54,157 nt of DNA. Origin: Terriglobia bacterium (GTDB lineage Bacteria > Acidobacteriota > Terriglobia > Terriglobales > Acidobacteriaceae). The notes below the pieces were generated by a model. That model had not been told where the DNA came from. It worked only from the letters and a program-made list of their open reading frames with translations, and ran no database searches. Positions 1-54,157 of this stretch are shown here, piece after piece. The DNA is taken from positions 1 to 54,157 of the forward strand of contig JAJPHW010000032.1 in assembly GCA_021325035.1 (NCBI GenBank), read 5' to 3'. The position numbers and the translations under genes are program-made. Numbering within the stretch: the stretch's first letter is position 1; every line of letters begins with the position of its first letter.

Positions 1-26
1 TCGGCGTCGCCGTTGTGAGCACACGT

Positions 27-102
27 GGCCAGGTAGCTCAGGTGGTAGAGCGCAGCCCTGAAAAGGCTGGCGTCGGCGGTTCAACTCCGTCCCTGGCCAC
101 CA
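27..102 (+). tRNA. tRNA-Phe (anticodon GAA)
   Basis: The sequence folds into a complete cloverleaf. A 7-bp acceptor stem (GGCCAGG with CCTGGCC) encloses a D arm GCTC/GAGC and a 5-bp anticodon stem CAGCC/GGCTG around the loop CTGAAAA. The T arm is GGCGG/CCGTC around TTCAACT. The loop centre reads GAA, which decodes phenylalanine. The 3' CCA is encoded (100-102) after discriminator A99. It is not followed by an integrase or a repeated 3' end, so nothing suggests use as an attachment site. Bases 103-334 downstream hold no gene I can support. Confidence 0.96.
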
Positions 103-334
103 TATTTATCAACGACATACCCATTTCGGGTTCCCAGCGTTTGCGCACATTTGCGAACAAAACTATTTGCATAACTTCACTACTGAACCAGATTCATTAG
201 TCGTCCGACCACTCGACGTTGCGATTCCTGGGACGAACTGCGGGTAAATATCCAGCGTCGTGCTTGCCTGGAGCCACATCTGCCCCCGCTCGTCTTTCAT
301 ATCGGCTCCGGCCATTTTCAGCTTTCTAAAGCGG

Positions 335-1720
335 TCAAGCCGGTTTTGCAGCCAGTGGCAGACGGACCTGAAAGCAAGTATCGCCCGGTTTTGAGAAAAC
401 TTGAACGCTACCACGATGCTTCTTCATGATGCGTTGCACGGTATCCAAGCCAAGCCCGGTACCTTCGCCTACACTTTTTGTGGTGAAGAATGGATCGAAG
501 ATGTGAGGCAAAATATCGGACGGAATCCCCGGGCCGTTGTCTCGAATTTCGACGATGGCACAATCGTCTTCACGGTAGGCGCGAATACGAATTTCGCCGT
601 TGCCTCCCATGGCGTCAATCGCGTTGTCAATGATGTTCGTCCAGACTTGGTTGAGTTCGCTGCCGAATGAGTTCACCAGAAGCGGATTCTTATCATAGTC
701 GCGATTAACTTTGACCCCATGCTTCAATTTGTAATTCATGATGGTCAGAGTATTTTCCAAGCCCTTGACGATATCCACGTTCTGCACCGGGGATTGGTCC
801 ATGAAGGTGTATTCCTTGATGGCGCGGACTAAGTCCGAAATTCTGGCAGTGCTGTTTTCCAGTTCGGTCAACAGATTGAAGATTTCAACGGAAGCGGCGA
901 TGCGCAAAAGCGCTGCGCGGGCTGTGTCCGCTTCTAGAGTGGCAAAGAGAGTTTCGAGCGCCTGCGGAGTGATGTTGCGCCGTGCAAGATCGGCAGCCAG
1001 TTGCCAGAGGTCATTTTGTCCGTGACTGCGCAATAGCGAATCTATTTCGTCTTCCAGGTCACTGATAGCCAGTGCGTCTTTGGGTGGTTCGGCGGGTGCG
1101 GTAAAAGAAGCCTCCAACTTCTCAATTTCCGCTTTCTGCGCCGGAGTTAGATCGCGCCGTCCTAATTCGTGGCTGGCGTTCTTGATCTTTTTCAGCATGT
1201 CCCGAAGTTGACCGGCCGCGCGTTTCGCCGCAGAAGCGGGATTATTAAGTTCATGAGCCAGCCCGGCTGAAAGTTTGCCGAGAGATGCAAGCCGCTCGCG
1301 TTGTTGCTCAATGCGAGTGGTTTCGCGAATCCGATCCGCCATCAAAGACACGAGGCGTCTTGTTAGCTCCGGCATTTTCTGGATAAGTTCAGGAAAATGC
1401 GAGGCCGGGAAGCGAAGTACGCGGCCTTCCGTAACCGCTCGCATACTAACCGTGAATTGTGTCATGCGCGAGAAGGGGAGCACGCCACTAACTGACCCCG
1501 GCGCGACTGCGAACGCAATAGTCTGGCCGCCGAATTCACCGCGGCCTTCCATTTCGCCTTCAAGGACCACATACATAGAATCCGCTGGATCGCCTTGACG
1601 CGAGTAGGTCTTGCCAGCCTCCAATTTGATCTCTTCGCATTGGCTAAGAAACCATGCGATTTGATCGTCAGGAAGATCTTTAAATGCAGGAGTGCGAAGC
1701 AGCTCTGATTTGTCAGCCAT
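335..1720 (-). CDS. CRP-like-sensor histidine kinase
   Basis: This is a 461-residue cytoplasmic sensor kinase without membrane segments. Residues about 10-125 form a cyclic-nucleotide-binding (CRP/cNMP) fold, followed by a linker helix. The H box around His156 reads GLAHELNNP. The C-terminus carries the HATPase boxes: N box NIIDNAIDAMG, G1 DNGPGIP, F box FDPFFTTK and G2 GEGTGLGL. It would autophosphorylate on His156 and pass phosphate to a receiver. The gene directly upstream ends two bases before this ATG and encodes a receiver domain, so the pair is almost certainly one operon and probably one signalling pathway. The ligand of the CRP-like domain cannot be told from sequence. The start is the ATG immediately after the neighbour's stop codon. 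Confidence 0.9.
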   Translation of the reverse strand: MADKSELLRTPAFKDLPDDQIAWFLSQCEEIKLEAGKTYSRQGDPADSMYVVLEGEMEGRGEFGGQTIAFAVAPGSVSGVLPFSRMTQFTVSMRAVTEGRVLRFPASHFPELIQKMPELTRRLVSLMADRIRETTRIEQQRERLASLGKLSAGLAHELNNPASAAKRAAGQLRDMLKKIKNASHELGRRDLTPAQKAEIEKLEASFTAPAEPPKDALAISDLEDEIDSLLRSHGQNDLWQLAADLARRNITPQALETLFATLEADTARAALLRIAASVEIFNLLTELENSTARISDLVRAIKEYTFMDQSPVQNVDIVKGLENTLTIMNYKLKHGVKVNRDYDKNPLLVNSFGSELNQVWTNIIDNAIDAMGGNGEIRIRAYREDDCAIVEIRDNGPGIPSDILPHIFDPFFTTKSVGEGTGLGLDTVQRIMKKHRGSVQVFSKPGDTCFQVRLPLAAKPA

Positions 1721-1722
1721 GT

Positions 1723-3417
1723 TTAGACTTTGCTCAAATATTGATGGATAAACTGTACCGCGACAGAGCCCTCTCCTACGCTGGAAGCGACCCGTTTAAC
1801 GGACCCATGCCGCACGTCACCGACGGCAAAAACTCCGGGGACGTTAGTTTCCAACAAAAATGGATCACGCTCGAGATTCCAGCCTTGAGGTCGCTTGCCA
1901 TCATGAATAAGATCAGGTCCTGTAAGTATGAATCCCCGGTCATCGCGCTCAATTACACCGCCGAGCCAGTCCGTTCGGGGCAAAGCCCCAATGAAGATAA
2001 ACATGGACGTAGCGGTAACGCGCTCGATCTTGTTCGTGTCGGAGCAGAGTACGGAGATTTCTTCCAGATGTTCATTCCCGTGGGCTTCGATTACGGAGGC
2101 ATGCGCCCATATTTGAATGTTTGGCATTTCTTTAATCTGATCAATCAAATACTGGGACATGGTGCTGGAGAGAGAGCTTCCACGGACCAAAATGATCACA
2201 CGTTCTGCATAGCGGGCGAAGTTCATGGCTGCCTGACCAGCAGAGTTTGCTCCCCCAATCACATAAACGATTTCGCCTTTGCAGGAAAGCGCTTCGGTTG
2301 CCCCACCGCCGTAATAGACGCCGGCGCCCTGCAATTTATCCACGCCAACTGCATCCAAACGCCGCCACTGAACTCCTGTCGCGATCATGAGCGCATGACA
2401 GGAGATTTCACTGCCGTCTGCGAGTTTAATGATGCGATAGGGCCCTTCAATACGAAGACTGAGAGCTTCCTGCGGGGAAAGAATCTCCACATTAAAACGC
2501 CGCGCCTGAACAACCGCGCGCCGGGCCAGATCGCCGCCACTAAGGCCGGTAGGAAACCCAAGATAGTTTTCGATGCGCGAACTCATGCCAGCCTGACCAC
2601 CCGGAGCTTCGCGTTCGACCATGACGGTATGCAGGCCTTCAGAAGCGCCATAGACCGCAGCCGCGAGTCCGGCAGGGCCTCCACCAACGATCGCCAGATC
2701 GTAAAAGTCGGTTTCGGCGCGCGTGCGCAACCCGACTTTCTGCGCGACGTCCGCTGGAAGGCTTTCCAAAAGCTTTGTTCCGTCAGGGAACAGCACAATG
2801 GGCAAATTGGTAGCCTCCGGGCCGAGTACTTCTAAAAGACGCTTCGTGTCCGCGTCATTCGCGGAAAGCTCGACATCTATCCATTGATAGGGGATGTGAT
2901 TACGAGCCAGGAAGTCACGCAACTCGTAGGACTTAGGCGACCAACGTGTACCTAATACTCGAATTCCCTGAAAGGTGGGGCGATAGGAAGCCTGCCAGTC
3001 GTCCAACAAATCATCCAGTTGAGGGTAGAGGTGATCCGTGGGAGGGTCCCATGGCTTCATGAAAAAGTAATTGATATTGGCTTGATTAATGGCGCTGATG
3101 GCCGCATTCGTGTCCGCATAGGCGGTCAGTAACGCTCGTTTGGCGTCGGGGAAAATGCGAGTCGCTTCCTGCAAAAATCCAACGCCATCCATGCGTGGCA
3201 TACGTTGGTCAGCAAGCAACAGGGCGACGCTGTCATTGCGAATTTTTAATTGCTTGAGCAAATCCAGGGCGGCTTCAGGAGAATCGCTTCCAATCACGCG
3301 GTATTCCGCGCCATAACGAGAACGCAAATCTCGTTCGACGGCCCGCAGCACGTCGGAGTCATCATCCACACTCAGTAAGATCGGTTTCGGCATGATTGCT
3401 TTCTGTCCGTCCGACAA
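1723..3417 (-). CDS. Response-receiver / thioredoxin-reductase-like FAD oxidoreductase fusion
   Basis: This 564-residue protein has three parts. Residues 12-130 are an intact receiver domain with acidic pocket D18-D20, phosphoacceptor D70, T98 and K121. Residues about 150-230 resemble a thioredoxin/glutaredoxin fold without a CxxC. Residues 238-564 are a thioredoxin-reductase-type flavoprotein with the FAD motif GGGPAG (245-250), a second dinucleotide motif VIGGANSAG and the C-terminal FAD motif GVFAVGDVRHG. The reductase part lacks the CxxC redox pair: the place where CATC normally sits reads YYGGGATEAL. It therefore cannot be a classical thioredoxin reductase and may be a redox or NAD(P)H sensor-effector switched by phosphorylation. 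It is the first gene of a two-gene unit with the histidine kinase. An alternative start is Met9 (3393). Confidence 0.9.
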   Translation of the reverse strand: MSDGQKAIMPKPILLSVDDDSDVLRAVERDLRSRYGAEYRVIGSDSPEAALDLLKQLKIRNDSVALLLADQRMPRMDGVGFLQEATRIFPDAKRALLTAYADTNAAISAINQANINYFFMKPWDPPTDHLYPQLDDLLDDWQASYRPTFQGIRVLGTRWSPKSYELRDFLARNHIPYQWIDVELSANDADTKRLLEVLGPEATNLPIVLFPDGTKLLESLPADVAQKVGLRTRAETDFYDLAIVGGGPAGLAAAVYGASEGLHTVMVEREAPGGQAGMSSRIENYLGFPTGLSGGDLARRAVVQARRFNVEILSPQEALSLRIEGPYRIIKLADGSEISCHALMIATGVQWRRLDAVGVDKLQGAGVYYGGGATEALSCKGEIVYVIGGANSAGQAAMNFARYAERVIILVRGSSLSSTMSQYLIDQIKEMPNIQIWAHASVIEAHGNEHLEEISVLCSDTNKIERVTATSMFIFIGALPRTDWLGGVIERDDRGFILTGPDLIHDGKRPQGWNLERDPFLLETNVPGVFAVGDVRHGSVKRVASSVGEGSVAVQFIHQYLSKV

Positions 3418-3476
3418 TCATAGCGGACTACGAAGTCGTGTTATTAAACTCATTAGATACAGAAATCGTGATTTGG

Positions 3477-3505
3477 TTGCGCAAACCTTATCGTTTCACG
3501 CGCAA
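3477..3505. repeat. Imperfect inverted repeat between the kdpD sensor half and the receiver-reductase gene
   Basis: The arms TTGCGCAAAC and GTTT-cac-GCGCAA pair over 10 bp with one 3-nt bulge around the loop CTTATC. It overlaps the last codons of the upstream minus-strand gene and lies about 60 bases before the start of the next one. No T-tract follows on either strand, so it is not a standard intrinsic terminator. It could be an RNA processing or attenuation hairpin, or an operator. The 78-bp gap it sits in is the only room for a promoter for the receiver-reductase/kinase pair. Confidence 0.35.
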
Positions 3506-4971
3506 GGCAACGAAAAGAAAAAAACTGAACCATGCCCCGGTTGGCTGGTTACACCGATTTTTCCACCATGCGCCTCCACAATGGCTTTGGCGATGGCCAA
3601 TCCCATTCCTGTGCCCTGAACATGCACACGATGGTTTCTTCCGCGATAAAACTTGTCGAAAATAAGCGCCTGCTCGAAATCGTCAATACCATGCCCATGA
3701 TCCGCAACGCTCGTAACGACGAAATTGTCTTTTAACTCAGCTGTAAACTGAATTTTGCTGTCAGCCGCGGAATATTTGGCTGCATTTTCCAGTAGCTGCG
3801 TGAGAACCTCCTGAATTCTTGCCAGGTCATAGCGTGCATTCGGCAGGTCCGCGGGTACATTGACTTCCACCGGATGTCCGGCAAGCAGTGACTTTGATTC
3901 CTCAACCGCGCCCTCAATCGCGCTGCGAATTGAGTGAATTTGCAAATCCAGTTCGACTTTTCCAGAGTCCCATTGCGCCATTTCCGCAGCTTCACCCACT
4001 AGCCGGTTGAGGCGGTCGCTTTCTTCGTCAATGACTGTCAATAGTTCATGTTGCTGAGGTGCTCCAAGATTTTGATTGGCTAGAAGTGAAGTTACGGATG
4101 CTTTGATGGAAGTAAGCGGGGTGCGGAATTCATGAGCCACAGAATCGAGTAGCGTGCTGCGGAGTTGGTCGCTTTGGCGTGCCGCTTCTGCCCGGCCCAA
4201 GTCTTCGATTGCACCGGCGCGCTCAACCGCAATCGCAATCAGGCTGCTTAGGGCTTCAAGCGATTGTCGCGATGGTAAGTGATCGCCAGATATGCCAATG
4301 CTACCGACAACGCGCACCCCCATGCGCAAGGGCCAGAATGCACGGTTGTTTTCCCCGTCAATTCTAGGTTCCCCGCGCAAGTTCACCAGTTGGAGATCAT
4401 GTGGTTCGAGTCCATTGGTGTTCGGGCCCGAGCGGTAAATATCAGCTTTGTCAGGTAAAAATAAGGCCACTGCGCGGACGCCGAAATATTCAACCACAAA
4501 GCGGGGGATTGAGTTTAAAAGTTCAGGCAGGTTATCGCTGGATAAAAGCTGCTGGCTAAATGAATACAGGCGCTCAACTTCTTTGCGTCGCTCGTTCGCT
4601 AAAATAGCCTCGCGATGTGCCCTTTCCGACAATCGGCTGGCCAATACTGCCGTGACGAGAAAGGCGACTAGAGCAACCCAATTTTGCGGATCGGAAATCG
4701 TGAAAGTCCCAACCGGAGGCAAGAAAAAATAGTTAAAAGCCAGGGTTGATACGATGGCTGTGAAGACTGCTTGCGCCAATCCCCACGCGGCCGAGATGCA
4801 AAGTACGCCGAGCAGGTACGACAGCGCCACTGTGGTCGGATTGACATGAATTAGTCGGTAATAAACAAGCGTAACAAGGCCTATGCCTGCGCTGGCTATC
4901 GCGTAACCCCATATCTTTTTTATGTTCCGATCCACTTTATGTTCCGATCTACGCAAGCGATTGTAGCCCAT
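3496..4971 (-). CDS. kdpD: KdpD sensor-kinase half (DUF4118-GAF-histidine kinase)
   Basis: This corresponds to the C-terminal half of KdpD, the potassium/turgor sensor. About four closely packed membrane segments (DUF4118) come first, including the typical FNYFFLPPVGTF. A GAF-like domain follows, then the H box VAHEFRTPLTS (His292 from the TTG at 5007, His280 from this ATG). The kinase boxes are FDKFYRG and GTGMGLAIAK. The KdpD ATPase and Usp domains are absent; they are encoded by the divergent gene at 5016. The start is uncertain. TTG 5007, ATG 4971 and GTG 4935 are all in frame. GTG 4935 has the best ribosome-binding site (GGA seven bases before), and a 17-bp tandem repeat that is not a multiple of three falls just upstream of it. 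The partner is presumably KdpE (6137). Confidence 0.88.
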   Translation of the reverse strand: MGYNRLRRSEHKVDRNIKKIWGYAIASAGIGLVTLVYYRLIHVNPTTVALSYLLGVLCISAAWGLAQAVFTAIVSTLAFNYFFLPPVGTFTISDPQNWVALVAFLVTAVLASRLSERAHREAILANERRKEVERLYSFSQQLLSSDNLPELLNSIPRFVVEYFGVRAVALFLPDKADIYRSGPNTNGLEPHDLQLVNLRGEPRIDGENNRAFWPLRMGVRVVGSIGISGDHLPSRQSLEALSSLIAIAVERAGAIEDLGRAEAARQSDQLRSTLLDSVAHEFRTPLTSIKASVTSLLANQNLGAPQQHELLTVIDEESDRLNRLVGEAAEMAQWDSGKVELDLQIHSIRSAIEGAVEESKSLLAGHPVEVNVPADLPNARYDLARIQEVLTQLLENAAKYSAADSKIQFTAELKDNFVVTSVADHGHGIDDFEQALIFDKFYRGRNHRVHVQGTGMGLAIAKAIVEAHGGKIGVTSQPGHGSVFFFSLPCA

Positions 4972-5015
4972 GTGTCCACATGACAATTTGTCTATTCTGA
5001 ACGACAATCATTTCG
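4919..5015. promoter_or_regulatory. Divergent control region between the two KdpD halves
   Basis: The segment contains a 17-bp tandem duplication (4919-4935 and 4936-4952, 16 of 17 bases identical, core TTTATGTTCCGATC). It also has an inverted repeat CATGTG-tc-CACATG (4969-4982) and the odd palindrome GACAATTTGTC (4982-4992). Two divergent genes start on either side, so these are good candidates for operator sites, perhaps for KdpE itself. I see no convincing -35/-10 pair. Part of the segment would be coding if the sensor half starts at 4971 or 5007. No clear Shine-Dalgarno sequence precedes the ATG at 5016, which may mean a leaderless or short-leader transcript. Confidence 0.45.
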
Positions 5016-6137
5016 ATGCCCAAGACTCCTGAACAATGGCTTGAAGAAGCGGCGCCTGCAAAAAAAGGCGGAGTGTTTAAGTTGTTTCTCGGATATGCGC
5101 CCGGTGTGGGCAAGACTTTCAGTATGTTAAGCGAGGCCATCCGCCGCAAGAGCCGTGGCGAAAATGTTGTGATTGGGGTGGTTGAAACGCACGGGCGGCA
5201 GGGAATTATCGAACTTGCGGCTCAACTGGATACAGTTCCGCGGAAGAAGATTGAATACAAAGGCACGCTGTTCGAAGAAATGGATGTGGATGCGATTCGC
5301 ACCTACAACGCGCACGTGGTCCTTGTGGACGAACTCGCGCACACGAACATAGAAGGAAGCAAGCATCACAAACGCTACGAAGATGTCTTCGAGCTGCTCG
5401 AGGCGGGGATGGATGTGCTTTCCACAATGAACATTCAGCATCTGGAAAGTATGACTCCCACGGTGCAGGGCCTGACTGGAATTCAAGTGCGGGAAACTGT
5501 GCCGGATTGGGTTTTGCAGCGCGCCGACGAAATTGTGATGGCGGATCTGACGCCCGAAGCCCTTCAGAACCGCATGAAGCGTGGCGATATTTATCCTCAG
5601 GAGCGTGTTGACCGAGCATTAGGGAATTTCTTTCGCGAGGGAAACCTGATTGCCCTGCGGGAACTCGCGCTGCGCCAGGTTGCACAAGCAGTGGATCGAG
5701 AACTTGAGTCCTACCGCGAAAAGGATGAACTGGGCAGGCGGGTCGCGATCAGAGAGAGAATCGCGGTTTGTATAAGCTCCAATCCGGCGGCAAAATATCT
5801 GATTGCGCGCGGCTCTCGCATGGCGCAAGCCATTGACGCGGACTTGCACGTGGTCTATGTCGATCTCGGTCAGGATGAAAGTGAAGCGAATCAAAAAACG
5901 TTGGATGCAAACATCCTTTTTGCGCGGAATGTGGGTGCGACCGTAACTCGCACTCATGGGAAAAGTGTGGCTGAAGCAGTAGCTGAATTCGTGAAGGAAA
6001 AACACATTACGCAAGTCGTGTTCGGCCGTTCGGCGACAAGCGGGTGGCGGCGATATTTATATTTTTCCGCTATTCACAAATTTCTGCGTGATGCCCCCGC
6101 TGTGGATGTTCACATTGTGACTCAGGAGCCAGACTAG
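5016..6137 (+). CDS. kdpD: KdpD N-terminal half (KdpD ATPase domain plus Usp domain)
   Basis: This 373-residue protein matches the cytoplasmic N-terminal half of KdpD. It has the Walker A motif GYAPGVGKT (26-34), the Walker B-like VVLVDELAHTN (101-111) and the KdpD signature RYEDVFELLEAGMDV. A universal-stress-protein domain fills about 248-370. It stops before the membrane segments. E. coli KdpD is 894 residues in one chain; here that length is divided between this gene and the divergent kinase at 3496-4971. In the known family this half binds nucleotide and modulates the kinase/phosphatase balance. Here it would act in trans on the membrane kinase or on another partner. It overlaps kdpE by one base, so the two are translated together. 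Confidence 0.92.
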   Translation: MPKTPEQWLEEAAPAKKGGVFKLFLGYAPGVGKTFSMLSEAIRRKSRGENVVIGVVETHGRQGIIELAAQLDTVPRKKIEYKGTLFEEMDVDAIRTYNAHVVLVDELAHTNIEGSKHHKRYEDVFELLEAGMDVLSTMNIQHLESMTPTVQGLTGIQVRETVPDWVLQRADEIVMADLTPEALQNRMKRGDIYPQERVDRALGNFFREGNLIALRELALRQVAQAVDRELESYREKDELGRRVAIRERIAVCISSNPAAKYLIARGSRMAQAIDADLHVVYVDLGQDESEANQKTLDANILFARNVGATVTRTHGKSVAEAVAEFVKEKHITQVVFGRSATSGWRRYLYFSAIHKFLRDAPAVDVHIVTQEPD

Positions 6138-6841
6138 TGGCTCAGGTCACTGAACACCGCCGCATTTTGGTTGTGGACGATGAACCGCAAATCACCCGCG
6201 TGTTGCGCACCAGCCTATCGAGTCAGGGGTACGACATCCGCGTAGCGAATGACGGCGAGACCGCTCTGGAAATCATGAAAGACTGGTCGCCGGAGTTAAT
6301 CATCACCGATTTGTCTATGCCGAACATGGATGGATTGGAGTTGTGCCGTCAACTACGACCAAAATCACAAGCACCGATCATTGTTTTGTCGGTGAGAGGA
6401 CAAGAGCGCACAAAAGTAGAAGCGCTCGATGCCGGAGCGGATGATTACATCACCAAGCCATTCGGAATCGAAGAATTGCTGGCCCGTGTCCGGGCTAACT
6501 TGCGGCGCGTTCCCGCGGCTGGCGATGGTCAGCCGACTTTGATTGAGATTGGAGATTTCCGTATAGATCTGTCCGCACACAAAGTGTGCGTGAATCAACG
6601 TGAAGTGCATCTCACTCCGAAGGAATTTGATTTGCTTGTATATCTCGCGCGTCATGCCGGGAAAGTTGTCACCCATCGCGCCTTGCTCGCTGCAATTTGG
6701 GGTGGGCAAAGCACCGAGCAAGTTGAATATCTTCGTGTGTTTGTAGGCCAGCTACGCAAGAAACTGGAGCCAGACTCCCTCTCACCTCGTTATATAGTTA
6801 CAGAGCCATGGGTCGGATACCGCTTCGAACCGGGGCAATAG
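6137..6841 (+). CDS. kdpE: KdpE response regulator (OmpR family)
   Basis: This is a 234-residue DNA-binding regulator. The receiver domain has the acidic pair VDDEP, phosphoacceptor D58 in IITDLSMP, and the conserved lysine in DDYITKPFG. It is followed by an OmpR/PhoB winged helix with LTPKEFDLLVYLARH and VEYLRVFVGQLRKKLE. The sequence is typical of KdpE, the activator of the kdp operon under potassium limitation. The start is GTG at 6137, sharing its first base with the stop of the KdpD N-half (TAGTG). The porin-kdpFABC genes begin 177 bp downstream and are the obvious target. Confidence 0.93.
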   Translation: MAQVTEHRRILVVDDEPQITRVLRTSLSSQGYDIRVANDGETALEIMKDWSPELIITDLSMPNMDGLELCRQLRPKSQAPIIVLSVRGQERTKVEALDAGADDYITKPFGIEELLARVRANLRRVPAAGDGQPTLIEIGDFRIDLSAHKVCVNQREVHLTPKEFDLLVYLARHAGKVVTHRALLAAIWGGQSTEQVEYLRVFVGQLRKKLEPDSLSPRYIVTEPWVGYRFEPGQ

Positions 6842-7018
6842 TATGCCATTCGTCATCAGCGAATAAAGAGTTCCTACCCCTCAACACCTGCCATTTTGTC
6901 TTTACGAATTCCTTATGAACTATTAACCCCACTTTTACGCTCAAAGATTTTTAATCGAAGGTTGCGCTAATGAAGGATTGGGACTCTATTTCATCGTCAG
7001 ATATGAGGAGAACTCATT
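6842..7018 (+). promoter_or_regulatory. Leader/promoter region of the porin-kdpFABC operon
   Basis: This 177-bp gap is AT-rich in its middle. A weak sigma-70 candidate is TTGTCT (6896-6901) with TATTAA (6921-6926), spacer 19. Two TTTACG-type elements (6901-6906 and near 6934) flank the -10 region and could be KdpE half-sites; this is speculative. A clear Shine-Dalgarno sequence, GAGGAG, lies just upstream of the GTG at 7019 and fixes the porin start. No terminator is visible after kdpE, so read-through from kdpDE is possible. Confidence 0.35.
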
Positions 7019-8689
7019 GTGCTAAATCGTAGTGTTTTCAAACCAAGGTTCGAGCTGCGGAGCAATTCTCGTGGGATTTTATTTGTAATTCTTGTTTTCT
7101 GTTGGATTCCGATTCACGCTCAACAAGCTAGCGACGCTACAGACGGCCGGACGACAGCAAATCCCCAGGCCGGTAACGCAAACCAAGCGGTACTGCAAGA
7201 GTTGGATGCGATGAAAAAACGCATCGAACAATTGGAGTTGCAACTCAGGCAATATGAGGCTGCACCGCCGCCAAAAACAGTCGTGCAGACGGCGAAGGCA
7301 GCTACCCCTTCTGCGGTTCCCCCGGCCAAGATGGTTGAAAACTCGTCAAGCTCCACTGCCGATGTTGCCGTCACTGAAACGAGTACGGATACAGGCGGCA
7401 AGCGAGCCAAGGAAGAGCCCTTCGCTTTTGCGGACTGGACGTGGCTCAACGGAAATCCTCGCACAATTACGCCGGCCTTTGACTCCAAGTTCTTTACGCC
7501 GGAGATTCGTGCTGATGTTGCCTACCACTACGACTTCAATCATCCCCAGGATGACACGATTGTCGGTTCGAGCGAAGTATTTCGTTCGAACGAAGTCAGC
7601 TTGACGCATTTAGGCATCGGTGGAGATTTTCACTACGACAACGTACGCGCTCGCGTGATGAGCCAGATCGGGCTCTATTCGACGGCCACGCCTCGCAACG
7701 ATGCCAGCTATTCCCGTGGCCAATGGGATTTAGCGGATGCCTATCGTTACGTGACTGAAGCTTATGGCGGCTATCACTGGGATGCGATGCACGGCGTTAA
7801 CGTAGATGCAGGCATTTTCTTGTCCTACATTGGTCTCTTCAGTTTCTACAACTTTGACAACTGGGCGTATCAGCCTTCCTACGTGTCTTCGAACACGCCG
7901 TGGTTCTTCACTGGCTTGCGAATTCAAACCTTCCCCACCAAGAAGTTGAAGATTGAGCCGTGGATTATCAATGGATGGCAATCCTATGGCCGTTATAACG
8001 GCCGTTTAGGTTTTGGCGGGCAGGTTCTCTATCGGCCGAATGGTCGCGTCTCGATGCTGACAAACAATTATGGTGCGGGCTCCGACGCTTTGGGTCTTCC
8101 ATCGCGCACGCGCTATCACACCGACAACAGCCTCGAAGTGAAGTATTATGACCACCCCGAAAAGTTTCTTGACAAAATGGCGTTCAGCCTCACCGGTGAT
8201 GCCGGCTGCGAAAGTGGCGGTGGCGTGAATTGCACCACGAACCAGAAAAACGCCGCCAAACAAATCACTTCGTACAAACAAAGCTTTCTGGGTTACATGA
8301 TCTACAACCGTTGGTGGTTTAACAAAGACCGTGAGGGTTTCACGCTTGGGGGCGGCAAAATCAACAATCCAGGCCGATACCTCGTACTGCTGCCGCCTAT
8401 CAATGGCGCGACGGCTACATCGGGAACACCGTACTTCACTGAAAACCCCGGTGATCCCTACAAGGCCTGGGACATGTCGGCAACCTACGACTACATGCCC
8501 AGCCAGTACATCACTTTCCGGTGGGAATTTAATCATCGCCACGCCAATGTGCCTTACTTCAGTGGCCCAGGCGGAGTTACTCCTCCGGGAGGAAACACAG
8601 GAGCTCCAGGATCTGAAGTTCCGGGGTGGTCCCCGGATCTTCGCCACACGGAAGACCGCGGGACGATGGCAATTCTGGTGAAGTTCTAA
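7019..8689 (+). CDS. Outer-membrane beta-barrel porin heading the kdp operon
   Basis: This 556-residue exported protein starts at GTG behind a strong ribosome-binding site. A signal peptide (hydrophobic segment GILFVILVFCWIPIHA, cut near residue 35) is followed by a coiled-coil stretch around residues 60-85 (LQELDAMKKRIEQLELQLRQ) and a Pro/Ala linker. About 400 residues of alternating aromatic and polar strands follow, rich in Tyr, Trp and Asn, typical of an outer-membrane barrel. It ends in ILVKF, with the terminal aromatic residue common in barrels. The coiled coil suggests a trimer. It lies 20 bp before a small membrane gene and kdpF, in the same direction, so it probably supplies an outer-membrane route for potassium feeding KdpFABC. 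That role is inferred from position. Confidence 0.82.
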   Translation: MLNRSVFKPRFELRSNSRGILFVILVFCWIPIHAQQASDATDGRTTANPQAGNANQAVLQELDAMKKRIEQLELQLRQYEAAPPPKTVVQTAKAATPSAVPPAKMVENSSSSTADVAVTETSTDTGGKRAKEEPFAFADWTWLNGNPRTITPAFDSKFFTPEIRADVAYHYDFNHPQDDTIVGSSEVFRSNEVSLTHLGIGGDFHYDNVRARVMSQIGLYSTATPRNDASYSRGQWDLADAYRYVTEAYGGYHWDAMHGVNVDAGIFLSYIGLFSFYNFDNWAYQPSYVSSNTPWFFTGLRIQTFPTKKLKIEPWIINGWQSYGRYNGRLGFGGQVLYRPNGRVSMLTNNYGAGSDALGLPSRTRYHTDNSLEVKYYDHPEKFLDKMAFSLTGDAGCESGGGVNCTTNQKNAAKQITSYKQSFLGYMIYNRWWFNKDREGFTLGGGKINNPGRYLVLLPPINGATATSGTPYFTENPGDPYKAWDMSATYDYMPSQYITFRWEFNHRHANVPYFSGPGGVTPPGGNTGAPGSEVPGWSPDLRHTEDRGTMAILVKF

Positions 8690-8709
8690 TTCTGACGAAA
8701 GGAACGCGT

Positions 8710-8796
8710 ATGCAAGACCTGATTTTTATCGCGCTGACAATCGTGCTCTTCACGTTCACTCTTGCTTATGTGTATGCATGTGAGCGCCTACGGTAA
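8710..8796 (+). CDS. 28-residue membrane peptide upstream of kdpF
   Basis: The reading frame codes for MQDLIFIALTIVLFTFTLAY followed by VYACERLR: one hydrophobic helix of about 20 residues with a short basic cytoplasmic tail. A strong Shine-Dalgarno AAAGGA (8698-8703) sits six bases before the ATG. It lies between the porin stop and kdpF in a tight operon. The size and shape resemble KdpF, but KdpF itself is the next gene, so this is a second single-helix peptide. A role in assembling or stabilising the Kdp complex is an inference from position. Confidence 0.72.
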   Translation: MQDLIFIALTIVLFTFTLAYVYACERLR

Positions 8797-8809
8797 AGGA
8801 TTTATGGAA

Positions 8810-8893
8810 ATGAAAACGATCGCTTTGCTGGTGGTGTGTATCTTCTTGCTGATTTATTTGGGCTATGCGCTTTTGCGGCCTGAGAGGTTCTGA
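8810..8893 (+). CDS. kdpF: KdpF, small subunit of the potassium-transporting ATPase
   Basis: This 27-residue peptide is one membrane helix ending in YLGYALLRPERF. That agrees with the KdpF C-terminal pattern (Tyr-x-x-Tyr-Ala-Leu...Glu-x-Phe). KdpF stabilises the KdpABC complex in the inner membrane. An in-frame ATG lies two codons upstream (8804). AAGGA at 8796-8800 is only three bases from 8804 but nine from 8810, so 8810 is preferred. The stop is two bases before kdpA. Confidence 0.85.
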   Translation: MKTIALLVVCIFLLIYLGYALLRPERF

Positions 8894-8895
8894 GC

Positions 8896-10671
8896 ATGAC
8901 CATGAATGGGTGGATTCAGATTATCGTTTTTCTGGGCGTGATTTTTCTGATCGCCAAGCCGCTGGGCATATTCATGGCGCGGGTGTTTGATCGAGAAAAA
9001 ACATTTCTCGATCCCGTTTTGCGGCCGGTGGAACGGATTCTCTATAAGTTGACGGGCGTAAACGAATCGGAAGAAATGAAATGGGGCGAATACTGCATCA
9101 GCATGCTGATTTTCAGTCTCGTTTCCATGCTGGTGTTGTATCTGATCCAACGGGGACAAGGGCTACTTCCATTTAATCCTCAAAAACTAGCGGGGGTTGC
9201 GCCCGATCTGGCATTCAACACTGCGGCGTCATTCAGCACCAACACCAATTGGCAGTCCTATACGCCCGAAACAACCATGAGCTATTTCACGCAGATGGCG
9301 GGGCTGGCATATCACAACTTTATGTCCGCGGCCGTCGGGATTGCGCTGGCCATCGCTTTCATACGCGGCGTTGTGCGTCGTGAAAAAGAAACCATCGGCA
9401 ATTTCTGGGTGGATATGACTCGCGCCACCCTTTGGATTCTTCTGCCCATGTGTTTCATTTTTGCATTGGCACTGGTATCGCAGGGCGTCGTGCAGAATTT
9501 TCGGGCATACGACACAGTGAAATTGCTGGAGCCCCAGCATATCCAAAAAACCGGAGCGGACGGCAAAGCAGTAACACAAACAGTTAGTGAGCAAGTGATT
9601 GCGCAAGGGCCGGTGGCTTCGCAGGAAGCCATAAAGATGCTCGGTACCAACGGAGGCGGATTTTTCAACGCTAACAGTGCGCATCCTTTTGAAAATCCCA
9701 CGCCCTTTTCGAATTTTCTTCAGATGCTTGCGATTTTCGCCATCCCCGCCGGGCTTACTTACACGCTGGGAATAATGACCGGAGCAAAGCTGCACGGCTG
9801 GGCAGTTTGGTCCGCCATGGCGATTCTTTTCCTCGCTGGAGTGACAGTTGCATATTGGGCGGAGTCTCAGGCAAATCCTTTATTGCATGGGGTAGATCAA
9901 CACGCCACCCTGATGCAATCCGGTGGAAACATGGAAGGAAAGGAAGTTCGCTTCGGCATTGCGGACTCAGCCCTGTTTGCCACGGTAACAACTGACGCAA
10001 GCTGCGGAGCCATAAACGGGGTGCACGATTCCTTCATGCCTCTCGGAGGCATGGTGCCGTTGGTGAACATCATGCTCGGCGAAGTTGTGTTTGGTGGGGT
10101 TGGTTCCGGCCTTTACGGAATGCTTATCTTTGTCGTTCTGACTGTCTTTATTGCCGGGCTTATGGTTGGACGTACGCCAGAGTATCTGGGTAAGAAAATC
10201 GAAGCCTATGACGTAAAAATGGCGATGCTGTCAGTATTGATTTTTCCGCTTACGGTGTTGGTATTTACAGCAATCTCATCGGCCGCGCCATCGTTCGGGA
10301 CATCGGCGACTTCAAATTCCGGCCCGCATGGTTTGACCGAAATTCTCTATGCCTACACTTCTACGGTCGGTAACAATGGCTCGGCTTTTGCAGGCCTCAG
10401 CGCGAACACCCATTGGTATAACGTCTCACTTGGTATCTCCATGATTTTTGGCCGGTTTCTGGTGATTGTCCCTATGCTGGCAATTGCGGGAAATCTTGCG
10501 CAGAAGAAAGCAATTCCGCCGTCACTGGGCACATTTCCGGTTACGACTCCTCTTTTTACGCTTCTGCTGGTGTCGGTGATCGTGATCGTCGGCGCATTGA
10601 CTTTTTTCCCGGCGCTCAGTCTCGGGCCCATTCTTGAACACTTACTGATGAATGCCGGAAAAGCATTTTAG
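8896..10671 (+). CDS. kdpA: KdpA, potassium-binding channel subunit
   Basis: This 591-residue polytopic inner-membrane protein is of normal KdpA length or slightly longer. The four selectivity-filter loops are visible: [46 protein letters not shown] and [12 protein letters not shown]. KdpA selects and conducts potassium, with transport driven by KdpB. It follows kdpF by two bases. kdpB begins seven bases after its stop. Met3 (8902) is an alternative start. Confidence 0.97.
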
Positions 10672-10678
10672 GAAGACG

Positions 10679-12715
10679 ATGACACAGACAAAGAAATCAT
10701 CTTCGCAGAGTATGTGGAACGGCAAGATTGTCCGCCGCGCTCTAGTGGACTCGTTGATAAAGCTAAGTCCGCGCACCATGATGCGGAACCCTGTCATGTT
10801 CGTGGTCGAAGTGGGCAGCATACTCACGACCTTGCTGCTGTTGCAGGACAAAACTACCTTTTCTTTTAATTTACAAATTACGCTGTGGCTTTGGTTTACG
10901 GTCATCTTTGCAAACTTTGCAGAGGCGATGGCAGAGGGCAGAGGCAAAGCGCAGGCGGAAACACTTCGTAAAACCAAGTCAGAGACAGTTGCTCACAAAC
11001 TACTGGAAAAAGGCGGCATACAAGACATTCCCAGTTCAGTTTTGCGGTTGGGAGACATCGTTCTGGTTTCCGCCTGCGAATTTATTCCGGGCGATGGCGA
11101 AGTCATTGAAGGAGTTGCGAGTGTCGATGAGTCGGCGATTACGGGGGAATCCGCGCCGGTAATTCGCGAAGCAGGCGGCGATAGATCGGCCGTGACAGGG
11201 GGCACGCGGGTTTTGTCGGATCAGATCAAGGTGCGAATTTCGTCGAATCCCGGGGAAACATTTCTCGACAGAATGATCGCATTGGTAGAAGGCGCAGAAC
11301 GGCAGAAGACCCCAAACGAAATCGCGTTGAATATCCTGCTCGCCGGGCTGACGATTATCTTTTTACTGGCCGTTGTAACGCTACAGCCCTTCGCGATCTA
11401 TTCTGGGTCCCCGCAAACTGTCTTTGTTTTAGTTTCGCTGTTGGTCTGCTTGATTCCCACAACGATAGGCGGATTGCTCTCGGCGATTGGCATCGCCGGC
11501 ATGGACAGACTCGTGCAACATAACGTGCTTGCCATGTCGGGGCGAGCGGTCGAAGCCGCAGGCGACGTGAATACCTTGCTGCTGGATAAAACCGGAACTA
11601 TCACTCTGGGGAATCGCCAGGCCGCAGAATTTATTCCCGCGCCGGGCATTCCTGCCGCGCAGATGGCGGATGCCGCCCAGCTTTCCTCGTTGGCGGATGA
11701 AACTCCGGAGGGAAGATCCATTGTTGTCCTAGCGAAGAATAAATATGGGTTGCGAGGCCGGGAACTTGCCTCTCACGAAGCTGAATTCGTTCCGTTCAGC
11801 GCTCAAACCCGCATGTCTGGCGTAAATCTTGATGGCCGGGAAATTCGCAAAGGCGCCGTGGATTCAATTTCAAAGTATCTAAATCAGCATGGAACCAGCA
11901 TGCCCCGCGAAGTTGTAAATGTTGTCGAGAATATTTCTCGCTCCGGAGGCACGCCGTTAATTGTTGTTGAAAACCGGCGAGTGCTGGGGGTGGTTTACCT
12001 GAAAGACATCGTAAAGGGGGGAATGAGGGAACGCTTCGACCATCTGCGCGCCATGGGCATTAAGACCGTTATGATTACTGGCGATAATCCATTGACCGCA
12101 GCTGCGATTGCCCACGAAGCCGGCGTTGACGACTTTCTTGCGGAAGCTACTCCAAAAGACAAAATGGATTTAATCCGGCGCGAACAGAGTCAGGGCAAGC
12201 TGGTGGCAATGACCGGCGATGGCACCAACGATGCACCCGCACTGGCGCAGGCTGATGTTGGAGTTGCCATGAACACGGGCACACAGGCCGCGAAGGAAGC
12301 CGGCAACATGGTGGACCTCGATTCCAATCCCACCAAGCTCATTGAAATTGTAGCGATCGGCAAACAATTGCTCATGACGCGCGGTGCGCTTACCACATTT
12401 TCGATTTCTAACGACGTTGCGAAATACTTCGCAATCATCCCGGCCATGTTTGCAGGAACTTTCCCGGTGTTGAATGCGCTCAACATCATGCACTTGCGAA
12501 ATGCTCAATCGGCAGTCCTTTCTGCCGTGATCTTTAATGCCCTGATTATCGTCGCGTTGATCCCACTTGCTTTGCGTGGCGTCTCTTACCGGGCGTTGAG
12601 TGCGGAATCGCTTTTGCGCCGCAATCTTCTTATTTATGGGCTCGGTGGCTTGGTAGTGCCATTCATTGGAATCAAGTTGATCGATCTGTTCATCACAAAA
12701 ATTAAATTGGTATAG
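10679..12715 (+). CDS. kdpB: KdpB, P-type ATPase catalytic subunit
   Basis: This 678-residue P-type ATPase has the actuator motif TGES (155-158), the phosphorylation motif DKTGT with Asp303, the hinge motif [17 protein letters not shown] and several membrane helices. KdpB hydrolyses ATP to drive potassium uptake through KdpA. The Ser of TGES, which in E. coli KdpB is an inhibitory phosphorylation site, is kept. The frame is open back to 10652, inside kdpA, but the ATG at 10679 has AGGAAG six bases before it and gives the usual N-terminus. kdpC follows after 11 bp. Confidence 0.97.
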
Positions 12716-12726
12716 CGCTTACTAAG

Positions 12727-13290
12727 ATGAAGAAACAGTTAATGACCGCTTTTTTAATGACGATAGCGACGACGGTGCTGCTCGGAATTCTCTATCCCCT
12801 GGCGGTAACTGCGCTGTCGCAGATATTTTTTCGGGATCAAGCCAACGGCCAGTTGATCCCCAAAGATGGCCATCTAGTGGGCTCGCGACTTATTGGCCAG
12901 GTATTTACCGGGCCAGGATATTTCCATTCGCGCCCATCCGCCGCGGGCGATGGATATGATGCAACCGCTTCCGGCGGTTCTAATTTTGGACCCACGAATC
13001 AAAAACTGATTGACCGGGTGAATGGCGACACATCCCGTTTGCAGGCAGAAAATCCGAACACGCCTGTGCCGGTGGATTTGGTGACTGCTTCAGGCTCCGG
13101 GCTTGATCCTGAGATTTCTCCGGCTGCCGCTGAATTTCAAATTCCACGAGTTGCACGCGAACGCAGGATGTCCGAAGACAAGCTGAAGCAATTAATTGCA
13201 GCGCACACACGCGGCAGATGGCTGGGTTTGCTAGGCGAACCGGGGGTGCGTGTACTAGAACTCAATCTCGCGCTTGACGCAGAGAAATAA
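12727..13290 (+). CDS. kdpC: KdpC, accessory subunit of the potassium ATPase
   Basis: This 187-residue protein has one N-terminal membrane helix and a periplasmic domain. It carries the family features GQLIPKDGHLVGSRLIGQ, YFHSRPSAA, SGSGLDPEISPAAAEFQ and the C-terminal LGLLGEPGVRVLELNLAL. KdpC joins KdpA and KdpB and raises ATP affinity. It is the last gene of the operon; a strong bidirectional terminator lies just after the stop. Confidence 0.96.
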   Translation: MKKQLMTAFLMTIATTVLLGILYPLAVTALSQIFFRDQANGQLIPKDGHLVGSRLIGQVFTGPGYFHSRPSAAGDGYDATASGGSNFGPTNQKLIDRVNGDTSRLQAENPNTPVPVDLVTASGSGLDPEISPAAAEFQIPRVARERRMSEDKLKQLIAAHTRGRWLGLLGEPGVRVLELNLALDAEK

Positions 13291-13300
13291 TTCTCCCGAT

Positions 13301-13331
13301 AAAAAAGACGGGATGTTTTCATCCCGTCTTT
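13301..13331. terminator. Bidirectional intrinsic terminator between kdpC and the Oar gene
   Basis: A perfect 12-bp stem, AAAGACGGGATG (13304-13315) with CATCCCGTCTTT (13320-13331), encloses the loop TTTT. A run of six A before the stem gives a U-tract for transcripts from the minus strand. The stem's own TTT gives a short one for the plus strand. It sits between the convergent ends of kdpC (13290) and the minus-strand receptor gene (13348), so it can end both. Confidence 0.9.
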
Positions 13332-13347
13332 CCCTGCATACAGTAAT

Positions 13348-16300
13348 TTAGAACAAGAACTTAAGTCCGAGTTGAACTGCACGGCTGCCGCCGGAACCAA
13401 TCACAGGGTTTGCGGCTGCTACGTCAGGAGTAGCGCATCCGCAACCAAATGAGCTTGGAGCGCCGGGGTCATTCTGTCCATATCCGTTTTGTCCGCCATA
13501 AGGGTTGGCAAAATTCGGGTGGTTGAGAATATTGAAGAACTCAGCCCGGAATTGCGCATGGACCACTTCTCCGAGGTGCCAGTTTTTCGCAATCGAAAAG
13601 TCGAGGTTGCGGAATCCGGAATCCGGGAACAGATTGCGTCCCATCGTTCCGAACTGTCCTTCAGCGGGAGGGGTCAGTACCGAATTGCCTTTGGCATAGC
13701 AGCCCCATGTCGTCAGTGAGGCAAGCAAAGCAGGTGTGTTTGCTTGAGCTGCGCAAGCAGCGTTGCTGGCGCCTGCAAAATAGGGAAGTGGTTGTGGTCC
13801 TGATTTGAAGTCAGAAGGATTGCCAGAGAAATTCCAGCGCTGTGGGGTTGCCTGCGGCGGGCTTACTGGCAAGCCGCCGAGACCAACGAGGTCCGTCGTC
13901 AAATCAATCGGTCCCCAAGGTTGCGAACTTTCAAGGGTTGCGATGCTGTTGATCTCCCAGCCTTCGAGCATTTGCGCATAGCCTTTTTTACCTGGAATGG
14001 CATAAGTCAGAGACAGTGTTAAGCGATGGCGAATATCGAAGTCGCTGCTCGCATATTCCTTGGCTAGGTTGTTTGAGTCCTGCGGCAGGCCGTATCCAGC
14101 GCCGAAATCCCAGTTAGCACCGACATCGTCAAGAGCGTGTGCATACGTGTACCCCATGACCATGTTTAGGCCGTGATAGTTGCGTGCGTTGAGCGTGGCT
14201 TGCAGGCCGTTATAGTTAGAACGATAGAAGTTGCCCATCTGGAAAATGTTGCTGAGGTACGGGAACTTCGCGTTGTAAGGGCGCGTAGCTTGAGAATCTG
14301 TTCCTGGCGCTTCCTGGTTGGCATCTCGAATGCCGACGAGATCCGAACCCTTGTTCCCGACGTAGCCCACTTCCAACGTTACGTTCGGAGTAAACGAATG
14401 CTGAACGTTGAGTGTCCAATTCCAGACATAAGGAGTCGATAGGTTACGAACCACGCTCATAATGGGGCATGGATTGGCATTGACCGGATCGCAGTTGATC
14501 TTTGCGGAAGTCAGGTTGCCATATAGCGGTGTGCTGCTATCCCACTGCGGAAGGATAGGTGGAATTGCCAGGTTTCCGCCCTGAATTGTGCCGCCGGCGG
14601 TGTCGCCAGCCGCATCAATCGTGGCTCCCGTTGGAACGTTCGTCAAACCAAAGCTGTTGTTGAAAGCGAGGAACGATTCCCAGTTTACCGTTTCATACAT
14701 CAAACCGCCGCCCCCCCGCAGAACGGTCGTTCCTTTGCCATTGATGTCCCAAGCAAAACCGAAGCGCGGGCCAAAGTTTGTGTGGTCGGGATTGTAAGGG
14801 CCGCTCACGCCGCTCTGCCCAACCTGAATCAAGCCAGTTGCGGAGTTGGGGTCGAAATTCCCCAACAGATTGTGGGCTTCTTTTACGACCGTATTGTATT
14901 CATACCGGACGCCAAAGTTGACGGTCAGAGTTTTTGTGGCCCGCCAGTCGTCCTGTAAGAAAAGAGCATAGGCCCAGTTATGCAAATCCCGCCTTGGATC
15001 ACCGACCAACACGGACGCTTTAAACGGATCGCCGGCAAAAAAATCTTCCAGCGCCGTGGAGTTGGGAAGGGCTACGCCGCCGAGAAAAGTGATACTTCCG
15101 CGCGCGTTGCCGAAAGCGCCGCCTTGTACGTCATTGCGATGCAGTTCACCGCCAAACTTGAATGCATGCTTACCGGCCGTATAAGAAACCTGGTCAATAA
15201 ATTGGTTGATGGTGTCTGGTCCCTGGAATTTCGGCCACTTGAATGCGCCCAGTCCGGGGATGAAAGCTCCCGCGAAACCAATGCGCGGCAAGCCGCCCGT
15301 GAAAGGCCCACTGACTCCGGTATCCAAGCCGTATGCAGATGCCGGAGTGTTCAAATCTCCGGGGAGCGTAGGTTGGTAGAGGCGGTTGTAGCCATAACGG
15401 GCCTCGTTCACCCATTGCGCATTCGGAGTCCAAACCCAACTTCCGCCAAAGACCTGAGCACGGGTGTGAATTTGTGACCGCCACTTGGACTGAAGCTCTG
15501 GAAAGTCTTCCACCGTTCCAGAGTTATTGCCAAAGAAATAGAACCCGCTGAACGTGTTGTGCTGGTTCCAGTTGTAGTCCACTTTACCAACCACATTGTC
15601 AACGCCGACATCGTTCGGAAATCCATTCACAATATTGATCGTGGGGTTGTTGTTGGTAGGAAATCCAGTGCCATTGCAGGTAACGTTGATTCCAGACACG
15701 TTGCATCCCGAGATCATTTCACTGACATGACTAATCGGAATGCCGTTAGCCACAAGATCGGCAATGGCATTCGGGATGCTGCCGCCGCAATCACCGTTGA
15801 CGGTTGGAGATGTACAGTTTGGAGTTGCAGGAGCGGGAATCGGCACCATAGACGGGCTGGTGACGCCACCATACGAATTGCCGACGTCATAACGCTGCCC
15901 TTCATAAGCGCCAAAGTAAAAAAGCTTATCTTTGATGATTGCTCCGCCCAACGATCCACCAAATTGCTCCAGAGTCCGCGGATTCTTGGGCGCAGGCGAC
16001 TGCCCATATGCGCACGGATTGCTCGCGCAGTTGAAGTAATTGCGGGCGTCCATCGCGCCATCGCGGCCAAACGCGAAAGCAGAGCCATGGATATGATTGG
16101 TGCCTGACTTCAAGCCGACGTTGACGATCGCTCCCGGCTTCCAGCCAAATTGTGCAGGTGGATTTTCCTGCACGTTAAATTCCTGAATGGCGTCAATGGG
16201 TAAAATCGTTGCCGAGTCGCCGGCGATTCCTGCGCCGTTAATAATGCCCTGCCCAGAGAACGGTTCGCTGTTGAACAAGCCTTCAATAATGTAAGCATTG

Positions 16301-16857
16301 TCTTCGGCGCGCAATCCGTTCGTGCTTGTGGTGGAGAATCCGCCACCGGGGTATCGCATGACGCCGGGACGCAGTTGAAGAAGATTCTCATAGTTGCGGC
16401 CATTCAGCGGAAGATCGTTGATTTCCTTATTGCTGAGCGTGCCGCCCAAAGTGGATGAAGTGCTGTTGATAAGCGGCACTTCCTCGGAGACCACAACGAC
16501 ATCGGTCGCCTGCCCCGGAGGAAGTACGAGATCAATGCGCACGTCTTGCGCAACTTCTACGCCGACGTTGACGCGCTCAACGCTTTTAAATCCCTTCGCT
16601 TCGGCGCGAATTTTGTATTCGCCCGGTTGCAGATCGGGGGCAACGTAATCTCCCGAAGTGTCCGTAGTCAAAGTGCGCGATGTGCCACGCTGCACATCTG
16701 TGATGATGACCGTGGCTCCGGCTACAACCGCCGAAGTCTGATCGGTCACACTGCCCAAAATACGCCCGGCATTGATTTGGGAGAAAGCCGGGACACAAAG
16801 AAAAAACGCGACAATCGTGAAACTCAACAGAAGTGTGGACTTCATCACTGATTGCAT
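13348..16857 (-). CDS. Oar-type TonB-dependent receptor
   Basis: This 1169-residue outer-membrane protein starts with a signal peptide (LLLSFTIVAFFLCVPAFSQ). A carboxypeptidase-regulatory-like beta domain (about 30-115, GRILGSVTDQTSAVVAGATV) comes next. A plug domain follows (LPLNGRNYENLLQLRPGV, SGTNHIHGSAFAF), then a long beta-barrel ending in Phe. This is the large Oar family common in Acidobacteriota, thought to take up oligosaccharides or peptides; the ligand is unknown. GGAGG at 16863-16867 precedes the ATG by five bases and supports this start over Met5. Upstream on the same strand are a carboxylate carrier and a secreted hydrolase, 146 bp away. It ends at the shared kdpC terminator. 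Confidence 0.93.
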   Translation of the reverse strand: MQSVMKSTLLLSFTIVAFFLCVPAFSQINAGRILGSVTDQTSAVVAGATVIITDVQRGTSRTLTTDTSGDYVAPDLQPGEYKIRAEAKGFKSVERVNVGVEVAQDVRIDLVLPPGQATDVVVVSEEVPLINSTSSTLGGTLSNKEINDLPLNGRNYENLLQLRPGVMRYPGGGFSTTSTNGLRAEDNAYIIEGLFNSEPFSGQGIINGAGIAGDSATILPIDAIQEFNVQENPPAQFGWKPGAIVNVGLKSGTNHIHGSAFAFGRDGAMDARNYFNCASNPCAYGQSPAPKNPRTLEQFGGSLGGAIIKDKLFYFGAYEGQRYDVGNSYGGVTSPSMVPIPAPATPNCTSPTVNGDCGGSIPNAIADLVANGIPISHVSEMISGCNVSGINVTCNGTGFPTNNNPTINIVNGFPNDVGVDNVVGKVDYNWNQHNTFSGFYFFGNNSGTVEDFPELQSKWRSQIHTRAQVFGGSWVWTPNAQWVNEARYGYNRLYQPTLPGDLNTPASAYGLDTGVSGPFTGGLPRIGFAGAFIPGLGAFKWPKFQGPDTINQFIDQVSYTAGKHAFKFGGELHRNDVQGGAFGNARGSITFLGGVALPNSTALEDFFAGDPFKASVLVGDPRRDLHNWAYALFLQDDWRATKTLTVNFGVRYEYNTVVKEAHNLLGNFDPNSATGLIQVGQSGVSGPYNPDHTNFGPRFGFAWDINGKGTTVLRGGGGLMYETVNWESFLAFNNSFGLTNVPTGATIDAAGDTAGGTIQGGNLAIPPILPQWDSSTPLYGNLTSAKINCDPVNANPCPIMSVVRNLSTPYVWNWTLNVQHSFTPNVTLEVGYVGNKGSDLVGIRDANQEAPGTDSQATRPYNAKFPYLSNIFQMGNFYRSNYNGLQATLNARNYHGLNMVMGYTYAHALDDVGANWDFGAGYGLPQDSNNLAKEYASSDFDIRHRLTLSLTYAIPGKKGYAQMLEGWEINSIATLESSQPWGPIDLTTDLVGLGGLPVSPPQATPQRWNFSGNPSDFKSGPQPLPYFAGASNAACAAQANTPALLASLTTWGCYAKGNSVLTPPAEGQFGTMGRNLFPDSGFRNLDFSIAKNWHLGEVVHAQFRAEFFNILNHPNFANPYGGQNGYGQNDPGAPSSFGCGCATPDVAAANPVIGSGGSRAVQLGLKFLF

Positions 16858-17003
16858 GACTACCTCCGAATCGTGCTTTCGCGCCTCATCATCAAACTTG
16901 ACGGTGATGAGCGTACTTCCCGGCGCATCTTGATCTGAATTTGACTCATGGCCCTGACCACTCTTTTACTCAATTCGCGTCTTTGCTACTAGTCGCAAGC
17001 TGG

Positions 17004-18305
17004 CTACCCACGAAGCGCAGCCGATAGTGCGGAATGATCCAGTTCATTTTCCCAGCGAGCCACAACCACAGTGGCCACACCATTGCCGATCATGTTGATC
17101 AAAGCTCGAAACATACTCATAAACCGGTCAATTCCCAGAATCAGCGCCATCCCCGCAACCGGAATGGCTGGAATGACTGACAATGTACCGACCAGCGCGA
17201 TAAACGCTGCTCCTTGCACGCCACTTGCACCTTTTGACGTCAGAACTGCCACCGAGAAGATTGTGAACTGCTCCAAAATGGAGAGGTGTGTGTTGGTCGC
17301 TTGCGCCACAAATAGAGCCGCCAGTGTCATATAAAGACTGCTGCCGTCGGTGTTAAATGTATAGCCGGTGGGCACTACCAATCCCACCAGTGATTTGGAG
17401 CAACCTAATTTCTCCAGCTTTTCCATGAGTGTAGGCAACGCGGTCTCGGAGGAACTGGTCGCTAGCACCAAAAGAATCTCTTCTTTTATGTACATCAAGA
17501 ACTTGAAGATGTTGAATCCCGCTGCCCACGAAATCGCTCCCAACACAACAATGACGAAAAGAGCGCAAGTACCGTAAAAAGTGGCGATCAATCGCGCGAG
17601 CGGACCGAGTGAGGACAAGCCATATTTTCCAATCGTAAACGCCATGGCGCCGAATGCGCCGATCGGAGCAAACTTCATCAGGATATTTACCAGGGAGAAG
17701 AGCGCCTGGGTCAGGCCATCAACAAACGTAACAATGGGCTGGCATGCTCGCCCTGCGGCCGAAAGCGCGAAGCCAAACAGGATTGCAACCAAAACAACTT
17801 GCAGGATGTCGCCTTTGGCAAACGCATCCACAACCGTGGATGGGATGAGATGCATCAGGAAATCCGTAATACTTTGCGCCTTGGCCTGTCCGGAGTATTC
17901 GGCAACTGCTTTTGAGTCGAGAGTGTTTGCATCCACATTGAATCCGCTGCCGGGGTGGAAAAGGTTCCCCGCAACGAATCCCATACCAAGTGCAATGGTG
18001 GAAACAATTTCAAAGTAGAGCAACGCTTTCCCGCCGACGCGCCCGACTTTTTTCATGTCCTGCATGCCGGCAATTCCTGAGACGACTGTGCAGAAAATCA
18101 CCAGCGTGATGATCATGGTAATAAGGCGGATGAAAGCATCGCCCAGCGGTTTCATCGCGATCGCGTGCGTAGGACTGATGTAACCGAAAATTACTGCCAG
18201 CACCATGGCGAACAGGACTTGGACCCACAATGTGGAATAGAAAGGTTTGCGCTTGCGGTGCGTTGCGCTCACCGTGGGTGGCGTCATAGGGAGGGATGGC
18301 GTCAT
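17004..18305 (-). CDS. dctA: DctA-type dicarboxylate/amino acid:cation symporter
   Basis: This 433-residue polytopic transporter of the DAACS family matches the usual length of about 430. It shows the serine-rich reentrant loop [20 protein letters not shown], the NTDGSS motif of helix 7, and the second reentrant region [12 protein letters not shown]. An extended cytoplasmic N-terminus precedes helix 1. The family takes up C4-dicarboxylates or acidic amino acids with protons or sodium. I use dctA for the type; glutamate/aspartate transport cannot be excluded. It follows the secreted hydrolase gene by 19 bp, so the two are probably co-transcribed. Confidence 0.85.
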
Positions 18306-18324
18306 GATTTAGCCATGATTCAGT

Positions 18325-19542
18325 TCAATGCGCAGTCTGGCTGGATACGTCGAGAGTCTTCAGTATCCAAGGAATAATGACCTGCTTAAAGATGAGCGGG
18401 TCCGGCCAAACCTTTACTTGCCTCCCCAAGTGGCCCCCCTGAGGATTGATCCAGGCGTCTTTGGGGGTATCGCCGTTATTCAGAAGCAGATAAATGTCGG
18501 AAATCGGAACTTGCGTATCTTTTACGCCTGCTATCACAAGCATCGGCGCCATTGGTTTTCCGAGGATGCCTTGTTTCACCAATGACATTTTGGGCAAAAA
18601 CTTGGCCAACTCATCCACGTTGCTAACGCCTTCGCAAATAGACATCAATGCTGGAACCTGGTCGAAGAGATATTCGCGGTTTCCTAAAAGCGAATGGCGT
18701 AAGAAGTCTTCCTGAAAAAAGGTATCAATGGGGGGAGATTGCGCGCTGGTGCCGCGCAAACGCGCACGTTCCACGACCGCCATTTTGGTGGCCCAGTACG
18801 CTCCCCAGCTCACCCCATGGAATGCAATGCGGCTCTTATCTACTTCAGGGCGTGTTTGCAGATAATCAATCACCCGCGACAACATGCGCTCTGCGGTTTC
18901 ACTCGCTTTAATCGGCGCCTGCCCGGTGCCCGGACCGTCCACCGCTATAAAACCAACTCCGAAGGGAAGAATTGCAGAGAAGCTTTCCGTCAAATCTTCT
19001 TTACGGCTGTCCAAACCATTGACGGCAATCACCATTGGAACCGGGCCTTTTGCATCTTTCGGAAGGCGAACATACCCGATGATCTCTTTACCTTCAAAAG
19101 GTATGTGAACAACTTCCAGGGGTGGGTCCCAGAAATGGGCGTGTGCGAGAAAAGCTTCAATCGCCTTGTGATACGACTCCTGCTTCTTGGGCGAGACCGG
19201 AATCGGCCAGCGGCCAAAAGAGTAAATTCGCCAAGCGCGAATAAAGTCCGCATTGGCCTTGACCGGATCAGTTTTTTCTAGCGCTTTGCCTTCGGCCATA
19301 TAACGATCCGCGACACCCATAAAGGCCGTGGCCCACTCGTCTTTATCGGTGGTATGGATGTTTTGAAATGCCTCTTTTACATCGGCAGGATCCAACCCGA
19401 TAAGGGGGTACATGCCGTTTTCGGCGCGGTGAACGGCTTCGACCTTGATTTCGTCGAGAGTTCGTTCTTGCCCAAAGGCTGTACCGAGAGTGATATTTAG
19501 GCAGATAAAGGCGGCAAGCAAGATGCGGAATCGTCGCTCCAC
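18325..19542 (-). CDS. Secreted FrsA-like alpha/beta hydrolase
   Basis: This 405-residue protein has a signal peptide (ILLAAFICLNITLGTAFG). An alpha-helical N-terminal cap domain of about 110 residues precedes an alpha/beta-hydrolase fold. The catalytic triad is visible: Ser245 in HGVSWGAYW, Asp342 in GVKDTQVP and His371 in QGGHLGR. The layout (helical cap plus hydrolase) resembles FrsA and the dihydroxypseudooxynicotine hydrolase group, which act as esterases or C-C hydrolases. The substrate is unknown. Its position before the carboxylate carrier suggests that it releases an acid which the carrier imports. The gene is preceded by a long GC-rich palindrome. Confidence 0.82.
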   Translation of the reverse strand: MERRFRILLAAFICLNITLGTAFGQERTLDEIKVEAVHRAENGMYPLIGLDPADVKEAFQNIHTTDKDEWATAFMGVADRYMAEGKALEKTDPVKANADFIRAWRIYSFGRWPIPVSPKKQESYHKAIEAFLAHAHFWDPPLEVVHIPFEGKEIIGYVRLPKDAKGPVPMVIAVNGLDSRKEDLTESFSAILPFGVGFIAVDGPGTGQAPIKASETAERMLSRVIDYLQTRPEVDKSRIAFHGVSWGAYWATKMAVVERARLRGTSAQSPPIDTFFQEDFLRHSLLGNREYLFDQVPALMSICEGVSNVDELAKFLPKMSLVKQGILGKPMAPMLVIAGVKDTQVPISDIYLLLNNGDTPKDAWINPQGGHLGRQVKVWPDPLIFKQVIIPWILKTLDVSSQTAH

Positions 19543-19584
19543 GCGTACAGCTCCTTAATAACGAGATAAATTCAGGAGTCACAT

Positions 19585-19618
19585 TTTCGGGGCCGGGCTC
19601 CCGGGCCCGGCCCCGAAA
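19585..19618. repeat. Long perfect GC-rich palindrome in the divergent spacer
   Basis: The 14-bp arms TTTCGGGGCCGGGC and GCCCGGCCCCGAAA flank a 6-base loop TCCCGG. It lies 42 bp upstream of the minus-strand hydrolase start and about 270 bp before the plus-strand operon. It therefore cannot end either transcript; if transcribed it would be in a 5' leader. The surrounding 345-bp spacer (19543-19887) is otherwise AT-rich from 19740 on and holds the promoter described separately. Possible identities are a REP/MITE-like element, a strong leader hairpin or an operator. Confidence 0.8.
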
Positions 19619-19803
19619 TGTTCACCGCGGCGGGCGAAAGCGTGAGCCTCACCCAGTCCGATGAAATCACTTGTTGCGTATCGCGAATCAGGCATGCCAG
19701 AGACGAAAATACGCAGCAAGGATTATATGGTCTGACAGCTATACCTCCATTCATAATCGAATGTCAAGAAAATAATTTTTACGATAATAAATAAGGACTT
19801 AAC

Positions 19804-19832
19804 TTGACATCCAGTTTTGATATTGGTATAGG
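19804..19832 (+). promoter_or_regulatory. Sigma-70 promoter of the catabolic operon
   Basis: TTGACA (19804-19809) matches the -35 consensus exactly. It is separated by 17 bases from TATAGG (19827-19832) as the -10. The start of transcription would be near 19840, about 50 bases before the dehydrogenase ATG. The -10 lies inside TTGGTATAGGT. Together with GACCA at 19838-19842 this resembles the TTGGT/ACCA half-sites of FadR-type regulators, so the operon's own GntR protein may bind here. The same 11 bases recur at 27581-27591. Confidence 0.65.
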
Positions 19833-19887
19833 TGTATGACCACTTTACCGATGGATCCGAGTGTAGTGAAGTATGCGGCTTGGAATT

Positions 19888-21252
19888 ATGGCGATTGCAA
19901 CAACAAACCCCGCGACCGGTGAGCTTCTTAAGAGCTTTACGCCGTTGTCCGATCAACAAATTGAAAACAAACTCCAACGCGCGATGACGGCCTATGCGCG
20001 TCACAGGAAGCTTTCATTTACAGAGCGTGCCAAGCGGATGGTCAATGCTGCGCAAATTCTCGAAGGCGAAAAAGAATCACTAGCGCGGCTGATGACCACG
20101 GAGATGGGCAAAACCTACCAATCTGCTGTCGATGAAGCGGTGAAGTGCGCCTCGGCTTGCCGTTATTACGCTGAAAATGCCGAAAGATTCCTTGCGGATG
20201 AAATTGTCGAAACCACAGCCAGTAAGAGTTACGTTCGCTATCAACCGATTGGGCCGATCCTGGCGGTGATGCCCTGGAACTATCCATTCTGGCAAGCGGT
20301 TCGCTTCATTGCACCGGCGCTGATGGCAGGCAATGTCGGCTTGTTGAAGCATGCATCGAATGTTCCTCAATGTGCGTTGAAACTGGAAGATGTATTTCTT
20401 CGAGCCGGTTTCGAAGAAGGAGTGTTCCAGACTTTGTTGATTGGCTCTGACAAGGTGGATGGACTTCTTAAGGATCCTCGGATTGTTGCCGCAACTTTAA
20501 CTGGAAGTGAAGGAGCGGGAATTCAGGTCGGCACATCTGCAGCCAAAAACATTAAGAAGATGGTGTTGGAACTAGGCGGCAGCGATCCTTTTATTGTCAT
20601 GCCCAGCGCCAACCTCGATGAAGCTGTTGCCATCGGGGTGAAAGCCCGCATCTCCAATAACGGGCAGTCTTGCATCGCGGCCAAGCGTTTCATTGTCGCG
20701 GAGGCCATCGCCGATGAGTTCGAGCGACGCTTTGTAAGCAAAATGAAATCGTTGAAAGTTGGGGATCCATTTGACCCAACGACTGAATTGGGACCACTGG
20801 CGACGGCTGACGCCGTAAAAGACTTGCAACGTGACGTGCAAAGCTCTGTGGATGCTGGCGCGCGGGTGTTAACCGGAGGAACGCCACTCGACGGGCCGGG
20901 GAATTTTTATCCGCCGACCGTGTTGACTGACATTCCCAAGAGTGCTCCCGCTTATCACGAAGAGTTATTTGGCCCGGTCGCCTGCGTGTTTCGCGTGAAG
21001 GATGCGGACGAGGCGATTCGAATTGCTAATGACACGCGCTTCGGTTTGGGCGCCAGTGTCTGGACAAATGATGTGAGCGAACAGGAAAAATTTATCAACG
21101 AGCTTGAGTCGGGCATGGTTTTCGTGAATCGCATGGTCGCTTCCGATCCGCGGATTCCATTTGGCGGTGTCAAACAATCCGGACACGGCAGGGAACTGGG
21201 GCCATTCGGGATTCGCGAGTTTACGAACATTAAAACCGTCAGTATTCAATGA
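19888..21252 (+). CDS. NAD(P)-dependent aldehyde dehydrogenase, succinate-semialdehyde type
   Basis: This 454-residue enzyme has the ALDH layout. VMPWNYPFWQ and LLKHASN provide cofactor and lysine contacts. Catalytic Glu228 lies in LELGGSDPF, and nucleophile Cys262 in NNGQSCIAAKR. The C-terminus is RIPFGGVKQSGHGRELG. The short length (about 455) and motifs fit the YneI/Sad-like succinate-semialdehyde dehydrogenases rather than the longer betaine-aldehyde types. The exact aldehyde is not provable here. An upstream in-frame ATG (19873) is possible; 19888 gives the usual N-terminus MAIATTNPATGE. The last four bases overlap the regulator gene. It is the first gene of a seven-gene operon. Confidence 0.9.
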   Translation: MAIATTNPATGELLKSFTPLSDQQIENKLQRAMTAYARHRKLSFTERAKRMVNAAQILEGEKESLARLMTTEMGKTYQSAVDEAVKCASACRYYAENAERFLADEIVETTASKSYVRYQPIGPILAVMPWNYPFWQAVRFIAPALMAGNVGLLKHASNVPQCALKLEDVFLRAGFEEGVFQTLLIGSDKVDGLLKDPRIVAATLTGSEGAGIQVGTSAAKNIKKMVLELGGSDPFIVMPSANLDEAVAIGVKARISNNGQSCIAAKRFIVAEAIADEFERRFVSKMKSLKVGDPFDPTTELGPLATADAVKDLQRDVQSSVDAGARVLTGGTPLDGPGNFYPPTVLTDIPKSAPAYHEELFGPVACVFRVKDADEAIRIANDTRFGLGASVWTNDVSEQEKFINELESGMVFVNRMVASDPRIPFGGVKQSGHGRELGPFGIREFTNIKTVSIQ

Positions 21253-22064
21253 GCATGGAAAGCAAACCGCATCGTCGGAAGGCCGCAAATGCTGCGTGGT
21301 ATAGTAGCCGCACTATGCCGAAGCCGCCCTCTTTTGCGGGCTACACTGCCATCCAAACTTCCCGCCTTTACGAACAAATCGTCCAACAAATTGAAGACTC
21401 CATCATGAAAGGAACGCTTAAGCCCGGCGATCAGTTGCCGGCAGAGCGGGAACTGGCACAACAGTTCGGAGTCAGCCGCACGGCCGTGCGGGAGGCAGTA
21501 AAGGCGCTACGCGAGAAAGGATTGGTCGAAGCTTTTTCGGGCCGCGGGACATTCATCACTGATGGTACCGCGCAGTCCATTCGGCAGTCTCTTGATCGCA
21601 TGATCAAAATTGGCCAGCCTGACGGCTCCATGCAACTCGCGGAAGTTCGCGCCATGCTGGAACCAGAAATCGCCGCCCTAGCTGCGACACGCATCGAAGA
21701 TTCGCAAATTGACATGCTGCGCGAAGCTTACGCCGTCATGGATAGGCACCGCAACGATCCGGAAGCTTTTATTGAAGCCGATCTGGATTTTCACCTTTTG
21801 CTTGCTGAAGCCGCCGACAATGCAATCATTTTGTCGTTGATCGATTCCATCGTGGGTGTTTTGCGCGAGCAGCGCATGCGCATTTTCAATGTCGAAGGCG
21901 GCCCCGCGCGAGGACAAATTCACCACAAAAAAATTCTTGAGGCCATTGAACGGCGAGATGCAGCGAAGGCGCGCGAAGCGATGCGCGCGCACCTTCAGCA
22001 GGTAAGTCAGGATTCGAAAGTCGCATTGAAGATGGGCGACACGCATCTCAAGGCGAACGAATAG
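21249..22064 (+). CDS. FadR-subfamily GntR transcriptional regulator
   Basis: This 271-residue protein has a GntR winged helix at about residues 40-110 (LPAERELAQQFGVSRTAVRE, GLVEAFSGRGTFI). An FCD effector domain with metal-ligand type residues follows (EADLDFHLLLAEAADN, QIHHKKILEAIERRD). FCD regulators usually bind small organic acids and repress their own catabolic operon. Being second in the operon and overlapping the dehydrogenase by ATGA, it is probably autoregulatory. Met23 (21315) is an alternative start, because the first 22 residues are not conserved-looking. Confidence 0.9.
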   Translation: MSMESKPHRRKAANAAWYSSRTMPKPPSFAGYTAIQTSRLYEQIVQQIEDSIMKGTLKPGDQLPAERELAQQFGVSRTAVREAVKALREKGLVEAFSGRGTFITDGTAQSIRQSLDRMIKIGQPDGSMQLAEVRAMLEPEIAALAATRIEDSQIDMLREAYAVMDRHRNDPEAFIEADLDFHLLLAEAADNAIILSLIDSIVGVLREQRMRIFNVEGGPARGQIHHKKILEAIERRDAAKAREAMRAHLQQVSQDSKVALKMGDTHLKANE

Positions 22065-22084
22065 ATTTTCTAGACAGAGGACGA

Positions 22085-22966
22085 ATGGCAAAGCTGGGTT
22101 TTATCGGTCTAGGCGTGATGGGCAGTCAGATGGTGAGCCGCCTGCTCGACAAAGGGCATTCGGTTACCGGGTATAACCGCACCAAATCGAAGGCGCAATG
22201 GCTGATTAATAAAGGGATGAAATGGGCGGACACGCCGCGCGAAGTGGCAGCAGCCGCGGATGTGACATTCGCCATGGTCACCAACTCAGCTGCGCTGGGT
22301 GCAATTGCTGAGGGAGCGGATGGTCTGCTGTCAGTGATGGGGCCGGGCAAAATCTTTGTGGATATCAGCACAGTCAGCCCGACATTCAGTCGTGCGATCG
22401 CAGCGAAGGTACGCGAAAAAGGCGCAGACATGGTAGATGCTCCGGTTTCCGGAAGCGTCATCACTTTGCAGGAAGGCAAGTTGTCGGTAATGGTCGGTGG
22501 GCGAGTGGAAACGTTCGAGAAGGTCAAACCGCTCCTGCTCGACATCGGCCCGAAAGTCACGCACGTTGGAGATAACGGGCTGGCGCTTTCCATGAAGATC
22601 GCGGTGAATTTGAGTCTAGCTGTGCAGATGCTGGCGTTTTCGGAGGGTGTGCTGCTGGCAGAGAAGAGCGGCATCAAGCGCGAAACTGCGGTGGATGTGC
22701 TCATCCACAGTGCAGTAGCATCGCCAATGATTCAGTATCGTGGGCCGTTTGTGCTTCAGCAACCGGAGGAAGCCTGGTTCGATTGCAACATGATGCAGAA
22801 AGATATGTTGCTCGCGATGGAATTGGGACGACAACTCGATGTCCCGCTTCCGACGACGGCAGTCACCAATGAATTTCTTACCGCAGCTCGTGGCATGGGT
22901 TGGGAAAAACAGGATTTTGCCGTTGTTTTTGATGTGCTCGCACGCATGTCCGGAATTCCAAAATGA
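22085..22966 (+). CDS. Beta-hydroxyacid dehydrogenase (3-hydroxyisobutyrate / semialdehyde reductase family)
   Basis: This 293-residue NAD(P)-dependent enzyme has a Rossmann motif GFIGLGVMG (5-13), the substrate loop DAPVSGS (118-124) and catalytic Lys171 in ALSMKIAVNL. The family includes 3-hydroxyisobutyrate dehydrogenase, tartronate semialdehyde reductase and gamma-hydroxybutyrate/succinic-semialdehyde reductase (GLYR-like). Next to a semialdehyde dehydrogenase it may interconvert the same semialdehyde and its hydroxy acid. AGAGGA precedes the ATG. The stop overlaps the E1-alpha start by four bases, which implies translational coupling. Confidence 0.9.
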   Translation: MAKLGFIGLGVMGSQMVSRLLDKGHSVTGYNRTKSKAQWLINKGMKWADTPREVAAAADVTFAMVTNSAALGAIAEGADGLLSVMGPGKIFVDISTVSPTFSRAIAAKVREKGADMVDAPVSGSVITLQEGKLSVMVGGRVETFEKVKPLLLDIGPKVTHVGDNGLALSMKIAVNLSLAVQMLAFSEGVLLAEKSGIKRETAVDVLIHSAVASPMIQYRGPFVLQQPEEAWFDCNMMQKDMLLAMELGRQLDVPLPTTAVTNEFLTAARGMGWEKQDFAVVFDVLARMSGIPK

Positions 22967-23934
22967 CAACTGCCATCGGCAAAGAGAAATTGCTGCGGAT
23001 GTATCGCCAAATGGTGAGCATCCGCCTTTTTGAAGAGCAGGTGAACGAGCTTTACACGCGCGCTCTTATGCCCGGGCTGGCGCATTTATATATTGGCGAA
23101 GAAGCGGTTGCGGTGGGAATTTGTGAAGCGTTACGTTCTGACGATTACATCACGAGTACCCATCGCGGACATGGACATTGTCTTGCCAAAGGCGCCGCGC
23201 CCGACCGTATGTTTGCCGAACTGCTAGGAAAGCGGGCTGGATACTGCAAAGGTAAAGGCGGATCCATGCATATTGCCGATCCCGATACCGGCAATCTCGG
23301 AGCCAATGCCATTGTCGCGGGCAGCGTTGGAATCGCAACCGGTGCGGCCTTCTCATCCAAACATCTCGGAAACGGTCGTGTGGCCGTTTGCTTTTTCGGT
23401 GAGGGTGCGTTGGGACAGGGCGTTGTCTATGAAGAGATGAATCTGGCGCAGCTTTGGAAGTTGCCGGTAATTTACGTTTGCGAGAACAATCTCTATACCG
23501 AATACACACATTTTTCAGAAACCACGGCTGGAGATATTTTGCAGCGCGCCACGGCGTTTGGAGTGCGGGCCGAAAGAGTGGACGGTCAGGATGTGCGGGC
23601 TGTGTACTCGACTGCAAATGAATTGATTGAGCGTGCGCGCAGAGGCGATGGCCCCGCTTTTCTTTTATGCGATACGTATCGCTACACTGGCCATCACGTA
23701 GGCGATATCAATCGCGACTACTATCGCGCGAAGAGCGAAGAGCAACATTGGAAGTCGGATCGCGATCCCATCAAGATATTCACGGAGCATTTGATATCAG
23801 AAAAGATCGCCGAGCAGACTAGTTTGGAGAAGATCCAGACGGAAGTAGCAACTCAAATGAAATCTGCGGTTGAATTTGCCGTGAACGCGCCGTATCCCGG
23901 CGCAGAAGAAGTAGATCAGGACGTGTATGCCTGA
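22963..23934 (+). CDS. 2-oxoacid dehydrogenase E1 component, alpha subunit
   Basis: This 323-residue thiamine-diphosphate enzyme subunit resembles the AcoA/PdhA group. It has HLYIGEEAVAVG near the N-terminus and STHRGHGHCLAKG. The TPP-binding motif begins GEGA (146) and ends at the NN pair (175-176). The phosphorylation-loop region reads YRYTGHHVGD. With E1 beta and E2 it would decarboxylate a 2-oxoacid or cleave a diketone-like substrate. Pyruvate, acetoin or branched substrates cannot be separated by eye. It overlaps the previous gene by four bases and E1 beta by eight. Confidence 0.92.
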   Translation: MTTAIGKEKLLRMYRQMVSIRLFEEQVNELYTRALMPGLAHLYIGEEAVAVGICEALRSDDYITSTHRGHGHCLAKGAAPDRMFAELLGKRAGYCKGKGGSMHIADPDTGNLGANAIVAGSVGIATGAAFSSKHLGNGRVAVCFFGEGALGQGVVYEEMNLAQLWKLPVIYVCENNLYTEYTHFSETTAGDILQRATAFGVRAERVDGQDVRAVYSTANELIERARRGDGPAFLLCDTYRYTGHHVGDINRDYYRAKSEEQHWKSDRDPIKIFTEHLISEKIAEQTSLEKIQTEVATQMKSAVEFAVNAPYPGAEEVDQDVYA

Positions 23935-24922
23935 AATGATTGCAACCCGGGAATTAACCTTGGCGCAGGCTGTGCGGGAGGCGCTCGCCGAAGAGATGCG
24001 CCGCGACTCGACCGTCTGTATTTTCGGTGAAGATGTCGCTGAGGCTGGCACACCATTCAAGGTGCTCTCCGGATTGGTGGAAGAATTCGGCACGAACCGG
24101 GTGATTGATACCCCAATCTCCGAAGCCGGGTTTACTGGCGTTGCCGTTGGCGCTGCAATGACCGGCATGCGTCCCATTGCTGACATTATGTTTGGCGATT
24201 TTCTCACTCTAGTCATGGACCAGATGGTGAACCAAGCGGCAAAAGTTCACTATATGTCCGGCGGAAAGTGGAAAGTGCCGATGGTCATGCGAACGACCCT
24301 TGGGGCAACCCGGCGCTCCGCTGCACAACATTCGCAATCGCTGCATGCCTGGTTCAGCCACGTCCCCGGACTGAAAGTTGTTTTGCCTTCGACGCCATAC
24401 GACGCAAAGGGACTTCTTAAAACAGCAATCCGTGATGACAATCCTGTCGTGTTTTTCGAAGACAAGATGATGCATCACAAACTCAAGGGGCCAGTTCCTG
24501 TGGAGGAATATACGATTCCGTTCGGAGTGGCGGACATCAAGCGCGAGGGCGACGACATCACCTTGATAGGCACAAGCAGCATGGTGCAGATTGCGTTGGG
24601 CGCAGCAGAACTATTGGCTGAGGCAGGAATTAGCGCGGAAGTGGTTGATCCGCGAACGACCTGGCCCTTGGACGAGAAAACTTTGATTGACTCGGTGAAG
24701 AAAACTTCGCGGGCAATTGTGATTGATGAAGGCTACGGTCGTTACGGCGTGACCTCAGAAATTGCGGCGGTGATTGCGCAGGGTGCATTCTACGATCTGG
24801 ACAAGCCAGTGATGCGAATGGGCGCAATGCATGTCCCGATCCCATTTTCACCGCCGCTCGAAGACCTCACGGTGCCGACGGAGAAGTCAGTGTTCGAAGC
24901 CGCGCAAGCGCTTTGCCGATAG
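23927..24922 (+). CDS. 2-oxoacid dehydrogenase E1 component, beta subunit
   Basis: This 331-residue partner of E1 alpha resembles AcoB/PdhB. The transketolase-like pyrimidine domain reads FGEDVAEAGTPFKV, DTPISEAGFTGVAVGAA and IADIMFGDF. The C-terminal transketolase domain includes EVVDPRTTWPLDEKTL and VIDEGYGRYGV. The family works as an alpha2-beta2 heterotetramer with two active sites. The start overlaps the last codons of E1 alpha. A 35-bp gap follows before the M24 gene, still on the same strand. Confidence 0.93.
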   Translation: MPEMIATRELTLAQAVREALAEEMRRDSTVCIFGEDVAEAGTPFKVLSGLVEEFGTNRVIDTPISEAGFTGVAVGAAMTGMRPIADIMFGDFLTLVMDQMVNQAAKVHYMSGGKWKVPMVMRTTLGATRRSAAQHSQSLHAWFSHVPGLKVVLPSTPYDAKGLLKTAIRDDNPVVFFEDKMMHHKLKGPVPVEEYTIPFGVADIKREGDDITLIGTSSMVQIALGAAELLAEAGISAEVVDPRTTWPLDEKTLIDSVKKTSRAIVIDEGYGRYGVTSEIAAVIAQGAFYDLDKPVMRMGAMHVPIPFSPPLEDLTVPTEKSVFEAAQALCR

Positions 24923-24957
24923 CTAAACTCTAACCAAGGAAAAATGCGAGGCGTGTC

Positions 24958-26268
24958 ATGGCAATAAAAACGTACGGCTCGATGGCGGTGGATTGGGAGC
25001 AGCGGATTGATTTTGATCGTTTGCGGCGCGAGCGCTTGGCGCGTGCAAAATCATTGCTGGCTGAATCGGAAATGGGTGCTCTGCTCTGCTTTGACATGAA
25101 TAACGTGCGTTACCTGACCGCCACGCACATCGGCACATGGGCACAAGACAAAGCCAACCGCTTCACCCTGCTTCCTCAAAATGACGAGCCCATTTTGTGG
25201 GATTTTGGTTCGGCGGCCAAGCATCATCAACTGCATTGTCCCTGGCTGGGCGAACGTTCGCGCCCAGGAATTTCCATGTTGCGCGGGGCAATGTCTCCCG
25301 AGATGGGACGGGCCGAAGATGTTGCGAAAAAAATTCGCGTTGAACTCGAGATGCGCGGTCTGCACAAAGAGCCGGTCGGCATTGACATCATTGAACTTCC
25401 AGTTCTGTTCGCGTTGCAAAAAGAAGGCATTGAGGTTGTTGACGGGCAGCAATTGATGTCGGAAGCGAGGCTGATCAAAACGCAGGATGAAATTTCTCTA
25501 CTAACACACTCTGCGATGATGGTGGACGCTGCTTACGACGAACTTTATCGAGCCATGAAGCCGGGCATGCGAGAGAACGAAGCTGTTGGCTTGGTGAGCA
25601 AAGTTCTCTACGATCTTGGTTCAGAATACGTCGAAGCCGTGAACGCAATTTCCGGCGAGCGCTGCAATCCTCACCCGCACGTATTTTCTGATCGTGTGTT
25701 GCGGCCGGGCGACCCTGTCTATTACGACATTCTCCATTCCTACATGGGCTACCGCACTTGCTACTACCGCTGTTTCACCATTGGCTACGGCACGCACGCG
25801 ATGGTAGATGCCTACAAGCGCTGTCGAGATTATCTTGACGCCGCGATTGAATTAGTTCGTCCTGGTCGCACGACCGCAGAAATCGCGGCGGTTTGGCCGA
25901 AGGCTACTGACTTCGGTTTCCCCAACGAAGAAGCAGCGTTCGCGCTGCAGTACGGCCATGGCATCGGTTTGGCGATATGGGAAAAACCGGTCATCAGCCG
26001 GTTGGTTTCATTCGAACATGAAACCGAAATCAAGCCCGGCATGGTGTTTGCGCTGGAAACTTTCTGGCCTTCCACCGACGGATGGAGCGCGGCCCGCATT
26101 GAGGAAGAAATCGTCGTTACTCAAACCGGCCACGAAGTTATCACCCGTTTTCCTGCCGATAAATTGATGGTCGCAGGTGCGCATTACGTCACCGTCGAAG
26201 GACCACTGCCCACTACGCGCGAGAGCGAATCAACGCCAAGTAAGCATGTGAAAGAAATGATCGCATAG
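24958..26268 (+). CDS. M24 (pita-bread) hydrolase-like protein with altered metal site
   Basis: This 436-residue protein has the creatinase/prolidase-like N-terminal domain (LCFDMNNVRYLTATHIG) and the M24 catalytic fold. Four of the five metal ligands are visible: Asp257 (YYDILHSY), His334 (YGHGIG), Glu367 (ALETFW) and Glu382 (ARIEEE). The second Asp, normally in GYxxDxxR, is replaced by Cys268 (GYRTCYYR). It is therefore unlikely to be an ordinary dimetal Xaa-Pro peptidase. M24 relatives with other jobs include creatinase, ectoine hydrolase (DoeA) and DMSP lyase (DddP). Its place between E1 beta and E2 suggests that it opens or cleaves the pathway substrate. That is inference. Confidence 0.82.
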   Translation: MAIKTYGSMAVDWEQRIDFDRLRRERLARAKSLLAESEMGALLCFDMNNVRYLTATHIGTWAQDKANRFTLLPQNDEPILWDFGSAAKHHQLHCPWLGERSRPGISMLRGAMSPEMGRAEDVAKKIRVELEMRGLHKEPVGIDIIELPVLFALQKEGIEVVDGQQLMSEARLIKTQDEISLLTHSAMMVDAAYDELYRAMKPGMRENEAVGLVSKVLYDLGSEYVEAVNAISGERCNPHPHVFSDRVLRPGDPVYYDILHSYMGYRTCYYRCFTIGYGTHAMVDAYKRCRDYLDAAIELVRPGRTTAEIAAVWPKATDFGFPNEEAAFALQYGHGIGLAIWEKPVISRLVSFEHETEIKPGMVFALETFWPSTDGWSAARIEEEIVVTQTGHEVITRFPADKLMVAGAHYVTVEGPLPTTRESESTPSKHVKEMIA

Positions 26269-26303
26269 AGTGCTAAGACTGAAAAAGTGGGAACGAGATA
26301 AAA

Positions 26304-27488
26304 ATGGCAATCAGTATTGTGATGCCCGCCCTTGAAATGGGCCAGGAAACTGGAAAGCTCGTCAGTTGGCGGAAGAAAGAAGGTGACAAGGTCGCCAAGA
26401 ACGAAATTCTGTTTGAAGTCGAGACTGATAAAGCTGTGCTCGAAGTCGAAGCTCTTGGCGAAGGCTTTCTCGCCGGCATCACTGCAAAAGAAGGGGATGT
26501 AGTCGCGGTAGGCAAAACCATCGCATGGTTGGTTGCTCCGGGAGAGGTTGCGCCGAAGGAAAGTTCCTCATCTGCTCCCGTTCCAGAATCGAAATCGATA
26601 CCAGCAACAAAGAATCTCACTCCCATTTCAGCATCTTCAACTGGAACTGCGAAGATTTCTCCCAAAGCTCGACGACTCGCGAAAGAGCATGGCATAGACC
26701 TGGGAAGTGTGCGCGGGACGGGCGCCGAAGGCGAAATCCTTGCGTCAGATATTCAAGCTGCTATTGATGCTGGCAACGCGACATCTTCTAATACCACAAC
26801 AGCAACGACGTCGGCTTCCAACGCTGTTTCGCGAATCATGGCCGAGCGCACCACGCAAGCGTGGACAACTGTTCCACATTTCTTTCTGGTCCGCGAAGTT
26901 GACGCAAGTGCATTGGTAAAAGCCCGTGAGAACTTGCGCGCGAATGTAGAGAAAAAGAATGGAGCGAAGCTTACGCACACAGACCTTCTTGTTGGTTTGG
27001 TAGCACGAACACTGCGAAAGCATCCCAGAATGAACGCCAGTTGGAGCGGCGACGGCGTGCGCGAAAACACCGATATCAATGTATCCATTGCAATGGCGGT
27101 GAATGGCGGCGTAGTGGCTGCGGTAATTTCAAACGCTGACGCGAAAGATCTCACGGCTATTGCCAGCCAGCGCGTTGAACTGACTGAACGCGCTCGTTCC
27201 GGCAAGCTTCGTCCCGTGGATATCTCCGGCGGCACATTTACAATCAGCAACCTCGGTATGTATCAAGTGGATGCTTTTATTGCCATCATTACGCCCCCGC
27301 AAGCCGCGATTCTTGCGGTTGGCAGCATTGCTGACCGGGTCGTCGCCGTAAGCGGGAGACCGGAAATCCGTTCTATGATGACTCTGACGCTCTCAAGCGA
27401 TCATCGCGTTGTGGATGGCGCGCAAGCTGCTCTCTTTCTTCAAGATCTCGCAGCAGCCATTGCAGAGCCTGAGAAATCTCTCTCATAA
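26304..27488 (+). CDS. 2-oxoacid dehydrogenase E2 (lipoyl acyltransferase)
   Basis: This 394-residue E2 has one lipoyl domain (lipoyl Lys43 in VETDKAVLEV) and a Ser/Ala/Pro-rich linker. A peripheral-subunit-binding domain (about 117-155, ISPKARRLAKEHG) follows. The catalytic acyltransferase domain carries His367 and Asp371 in SSDHRVVDG. It transfers the acyl group made by E1 to CoA. No lipoamide dehydrogenase (E3) lies in the window, so E3 must come from elsewhere. It is the last gene of the operon that starts at 19888. Confidence 0.94.
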   Translation: MAISIVMPALEMGQETGKLVSWRKKEGDKVAKNEILFEVETDKAVLEVEALGEGFLAGITAKEGDVVAVGKTIAWLVAPGEVAPKESSSSAPVPESKSIPATKNLTPISASSTGTAKISPKARRLAKEHGIDLGSVRGTGAEGEILASDIQAAIDAGNATSSNTTTATTSASNAVSRIMAERTTQAWTTVPHFFLVREVDASALVKARENLRANVEKKNGAKLTHTDLLVGLVARTLRKHPRMNASWSGDGVRENTDINVSIAMAVNGGVVAAVISNADAKDLTAIASQRVELTERARSGKLRPVDISGGTFTISNLGMYQVDAFIAIITPPQAAILAVGSIADRVVAVSGRPEIRSMMTLTLSSDHRVVDGAQAALFLQDLAAAIAEPEKSLS

Positions 27489-27580
27489 AGATTGCCATTC
27501 GTATTCATTCATCTCCAGCCTGTCCCGGGGATGTAAATTAATTGTCACTTTTCGTTGATCCATGATGTCAAGTCGTCTAT

Positions 27581-27627
27581 TTGGTATAGGTTAGTGATGC
27601 TGGCCTGTGCCAGAAAGGCAGGCCCGG
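27581..27627 (+). promoter_or_regulatory. Possible promoter element and leader hairpin before the response regulator
   Basis: TTGGTATAGGT (27581-27591) is identical to the -10/operator stretch at 19823-19833. It contains the -10-like TATAGG, but I see no good -35 at the right distance. A short hairpin follows: GGCC-tg-TGCC, loop AGAAA, then GGCAGGCC, at about 27602-27624. No T-tract is present, so it is a leader structure rather than a terminator. The 149-bp gap may separate the catabolic operon from the two-component genes. Confidence 0.3.
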
Positions 27628-27637
27628 AGAGCGGGAC

Positions 27638-28363
27638 ATGCTAACCACTACAAATCAAGTTACCAGCGAATATACAATGGCCGCGATGCAGCGAATACTT
27701 GTGATCGAAGACGACAGCCGGGTGCAAAAGGCCCTCAAGCGTTTGTTTGAATCCGAGGGCTTCGTTGTAGATATTGCTTCGAATGGATTAGCAGGGCTCG
27801 AATCTTTTCGCACCATGCAACCCGCTGCCGTGGTTTTGGACTTGCGTCTTCCAGGGATGGCGGGGCCAGATGTTTGCCGCGAGATCAAACAAACTGCGCC
27901 ACATTTGCCCATCATTATTTTGAGCGCCAAGACGGATGTTTCCGACAAAGTATTGTTGTTGGAACTGGGCGCTGACGATTACGTAACCAAGCCGTTCAGT
28001 CCACGGGAACTGATGGCGCGAGTGAGTTCCGCCGTGCGACGTTCGGGCCGGACGAAGCCGAGCAAGACTTTCAGTTTCAGCGATGTGAACGTGGATTTCG
28101 CCAAAATGGAACTGCGGAAGGCGGGTCAATTAATTTCGTTGACCGCGCAGGAATTTAAAGTGCTGAAGTTCATGACGCAGAATGCGGAACGGGTGATATC
28201 GCGGGATGAGTTACTGAACGAAGTATGGGGATATCAGAATTACCCCTCTACGCGTACGGTGGATAATCACATTCTCAAGTTGCGTCAGAAGCTGGAGAAA
28301 GATCCGGCGAATCCGGAGCATTTTCGTACGGTGCACAGCGCCGGGTATAAATTTGTACCTTAA
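27638..28363 (+). CDS. OmpR-family response regulator
   Basis: This protein has up to 241 residues. The receiver domain (IEDDSRVQKALKRLF; phosphoacceptor in AVVLDLRLPGM; lysine in DDYVTKPFSP) is followed by an OmpR-type winged helix (LTAQEFKVLKFMTQN, RTVDNHILKLRQKLE). Methionines at 27677 and 27686 are alternative starts; 27686 (MQRILVIEDD) gives the usual N-terminus. The cognate kinase is the next gene, 52 bp away. The porin and copper-protein genes that follow are plausible targets. Confidence 0.9.
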   Translation: MLTTTNQVTSEYTMAAMQRILVIEDDSRVQKALKRLFESEGFVVDIASNGLAGLESFRTMQPAAVVLDLRLPGMAGPDVCREIKQTAPHLPIIILSAKTDVSDKVLLLELGADDYVTKPFSPRELMARVSSAVRRSGRTKPSKTFSFSDVNVDFAKMELRKAGQLISLTAQEFKVLKFMTQNAERVISRDELLNEVWGYQNYPSTRTVDNHILKLRQKLEKDPANPEHFRTVHSAGYKFVP

Positions 28364-28430
28364 GCTGAAAGATTCAGAGTTCGAAGCCGAGATTTTGCGT
28401 TCCCCCGCGCATTGAATGCCAAGGGATATC

Positions 28431-30191
28431 ATGGCGATGTCTTCTCTACGATTACAGACTAAATTTCTGCTGACGGTCATGCTCGTGACCTTCAGTCTCA
28501 CTGCGACGACATTACTGGTCGTGCGTCATAGTGTGCAGCAGAAAGTTCGCCAGGAAATCTTTCGCGATTTGGAAAACTCAGTCCTGACTTTTCAGAATTT
28601 CCAGCGACAGCGCCAAGCCGCATTTTCGGAGTCCGCAGAATTATTGGCTGATCTGCCAAATGTACGTGCGCTCATGACCACGCGCGACGCTTCTACAATT
28701 CAGGATGCATCGCAGAGTATCTGGCATTTGGCGCGGACCGATCTCCTCGTGCTGGCCGATCCTTCCGCGAAAATTATGGCGCTACATGCCAGCGCTCCGG
28801 GTCTAACGCCCGATGCAGTACACGATTTTTTGACCCAATCGCTGCGCCCCAATGAATCGCGCCATTGGTGGTACGAAAACGGGCATCTCTACGAAGTCTT
28901 CGTACAACCGATTTATTTCGGTGATCCGTCCGACGAGCGCCAACTCGGCTATCTCGCCCTCGGTTACGAAGTGAATAACCGGATCGCGGAAGAGATAAGC
29001 CGGGTTTCCGCAAGCCAGGTTGCTTTCACATATCAAGGAAAAATTGTGACCAGCACATTGCCTGCCCCTCGTCAGAATGAATTGCTGGCTTCGGGATTTC
29101 TGGGTCTATTGTCTGATCAACCCGGCCAGATTCGTCTTGGGGATGAAAGCTATCTCGCGACTTCAGTAGATTTGTCGCCGGAATTTGTGGGTGCAGTGCA
29201 TCTTACCGTACTGAAGTCTCTCGACCAAGAAACACAATTCCTCAACAATCTTAACCACGAGCTTTTAGCTCTCGGGTTGGTCGCAGTTCTCGGTGGCAGC
29301 CTTGTCGTGTTCCTAATTTCCAAAACTTTTACCCGGCCGCTGGAGCGGCTAGTCGCAGGTGTGCGCGCGCTGGAACAGGGCAATTTCTCTTATCCGCTCG
29401 CGCCGCATGGACATGATGAAGTAGCGGAAGTGACCGTTGCTTTTGATGGCATGAGGCGAAGCCTGCAAAAAACCCAGCGCGAATTGATGGACGCGGAGCG
29501 GCTCGCAACGATTGGGCGCATGGCCAGCTCTATTTCCCATGATTTGCGCCATTCTCTTGCCGCCATTGTGGCCAACGCTGAATTTCTCTGCGAGAGCGAT
29601 CTGACGTCGGCACAGAGAGAGGAGTTGTATCAGGAAGTGCGGGTCGCGGTGAATCAAATGACGGATTTGATTGAAGCGCTCCTCGAATTTTCGCGCACCC
29701 GAGAATCACTGCGTCCCGCTTTCGGCAGCGTGCAGCAAATTCTGCAACGCATGGTTCAGGTGGTAAAGGCGCATCCTGATTTCCACGATGTCCAAATCGA
29801 TTTGATCTGCGAGGCCAGCGGCGAGGGCTGGTTTGACGCGAAACGATTAGAACGCGTGTTCCAGAATTTATTGTTGAATGCCTGCGAGGCAGTGCCACGG
29901 CAAGGAGGTCGAATTGTTGTCCACTTGTGTCAAATTGCCGACAGTATAGAGGTTCAAATTGCCGACAACGGGCATGGCATCTCAGAATCCGTACGGAACA
30001 CCCTTTTTGAGCCATTCGTTAGTTGTGACAAAGAAAACGGCACTGGATTGGGCCTGACTGTCGTGCAAAAAATCGTGCAAGACCACGGCGGCGAAATTAT
30101 CGTGGAAAGTACGTCGAGCGCAGGCACGGTGTTCAAGCTGAAACTGCCGCTGCATTTTCCTGCGGAGAAGGCTCTTTCCGTGAGCGGCTGA
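28431..30191 (+). CDS. Membrane sensor histidine kinase (periplasmic sensor, HAMP)
   Basis: This is a kinase of about 586 residues. One N-terminal membrane helix precedes a periplasmic domain of about 240 residues that looks like a dCache/single-Cache sensor. A second helix (ALGLVAVLGGSLVVFLISK) and a HAMP domain follow. The H box is ISHDLRHSLAAIV, an unusual ending because most kinases have Arg-x-Pro there. The kinase boxes are LLLNACEAVP, DNGHGIS and GTGLGLTVVQKI. In-frame starts are 28416, 28431 and 28437; GGGA at 28423-28426 favours one of the last two. It pairs with the regulator just upstream. Confidence 0.9.
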   Translation: MAMSSLRLQTKFLLTVMLVTFSLTATTLLVVRHSVQQKVRQEIFRDLENSVLTFQNFQRQRQAAFSESAELLADLPNVRALMTTRDASTIQDASQSIWHLARTDLLVLADPSAKIMALHASAPGLTPDAVHDFLTQSLRPNESRHWWYENGHLYEVFVQPIYFGDPSDERQLGYLALGYEVNNRIAEEISRVSASQVAFTYQGKIVTSTLPAPRQNELLASGFLGLLSDQPGQIRLGDESYLATSVDLSPEFVGAVHLTVLKSLDQETQFLNNLNHELLALGLVAVLGGSLVVFLISKTFTRPLERLVAGVRALEQGNFSYPLAPHGHDEVAEVTVAFDGMRRSLQKTQRELMDAERLATIGRMASSISHDLRHSLAAIVANAEFLCESDLTSAQREELYQEVRVAVNQMTDLIEALLEFSRTRESLRPAFGSVQQILQRMVQVVKAHPDFHDVQIDLICEASGEGWFDAKRLERVFQNLLLNACEAVPRQGGRIVVHLCQIADSIEVQIADNGHGISESVRNTLFEPFVSCDKENGTGLGLTVVQKIVQDHGGEIIVESTSSAGTVFKLKLPLHFPAEKALSVSG

Positions 30192-30286
30192 GATTGCAGG
30201 TACAATTTACCCGCTTGGGTTATTTTCTGTCGGCGGCGCAGTACGGACCGCCCAACCCGTAACGAACTTGAAGTGGGGAGATTTCT

Positions 30287-31855
30287 ATGCGCTGGATTTC
30301 CGTTTATCCGCGGATGTGGTTTTATTTTGCTCTGATGCTGAGTTTTGTTCTGAGTTCGACCGCACAAGTTTCACAAACACCAAGCGCCAGCAATAGCAAT
30401 GAGGCGCTTACGGATACAGTGCGACAACTTCAAGAACAGGTGCAAGAACTACGCAAGACGGTACAAACCATGCAATCGGAAGCGGCGCAATATCGTCAGG
30501 AAACCATCGAGTTGAAACAGGAACTCGATGCGACGCGGTCTCAGCAGACGGCGGACAATTCATCAACGGCAGATGGATCATCCGTGCATCTGGTCGCTGA
30601 TAGTGATCGCAGCGCTCAGAGTGGAAAAGACGATGATCGCAAAGCTCGCCTCGATGAAGAGTATCAGCTCCTCTCCGGCAAGATAGATGATCAATATCAG
30701 ACCAAAGTTGAGAGCTGGTCGAAATACCGTGTTCGCTTTTCCGGAATCGTCCTCTTCAATCTATTCAGCAATATAGGTACTGTGGACAATATCGATATCC
30801 CCAGCCTCGCGATGTACACGCCCCCAGGAACGTCAGGTGGAAGTTTCGGAGCGAGCCTACGGCAATCACAGTTGGGTTTTGCCGTGACTGGGCCGACTTT
30901 TGCCGGAGCACGTACAAGCGCTGACATCCGGTTTGATTTTGGCGGAGGGTTTAGTGGGGTTCCGAATGGCACAAACTACGGTTTGGCATGGCTGCGAACA
31001 GGTACGGCAAGATTGGATTGGACCAATACTTCCGTGGTGGTTGGTCAGGACGCATTGTTCTTTTCACCAAATTCGCCTACATCCTTTGCCGCTCAATCAA
31101 TTCCTACGCTCGCCTATGCGGGCAATTTATGGAGTTGGACACCCCAAGCCCGGATTGAACATCGTTTTGCTCTGGCCGATGATTCAACTTTGGTAGCGCA
31201 GGCCGGTATTCTCGACAATTTGAGTGGGAGTATCCCGTCCAACTCGACTTATCGGTCTCCGGATCCCGGGGAGTCTTCCCGCCAGCCTGCTTATGCGACG
31301 AGACTGGCATGGACGAAAACAATTTTTGGGCAGCCGTTTGTAATCGGGGGCGGCGCATATTATGGACGGCAGAATTATGGTTTCAGCCGCAATGTAGATG
31401 GTTGGGCAGCTATGACTGACTTCAATTTTCCGTTGCACCGCATGTTTGCGCTTTCCGGCAAGTTCTATCGCGGCAAAGCAGTTGGGGGATTGAGCGGGGG
31501 GCTAGGCACAAGTATTGTTGCCAGCGGCGATCTGGCACAACCATCCAGCATGGTTTATCCCGTGAACTCGACCGGCGGGTGGATACAACTCAAATTTCAG
31601 CCGCGCTCCACGCTCGAGTTCAATGCGGCTTATGGGGAAGATAATCCGTTTGCTGCTGACCTGCGCTATTTTCCAAATGGCGGTGTCTATGGCGTTTATC
31701 TAGGACGTAACCAGGGCACCATCGCCAACGTAATTTATAGGCCGAAAAGCGATCTTCTATTTTCTGCCGAATATCACTATTTGAAAACGTACTCGATTTT
31801 CCCATTCGACTACAGTGCGAGCCAGTTTAATCTCATCATGGGAGTTTTATTCTGA
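30287..31855 (+). CDS. Coiled-coil outer-membrane porin (DcaP-like)
   Basis: This 522-residue exported protein has a signal peptide (FYFALMLSFVLSSTAQ). A heptad-rich coiled coil covers about residues 40-90 (LQEQVQELRKTVQTMQSEAA), with an acidic linker. A beta-barrel starts near residue 145 (YRVRFSGIVLFNLFS) and ends in IMGVLF. The layout (N-terminal coiled coil, trimeric barrel) is that of DcaP-like porins for organic anions. The substrate is not evident. GGGGAG precedes the ATG at a good distance. It follows the sensor kinase by 95 bp and precedes the copper-type protein by 23 bp. Confidence 0.78.
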   Translation: MRWISVYPRMWFYFALMLSFVLSSTAQVSQTPSASNSNEALTDTVRQLQEQVQELRKTVQTMQSEAAQYRQETIELKQELDATRSQQTADNSSTADGSSVHLVADSDRSAQSGKDDDRKARLDEEYQLLSGKIDDQYQTKVESWSKYRVRFSGIVLFNLFSNIGTVDNIDIPSLAMYTPPGTSGGSFGASLRQSQLGFAVTGPTFAGARTSADIRFDFGGGFSGVPNGTNYGLAWLRTGTARLDWTNTSVVVGQDALFFSPNSPTSFAAQSIPTLAYAGNLWSWTPQARIEHRFALADDSTLVAQAGILDNLSGSIPSNSTYRSPDPGESSRQPAYATRLAWTKTIFGQPFVIGGGAYYGRQNYGFSRNVDGWAAMTDFNFPLHRMFALSGKFYRGKAVGGLSGGLGTSIVASGDLAQPSSMVYPVNSTGGWIQLKFQPRSTLEFNAAYGEDNPFAADLRYFPNGGVYGVYLGRNQGTIANVIYRPKSDLLFSAEYHYLKTYSIFPFDYSASQFNLIMGVLF

Positions 31856-31878
31856 GCCGCGCACAGCAATTACGAAGA

Positions 31879-32583
31879 TTGAGTCGGTGTATCTCGGTGT
31901 TTCTATTGCTGGCACCGACTTGTCTGGCGCAAGACCTCACCGTAACCGGGCGTATCGAACTCAATCAGAACGGCAAGGTCCGACTGCATGACCAATCAAA
32001 TTCAGTGGTGTGGCTGACTCCTTTAACGCCGCTAGAAAATGATCCTCCGGCAAAAACCGACGACCACCCGCCTCTTCAGTTGGTGCAAAAGAATAAAAGC
32101 TTCGAGCCCCATGTATTAGTTGTTCCGGTGGGTGCGGCGGTCAGGTTTCCTAACCGCGACCCCTGGTTCCACAATGTTTTTTCTTTGTTCGACGGAAAGC
32201 GTTTCGATCTCGGTCTTTATGAAGCTGGCGAATCCCGGATTGTCCATTTCGACCGGCAGGGTATTAGCTATATTTTTTGCAACATCCATCCACAAATGAG
32301 CGCAGTGGTGATCGCGGTGAAAACTCCTTACTATGCGAAATCCGATCGCGACGGCAATTTTACGATTGCGCACGTTCCTCCCGGGCGCTATACCGCGCAT
32401 GTTTGGAGCGAACACGCCCTACCTGAGGCTCTTCAGTCAGAAACTCGTGATATTACGATTTCAGAGAACAATCATTCTTTGGGTGAAATTCGCATGTCGG
32501 CGAGCGGTGAAACCACCGCGCACAAGAATAAGTACGGCCGTGACTATGACCGCCAGGAACCGCCAGACCCTGCCTATCGCTAA
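31879..32583 (+). CDS. Periplasmic cupredoxin-like protein with carboxypeptidase-regulatory-like tail
   Basis: This protein of about 234 residues starts at a TTG. It has a short signal sequence (SVFLLLAPTCLAQ). The first domain has a complete type-1 copper set: His98 in PWFHNVFSL, then Cys134, His137 and Met140 in FCNIHPQM. Residues about 148-210 form a beta-sandwich tail (SDRDGNFTIAHVPPGRYTAHVW) like the carboxypeptidase regulatory domain. It resembles MauL-like/plastocyanin-type proteins that carry electrons in the periplasm. Its partner is unknown. It is the last gene after the porin. Confidence 0.8.
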   Translation: MSRCISVFLLLAPTCLAQDLTVTGRIELNQNGKVRLHDQSNSVVWLTPLTPLENDPPAKTDDHPPLQLVQKNKSFEPHVLVVPVGAAVRFPNRDPWFHNVFSLFDGKRFDLGLYEAGESRIVHFDRQGISYIFCNIHPQMSAVVIAVKTPYYAKSDRDGNFTIAHVPPGRYTAHVWSEHALPEALQSETRDITISENNHSLGEIRMSASGETTAHKNKYGRDYDRQEPPDPAYR

Positions 32584-32711
32584 CTTGTCGTTGAAGAACA
32601 CCCATCCAGATCGCTGTTTTGCCAAATAAGTAACTATAAATCAATAGGATACGAAGAATATTCAAAGTACATTCGTTTCATTTGTTAGCCTCCGATTGAG
32701 GCAGTTCGTCT

Positions 32712-32717
32712 TATAAT
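32712..32717 (+). promoter_or_regulatory. -10 element upstream of the ECF sigma gene
   Basis: TATAAT is a perfect -10 hexamer 25 bases before the GTG at 32742. The -35 region at the right distance is poor (CCTCCG). An inverted repeat GCCTC-cgatt-GAGGC (about 32689-32703) lies over it and could be a regulator site. GAGG at 32732-32735 is the ribosome-binding site for the GTG. Confidence 0.4.
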
Positions 32718-32741
32718 GTTGCGACCTCCTAGAGGCGCAAT

Positions 32742-33341
32742 GTGCGAATAGGGCCAAACAGTTCCGATAAGGCGAAGATGGAGCGCGAAGCTGTCCTGAA
32801 CCTCTCGCGAGTGTTCGGGTTCGAACAAACCGGGGACCAAAGGAAAAGCCAGGAACTGGAAGAGACCCTGGTTGAGTTGTATGCCAGCATGCGACCCTCC
32901 CTCATTGGATACGCCTACCAGGTTGTGGGTTCGACGGGCGACAGTGAAGATTTGGTGCAGGTAGCGTTCCTCAAGTTGTTTGATCACCTGAAGCGCAACG
33001 CAAAAATATTGAATGTACGGAGCTGGCTCTACCGCGTTGTGCACAACCTCGCGATTGACCACATTCGCCGCCGTGGAGCACACGACTCAGCGGTGGCTGG
33101 CTGGGTCGCCGAACGCACGATGGCGGAGCGCACGACTTCCGCCGAGAACGAACTGATCCAGCAGCAAAAAGTGGCCGATTGCATGGCCCTGCTGAATGAT
33201 CGCGAACGGCAATGTTTGACCTTGCGGGCCGAAGGATTGAGTTATCAGGAAGTAGGAGAAGTGTTGGGAATTAGCCACAAATCGGTAAGCGTTTATTTGG
33301 TGCGGGGACTGAAGAAAGTGCGGAGCGCAAAACAATCATGA
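32742..33341 (+). CDS. ECF-family RNA polymerase sigma factor
   Basis: This sigma factor has up to 199 residues. Region 2 reads YASMRPSLIGYAYQVVGS and SEDLVQVAFLKLF, with the -10-recognition helix RSWLYRVVHNLAIDHIRRR. Region 4 is an HTH in LNDRERQCLTLRAEGLSYQE. GTG 32742 has GAGG six bases ahead and ATG 32778 has AAGG five bases ahead, so both starts are workable. The stop overlaps the anti-sigma ATG by four bases. The pair is therefore coupled, and it probably controls the Oar receptor gene behind it. Confidence 0.93.
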   Translation: MRIGPNSSDKAKMEREAVLNLSRVFGFEQTGDQRKSQELEETLVELYASMRPSLIGYAYQVVGSTGDSEDLVQVAFLKLFDHLKRNAKILNVRSWLYRVVHNLAIDHIRRRGAHDSAVAGWVAERTMAERTTSAENELIQQQKVADCMALLNDRERQCLTLRAEGLSYQEVGEVLGISHKSVSVYLVRGLKKVRSAKQS

Positions 33342-35260
33342 AGATTTCGCGCAAGGGTGCATTTTCCGGATCTGCCCATTTAAATGAAACGCAGGTCATT
33401 GCTTATCTCGACGGCGAACTGCCGCGTACAGAGCGTGAGTCGGCCCGCGACCATCTGGAAAGTTGCTGGACATGCCGTAGCCTGCTGAGCGAAGTGCAAT
33501 GCAGCATTGAGGCTTTTCTCGATGTCCGTATGACCCTTCTTCCGGAAGAACCTGCTTTTTCCGAAACCCGTGTGGAGCAGTTCCGTCAGCGGCTTTCCCG
33601 CCATGCCAGTTCGCTGGATGAGCAACCGGTTCCCTTCAAAGACCGTCTAGCGTCATTATGGGCGCATACTATGCATGCCGTTGGTTATCTGGTTCGCCCC
33701 CGTCAAGCCATTACGGCTGCCGTGCTTGTTGTGACTATGCTGGTAGTCATGTTCACGGATGTGTTGAACACGCGTGTCTCTGCCGATACGGTGCTCGCAC
33801 GGGCCAGCAAGTATGAATCTTCTCATTCTCCAGCAGCGGGGCAAGTGAGCCGTACTTCCTTGCGTGTCGAGCGGATAGACCGCAAGAACCCCGGCGGTAA
33901 AGTAGTAAAGCAACTTGGCACCGTCACCATCCTGCGCGACTCTGCGCAGCCCGAAATGTACATCCAGGCGCAAGGGGTATCGGGACAATCCAAGAGTGAA
34001 ATTGTCAGCGATAACCAGGGAAACCCCAATCAGGATTTGCTCGGCATTCTGTTGTCACCTGAGGATGAAGGGTTCGCGCAATACGTGCGGTCGCAGCATT
34101 GGGTGCCTGATATTTCCACGGAAGAGTTCCATCGTTTGGGAGCGGCACAAGGAACGGCTCCATCGGCTAAAAAAGAAGATGGTGTTTTGGACGTAAGTTA
34201 TCAGTTTGGCGCGAACCCTGAAGGTATTGCGGAAGCATTGCTGCAAGTGGATCCCAGCGATTATGCACCCACAAGCATCAGCTTTTTAACGAATAGCCAG
34301 GATGAGCAGCGTGAATATCGCTTCACCCGCACCGCTTTCTCACTCGAGCCACGCACTCCGGAAATAGCCGAGCTATTTGCTCCTCTGGCTGCGACTACGA
34401 CGACCGACACGACATCCGATCGACGAAAATTGCCCGCTTTGAGCAGGCCAACTCCTCTTTCCTATTCACAGACGCGTGCCAGCGCGGAAGAAGTGGCTGT
34501 TTCCAATGCTTTGCATAAAGCAGACGCGTGTCTGGGTGAAGAAATTTACATCTTCCCTATGTCCGACGGCTCGTTATTGGTTCAAGGGCTGGTGGATAGC
34601 AATGCCCGGCGCGAAGCCATTATTCGCACTTTGGTCCCTATTGCTCATGATGTCCGCGTCGAGATCTATCTGCCTCGCGAAATCAAGAGCGGATCGGACC
34701 TCTACAATCCTCCCGAACAATTTGCTGAGAAGGTCCCGGCAAATTTAAGCGGAGATCAGGACGCGACCTTGGCTGATCTTTCCAGCGGTCAATCGCCGCT
34801 GTACGAACGTTTGAATCAGCATTTTTCCCAGCCCGGAGTTTCGCGCGAAGATGCTGACAAGCAAGTGGCTGTGTTTTCAAATGAAGTGGTAACGATTGCC
34901 CGCCAGACCTTCTTGCATGCCTGGGCCTTGAAACGCCTCGATGGAGAATTTTCAACAGCGCGAACTGCCGGCTTGTCTTCAGCCGAGTTGCACGAAATTG
35001 ACGAGATGCGGCAGGACCACCGTCGTTGGATCGCCACCCTCGCCAAGCGTGAATCAGAAATGCTGGTTCCTCTGGCTGGTTCTACGACTCCGCTTGCCAG
35101 CTCTGGAGTCTCCGATGTTATGGATTCCGACACGCTGGTTGCTCTCGCCCAGACGCAGAACGAACTGGTAAAGGCACTCTTCGCCGATTCTCGTCAGGCC
35201 GCGCATGCGGACGCAAACCTTTCGCGGCTACTCGCTGTCGCGCGCCGGATGGGCTCTTAA
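33338..35260 (+). CDS. Zinc-finger anti-sigma factor with large extracytoplasmic region
   Basis: This is a 640-residue protein. The N-terminal anti-sigma zinc finger has His39, Cys43 and Cys46 in the HxxxCxxC pattern. One membrane helix lies at about residues 122-143 (AITAAVLVVTMLVVMF). Nearly 500 periplasmic residues follow. The first part (about 150-350) looks like the outer-membrane-sensing MucB/RseB type of beta fold. The end is helical with many Ala/Glu. Most anti-sigma factors are far shorter, so the sensing part is fused on. It would hold the ECF sigma at the membrane until an envelope signal arrives. Confidence 0.82.
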   Translation: MKISRKGAFSGSAHLNETQVIAYLDGELPRTERESARDHLESCWTCRSLLSEVQCSIEAFLDVRMTLLPEEPAFSETRVEQFRQRLSRHASSLDEQPVPFKDRLASLWAHTMHAVGYLVRPRQAITAAVLVVTMLVVMFTDVLNTRVSADTVLARASKYESSHSPAAGQVSRTSLRVERIDRKNPGGKVVKQLGTVTILRDSAQPEMYIQAQGVSGQSKSEIVSDNQGNPNQDLLGILLSPEDEGFAQYVRSQHWVPDISTEEFHRLGAAQGTAPSAKKEDGVLDVSYQFGANPEGIAEALLQVDPSDYAPTSISFLTNSQDEQREYRFTRTAFSLEPRTPEIAELFAPLAATTTTDTTSDRRKLPALSRPTPLSYSQTRASAEEVAVSNALHKADACLGEEIYIFPMSDGSLLVQGLVDSNARREAIIRTLVPIAHDVRVEIYLPREIKSGSDLYNPPEQFAEKVPANLSGDQDATLADLSSGQSPLYERLNQHFSQPGVSREDADKQVAVFSNEVVTIARQTFLHAWALKRLDGEFSTARTAGLSSAELHEIDEMRQDHRRWIATLAKRESEMLVPLAGSTTPLASSGVSDVMDSDTLVALAQTQNELVKALFADSRQAAHADANLSRLLAVARRMGS

Positions 35261-35395
35261 TCCAACACGGCAGGGGTTGACTCTGTTGGTTTTCTCTCCC
35301 GGAGATCGTCAGATTTTTCCCGGCCAGTACTATAATCCCAATGTGTTATTTGTCCTGCAATTTCCCCTTGCCTCGGCTCCCACTGTTCGGAGTGC

Positions 35396-38300
35396 GTGGA
35401 AACCTGGCGAGCGACTCTCTTGACCCGTATCCAATACTGGGGTTCGATCGTTGCGATCTGTTTCGCATTTTGCTCGATTGCATTTAGTCAGCGAGCCTCA
35501 GTGGAGGGAGTGGTTTCCGACCAAAACGGAGGAGTCGTCGCCGACGTTAAAATTACTCTCCTGAACCTCGATCAGGGTCTCAAGCGGGAAGCGGCCACCA
35601 ACCCCAGCGGGAACTTTAATATTCCATTTCTTCAACCCGGACGATATTTGCTGACCGCGCAAAAGGCTGGTTTCGCTGTTTCAGAATTTCGAGATTTGAT
35701 TTTGCATGTTGGCGAAGACCGTGGAGTGAACATTGAATTGCGCGTTGGAGCGGCTCCGGTTCAAGTCGAAGTTTCAGCGAATTCCCAACAAGTTGAAACC
35801 GTAAGCCCCGCATTAGGCGCAGTTGTAACCGGCGATGTTGTCCGCAATGCGCCGCTGAATGGGCGTGATATCCGTGATCTTGCGTTATTGCAACCGGGAG
35901 TAACTCCTACTGATTCGGACTTCTCCCGCAATGGAGTTGGCAATTTCAATATCGCGGGCGGCCGTAGCGACTCGGTTGCTTATCTGCTGGATGGCGGTCT
36001 GAACAACGACTTAATTGACAACCACGCTGTTTACGTTCCCAATCCGGATACGGTTGCCGAGTTTCGCATCTTAACCACGAATTATCCGGCGGAATACGGC
36101 CGGAATGCGGGCGGAGTGATCAGCGTCGCGACGCGCTCGGGCACAAACCAGTTTCATGGATCGGCATTCGATTTTCTACGCAATGACGCGCTCGACGCCA
36201 ATAGCTACTTCAATATAGACAACGGCTTGCCCCGCGATGATCTGAAGCGCAATCAATTCGGCGGAACTTTCGGTGGGCCGCTCTTCGTTCCCAAAGTTGT
36301 GGATGGGAAAAATCGTTTCTTCTTCTTCCTTGGTTATCAAGGTCAGCGGCAAATTCAAGATTTAACCATCCATGATGCGGCCACATTTACCCCCGCTGAA
36401 CTTCAGGGAAACTTCTCACAATCCGGCCCCAATGGCGGCCCGGATCCGAATGTGGCCGCATTTCTTCAGCAGAACCCTTATTTCCAGCCCGATCCGGCGA
36501 AAGCCGCGCAGGCAATCATCGCTCCTTCTTCCATTGATCCGGTAGCGCAGAAATATATTGCCGCCAATCTAATTCCTACATCTCCAAATGGTTTGCTTAA
36601 TTCGCAGGAGAACCTGACTCTTAACAGCAATGAGTTAACTGGCAAGTTCGATTTCGATTTGAACAGCAAAAACAAGCTTGGGGTGACGCTCGGCTGGGAC
36701 AGCTCTCACGAAATTACACCCTTCGACTACGCAACGGTGAGCGGGTACCCTGACAACTCCGACTTTAGAGATTACGTGTTGAATCTCGCTTTCACCCACA
36801 TTTTTTCGCCAAATGTGATCGATGAAGCGAAAGTGACGATGGAGCGCTCTCATAATCTCGCAGGAAATCCCGCAAAAACTTTGCCTACCCCGTCGGATTT
36901 GGGAATTGGGATTACACCCGATTTATCCACCGGCCCCACAAACCTGGGTTTTGATAATGGTCTGAGTATTGGTTTCGGAACTGGCGGGCCGCAAAAAATT
37001 ACGGATAACACCTTTTCTTATTCCGATACGCTAACTTGGATTCGCGGAAATCATAGTTGGAAATTTGGAGGAGGTTTTTCCGCCTACCAAAACAACACAT
37101 TTTTTGCTTTCTACAATAACGGGCAGTACTTCTTTGTTGGGCTTGGCGGAATCGGTTCGCAAAACTCCTTTGCTGATTTTCTGCTGGGCATTCCCTTCGA
37201 CTATTTTCAAGGCGCGGCCGCGCCTTCCAACGTGCGTAGTAAATTCAGCTATGGCTTTGCCCAGGATAGCTGGCGTGTTCGGAGAAACCTGGTCCTTGAT
37301 TTGGGTCTCCGCTATGAATATTCAACCCCTAAGCGGGATACACTAGGCCGCACTTTTTCGGTGATTCCCGGACTTCAGTCCACGCGTTTTGTGAATGCGC
37401 CTCCCGGCATGGTTTTCCCCGGAGATGCCGGAGCGCCAGACGGTGTAAATTTTCCCGACCGCAACAATTTCGCGCCTCGCATAGGTTTTGCTTGGGACCC
37501 GACTGGCAGCGGTAAAATCAGCGTGCGGGCAGCTGCTGGAGTTTTTTATGACATTCTGAAAGCGGAGGACAATCTGCAATTCAACGGTGCACCGCCGTTT
37601 GATGCCAGCGCAAATCTCGCTTTCTCGCCGCCGGTCAGTGGCACATCAGCGTTGAACTACTTGAGTCAGCCCTTTGTGGCTACCGGAACGATAAACCCGT
37701 TTCCTTCTGGCTCTCCGTCTTCCAATTTTAATTTTGCATCGGAGGGGTACTTGCCGATTGGGGGATCAGGTGGAACCTATGTGGTCGATCCACATTTAAG
37801 GGCGCCTTACACCTACCAATATCACTTCACCGTACAACGCCAACTCCCAGCGGATATGGTCGCGGAAGTAGGTTATGCGGGTAGCAGTTCGCACGGCTTG
37901 ACCGCCGTGACGGATGTAAATCCATTCGATCTTGGAACCTTCAATCGTGTGCTCAATGTGACGCCAGCGGGTAGTGTATGCGGCGTCAATGAAACTTTGC
38001 TGTGCTATGGCGTGCTCGAAGAATTCAAGAACGCCAGCAACGCGAATTACAACAGCCTGTTGGCTAGCTTGCAAAAGCAAATTTCCCGGGGCGGTATTTT
38101 CGGCCACTCATACTTTACGCTTGCCTATACGTATTCTCACAACATTGATAATGCATCTGGTTTCGAGAACCGCAATGCCATTGTTCCTGCGTATCAACCA
38201 GGATTATTCCGTGCTTCCGCGGATATGGATGTACGCCAGCGGGTCGTTTTCAGTGGCGGATGGGAACTACCCTTCGATCGGGCTCTCCCTCACGTTACAC

Positions 38301-38896
38301 AGCGCTTGACGCAGGGCTGGAGTGTTTTTCCAATCATCACCTGGCGAGGTGGATTTCCTTTGGATGTATTCGCTAATCTCCCCAGTGTTTTTGATTTCAC
38401 AAGTCCGGGGCCATCAGGTGCGGGAGATCCGGGTTTGGTCCACGCAAATCTGACCGGTCCGATCACCATCGAAAATCCGAAGCAGGTGCAAACTTTATCT
38501 TCGCAGGATAGCGGATCCGATACGGGCCACTTCTGGTTCAACCCCGGGAGCTTCAGTAATACTCAGTGCCCTGCCAGTCCGACAACCTGCGTTCCCAACT
38601 CCAGCATCTTTCCCAACGACACGCAGGCAGTCAATGGTCCCGCTGTACGCACATACGGTACGCTTCCGCGCAATTACTTACGCGGGCCAGCGCGATTCAA
38701 CATCAACCTCGCTTTCGCGAAGAGTACCCCCATCACCGAAAAAGTCCGGATGGAACTGCGCGCTGATATTTTCAATCTGGAAAACAGGGCTGAATTTTCC
38801 AATCCCGACACGAACATCACCAGCCCGACCTTTGGGAGAATTCTCAATACCGCCGACCCGCGGATCATTCAACTCTCCGGCCGTATCAGCTTCTAG
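35396..38896 (+). CDS. Oar-type TonB-dependent receptor
   Basis: This 1166-residue outer-membrane protein has a signal peptide (GSIVAICFAFCSIAFSQ) and a carboxypeptidase-regulatory-like domain (ASVEGVVSDQNGGVVADVKI). The plug reads APLNGRDIRDLALLQPGV and YPAEYGRNAGGVISVATRSG. The long barrel ends in SGRISF. The start is GTG 35396; TTG 35420 is an alternative that gives a shorter signal peptide. It is the second receptor of this type in the window and is only moderately similar to the one at 13348-16857, sharing family motifs. It follows the sigma/anti-sigma pair by 135 bp and is probably their target. Confidence 0.92.
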   Translation: METWRATLLTRIQYWGSIVAICFAFCSIAFSQRASVEGVVSDQNGGVVADVKITLLNLDQGLKREAATNPSGNFNIPFLQPGRYLLTAQKAGFAVSEFRDLILHVGEDRGVNIELRVGAAPVQVEVSANSQQVETVSPALGAVVTGDVVRNAPLNGRDIRDLALLQPGVTPTDSDFSRNGVGNFNIAGGRSDSVAYLLDGGLNNDLIDNHAVYVPNPDTVAEFRILTTNYPAEYGRNAGGVISVATRSGTNQFHGSAFDFLRNDALDANSYFNIDNGLPRDDLKRNQFGGTFGGPLFVPKVVDGKNRFFFFLGYQGQRQIQDLTIHDAATFTPAELQGNFSQSGPNGGPDPNVAAFLQQNPYFQPDPAKAAQAIIAPSSIDPVAQKYIAANLIPTSPNGLLNSQENLTLNSNELTGKFDFDLNSKNKLGVTLGWDSSHEITPFDYATVSGYPDNSDFRDYVLNLAFTHIFSPNVIDEAKVTMERSHNLAGNPAKTLPTPSDLGIGITPDLSTGPTNLGFDNGLSIGFGTGGPQKITDNTFSYSDTLTWIRGNHSWKFGGGFSAYQNNTFFAFYNNGQYFFVGLGGIGSQNSFADFLLGIPFDYFQGAAAPSNVRSKFSYGFAQDSWRVRRNLVLDLGLRYEYSTPKRDTLGRTFSVIPGLQSTRFVNAPPGMVFPGDAGAPDGVNFPDRNNFAPRIGFAWDPTGSGKISVRAAAGVFYDILKAEDNLQFNGAPPFDASANLAFSPPVSGTSALNYLSQPFVATGTINPFPSGSPSSNFNFASEGYLPIGGSGGTYVVDPHLRAPYTYQYHFTVQRQLPADMVAEVGYAGSSSHGLTAVTDVNPFDLGTFNRVLNVTPAGSVCGVNETLLCYGVLEEFKNASNANYNSLLASLQKQISRGGIFGHSYFTLAYTYSHNIDNASGFENRNAIVPAYQPGLFRASADMDVRQRVVFSGGWELPFDRALPHVTQRLTQGWSVFPIITWRGGFPLDVFANLPSVFDFTSPGPSGAGDPGLVHANLTGPITIENPKQVQTLSSQDSGSDTGHFWFNPGSFSNTQCPASPTTCVPNSSIFPNDTQAVNGPAVRTYGTLPRNYLRGPARFNINLAFAKSTPITEKVRMELRADIFNLENRAEFSNPDTNITSPTFGRILNTADPRIIQLSGRISF

Positions 38897-38924
38897 ATTT
38901 TGTTGTTTATTCTTCCCAAAACAA

Positions 38925-38953
38925 AACGCCCCGGACGTGAGTCACGAGGCGTT
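38925..38953 (+). terminator. Possible terminator hairpin after the second Oar gene
   Basis: The outer arms AACGCC (38925-38930) and GGCGTT (38948-38953) enclose the inner palindrome CGTGAGTCACG, with a 5-base internal bulge on the left. It lies 28 bp after the receptor stop. No long T-run follows on the plus strand, but AAAAC precedes it, which would be a U-rich tail for the minus-strand genes that end at 39049. The function is uncertain. Confidence 0.4.
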
Positions 38954-39048
38954 CAGTCGAACAGCCCTCCCCCGAAGTCTGCTCAATTGCTAAGTTATAG
39001 GGAACTTCGATTATCGGGAATGGCCCGGATGGGCTATTCGGTAGCCCG

Positions 39049-39432
39049 TTAGTGGGAACCAGAAAGTAGACTAAATACCAGGATAGCTAGTACTAGCGCG
39101 CTGAAACATACGTAAAGGTAGTCCCTTTCGCGGGCAAATCCCCAAATGCAAAATGCAACCCGCGCTACAGGGGTTGCGATTAGCAGAAGTAATCCCGTCT
39201 GAATAATGCCCTGCGCATGGCCAGAAAACGCCAGGGCAATTGCTCCGTGCATGCTCTTAAGCGGTGCGGGTTCGCCATGAAAGACGCCATACTGAACAGC
39301 AGTCAGCCCGTGACGTATCAAAAAAAGCACACCTCCGCCGAGAACTACAATCGCCGCAGAAGACACACCAGTCCGCAGCAACCCTCCAACGATGTTTTCC
39401 ATCCTTTGATCGGTCCATCGGGTCTCAAACAT
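39049..39432 (-). CDS. DUF1634 membrane protein
   Basis: This 127-residue protein has three or four membrane helices. It contains the DUF1634 pattern: IVGGLLRTGVSSAAIVVLGG, then LLLIATPVARVAFCIWGF and the ERDYLYVCFS segment. The family is almost always found beside TauE/SafE exporters and is thought to be their partner subunit. Here it starts three bases after the stop of such a gene on the same strand. No catalytic residues are visible. Confidence 0.88.
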   Translation of the reverse strand: MFETRWTDQRMENIVGGLLRTGVSSAAIVVLGGGVLFLIRHGLTAVQYGVFHGEPAPLKSMHGAIALAFSGHAQGIIQTGLLLLIATPVARVAFCIWGFARERDYLYVCFSALVLAILVFSLLSGSH

Positions 39433-39435
39433 GGT

Positions 39436-40272
39436 CTAAATTCTTCCGGCAATTCCGTTAAAGATCATTTGTAAGCCCAGTAACACGATGACCCCGCTAA
39501 AAACCAGCCGCAACCATTTGGTTTTCGTTTTCACCAGAAGTCGTGCGCCCAGCAAAGACCCAAGCAAGACGCCGAGCATCACCGGCATGGATAGACCGGG
39601 ATCAATATATCCCCGATGCAGATAAACTCCCGCGCTCGCCGCCGCCGTAACGCCGATCATAAAGTTGCTGGTTGTGGTGGAAACTTTAAAGGGAATTTTC
39701 ATCGCCTGGTCCATCGCCAGGACTTTCACTGCACCTGATCCGATACCGAGTAATCCGGACAATGCTCCGGCGCCGAACATGAGACTGAATCCGGCCGGCA
39801 CCCCGCGGACGTTGTACTCCCGCATACCAGTTGTGTCGGGGAAGCTGCCGTGCAGCCGCAGCTTAGAAGCAAGCATGTCCGGGGCGACTGCGCGGTCTTC
39901 AGGTGGACGTGGTTTGCGAGATAGCCACGCAGAATACAAAAGAACCACTCCAAAAATAAATGCCAGCGCATGCACCGGCACCATCGTTGCCAAAAACGCT
40001 CCCGAAAGCGCTCCGAGCGTGGTTGCAATTTCTAAAAACATGCCAATGCGGATGTTGGAGAATCCCTCCCGCACATAAGCTGCCGCTGCTCCCGACGAAG
40101 TTGCGATGACTGATACAAGAGATGCCCCTATCGCATAGCGGATATCCACGTGGAAAAAAATCGTGAGCAGGGGAACCAGCACGACCCCGCCGCCCAATCC
40201 GGTCAATGCGCCAATCAACCCGGCTATCATCGAGCCAAGCGAGACCAGCGCCGTGAATTCCAGTACAGTCAT
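39436..40272 (-). CDS. TauE/SafE-family sulfite/anion exporter
   Basis: This 278-residue polytopic membrane protein has two related halves, each starting with a glycine-rich helix (LIGALTGLGGGVVLVPLL and LSGLLGIGSGAVKVLAMD). That is the hallmark of TauE/SafE (DUF81). The family exports sulfite, sulfoacetate or related organosulfur anions. The substrate cannot be given here, as no sulfur-metabolism genes are adjacent. It is the first gene of a two-gene unit with DUF1634. Confidence 0.88.
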   Translation of the reverse strand: MTVLEFTALVSLGSMIAGLIGALTGLGGGVVLVPLLTIFFHVDIRYAIGASLVSVIATSSGAAAAYVREGFSNIRIGMFLEIATTLGALSGAFLATMVPVHALAFIFGVVLLYSAWLSRKPRPPEDRAVAPDMLASKLRLHGSFPDTTGMREYNVRGVPAGFSLMFGAGALSGLLGIGSGAVKVLAMDQAMKIPFKVSTTTSNFMIGVTAAASAGVYLHRGYIDPGLSMPVMLGVLLGSLLGARLLVKTKTKWLRLVFSGVIVLLGLQMIFNGIAGRI

Positions 40273-40355
40273 GCTTATTCAGGCTATCACTGCATCGAAC
40301 GACGGAGTTGCCATCGGCGATTCTCTCTTGGGTGGTAGTTAAGCTAAAGCAGAAT

Positions 40356-41411
40356 CTATTTTGCGGGAGTGCCATCAGAGCTATGCGCGGCCTGCGCTTT
40401 GATGGATGAAGAAGAGCTGGTGCTGGCTTCGCGTTTCTCGCCGGCCAGTTTCTGTGCTTCAAGAATTTGGTCGGTGGTCAGGGTTTCTGCCAACTTTCGC
40501 TTATCCGCGATGATTTTGTCACGCGTATTCAAATTACTTTTCTCTGCGAGTAAATACCACATATAGGCTGAGATGGCGTCTTTATCTCCGGTTCCTCGCA
40601 GGCAGGCTTCCGCCATTTTCAGCTGGGCGCGAGTCAATCCATGTTCGGCGGCCTGGCGATAAGCATTGATATCCACATTGGTTTCATCTCCTTCTTCATC
40701 CAACAAGTCAGCCACAAACGATTGGACCGGTAATCGCTGGGCATGCTGCGTTAGCGTTAGAGAAAGAAGTTCAACTCGCGTGGACACACCCAGTTTGTCG
40801 AAGATGCGCAACAAATAGTTTTTAATCGTGTGCTGGCTGAGTCCCAGGCGTTCGCCGATCTCGCGGTTACTGAGTCCGGCTGCGAGATTAGTCACCACTT
40901 CACGCTCGCGCTTGGAGAGCAATTCCACGCCTTGAGCATTTACCGCTCGAACTTGTGGCGCGGCTGCCAGGGCTTCCACAGCGTAAGACATCTGTTCCGA
41001 ATTGGCCCAAATTTGCCCATTGTGGACTTGGCGAATGCAGTGGCTAAGCGTTTCCAGTGGTTCTTGACGGTGGAAGATGCCTCGTGCCCCCGCGGCAAAT
41101 GCTTCTAAGACAGATTCGCGCTTAATCGAATCCAGCAGTAAAACGAAGCGAATCTTTGGCCATGCAAAACTCAACTTACGGATTAGCACGCATCCTCGGG
41201 AAGCTTCCTCATCGAGGTACGAACTAACAACGGCAACCCGCTGTGCTCCATCGGAGACTTTTGCTTCGAGATCGTCTGCTCCGTGCGCGGCAATAACCTG
41301 AAACCCAGGATCGCGGCCTAAAGCATCCGACAATAGCTGGGTATGGATGCGGCTGCTATCCGCGACAATAACGCTAATAGAAGTGTGATCCCGCTCGAAT
41401 TCCCCAAACAT
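40356..41411 (-). CDS. LuxR-type regulator with degenerate receiver and Sel1-like tail
   Basis: This is a 351-residue protein. Residues 10-132 have a receiver-like fold, but the phosphoacceptor position reads VAVVSSYL (Ser63/64 instead of Asp), and only one acid (Asp18) remains of the N-terminal pair. A LuxR/NarL helix-turn-helix follows (165-220, LLSKREREVVTNLAAGLSN, IGERLGLSQHTIKNYLLRI). The C-terminal 100 residues contain a Sel1/TPR-like repeat (AAEHGLTRAQLKMAEACLRG, AYMWYLLAE) and a Ser-rich end. It should bind DNA without classical phosphorylation, perhaps controlled by protein contacts through the Sel1 part. It diverges from the exopolysaccharide locus and may regulate it. Confidence 0.85.
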   Translation of the reverse strand: MFGEFERDHTSISVIVADSSRIHTQLLSDALGRDPGFQVIAAHGADDLEAKVSDGAQRVAVVSSYLDEEASRGCVLIRKLSFAWPKIRFVLLLDSIKRESVLEAFAAGARGIFHRQEPLETLSHCIRQVHNGQIWANSEQMSYAVEALAAAPQVRAVNAQGVELLSKREREVVTNLAAGLSNREIGERLGLSQHTIKNYLLRIFDKLGVSTRVELLSLTLTQHAQRLPVQSFVADLLDEEGDETNVDINAYRQAAEHGLTRAQLKMAEACLRGTGDKDAISAYMWYLLAEKSNLNTRDKIIADKRKLAETLTTDQILEAQKLAGEKREASTSSSSSIKAQAAHSSDGTPAK

Positions 41412-41784
41412 CCTATATTCTCTAGTACATTAGTACTTATTCATGTAGATATAAATACCATAAAAATAGGCTAATAATTCCCTGATAGTATATACCTCTT
41501 GCAAGCGTTTGCACGTTCCAATACTGTTTACACAGTCACTTGGGTACTCCCCACCCATATTTTGATGACTCCCCCCTGCCTGGCATAGCCCCCAGCCATA
41601 CAGCTGTCTGTCTTCTGTGAGTTTTAGGTTTTTTCTCCTACAAGAAAACTCAGAGGGCGGAGCTACGAATAGACTCTTAATCGTAACCATCGCAAATAAT
41701 TGCAATCATTAGACTTAATTTTGTAAAGCTGCTTGCAATCGTGTTTACTAACGCGCTGTGAACTCGTGATTGTGGAAAACTCAA
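41412..41784. promoter_or_regulatory. Divergent regulatory region of the exopolysaccharide locus
   Basis: This 373-bp AT-rich spacer holds no gene I trust. Visible sites are a LacI/GalR-like near-palindrome TGCAAGCGTTTGCA (41500-41513) and two direct copies of TTGCAATC (41700-41707 and 41733-41740) spaced 33 bp apart, about three helical turns. A stem TGAGTTTT/AAAACTCA (41618-41625 with 41645-41652) is also present. A weak promoter candidate towards the plus-strand genes is TTGTAA (41721-41726) with TACTAA (41746-41751). No sigma-54 type -24/-12 promoter was found. Confidence 0.4.
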
Positions 41785-43278
41785 ATGGCAACAAAAGCTA
41801 ATTCCGTGATGGACAAGCCGATGGAAGTGGGGCGACTGCTGATTGTCAGCACGCAGCCGTCGGATGTGCGTCCGATTTGGGATTTGGCTCGCGCGCGCGC
41901 TTGGCAGTGTGAAGCGGTGGCAAGTGCCTGGGAAGCTTTGGAACAGACTAAAACCGGCAGTTTTGACCTTGTATTGTTAGACTTACACGACTATGCAGAT
42001 GCTTTGCACACACTGCGTTGGCTGCGGTATGCAAGCCCAACTCTATCGGTTGTTTTGATCGCAAACTCTCACGATCACTGGGTCGAAACCGAAGCCCTGC
42101 GATTGGGAGCGCGCGCATGCTTACGGCACCCACTGCGGATGACAGACCTGGAGTCTATGCTTTCGCAAGACCATCCTTCAAAGCCGTCCGTGCTCAATTC
42201 CGCTCCCATGCCTGAACTCATTTGCGAGGCCATAGAGCGTTTTGGAGAAGATTTGTTTTTTGTTTGCGCCACGCCAGCCATGCAAAAACTGCGTGTTCAT
42301 GCTGAATCACTGGCCCAGGTGGACGCTCCGCTGTTGATTGTGGGCGAAGCTGGTAGCGGGAAAGAGTGTACGGCGCGCCTGATTCATCAGTTGTCTATGC
42401 GATCAGGATTTCCTTTTATCAAGATTGATTGCGCCGCGTATCCCGGCGATTTGCTGGAAGCGGAATTGTTTGGACCGGAAAATGGACATCCGGGAAAGCT
42501 GGAGCTTGCGGAAAAGGGAGTCGTATATCTGGAAGACGTCAGCGCCATGCCGCCGGCATTGCAAGCCCGGCTTCTGCAAGTGATGCAGGAAAAGAGTTTT
42601 ACGCGGGCGCACATTCGTGCCCATGGAAACGGCCGCGTTCGCGTAGAAGCGCGAATTTTAGCGGCGGCGAGTCCTGATGCAGAAGCCGCCGTCGCACAGG
42701 GACGTTTGCGCCGTGATCTCTACTATCGCCTGAGCGCCTTCAGCGTGCAGGTTCCTCCCTTGCGGCACTGCCGTGAGGGCATTCCGCTCTTGTTGGGATA
42801 TTTCATGAGCCGTATGGCCAAACAATATGGAATTCCCGGACGCACACTCTCGCCGGCGCTGTTGCAGGCCTGCCAGTCGCATCCCTGGCGTGGGAATGTG
42901 AGCGAACTGCGGGATTTTGCCAAACGTTATCTGGTTGTCGGCGATGAAGAACTGGCCTTGTGGGAATTGAAGAAGCACTCGGCCACGCAAACAGACGATT
43001 CCCATTCCGATCTGAGCTGGCATGTTGCCGAAGGTGGAATGCAAGGGACGCAAGCCGATGGTTTGAAGTCGCTGGTGCGGGACATCAAGGGCGAGACGGA
43101 GCGAAACGCCATCGCCAATGCACTCGAAGAAACTCACTGGAATCGCAAAGCGGCAGCCCGTTTGCTACGCATCAGCTACCGGACATTACTCTATAAAATT
43201 CAGTCGTATGCGATGACCCCACCCCCAGTACCCATGATCATGCGCCAAAGTATGAAACGGGATGAGAGGGCTGAATAA
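41785..43278 (+). CDS. Sigma-54-activator-like regulator lacking the GAFTGA loop
   Basis: This is a 497-residue protein. A receiver domain (about 16-130) keeps Asp66 in LVLLDLHD but has His in place of the usual lysine. The AAA+ domain has Walker A GEAGSGKE (187-194) and a Walker B-like VVYLED (246-251). A Fis-type helix-turn-helix ends the protein (NAIANALEETHWNRKAAARL). The L1 loop, which should read GAFTGA, is shortened to FGPENGHPGKLE, so contact with sigma-54 is doubtful. XrtA-type exopolysaccharide loci usually carry a PrsR-like activator; this may be a derived form. The frame also opens at TTG 41770. Its stop overlaps the next ATG by one base. Confidence 0.87.
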   Translation: MATKANSVMDKPMEVGRLLIVSTQPSDVRPIWDLARARAWQCEAVASAWEALEQTKTGSFDLVLLDLHDYADALHTLRWLRYASPTLSVVLIANSHDHWVETEALRLGARACLRHPLRMTDLESMLSQDHPSKPSVLNSAPMPELICEAIERFGEDLFFVCATPAMQKLRVHAESLAQVDAPLLIVGEAGSGKECTARLIHQLSMRSGFPFIKIDCAAYPGDLLEAELFGPENGHPGKLELAEKGVVYLEDVSAMPPALQARLLQVMQEKSFTRAHIRAHGNGRVRVEARILAAASPDAEAAVAQGRLRRDLYYRLSAFSVQVPPLRHCREGIPLLLGYFMSRMAKQYGIPGRTLSPALLQACQSHPWRGNVSELRDFAKRYLVVGDEELALWELKKHSATQTDDSHSDLSWHVAEGGMQGTQADGLKSLVRDIKGETERNAIANALEETHWNRKAAARLLRISYRTLLYKIQSYAMTPPPVPMIMRQSMKRDERAE

Positions 43279-43934
43279 TGACCAAAATGGGAATGACATC
43301 TTCAAGCAAGGCAAATTTTGCCGTGTTCAAACAGGCTCTCGCTATCGTTCTATTGCTCGGCGGAATGACGAGCGGCTCGTTGGCGCAGTCATCCGGCAAT
43401 GCGAATCCGCCGAGCCTGAGCCCAGTGGCAACTCCATCGGCACATGATGACAGCTATATCATCGGCGATGACGACGTGCTCAGCATCAATGTATGGAAAG
43501 AACCCGACGTCTCGCGCACTCTTCCCGTGCGCTCGGATGGAAAGATTTCTCTGCCCTTGGCTGGTGAAATCCAGGCCCGTGGACAAACTCCTCATCAAGT
43601 CGAAACAGCCATCGCCGAAAAGCTCAAGAATTTCATCGCTGAGCCAGTTGTGACCGTTATCGTCACAGAGATTAAGAGTCAGAACTTCAATATTTTGGGC
43701 GAAGTCAACAAACCGGGAACTTATCCCTTGAGCGGCGCAAGCACTGTACTGGACGCCATTGCGGTGGCTGGCGGTTTCCGCGATTTTGCCAAACAGAAAT
43801 CCATTTATGTTTTACGCCGCGATGCCAATGGCGGCGAGCAGCGGATTCCATTCAATTACAAGGACGTGATCAAGGGCGTGCACGCTGAACAGAACATCAA
43901 GCTGCAATCTCACGACACGATTGTGGTGCCGTAG
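43278..43934 (+). CDS. Wza-like polysaccharide export protein
   Basis: This 218-residue exported protein has a signal peptide (ALAIVLLLGGMTSGSLAQ) without a lipobox Cys. A Poly_export domain (YIIGDDDVLSINVWKEPDVS, VRSDGKISLPLAGEIQARG) and one SLBB domain (NILGEVNKPGTYPL, STVLDAIAVAGGF) follow. It is the outer-membrane or periplasmic export component of the exopolysaccharide system. It is shorter than Wza (about 380), as is normal for the EpsD/XrtA-linked type. It starts on the last base of the regulator gene. Confidence 0.92.
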   Translation: MTKMGMTSSSKANFAVFKQALAIVLLLGGMTSGSLAQSSGNANPPSLSPVATPSAHDDSYIIGDDDVLSINVWKEPDVSRTLPVRSDGKISLPLAGEIQARGQTPHQVETAIAEKLKNFIAEPVVTVIVTEIKSQNFNILGEVNKPGTYPLSGASTVLDAIAVAGGFRDFAKQKSIYVLRRDANGGEQRIPFNYKDVIKGVHAEQNIKLQSHDTIVVP

Positions 43935-43940
43935 AAAAGC

Positions 43941-45299
43941 ATGCGAAAGATACTTTTATTGCAGTTTTTCACCGCCTTGTTGGTTTCGGGTATGAATGTG
44001 GCGTATGCCCAGTCTGGCGCACCAGCGGCAGGAGCCGCGCCAGTGCTTTCCGATCGCGGAGACAACCAGGGAGCTTTATTGGTACCACCTCCCGTTGCTG
44101 GAACCAGCTACTCTCTGGCGTTTGCCACGGATGAGCGCAGCAACTACTTGAAGGGCGGAATTACGTTTCAAGCGAACCACGACGACGATGTGCTTACGGC
44201 ACCAAATGGCAGCACAGTAGCCGATTGGAGCTATTCCATTTGGCCTTCGATTGAGATAGACCAGAGTTGGCCCCGGTTTCACTGGCGGCTCGCCTATATG
44301 CCTGGGTTCACTTTTTATAACAATTTGACGTCATACAATTCGCAGGACCATAACCTATATATCGGCGGAGAGTACCGTTTGTCTCCGCACGTGACCCTGG
44401 GCCTGCGAGATTCTCTTCAAAGGACCTCTAATTTGTTCAACCAGCCGGTCTTCGGAGCGACGGGAACCATCAGCGGAGCGCCGCAGGGCCCAAACGACAC
44501 TATTGTGACGCCGATTTCCGATGTTTTGCGCAATACGGCAGGCGCCGATCTCACTTACCAATTTGGCCGCAATGACATGATGGGTGTTGGAGGGAGCGTG
44601 ACAAATCTACATTTCTTGAATGCTTCACAGGAGCAAGGGCTCTACGATGCGGCGGCCCGCGGCGGTTCCGCTTTTTATACCCACCGTTTTGCGGCGCGTC
44701 ATTATGTGGGTGTGAGTTATCTGTACCAACAATTGTTAACTTATCCGACAGGGGTCACGAACCAGACCACGACCGATGCGGTCATCGGTTTTTACACTTT
44801 CTATCCGAGGCGGACGTTGTCCTTCTCAATTTTTGGCGGTCCGCAATACGCTTCTACGCAGCAATTTGGCTCACCGGCGGTACAGCAGTGGAGTCCGGCA
44901 GCAGGCGCAAGCATCGGCTGGCAGGGAAGACATACGAGCGCGGCTGCGAGTTATATTCACATCATCACCGATGGCGGCGGTTTGCTGGGCGCGGTGCACT
45001 CCAATTCAGGGGCGCTGACCGTACGACGGCAGCTAACCAAGGTTTGGAGCGTGTCAGGACTGGCGAGCTATGCTAGCAACACCTTGGTGGATCCGACGCC
45101 TTTGTTAAATGACGGTGGACACACCATCGGCGGCAGCGTCTGGGTGGACCGCACTTTGGGCAAGCATTTCAGCGTGCAGGCCGGCTACGCGCACCTGCAT
45201 CAGAACTATGACAACGTCCCAGCGCTGGAGAGTGTGATTGGGCGTAACCGCGAGTGGATTTCCGTGAGTTATCAATTCACGCGGCCGTTGGGGCGATAA
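43941..45299 (+). CDS. Outer-membrane beta-barrel protein of the exopolysaccharide locus
   Basis: This 452-residue protein has a signal peptide (LLQFFTALLVSGMNVAYAQ). Many alternating strands follow, such as YSLAFATDERSNYLKGGITF, RFHWRLAYMPGFTFYNNL and FSVQAGYAHLHQNYDNV. The last residues (VSYQFTRPLGR) are barrel-like but not a terminal Phe. XrtA/PEP-CTERM loci carry a comparable barrel protein of unknown role. Its position between Wza-like and Wzz-like genes suggests export or secretion of the polymer. I cannot name a family with certainty. Confidence 0.75.
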   Translation: MRKILLLQFFTALLVSGMNVAYAQSGAPAAGAAPVLSDRGDNQGALLVPPPVAGTSYSLAFATDERSNYLKGGITFQANHDDDVLTAPNGSTVADWSYSIWPSIEIDQSWPRFHWRLAYMPGFTFYNNLTSYNSQDHNLYIGGEYRLSPHVTLGLRDSLQRTSNLFNQPVFGATGTISGAPQGPNDTIVTPISDVLRNTAGADLTYQFGRNDMMGVGGSVTNLHFLNASQEQGLYDAAARGGSAFYTHRFAARHYVGVSYLYQQLLTYPTGVTNQTTTDAVIGFYTFYPRRTLSFSIFGGPQYASTQQFGSPAVQQWSPAAGASIGWQGRHTSAAASYIHIITDGGGLLGAVHSNSGALTVRRQLTKVWSVSGLASYASNTLVDPTPLLNDGGHTIGGSVWVDRTLGKHFSVQAGYAHLHQNYDNVPALESVIGRNREWISVSYQFTRPLGR

Positions 45300-45308
45300 A
45301 GTTTCAGT

Positions 45309-46901
45309 ATGGCGCAAGAAATAGAAGAAAAAACGAGTGGTAATTTGGATCTCGGCCGCTACTGGGCATTGGCGCAACGCCGGTGGTGGTATTTTCTGCT
45401 GCCTCTGTTTGGCGGATGGGTACTGGTTTGGGGCGCAAGCTGGGTGCTGCCGCCGAAGTACAAATCCTCGACGCTGATTCTGGTCGAGCAGCCCACTATG
45501 CCGAAGGATTACGTCACTCCCAACGTGAATGACGATTTGCAGGACCGCTTGCAGAGCATTCAGCAGCAGATCCTGAGCCGCACGCGTTTGCTGCGCATCA
45601 TCGATCAGTTCAACCTCTACGCCAAGGATCGCACTCACCGTACGCCGGATGAAATTGTCGATCGCATGCGCAAGGATGTCGAAGTAAATCTGGTGCGCGA
45701 CGAAAGCCAGCGAGACGTTACGGCTTTTGTCGTGGCCTACTCCTCGCGCGATCCCAAGGTCGCGCAGCAGGTGACCACGGAACTTACCAACTTATTCATC
45801 AACGAAAACTTACAAACGCGGCAGCAGGAATCCGAAGACACGACGTCGTTTCTGGAAAGCCAGTTGGAAGAAGCCCGCAAAGCTCTGGCAGAACAGGAAG
45901 AAAAAGTCCGGGTTTTTAAAGACCAGCATCCGGGGGCATTGCCGACTGAGTTGCAGAGCAATATCCAGATCATGACCGGCCTGGAAAATCAGCTTCAGGG
46001 CGAGCAGGATGCGTTGAATGCCGCCCGTCAGCAGAATGCCTATTTGCAATCTCTGTTGACCCAGTATCACGGACTGCAAAAATCGAGTTCCACCGCAGGT
46101 GCGCCGGCTGGTGGCCTGAGTGCGATTGACCAGGAGCTAGCCAAAGAGCAGTCGCAGTTGGCTGATTTGAAGGCGCACTATACCGATCAATATCCCGACG
46201 TGCGCAAACTCCAGCAGCAGATTGCCGACACGCAAAAGTTACGCGCTCAAATGGTAAGTAATCTCAAATCGCAACCGGCTTCAGGCGATGCAACCACGCT
46301 CGATCCGGAGAGCAAAGATGACACCACGGTTGTGCAGCTGGAAGGCCAGCTACGCGCCAATCAATTGGAGATTACCAACCGGCAAAAGACCATTTCCGAC
46401 TTGCAGACGAGAGTGGGAGCTTATCAATCGCATCTGAGTCAAGAACCAATCGTCGAGCAGCAATTCACTGATCTGACGCGCGGCTATGAGCAATCAAAAG
46501 CCAATTACGACGATCTACTGAAAAAGAAAAACTCTTCGCAGATGGCGACGAGCCTCGAATTGCGGCAACAGGGCGAACATTTCAGTGTGCTGGATCCGCC
46601 GAGCCTCCCATTGAAGCCGGATTTCCCCAACCGCTTAAAGTTTTGCCTTTTTGGTTTGGGCATCGGCCTGGCATTGGGAACGGTGATCGCAGGGGGAGCG
46701 GAATATCTGGACGACCGCTTGCATGATGAAGCTTCGCTAAAGAAGTTATTGCCTGTGGCTGTTATTGCGGAAATTCCGCCTTTAAACACGGCGGCAGAAG
46801 ACGGCGTCAATCAGCAAAAAATGCGTTGGGCGTGGGTGGCGGCGGGAGTGGTGGGAGCTATCATCCTGGCAGGTTCAGCAGTAAGCTATTGGCGGGGCTA
46901 G
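45309..46901 (+). CDS. Wzz/chain-length determinant protein (XrtA type)
   Basis: This is a 530-residue inner-membrane protein. A first membrane helix (WWYFLLPLFGGWVLVWGASW) is followed by a periplasmic Wzz domain and a long coiled coil (about 170-400, LESQLEEARKALAEQEEKVR). A conserved Pro/Gly-rich stretch (LDPPSLPLKPDFPNRLKF) and a second helix come next. After that a cytoplasmic part leads to a further hydrophobic C-terminal helix (AAGVVGAIILAGSAVSYW). It controls polymer length together with the tyrosine kinase encoded downstream. No kinase domain is fused to it. Confidence 0.9.
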   Translation: MAQEIEEKTSGNLDLGRYWALAQRRWWYFLLPLFGGWVLVWGASWVLPPKYKSSTLILVEQPTMPKDYVTPNVNDDLQDRLQSIQQQILSRTRLLRIIDQFNLYAKDRTHRTPDEIVDRMRKDVEVNLVRDESQRDVTAFVVAYSSRDPKVAQQVTTELTNLFINENLQTRQQESEDTTSFLESQLEEARKALAEQEEKVRVFKDQHPGALPTELQSNIQIMTGLENQLQGEQDALNAARQQNAYLQSLLTQYHGLQKSSSTAGAPAGGLSAIDQELAKEQSQLADLKAHYTDQYPDVRKLQQQIADTQKLRAQMVSNLKSQPASGDATTLDPESKDDTTVVQLEGQLRANQLEITNRQKTISDLQTRVGAYQSHLSQEPIVEQQFTDLTRGYEQSKANYDDLLKKKNSSQMATSLELRQQGEHFSVLDPPSLPLKPDFPNRLKFCLFGLGIGLALGTVIAGGAEYLDDRLHDEASLKKLLPVAVIAEIPPLNTAAEDGVNQQKMRWAWVAAGVVGAIILAGSAVSYWRG

Positions 46902-46915
46902 ATTTAAGATAAAGC

Positions 46916-47917
46916 ATGTACAAAGAATATTTCCAACTGAAGCGCAACCCCTTCGAGATCACGCCCGATCCGTCGTTTTTGTTTCCTACGCGACGGCATA
47001 ACGAGGCGCTCGCCGCTCTCTATTACGGCGTTGAGCGGCGCAAGGGCTTTGTGGTTCTCACCGGCGAAGTGGGCACTGGGAAGACTTTGCTGGTGCGTTG
47101 CCTATTGCAATTGCTGCACAAGAGCAACATTGCGTACGCGTATGTCTTTAACAGCCGCTTGGATGGAATTGAGTTTTTGCGTTACATCGCCGCTGACCTT
47201 GGCCTTCCCGCTGCGGGCAAAAGCAAGGGTGAACTGCTCCTGTTACTCACGAATTTCTTAGTCGCCCGTTACGAAAAGAAGCAGACCACAGTCCTGGTGG
47301 TGGACGAAGCTCATCATTGCTCAGCGGAAGTGCTGGAAGAGATTCGTTTGTTGACCAACCTCGAAACTTCACAGGACAAGCTGCTGCAAATTCTTCTTGT
47401 TGGCCAGCCGGAGTTGGACGAAAAGCTCGACTCGCATGAACTGCGGCAACTCAAGCAGCGTGTGGCGCTTCGTTCGCAGTTGAAGTTTCTGAGCCTCGCC
47501 GATACTTCCGGCTACATTCAAAAGCGGCTGGAACTCGGCGGAGCACCACAGGAAATTTACACCACCCTGTTCCCGGAAGAAACCGTGCGTGTGGTTTATC
47601 GCTACTCGGGAGGCTATCCACGGCTCATCAATACCATTTGCGAGAATGCGTTGATCAATGCGTTCGCACGGCAAGTCAAAGTGATTCCCGCGGAAATTAT
47701 TGAAGAGGTAGCGGCAGATTTGCGCCTGGATGTCGCACCCGCGCCTCCAACCGCGCGAACGCAAGTCATTCCGCAAGACCGGTTATTACAAGCGGAGCAA
47801 GTCCTTTTGCAGCTACAGAGTTATTTGCAATCCATGCGGGCAAGCGAGCCGGGCGCGGCGAAACCGGTACCTTCGGTATTGCAGCCAGGATTCAAGCCGG
47901 GGACTTTTAAACAATGA
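46916..47917 (+). CDS. ExeA-like AAA ATPase of XrtA-type loci
   Basis: This is a 333-residue ATPase. The N-terminus FQLKRNPFEITPDPSFLFPT is the signature of the ExeA/XrtA-associated group. Walker A is GEVGTGKT (50-57), Walker B is VLVVDEAHH, and the sensor region includes LLVGQPELDEKL. These ATPases stand beside chain-length and kinase genes in exosortase-linked exopolysaccharide operons. The exact job is unknown. Its stop overlaps the kinase start by four bases (ATGA). Confidence 0.9.
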   Translation: MYKEYFQLKRNPFEITPDPSFLFPTRRHNEALAALYYGVERRKGFVVLTGEVGTGKTLLVRCLLQLLHKSNIAYAYVFNSRLDGIEFLRYIAADLGLPAAGKSKGELLLLLTNFLVARYEKKQTTVLVVDEAHHCSAEVLEEIRLLTNLETSQDKLLQILLVGQPELDEKLDSHELRQLKQRVALRSQLKFLSLADTSGYIQKRLELGGAPQEIYTTLFPEETVRVVYRYSGGYPRLINTICENALINAFARQVKVIPAEIIEEVAADLRLDVAPAPPTARTQVIPQDRLLQAEQVLLQLQSYLQSMRASEPGAAKPVPSVLQPGFKPGTFKQ

Positions 47918-48774
47918 GCCGCATTTTCGAAGCATTGCAGAAATCTTCGGCAGGGAAGGCGAGTGGGTTTTCCGATTTCGCTTCGGCTCTACAACTGGAG
48001 CCGCAGCAAACTGTTGAAACTGTTGCCGAACCGCAGAGCGCAGGAGAGCTGGACCAATTTCCCAGCCTGCATGTGGCGCTCGCCGGGGACAGCCGCTTGT
48101 TTTGCCTGACGCAGCGCGACAGCCTGGGCGCAGAGAAGTTTCGTTTTCTAGGGGTGCGGCTGCGGCAACTGCAGCAATCCCAGGCGCTCAAAAGAATTTT
48201 GGTGACCAGCACCATTCCGGAAGAAGGAAAGAGCACGATCTCGGGAAATCTGGCGACGACTCTGGCGCGTAAACGACAGCAAAAGGTATTGCTGATCGAT
48301 GGCGACTTGCGACGCCCCTCGCTCAACCGGCTATTGGGTCTGCATCACCTGCGGGGGCTTAGTGAATGGTTGCAAGGCGATGCAACTGCGGCAGAGCCGA
48401 TCTATCGCTTGGAGGAGCCGGGTTTCTGGTTTATGCCGGCTGGATCGCCTCCAGAGAATCCTCTCGATCTCATGCATCTAACTCGTTATGCAACATTAAT
48501 GGAGCGGCTCTCTGGATGGTTCGATTGGATTGTGATTGATACGCCTCCGGTGCTGCCGCTGGCAGATACAAGTGTCTGGGCCAAGTCAGCAGATGGCATC
48601 TTGCTGGTTACGCGCGAAGGCACAACGCGAAAGCGTGAGCTGCAACGTGGTTTGGCGGCGCTTGATGCCACGAAGTTATTGGGCGTGGTGATCAACAGTA
48701 CGCACAATACGGAGCATGACAATTACTATCAGCATTACGGTGCAGCAGCGAAGTCTTCACGCAGCGAACGATAG
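47914..48774 (+). CDS. CpsD/CapB-type bacterial tyrosine kinase
   Basis: This 286-residue cytoplasmic BY-kinase begins with MSRIFEALQK, common in this family. It has the Walker A variant TSTIPEEGKST (98-108), Walker A' LLIDGDLRRP (127-136) and Walker B WIVIDTPPVLPLAD. The C-terminus has a small tyrosine cluster (DNYYQHYG) as the likely autophosphorylation site. It acts with the separate Wzz-type partner (45309) to control polymer synthesis. A gap of 106 bp with no visible site follows before the next gene. Confidence 0.9.
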   Translation: MSRIFEALQKSSAGKASGFSDFASALQLEPQQTVETVAEPQSAGELDQFPSLHVALAGDSRLFCLTQRDSLGAEKFRFLGVRLRQLQQSQALKRILVTSTIPEEGKSTISGNLATTLARKRQQKVLLIDGDLRRPSLNRLLGLHHLRGLSEWLQGDATAAEPIYRLEEPGFWFMPAGSPPENPLDLMHLTRYATLMERLSGWFDWIVIDTPPVLPLADTSVWAKSADGILLVTREGTTRKRELQRGLAALDATKLLGVVINSTHNTEHDNYYQHYGAAAKSSRSER

Positions 48775-48880
48775 AGCGGTTTAATCACATTTCAGTGTTT
48801 CTGCGACATACTCCCCCGATGCAAATAAATTAAGAATCCGTTCCGGTGGTGATGTAACGCGCCGATTGGATTAGAAAGAA

Positions 48881-49414
48881 ATGGGGAAAGTCTTGAAGTC
48901 GCGTCCTCGTCAAAACACAAATCTTCGTCTGGTGCCGGCGCGGGATGAATCCGCGGCCGCACCGGAACTGTTGGCGGAATCTGCTTTTCATCGCATGATC
49001 GCCGTCGAGTGCAAAAGAGCGGAACGGTCGGGTAATCCCTGTCTACTGATGTTGCTCGATCCCGGCAATGGGCAGTTTACGGAGCGTAAGCGGCTAGCGC
49101 TGAATCAGATAGCGGAATCGCTGCCTTCGTTTACCCGTGAGACGGATGTGACCGGCTGGTATAAGCAAGGGCGCATCATGGGTGTGATCTTTACGGAGAT
49201 CAATGCCGAAGCTCTCGAATTCATTTTAAAAACCATGCTGGCACGATTGAAGCGCACGCTGAGCGCTGAAATGACCATTGACCAATTGAACCAGGTCAAT
49301 GTTTCTTTTGAGATGTTCCCCGAAAAACAGGAAAGCATGGAGCGAGGGAAAAAGGTGCGATCGCATTTGACGGTCGAATCATCGGACCGGCGCGAGACGC
49401 CCTCGGTTTCATAA
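48881..49414 (+). CDS. Stand-alone degenerate GGDEF-like domain protein
   Basis: This 177-residue cytoplasmic protein has no signal or membrane segment. Its core (about 28-145) matches the N-terminal domain of the sugar transferase at 50768. Shared blocks are FHxMIAxExKRxxRSGxPxL and RETDVxGxYKxGxxxGVxFT. These align by eye with the first strand and active-site strand of GGDEF domains (Arg-x-x-Asp before the GGDEF loop). The GGDEF residues are absent, replaced by GWYKQGRIMG. It can hardly make cyclic di-GMP. It may bind a nucleotide or pair with the sugar transferase. The next gene is seven bases away. Confidence 0.72.
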   Translation: MGKVLKSRPRQNTNLRLVPARDESAAAPELLAESAFHRMIAVECKRAERSGNPCLLMLLDPGNGQFTERKRLALNQIAESLPSFTRETDVTGWYKQGRIMGVIFTEINAEALEFILKTMLARLKRTLSAEMTIDQLNQVNVSFEMFPEKQESMERGKKVRSHLTVESSDRRETPSVS

Positions 49415-49420
49415 ACGAAC

Positions 49421-50701
49421 ATGAATCGGGAATACAAACCGAAATTTCTGATTGTTTCCACCGCCAGCTGGTTTCCCATTGCGCGCCTGGCCATGGCTCT
49501 GGCGGAGGCTGGATGCCGGGTGGATGCGGTATGTCCGCCACGTGATCCGCTATCGAAAACCGGCGTGGTGCAGCGGATCCATTTTTACAGCGGGCTTCTG
49601 CCGCTACGTTCCCTGGAGCGTGCGATTCAAAAGGCTCAACCTGATTGTTTGGTTCCCGGAGACGATCTCGCGGTGCGGCATTTGCACCGGCTCCATCAGC
49701 AGGCGAAAACCATGGGCGCTGCCGGGAAAGATATTTGTGCGCTGATCGAACGATCCTTTGGCGCGCCGGAAAGCTTTCCGATCATCGCGGCACGATCTGC
49801 TTTCATTGAGTTGGCGCAAAAAGAAGGAGTCCGGGTCCCGGAAACGGGAGTGTTGAACGATTTCGATGATCTTCGGAAATGGGCGTCAAAGCACGGGTTT
49901 CCGGCGATGCTCAAGGCCAACGGCACTACGGGTGGCGCCGGCGTGAAGATAGTCCGCAACCTCACTGAGGCGGAAGAGGCGTTTCGCACGTTGCAAGCGC
50001 CTCCTCTGTTGGCGCGGGCGGCAAAACGAGCGCTAGTCAATCAGGACAATTCGCTAATTTGGTCCTCACTGCTGCGCCGCCAGTCCGTTGTTAATATTCA
50101 GGGATACATCGCAGGACGAGAAGCCACGAGCGCGGTTGCCTGCTGGGAAGGGCGGGTATTGGCCAGCCTGCACTTCGAAGTATTACAGAAGGCGCATGCG
50201 TTCGGGCCGGCCACAGTAATGCGCAGAATTGAGCATCCAGAAATGACGGTGGCTGCCGAAAAACTGGTACGGCGGCTCAAACTCTCTGGGCTGCATGGTT
50301 TTGACTACATGATCGAGAATGGCAGCGAGAACGCTTATTTGATCGAGATTAATCCGCGGGCTACGCAGGTAGGACATTTGGCTTTAGGCCAAGGACGCGA
50401 TCTGCCCTCTGCGTTGCATGCGGCGGTTGCCGGACAAGCACTTGGGGCATCCAAAAAATTGACGGAAAACGATACCATCGCGTTGTACCCGCAGGAATGG
50501 GTGCGTGATCCGGAAAGCCCATATCTGAAATCTGCGTATCACGATGTGCCCTGGGCGGCGCCCGAGTTGATGCGCGCAAGCCTGCGTCTCCGTAATAAAC
50601 GCAGCAATCGTTTTTTTAGACCGATGGCAGATGCCGGCACAATATCCAGACCCTCCCCTGTTGTAAAACTCGCCAAATCCAACCGCGATTTGGACTTTTG
50701 A
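49421..50701 (+). CDS. ATP-grasp enzyme in the exopolysaccharide locus
   Basis: This 426-residue protein has an N-terminal Rossmann-like part (FLIVSTASWFPIARLAMALA). An ATP-grasp fold follows, with the ATP-binding loop LKANGTTGGAGVKIV and the metal/phosphate motif YLIEINPRATQVGH. ATP-grasp enzymes join a carboxylate to an amine or thiol through an acyl phosphate. Substrates are unknown. In this locus it may add an amino-acid or other acyl substituent to the polymer or its precursor. It is in tight order with the GGDEF-like gene (seven bases) and 66 bp before the sugar transferase. Confidence 0.83.
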   Translation: MNREYKPKFLIVSTASWFPIARLAMALAEAGCRVDAVCPPRDPLSKTGVVQRIHFYSGLLPLRSLERAIQKAQPDCLVPGDDLAVRHLHRLHQQAKTMGAAGKDICALIERSFGAPESFPIIAARSAFIELAQKEGVRVPETGVLNDFDDLRKWASKHGFPAMLKANGTTGGAGVKIVRNLTEAEEAFRTLQAPPLLARAAKRALVNQDNSLIWSSLLRRQSVVNIQGYIAGREATSAVACWEGRVLASLHFEVLQKAHAFGPATVMRRIEHPEMTVAAEKLVRRLKLSGLHGFDYMIENGSENAYLIEINPRATQVGHLALGQGRDLPSALHAAVAGQALGASKKLTENDTIALYPQEWVRDPESPYLKSAYHDVPWAAPELMRASLRLRNKRSNRFFRPMADAGTISRPSPVVKLAKSNRDLDF

Positions 50702-50767
50702 TTGCACGTTCCCATGCAATCGCGGAATGACCTTAACCGCATTTAAGAAAGTGACGAAAGCTTGAGA

Positions 50768-52012
50768 ATGCAGACTTCTCCCCCTGCACAACCCACAATG
50801 ACTACATTCACCAATGAATTAACATGCGCTGCTTCCTCTCCGCGGAATGCAGAAATGGGAGATAAAGTCGTGAACACGCGCCACAGCAACACATTAGTCG
50901 CTCCATCATATGATCGCGCGCTCTCTGGCCGGGAGCCTGGCTTGGTTGACGAAGCTTCGTTTCACCAGATGATCGCACTCGAACGCAAACGCACAGCGCG
51001 TTCGGGTAAACCGTTTTTACTCATGATTCTCGAAGGAGAGTTGGGCCTTTCCCGCTCGCAGGGGGGCATGCTGAAGAAGATTTTGGGCGCCTTGTCGCTG
51101 TCCATCCGGGAAACGGATGTGGCTGGCTCTTACAAAGAAGGCTCTGCTATTGGGGTCATGTTTACCGAAATCAGCAGTGAAGACCGGGAAGTCACGGTCA
51201 ACTCCATGATGAACCGTATCTACCAAACTCTGCGTAGAAACCTGAACTGGGAGGAATTCGACCAGATCAATATTTCCTGGCACGCGTTTCCGGAAGACTG
51301 GCACCAGGGAACGCTACGAGGCAACCCTGTGCTTTATCCCGATTTAGCACGACGCGAGCGCGCGCAAAAGCCATTTCGAGTTTTGAAGCGCGCCATGGAT
51401 ATTATTGGCAGCGGCGGAGCGCTCCTGTTGTTTTCTCCCATGCTGCTTCTCGTGGCTGTTTTGGTGAAGCTCAGTTCGAAAGGCCCAGTCTTGTTCAAGC
51501 AGCAGCGTTTGGGCCAATTCGGGAAGCCTTTTACTTTTTTGAAATTCCGTTCCATGTATGTGGACAACCACCACCACATTCACCGCGAGTTCATGAAGGG
51601 CGTTATCAACGGCGAATTGCATGATAAAGACAAAGGGGACGGACACAAGGATGTCGTCTATAAAATGACCGACGATCCGCGCATCACGAAAATCGGAAAG
51701 TTCCTGCGCCGGACCAGTCTCGACGAACTGCCTCAGTTCATGAACGTCCTGCTCGGCGATATGTCACTGGTAGGGCCGAGACCACCGATCGCTTACGAGT
51801 TCGAGGAGTACGATATCTGGCACCGTCGGCGGGTTCTTGAAATCAAGCCGGGCATTACCGGTTTGTGGCAGGTAAACGGACGCAGCCGCGTGCGTTTCGA
51901 CGACATGGTACGCCTTGATCTGCAATATGCGCGCAGCTGGTCGTTATGGCTGGACATTCAAATTTTGCTGCGTACGCCGGCAGCGATTTTGCTGGGTAAC
52001 GACGCGTTTTAA
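50768..52012 (+). CDS. Undecaprenyl-phosphate sugar-1-phosphate transferase with N-terminal GGDEF-like domain
   Basis: This is a 414-residue protein. Residues about 60-180 are the degenerate GGDEF-like domain also found in the gene at 48881. The C-terminal part is a bacterial sugar transferase: one membrane helix (DIIGSGGALLLFSPMLLLVA), KFRSM, DELPQFMNVLLGDMSLVGPR and GITGLWQVNGRS. It would start the repeat unit by loading a sugar phosphate on the lipid carrier. Usual family members have four N-terminal membrane helices instead; here the cytoplasmic GGDEF-like domain replaces them. ATG 50768 is preferred to the in-frame TTG 50762. Confidence 0.92.
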   Translation: MQTSPPAQPTMTTFTNELTCAASSPRNAEMGDKVVNTRHSNTLVAPSYDRALSGREPGLVDEASFHQMIALERKRTARSGKPFLLMILEGELGLSRSQGGMLKKILGALSLSIRETDVAGSYKEGSAIGVMFTEISSEDREVTVNSMMNRIYQTLRRNLNWEEFDQINISWHAFPEDWHQGTLRGNPVLYPDLARRERAQKPFRVLKRAMDIIGSGGALLLFSPMLLLVAVLVKLSSKGPVLFKQQRLGQFGKPFTFLKFRSMYVDNHHHIHREFMKGVINGELHDKDKGDGHKDVVYKMTDDPRITKIGKFLRRTSLDELPQFMNVLLGDMSLVGPRPPIAYEFEEYDIWHRRRVLEIKPGITGLWQVNGRSRVRFDDMVRLDLQYARSWSLWLDIQILLRTPAAILLGNDAF

Positions 52013-52034
52013 ACCGGAAACCTAGACACTTCTC

Positions 52035-53165
52035 GTGAGGATCCATTCTTTGGCAACACCTTGTTTAGAGCGCGTGCACTCCCTAAAGAGCGGGCAATCG
52101 CTTGCGTCGGATATGCCTCTTGACCGGATCGATCCATTGCGGGACGCCCGCTGGGATGAGTTTGTGCGGGCGCATCCGCGGGCGTCTTTGTTTCATTCGC
52201 CGGAATGGCTTCGGACATTGTCGCGCACCTATGGCTATCAGCCGTTGGTGTTAACGACGACATCTCCGGGTCAGAGTCTGCAGAATGGCGTGGTTTTTTG
52301 TGAGGTGAAAAGCTGGGCCACGGGGCGCCGACTAGTTTCGTTGCCCTTTTCTGATTATTGCGAGCCGCTCGTGCACGAGGATGGCGAAGCTGCGCTGCTT
52401 TCGCTGGCGATTGAGCAGGAGTCACGGTTTGGCAAATGGCGCTATATCGAGTTGCGCAGGCTACATTCAGGCGCCATTACCAGTTCGCAATCGCAGTCGA
52501 GTACAGTCTACACATTGCATCGACTGGATTTAAGTCCTGGACTCGAAGAAATTTTCCAGAACTTTCACAAGAGTTCCACGCAACGCAAAGTGCGCCGGGC
52601 GGAGCGCGAGAAGCTCGACTACCGTGAAGGCGGGATGGAGTATTTCGAAGACTTCTACCGGTTGTTTACCATAACGCGTAAACGCCATCGCCGCCCCCCG
52701 CAGCCGCGCATCTGGTTCCAGAATTTGATGCAGAATTTTGGGGATGCACTGAAGATTCGAGTGGCGCACAAAGACAATCGCGTCGTGGCGGCCATCATGA
52801 CCATCCGCTACAAGAACACGATGGTGTACAAATATGGCGGATCGAACCCCGAGTTTAACTCTTTGGGCAGCATGCACTTGCTATTTTGGAAATCTATTCA
52901 GGAAGCAAAGGCCCTGGGTTTGCAGTGCTTCGATTTTGGGCGCACAGAGACAGACCAGCCGGGGTTGATCACATTCAAGCGGCGTTGGGGCACCAGGGAA
53001 TCCGTTCTGCGCTATTCGCGTTTCGGCACAGCCGCCACTACCGTACATTCCTTTGAGCCCTCGACGGAAAATTGGAAATCAGCGGCGGCCAGCGCAGTAT
53101 TTGCGCATCTGCCGGTTCGGGTCCTTCCTGTTGCGGGAAGGCTCTTATACAAACATGTGGGATAA
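52035..53165 (+). CDS. FemAB-type acyltransferase (XrtA/PEP-CTERM-associated)
   Basis: This protein has up to 376 residues and a GNAT-like double fold. It contains FHSPEWLRTLSRTYGYQPL near the N-terminus, and KVRRAERE, AIMTIRYKNTMVYKYGGSN and CFDFGRTETDQPGLITFKRRWG in the second half. This pattern is typical of the FemAB-like proteins in exosortase/exopolysaccharide loci. FemAB relatives transfer amino acids from tRNA; this branch has no proven substrate. Starts: GTG 52035, TTG 52050 (with GAGGA upstream) and ATG 52113 are all in frame. ATG 52113 begins MPLDRIDPLRDARW, where similarity to the family would start. Confidence 0.86.
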   Translation: MRIHSLATPCLERVHSLKSGQSLASDMPLDRIDPLRDARWDEFVRAHPRASLFHSPEWLRTLSRTYGYQPLVLTTTSPGQSLQNGVVFCEVKSWATGRRLVSLPFSDYCEPLVHEDGEAALLSLAIEQESRFGKWRYIELRRLHSGAITSSQSQSSTVYTLHRLDLSPGLEEIFQNFHKSSTQRKVRRAEREKLDYREGGMEYFEDFYRLFTITRKRHRRPPQPRIWFQNLMQNFGDALKIRVAHKDNRVVAAIMTIRYKNTMVYKYGGSNPEFNSLGSMHLLFWKSIQEAKALGLQCFDFGRTETDQPGLITFKRRWGTRESVLRYSRFGTAATTVHSFEPSTENWKSAAASAVFAHLPVRVLPVAGRLLYKHVG

Positions 53166-53192
53166 CTGGCGCATCCTACAGAGATTGAATCC

Positions 53193-54157
53193 ATGATTGA
53201 AAGTAACAATGCCGTATCCGCAGCCCCGCCGTATCCGTCACAGGCGATCCCGTGCGTTTCTGTTGTGATCGTGGTGTGGAACGCGAAAGCCTACGTGCTC
53301 GAGTGTTTGGAATCTTTGCGGCAATACTGCTCTGCGGTGTATTCCGAAGTGATTGTGGTGGACAACGCTTCGAGCGACGGCACGCCTGAGATGATCGCCG
53401 AACGCTTTCCGGAATTTCAGTTGATTCGCAATCCCGACAACTATGGTTTTGGCCGGGCCAACAACATTGGTATGTCTCACTGCACGGGAGATTTTATCTG
53501 TCTTGTGAACTCAGATGTGAAATTTACTTCCGATTGCATGACTCCCATGCTGGATTATTTCGCTACGCACCCGGAAGTGGCCATGATGGGACCGCAGATG
53601 CTGAGTGCAAATGGGGAAGTGCGGCGTTCGACCATGCGCTTTCCCACCGTGTGGAGCAATTTCGCCCGGGCGGTTGGACTTGATGTCTTGTTTAAAGGGT
53701 CGAGTTTTTTTGGTGGCATGTTGATGTCGGATTTCGACCACCGTAAAACCAAGCCGGTCGAGGTGCTCAACGGGTGGTTTCTTATTGTCCGGCGTAAAAC
53801 AATCGAGCACATAGGCACATTCGATCCGCAGTTCTTTATGTATGGCGAAGACGTGGACTGGTGTTATCGCTTCCATCAGGCGGGCGAAACCATCGTCTTT
53901 TTCGCGGAAACCGGCGCGATTCACTATGGCGGGGCCAGTTCAGCCAATGCGCCGTTGCGTTTTTACCTCGAGATCTATCGCGCCACATGGCAGTACTGGC
54001 GCAAACACCATAGCTGGCTCGCGCAACAGGCATTTCTTGCAAGCCTGGCCATTCACCACAGCATCCGCGTGCTCAATGCGGCTTTGAGCTATCTGTTCTT
54101 GCCCTCGCGGCGCCCGGATGCTCGAGTCAAAATGCAGCGCAGCATTGGTTGTTTGCA
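53193..54157 (+). CDS. Family 2 glycosyltransferase, cut by the window end
   Basis: The frame is open from ATG 53193 to the last base (321 codons) without a stop. It has the GT-A features of family 2: VSVVIVVWNAKAY, VVDNASSDGTPEMIAERF, the metal motif VNSDVKF, the GWFLIVRR acceptor-side segment and YGEDVDWCYR with the catalytic Glu-Asp. This resembles rhamnosyltransferase/WbbL-like enzymes that build the polysaccharide repeat. A C-terminal helical part has begun (LNAALSYLFLPSRR). It follows the FemAB gene by 27 bp and continues beyond the window. Confidence 0.93.
   Translation, partial: MIESNNAVSAAPPYPSQAIPCVSVVIVVWNAKAYVLECLESLRQYCSAVYSEVIVVDNASSDGTPEMIAERFPEFQLIRNPDNYGFGRANNIGMSHCTGDFICLVNSDVKFTSDCMTPMLDYFATHPEVAMMGPQMLSANGEVRRSTMRFPTVWSNFARAVGLDVLFKGSSFFGGMLMSDFDHRKTKPVEVLNGWFLIVRRKTIEHIGTFDPQFFMYGEDVDWCYRFHQAGETIVFFAETGAIHYGGASSANAPLRFYLEIYRATWQYWRKHHSWLAQQAFLASLAIHHSIRVLNAALSYLFLPSRRPDARVKMQRSIGCL

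Follow-up and report, generated by a model that had tools for sequence, protein, structure and literature searches.

Does the enzyme that begins exopolysaccharide synthesis in a Terriglobia bacterium carry a nucleotide receptor derived from a diguanylate cyclase? The question arises from a window of 54,157 nucleotides (the whole stretch of DNA analysed, a single contig), in which two proteins, P0001 and P0002, were predicted from sequence to share a degenerate GGDEF-like domain, standing alone in the former and fused to a phosphoglycosyl transferase in the latter (Table 1). Both genes lie within an exopolysaccharide cluster, the genetic setting by which degenerate-GGDEF receptors are recognized.

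Table 1. Positions of the exopolysaccharide cluster features, domains and motifs in the window
Feature	Position	Strand	Remark
Rest of the cluster's export part	43278..47917	+	
Export protein	starts 43278	+	export part
Conserved protein	starts 43941	+	family unknown, taken for outer-membrane protein; no Pfam match at 1e-5
Wzz-like protein	starts 45309	+	export part
XrtA-associated ATPase	starts 46916	+	export part
Tyrosine autokinase	47914..48774	+	directly upstream of P0001
P0001, stand-alone degenerate GGDEF protein	48881..49414	+	177 aa; domain residues ~28-150
E43-x-x-R46-x-x-R49 of P0001	49007..49027	+	helix motif; each residue in 64/64 rows
RETD (R86-D89) of P0001	49136..49147	+	position of I-site RxxD
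W93-G101 of P0001	49157..49183	+	position of cyclase GG[DE]EF
ATP-grasp protein	49421..50701	+	between P0001 and P0002 genes
P0002, phosphoglycosyl transferase with N-terminal degenerate GGDEF domain	50762..52012	+	416 aa
Degenerate GGDEF domain of P0002	50939..51301	+	residues 60-180
E74-x-x-R77-x-x-R80 of P0002	50981..51001	+	helix motif
RETD (R116-D119) of P0002	51107..51118	+	position of I-site RxxD
Bac_transf catalytic domain of P0002 (PF02397)	51386..51991	+	residues 209-410; SLDELPQ motif and own membrane segment

The shared domain and its fold

P0001 aligns with the N-terminal part of P0002 at 37% identity over 160 residues (BLASTP, E 4e-30), a score that rules out chance similarity, and by this alignment the two are homologous. 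The shared blocks were found where they had been placed (FHRMIAVECKR in P0001 and FHQMIALERKR in P0002; RETDVTGWYKQGRIMGVIFT and RETDVAGSYKEGSAIGVMFT); the second is present in both proteins except at its tryptophan, which is serine in P0002 and tryptophan in 63 of 64 distinct family rows. The genes, described as three genes apart, are separated by only the ATP-grasp gene, which occupies an equivalent location in loci L091 and L095. The start codon of P0002 is TTG, with an alternative ATG possible two codons on. A search of the bacterium's own genome with P0001 (E <= 10) returned the P0001 and P0002 places only, and a search with the family profile added one weak match, a 1140-aa frame also matched by the GGDEF model.

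Profile searches, the predicted fold and its comparison with known structures all support calling the domain degenerate and GGDEF-like. Searched against PDB, a profile built from 21 family members matched a single entry at E below 0.001, the GGDEF domain of GcbC (5euh, E 8.7e-7), followed by seven further GGDEF or cyclase entries (E 0.0016 to 0.036). The family profile also matches GGDEF proteins of the phylum; these weak matches were taken as ordinary GGDEF proteins and excluded from the family counts, and in the 11 of them that were checked RxxD aligned on the family RETD in every case, with GG[DE]EF seen in nine. In the AF2 model of P0001, the core blocks (residues 31-150) reach pLDDT 82-95 with one exception at 68. 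Comparison of this model with cyclase structures, the check suggested by the original prediction, gave a GGDEF-like result with both programs used: all 38 Foldseek rows at E <= 0.001 were GGDEF-domain entries (best 6khu, E 2.7e-6), and VIA gave Z 13.0 to 6khu and 9.2 to PelD. Judged by profile and model, the shared domain is a degenerate member of the GGDEF superfamily. The Pfam GGDEF model (PF00990) stayed below its curated cut-off in all 21 members scanned (14.7 bits for P0001 vs a cut-off of 23.8) and matched three of them at E <= 1 (best E 0.015). Neither Pfam nor NCBIfam assigned the domain to any family above a cut-off, and stray sub-threshold Pfam matches occurred in one or other of the 21 members. 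Compared with cyclases, the domain is about six residues shorter in the stretch linking strand 1 to the following helix.

Active-site and I-site residues

The GGDEF residues are missing from both domains, as had been noted, and GG[DE]EF occurs in 0 of 64 distinct family rows and 0 of all 67 domain sequences, one of which ends before that point. The residues just upstream persist: R86 and D89 are each found in 63 of 64 rows and a complete RxxD in 62, both window copies included, the two exceptions being the pair of G430. Loss of GG[DE]EF with retention of an RxxD just upstream is the combination that characterizes the receptor class. R49 of the helix motif is present in all 64 rows and a basic residue at position 122 in 62. 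New near-constant residues appear as well, namely T88 (60 of 64), G92 (63 of 64) and W93 (63 of 64); in the cyclases of the family genomes position 88 is variable and position 93 is arginine. The retained RxxD, overlooked in the original prediction, would narrow its idea of nucleotide sensing toward c-di-GMP. Among 42 GG[DE]EF-bearing segments from the same set of genomes, chosen by that motif and mostly the best-scoring GGDEF per genome, RxxD is present in 39, a frequency like that in the family; of the helix arginines, one is found in 32 of 34 aligned rows and the other in 37 of 38. Because cyclases carry these residues as well, their persistence may owe something to structure or descent.

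In PleD the third I-site arginine is R390, which seems via the GcbC alignment to fall on T118. Basic residue 122 sits one helical turn beyond T118, and its spacing from D89 (33) compared with that of D370 to R402 reported for PelD (32) offers only a lead. R49 probably corresponds to R198 of the WspR secondary I-site. This register was derived from the VIA range, which sets model residue 29 on chain residue 178 under the assumption of a gapless helix, and from an alignment with P. syringae WspR in which an arginine of the same helix motif is aligned. The tabled 3bre match covers 37 positions on 36 residues and hence contains a gap, and a 36-position profile made for a P. aeruginosa WspR alignment returned two chance matches and no GGDEF chains. 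The R198A and R242A variants of WspR are each reported to be essentially nucleotide-free on purification (PMC2270323).

A family of domain-transferase fusions

P0002 matches PF02397 at E 1.2e-66, and its 19-residue hydropathy peaks at 0.68 within residues 1-200 vs 2.35 at residue 219, in the membrane segment of the catalytic domain itself (the sole hydrophobic cluster, from about residue 212); a catalytic domain with one membrane segment is the architecture of a monotopic phosphoglycosyl transferase (monoPGT). The marks of a large monoPGT were not found in P0002: PF13727 was not matched at E <= 1, and hydrophobic segments are absent from its N-terminal part. The proposal that the GGDEF-like domain replaces the usual membrane helices is supported by the domain-free transferase loci, 11 of 12 of which encode two to five N-terminal hydrophobic segments (with PF13727 in all four of these 11 that were scanned), the remaining one being a small enzyme.

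The fused domain is present in all 18 best-matching catalytic domains and in 0 of 12 further loci, and the GGDEF-transferase fusion is a family. A single origin is compatible with the catalytic-domain tree, in which L145, a locus without the domain, falls weakly inside the fused group. Scanning the contigs of genomes with two patterns yielded 24 loci, all with Acidobacteriota record titles; no relatives were found on viral contigs with patterns from single proteins, nor on plasmids with P0001. Loci L071, L104, L105, L109 and L110 are truncated or carry disrupted reading frames. GGDEF proteins occur in all 32 other family genomes searched (35 are known), and in the bacterium's own genome 14 frames account for 15 GGDEF matches, alongside 24 matches to PilZ and one to EAL.

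A proposed c-di-GMP receptor and its alternatives

Degenerate-GGDEF receptors of exopolysaccharide systems are already known: PelD, BcsE, YdaK and PssE are described as I-site receptors that promote exopolysaccharide production (PMC8461298, PMC7439463, PMC5422440, PMC4125290). PelD of the Pseudomonas Pel system, which has an RXXD I-site and is reported to bind c-di-GMP with R367, D370 and R402 (PMC8461298), resembles the present domain in sequence features and fold but resides in the membrane, contains a GAF domain and lacks a fused transferase. YdaK of B. subtilis, whose function reportedly requires RxxD (PMC5422440), and PssE of L. monocytogenes, reported to bind two c-di-GMP with a Kd of 0.79 uM (PMC4125290), are likewise degenerate GGDEF proteins with RxxD encoded in exopolysaccharide operons; they are separate proteins (YdaK in the membrane), whereas the present domain is soluble and forms part of the initiating enzyme. 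The catalytically dead, soluble GGDEF* domain of enterobacterial BcsE (REC-GGDEF*), said to bind dimeric c-di-GMP through RXXD as well as partner protein (PMC7439463), acts on cellulose secretion assembly in a different architecture. Literature searches at the level of titles and abstract openings returned no GGDEF domain on a phosphoglycosyl transferase.

A dead GGDEF domain serving as an I-site c-di-GMP receptor on the transferase, with a stand-alone partner, is the reading we prefer, at roughly even chances. The shared domain, a putative catalytically dead GGDEF that kept its I-site (RxxD and helix arginine), would most likely bind c-di-GMP, probably as an intercalated dimer bridging two such domains, with the helix arginine presumably completing the I-site from the neighbouring domain as in WspR. 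Binding may determine how active the fused transferase is, or how it oligomerizes, probably as a gate, so that the first sugar-phosphate would be loaded onto the lipid carrier only at high c-di-GMP; the catalytic effect and its sign, like binding and pairing, are what we infer. The stand-alone copy would be a duplicate domain that fills the other half of the bridge by hetero-pairing, as helper or competitor; pairing of the domains and the antagonist or adaptor role named in the original prediction are still guesses. The full scheme of a killed cyclase fused to the initiating transferase and a free sensor duplicate forming a messenger-bridged heterodimer with the enzyme is put forward tentatively, as the less probable outcome.

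If the scheme is true, c-di-GMP would act at the opening step of a Wzx/Wzy-type pathway, at which carrier lipid is consumed, and the P0001:P0002 ratio would set a tunable threshold or off-switch. Post-translational control of Wzx/Wzy pathways is described as incompletely understood, and c-di-GMP control of synthase-dependent pathways as well described (PMC12802240); an I-site domain on the initiating enzyme would join the two directly. In Myxococcus xanthus a stand-alone soluble signalling domain is likewise encoded in the eps locus, where the receiver EpsW is reported to activate the initiating transferase EpsZ post-translationally (PMC12802240); there the domain is a receiver instead of GGDEF and the target a large monoPGT, and small monoPGTs can carry receiver domains according to the same source, citing O'Toole et al. 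2021. The degenerate GGDEF domain would be one more evolutionary means of protecting the common lipid carrier, in addition to the PF13727 DUF and the receiver EpsW, and a soluble domain with a stand-alone partner, addressed by few point mutations, makes it readily testable.

It is possible, if rather unlikely, that the domain is instead a nucleotide-free pairing or docking module, either dimerizing the transferase or tethering it to the export complex and tyrosine autokinase, with the stand-alone copy competing for or extending the docking. The near-constant T88, G92 and W93, not shared by cyclases, could indicate a surface remodelled to serve a different function; 26 of 35 loci in one set and 23 of 24 in another were found to contain an autokinase gene; and WbaP is reported to dimerize mainly via its N-terminal DUF (PMC10942596). 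Docking by itself, however, gives no reason for R86 and D89 to persist after loss of the active-site motif. The AF2 model of full-length P0002 is too poor (pLDDT 60.9) to reveal an interface between domains.

WbaP also provides the precedent for feedback on the priming step by another nucleotide (UMP, UDP-sugar, GTP or ppGpp), which we consider improbable here. In WbaP and other large monoPGTs (four TM segments, PF13727 DUF and PF02397) a non-catalytic domain precedes the same catalytic domain, and the present domain, of a GGDEF fold, a type that binds GTP, occupies the equivalent place. For the N-terminal domain of WbaP, sensing of uridine nucleotides and a part in dimerization are reported, with the full-length enzyme inhibited by UMP (PMC10942596). 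The WbaP domain is unrelated to that of P0002. The shortened strand 1-helix segment and absent GG[DE]EF speak against the reading, the kept site being that for c-di-GMP.

Stand-alone copies adjoin the fusion in 7 of 56 loci, and such rarity, together with the divergence of P0001 (best identity 49%), would suit a functionless decaying duplicate, irrespective of the role of the fused domain. In L091 and L095 the stand-alone copy still carries the linker that connects domain and enzyme in fused relatives, a feature to be expected of a truncated duplicate, and between these loci the stand-alone dN/dS of 0.24 exceeds the 0.13 of the whole fused protein. This value is nonetheless well below 1 and near the 0.22 of the fused domain alone (one pair), the reading frame, E/R/R and RETD of P0001 are all intact, and the copies span three taxonomic groups (f1, f6 and f67), which makes decay quite unlikely. 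Recurrence beside the fusion and purifying selection in this one ortholog pair suggest that the stand-alone copy has some function. P0001 is on no supported branch of the domain tree (67 domains, 64 different) because the alignment, at 123 columns, is short; the tree label for stand-alone proteins covers seven of the eight true rows, the 205-aa L095 copy having been labelled fused under a 200-aa limit.

Tyrosine phosphorylation of Y94 or of the transferase by the neighbouring autokinase, with the GGDEF remnant as a scaffold, is very improbable: autokinase genes are found in most of these loci and S. aureus CapM is described as activated by tyrosine phosphorylation (PMC12802240), but position 94 is tyrosine in only 51 of 64 rows, being H, F, L, C or M elsewhere. 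Diguanylate cyclase activity of either protein, as a GGDEF fold might suggest, was rejected as next to impossible on the loss of GG[DE]EF and on W93, where all 40 aligned cyclase segments have arginine.

Distribution of the fused and stand-alone domain

The genome holding the window (3.9 Mb, 232 contigs) has its named relatives in the Acidobacteriota and contains an exopolysaccharide cluster on the plus strand, starting at 43278, with likeness to the XrtA/PEP-CTERM type; matches to XrtA-named NCBIfam models in the cluster fall under the curated cut-offs. The cluster encodes an export protein, a Wzz-like protein, an ATPase and a tyrosine autokinase, and later a FemAB-like protein and a glycosyltransferase. 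Directly 3' of the autokinase comes P0001 (a stand-alone domain of 177 aa), followed first by an ATP-grasp protein and then by P0002, the sugar transferase. P0001 is homologous to approximately residues 35-190 of P0002 (E 4e-30), and a search of the same genome with P0001 returned these two places only.

The fusion of this domain to the transferase is a family. When the P0002 catalytic domain was compared with 61 genomes, the GGDEF-like domain was present in 18/18 matches of at least 266 bits, after which the next score drops to 215 bits. It was found in 0 of 12 further transferase loci, a set that excludes two matches of similar score and all weaker matches; 11 of these carry two to five N-terminal hydrophobic segments (with PF13727 in 4/4 scanned) and one is a small enzyme. 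In a tree of these 30 catalytic domains, the fused ones group together, with one weakly placed exception. A family profile built from 21 members matched 19 of 396 phylum genomes (E <= 1e-12) and P0001 matched 20 of 61 relatives' genomes (E <= 0.01), combining to 36 genomes. Among the loci inspected, the domain is either stand-alone or N-terminal to a transferase, with L071 cut by a contig end.

A total of 59 neighbourhoods were inspected (56 once three contig repeats were removed), and several are cut by contig ends; counts of stand-alone copies are therefore lower bounds. At least 7 of the 56 loci have a stand-alone copy beside the fusion: the window, loci L091 and L095, and genomes G430, G181, G377 and G054. 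The order in L091 and L095 is autokinase, domain, ATP-grasp, and in G430, G181 and G377 the stand-alone gene lies directly 5' of the fused gene. The C-terminal ends of the L091 and L095 copies correspond to the linker joining domain and enzyme in the fused proteins, so these copies look like truncated duplicates. They are constrained, though less than the enzyme: in this one genome pair, dN/dS is 0.24 for the stand-alone copies, compared with 0.22 when only the domain of the fused proteins is considered and 0.13 over their full length. In G054, two stand-alone copies, on opposite strands, lie next to a single fused transferase.

The ATP-grasp protein accompanies the cluster; its gene is upstream of the transferase in four cases (three with the stand-alone domain) and downstream in L096, L100 and L102.

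Coordinates of features in the window and in related loci
Location	Feature	Position (strand)
Window	P0001	48881-49414 (+)
Window	P0002	50762-52012 (+)
Window	S at signature W of P0002	51128-51130
Window	ATP-grasp gene	49421-50701
L091	ATP-grasp gene	3938-5161
L095	ATP-grasp gene	2850-5150
L104	ATP-grasp gene	4056-5327
L095	Aspartate-kinase-like ORF between ATP-grasp gene and transferase (judged from translation)	5147-6778
L061 (G054)	Stand-alone copy	2591-3034 (-)
L061 (G054)	Stand-alone copy	3432-3959 (+)
Window	Histidine-kinase-type protein, N-terminal cyclic-nucleotide-binding domain (PF00027 with PF02518)	335-1720 (-)
Window	kdp region for potassium uptake (KdpD sensor domain together with a Usp domain, BBP2 porin, KdpA, P-type ATPase)	5016-12715

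Fold and retained residues

In agreement with the original prediction of a degenerate GGDEF-like domain, the family profile matched the GcbC GGDEF chain in the PDB (E 8.7e-7) and further GGDEF chains at E 0.0016 and weaker; in Pfam searches with single sequences the domain stays under the cut-off. The same profile also retrieves GGDEF proteins across the phylum, and in 11 such loci examined RxxD falls on the family RETD in 11/11, with GG[DE]EF in 9/11. The predicted structure of P0001 runs helix, strand, helix, strand, strand, helix, short helix, strand. Foldseek matched this model to GGDEF domains (best E 2.7e-6), and VIA aligned 120 residues of it with 6khu at Z 13.0, the match to PelD having Z 9.2; among the 50 matches listed, the first 49 are GGDEF-domain proteins and the last is AbiA (Z 8.6).

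The active-site motif GG[DE]EF occurs in 0 of the 67 family sequences collected, which merge to 64 distinct rows. The stretch aligned with it is mostly G-W-[YHF] followed by a variable loop, and the segment from strand 1 to the next helix is approximately six residues shorter than in cyclases. For RxxD, R86 and D89 are each present in 63/64 rows. The signature W is found in 63/64 rows, P0002 carrying S instead.

As a baseline, 42 GG[DE]EF-bearing segments were considered, drawn from the window's genome and from 30 loci that gave the best GGDEF scores in other family genomes: RxxD is present in 39/42 segments, and arginine in 32/34 aligned rows at position 46 and 37/38 at position 49. Therefore, RxxD and the helix arginines are likely ancestral, and having them does not by itself set the family apart. 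The case for a putative I-site rests on the persistence of complete RxxD (62/64) and R49 (64/64) despite erasure of the active-site motif, and on the emergence of T88, G92 and W93 as near-constant residues. In L085 (G430), RxxD is gone from both the stand-alone and fused copies (REIE, SDID), the other 62 rows keeping it, and a receptor model has to account for this loss.

R49 is probably the counterpart of residue 198 of Pseudomonas aeruginosa WspR. The VIA match begins by pairing residue 29 of the model with residue 178 of the chain, which places R49 on 198 provided that the helix is gap-free, and the profile alignment to P. syringae WspR aligns an arginine of the same E-x-x-R-x-x-R helix. 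WspR R198 is described as being supplied by a neighbouring domain to complete the I-site, and the R198A and R242A proteins as essentially nucleotide-free on purification (PMC2270323). If the correspondence holds, the family I-site would work between two domains.

Putative c-di-GMP control of the transferase

Degenerate GGDEF receptors of exopolysaccharide systems are described as using the same RxxD, including YdaK (PMC5422440), PssE (PMC4125290, with two c-di-GMP per molecule), PelD (PMC8461298) and BcsE (PMC7439463). Control of initiating enzymes is likewise described for EpsW on EpsZ (PMC12802240), for CapM through tyrosine phosphorylation (as described in PMC12802240) and for the WbaP DUF, with reported uridine-nucleotide sensing (PMC10942596); small monoPGTs with receiver domains are also mentioned (PMC12802240). 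Each half is already known; no report of their combination, a degenerate GGDEF receptor joined to an initiating transferase, was found in the open-licence literature searched.

Joining these precedents, an I-site receptor gating the fused transferase would be the most likely function, with the free copy as a partner in a ligand-bridged pair with the fused enzyme. The domain probably binds c-di-GMP; whether c-di-GMP controls the transferase through it is evenly balanced, and hetero-pairing of the fused domain with the free copy, for which the original prediction had suggested a possible antagonist or adaptor role, is less likely than not. GGDEF proteins occur in 32/32 other family genomes searched, and the window's genome has 15 GGDEF and 24 PilZ matches, suggesting that c-di-GMP is likely present, a weak test because such proteins are common.

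Elsewhere in the window, the P-type ATPase of the kdp region is KdpB by position.
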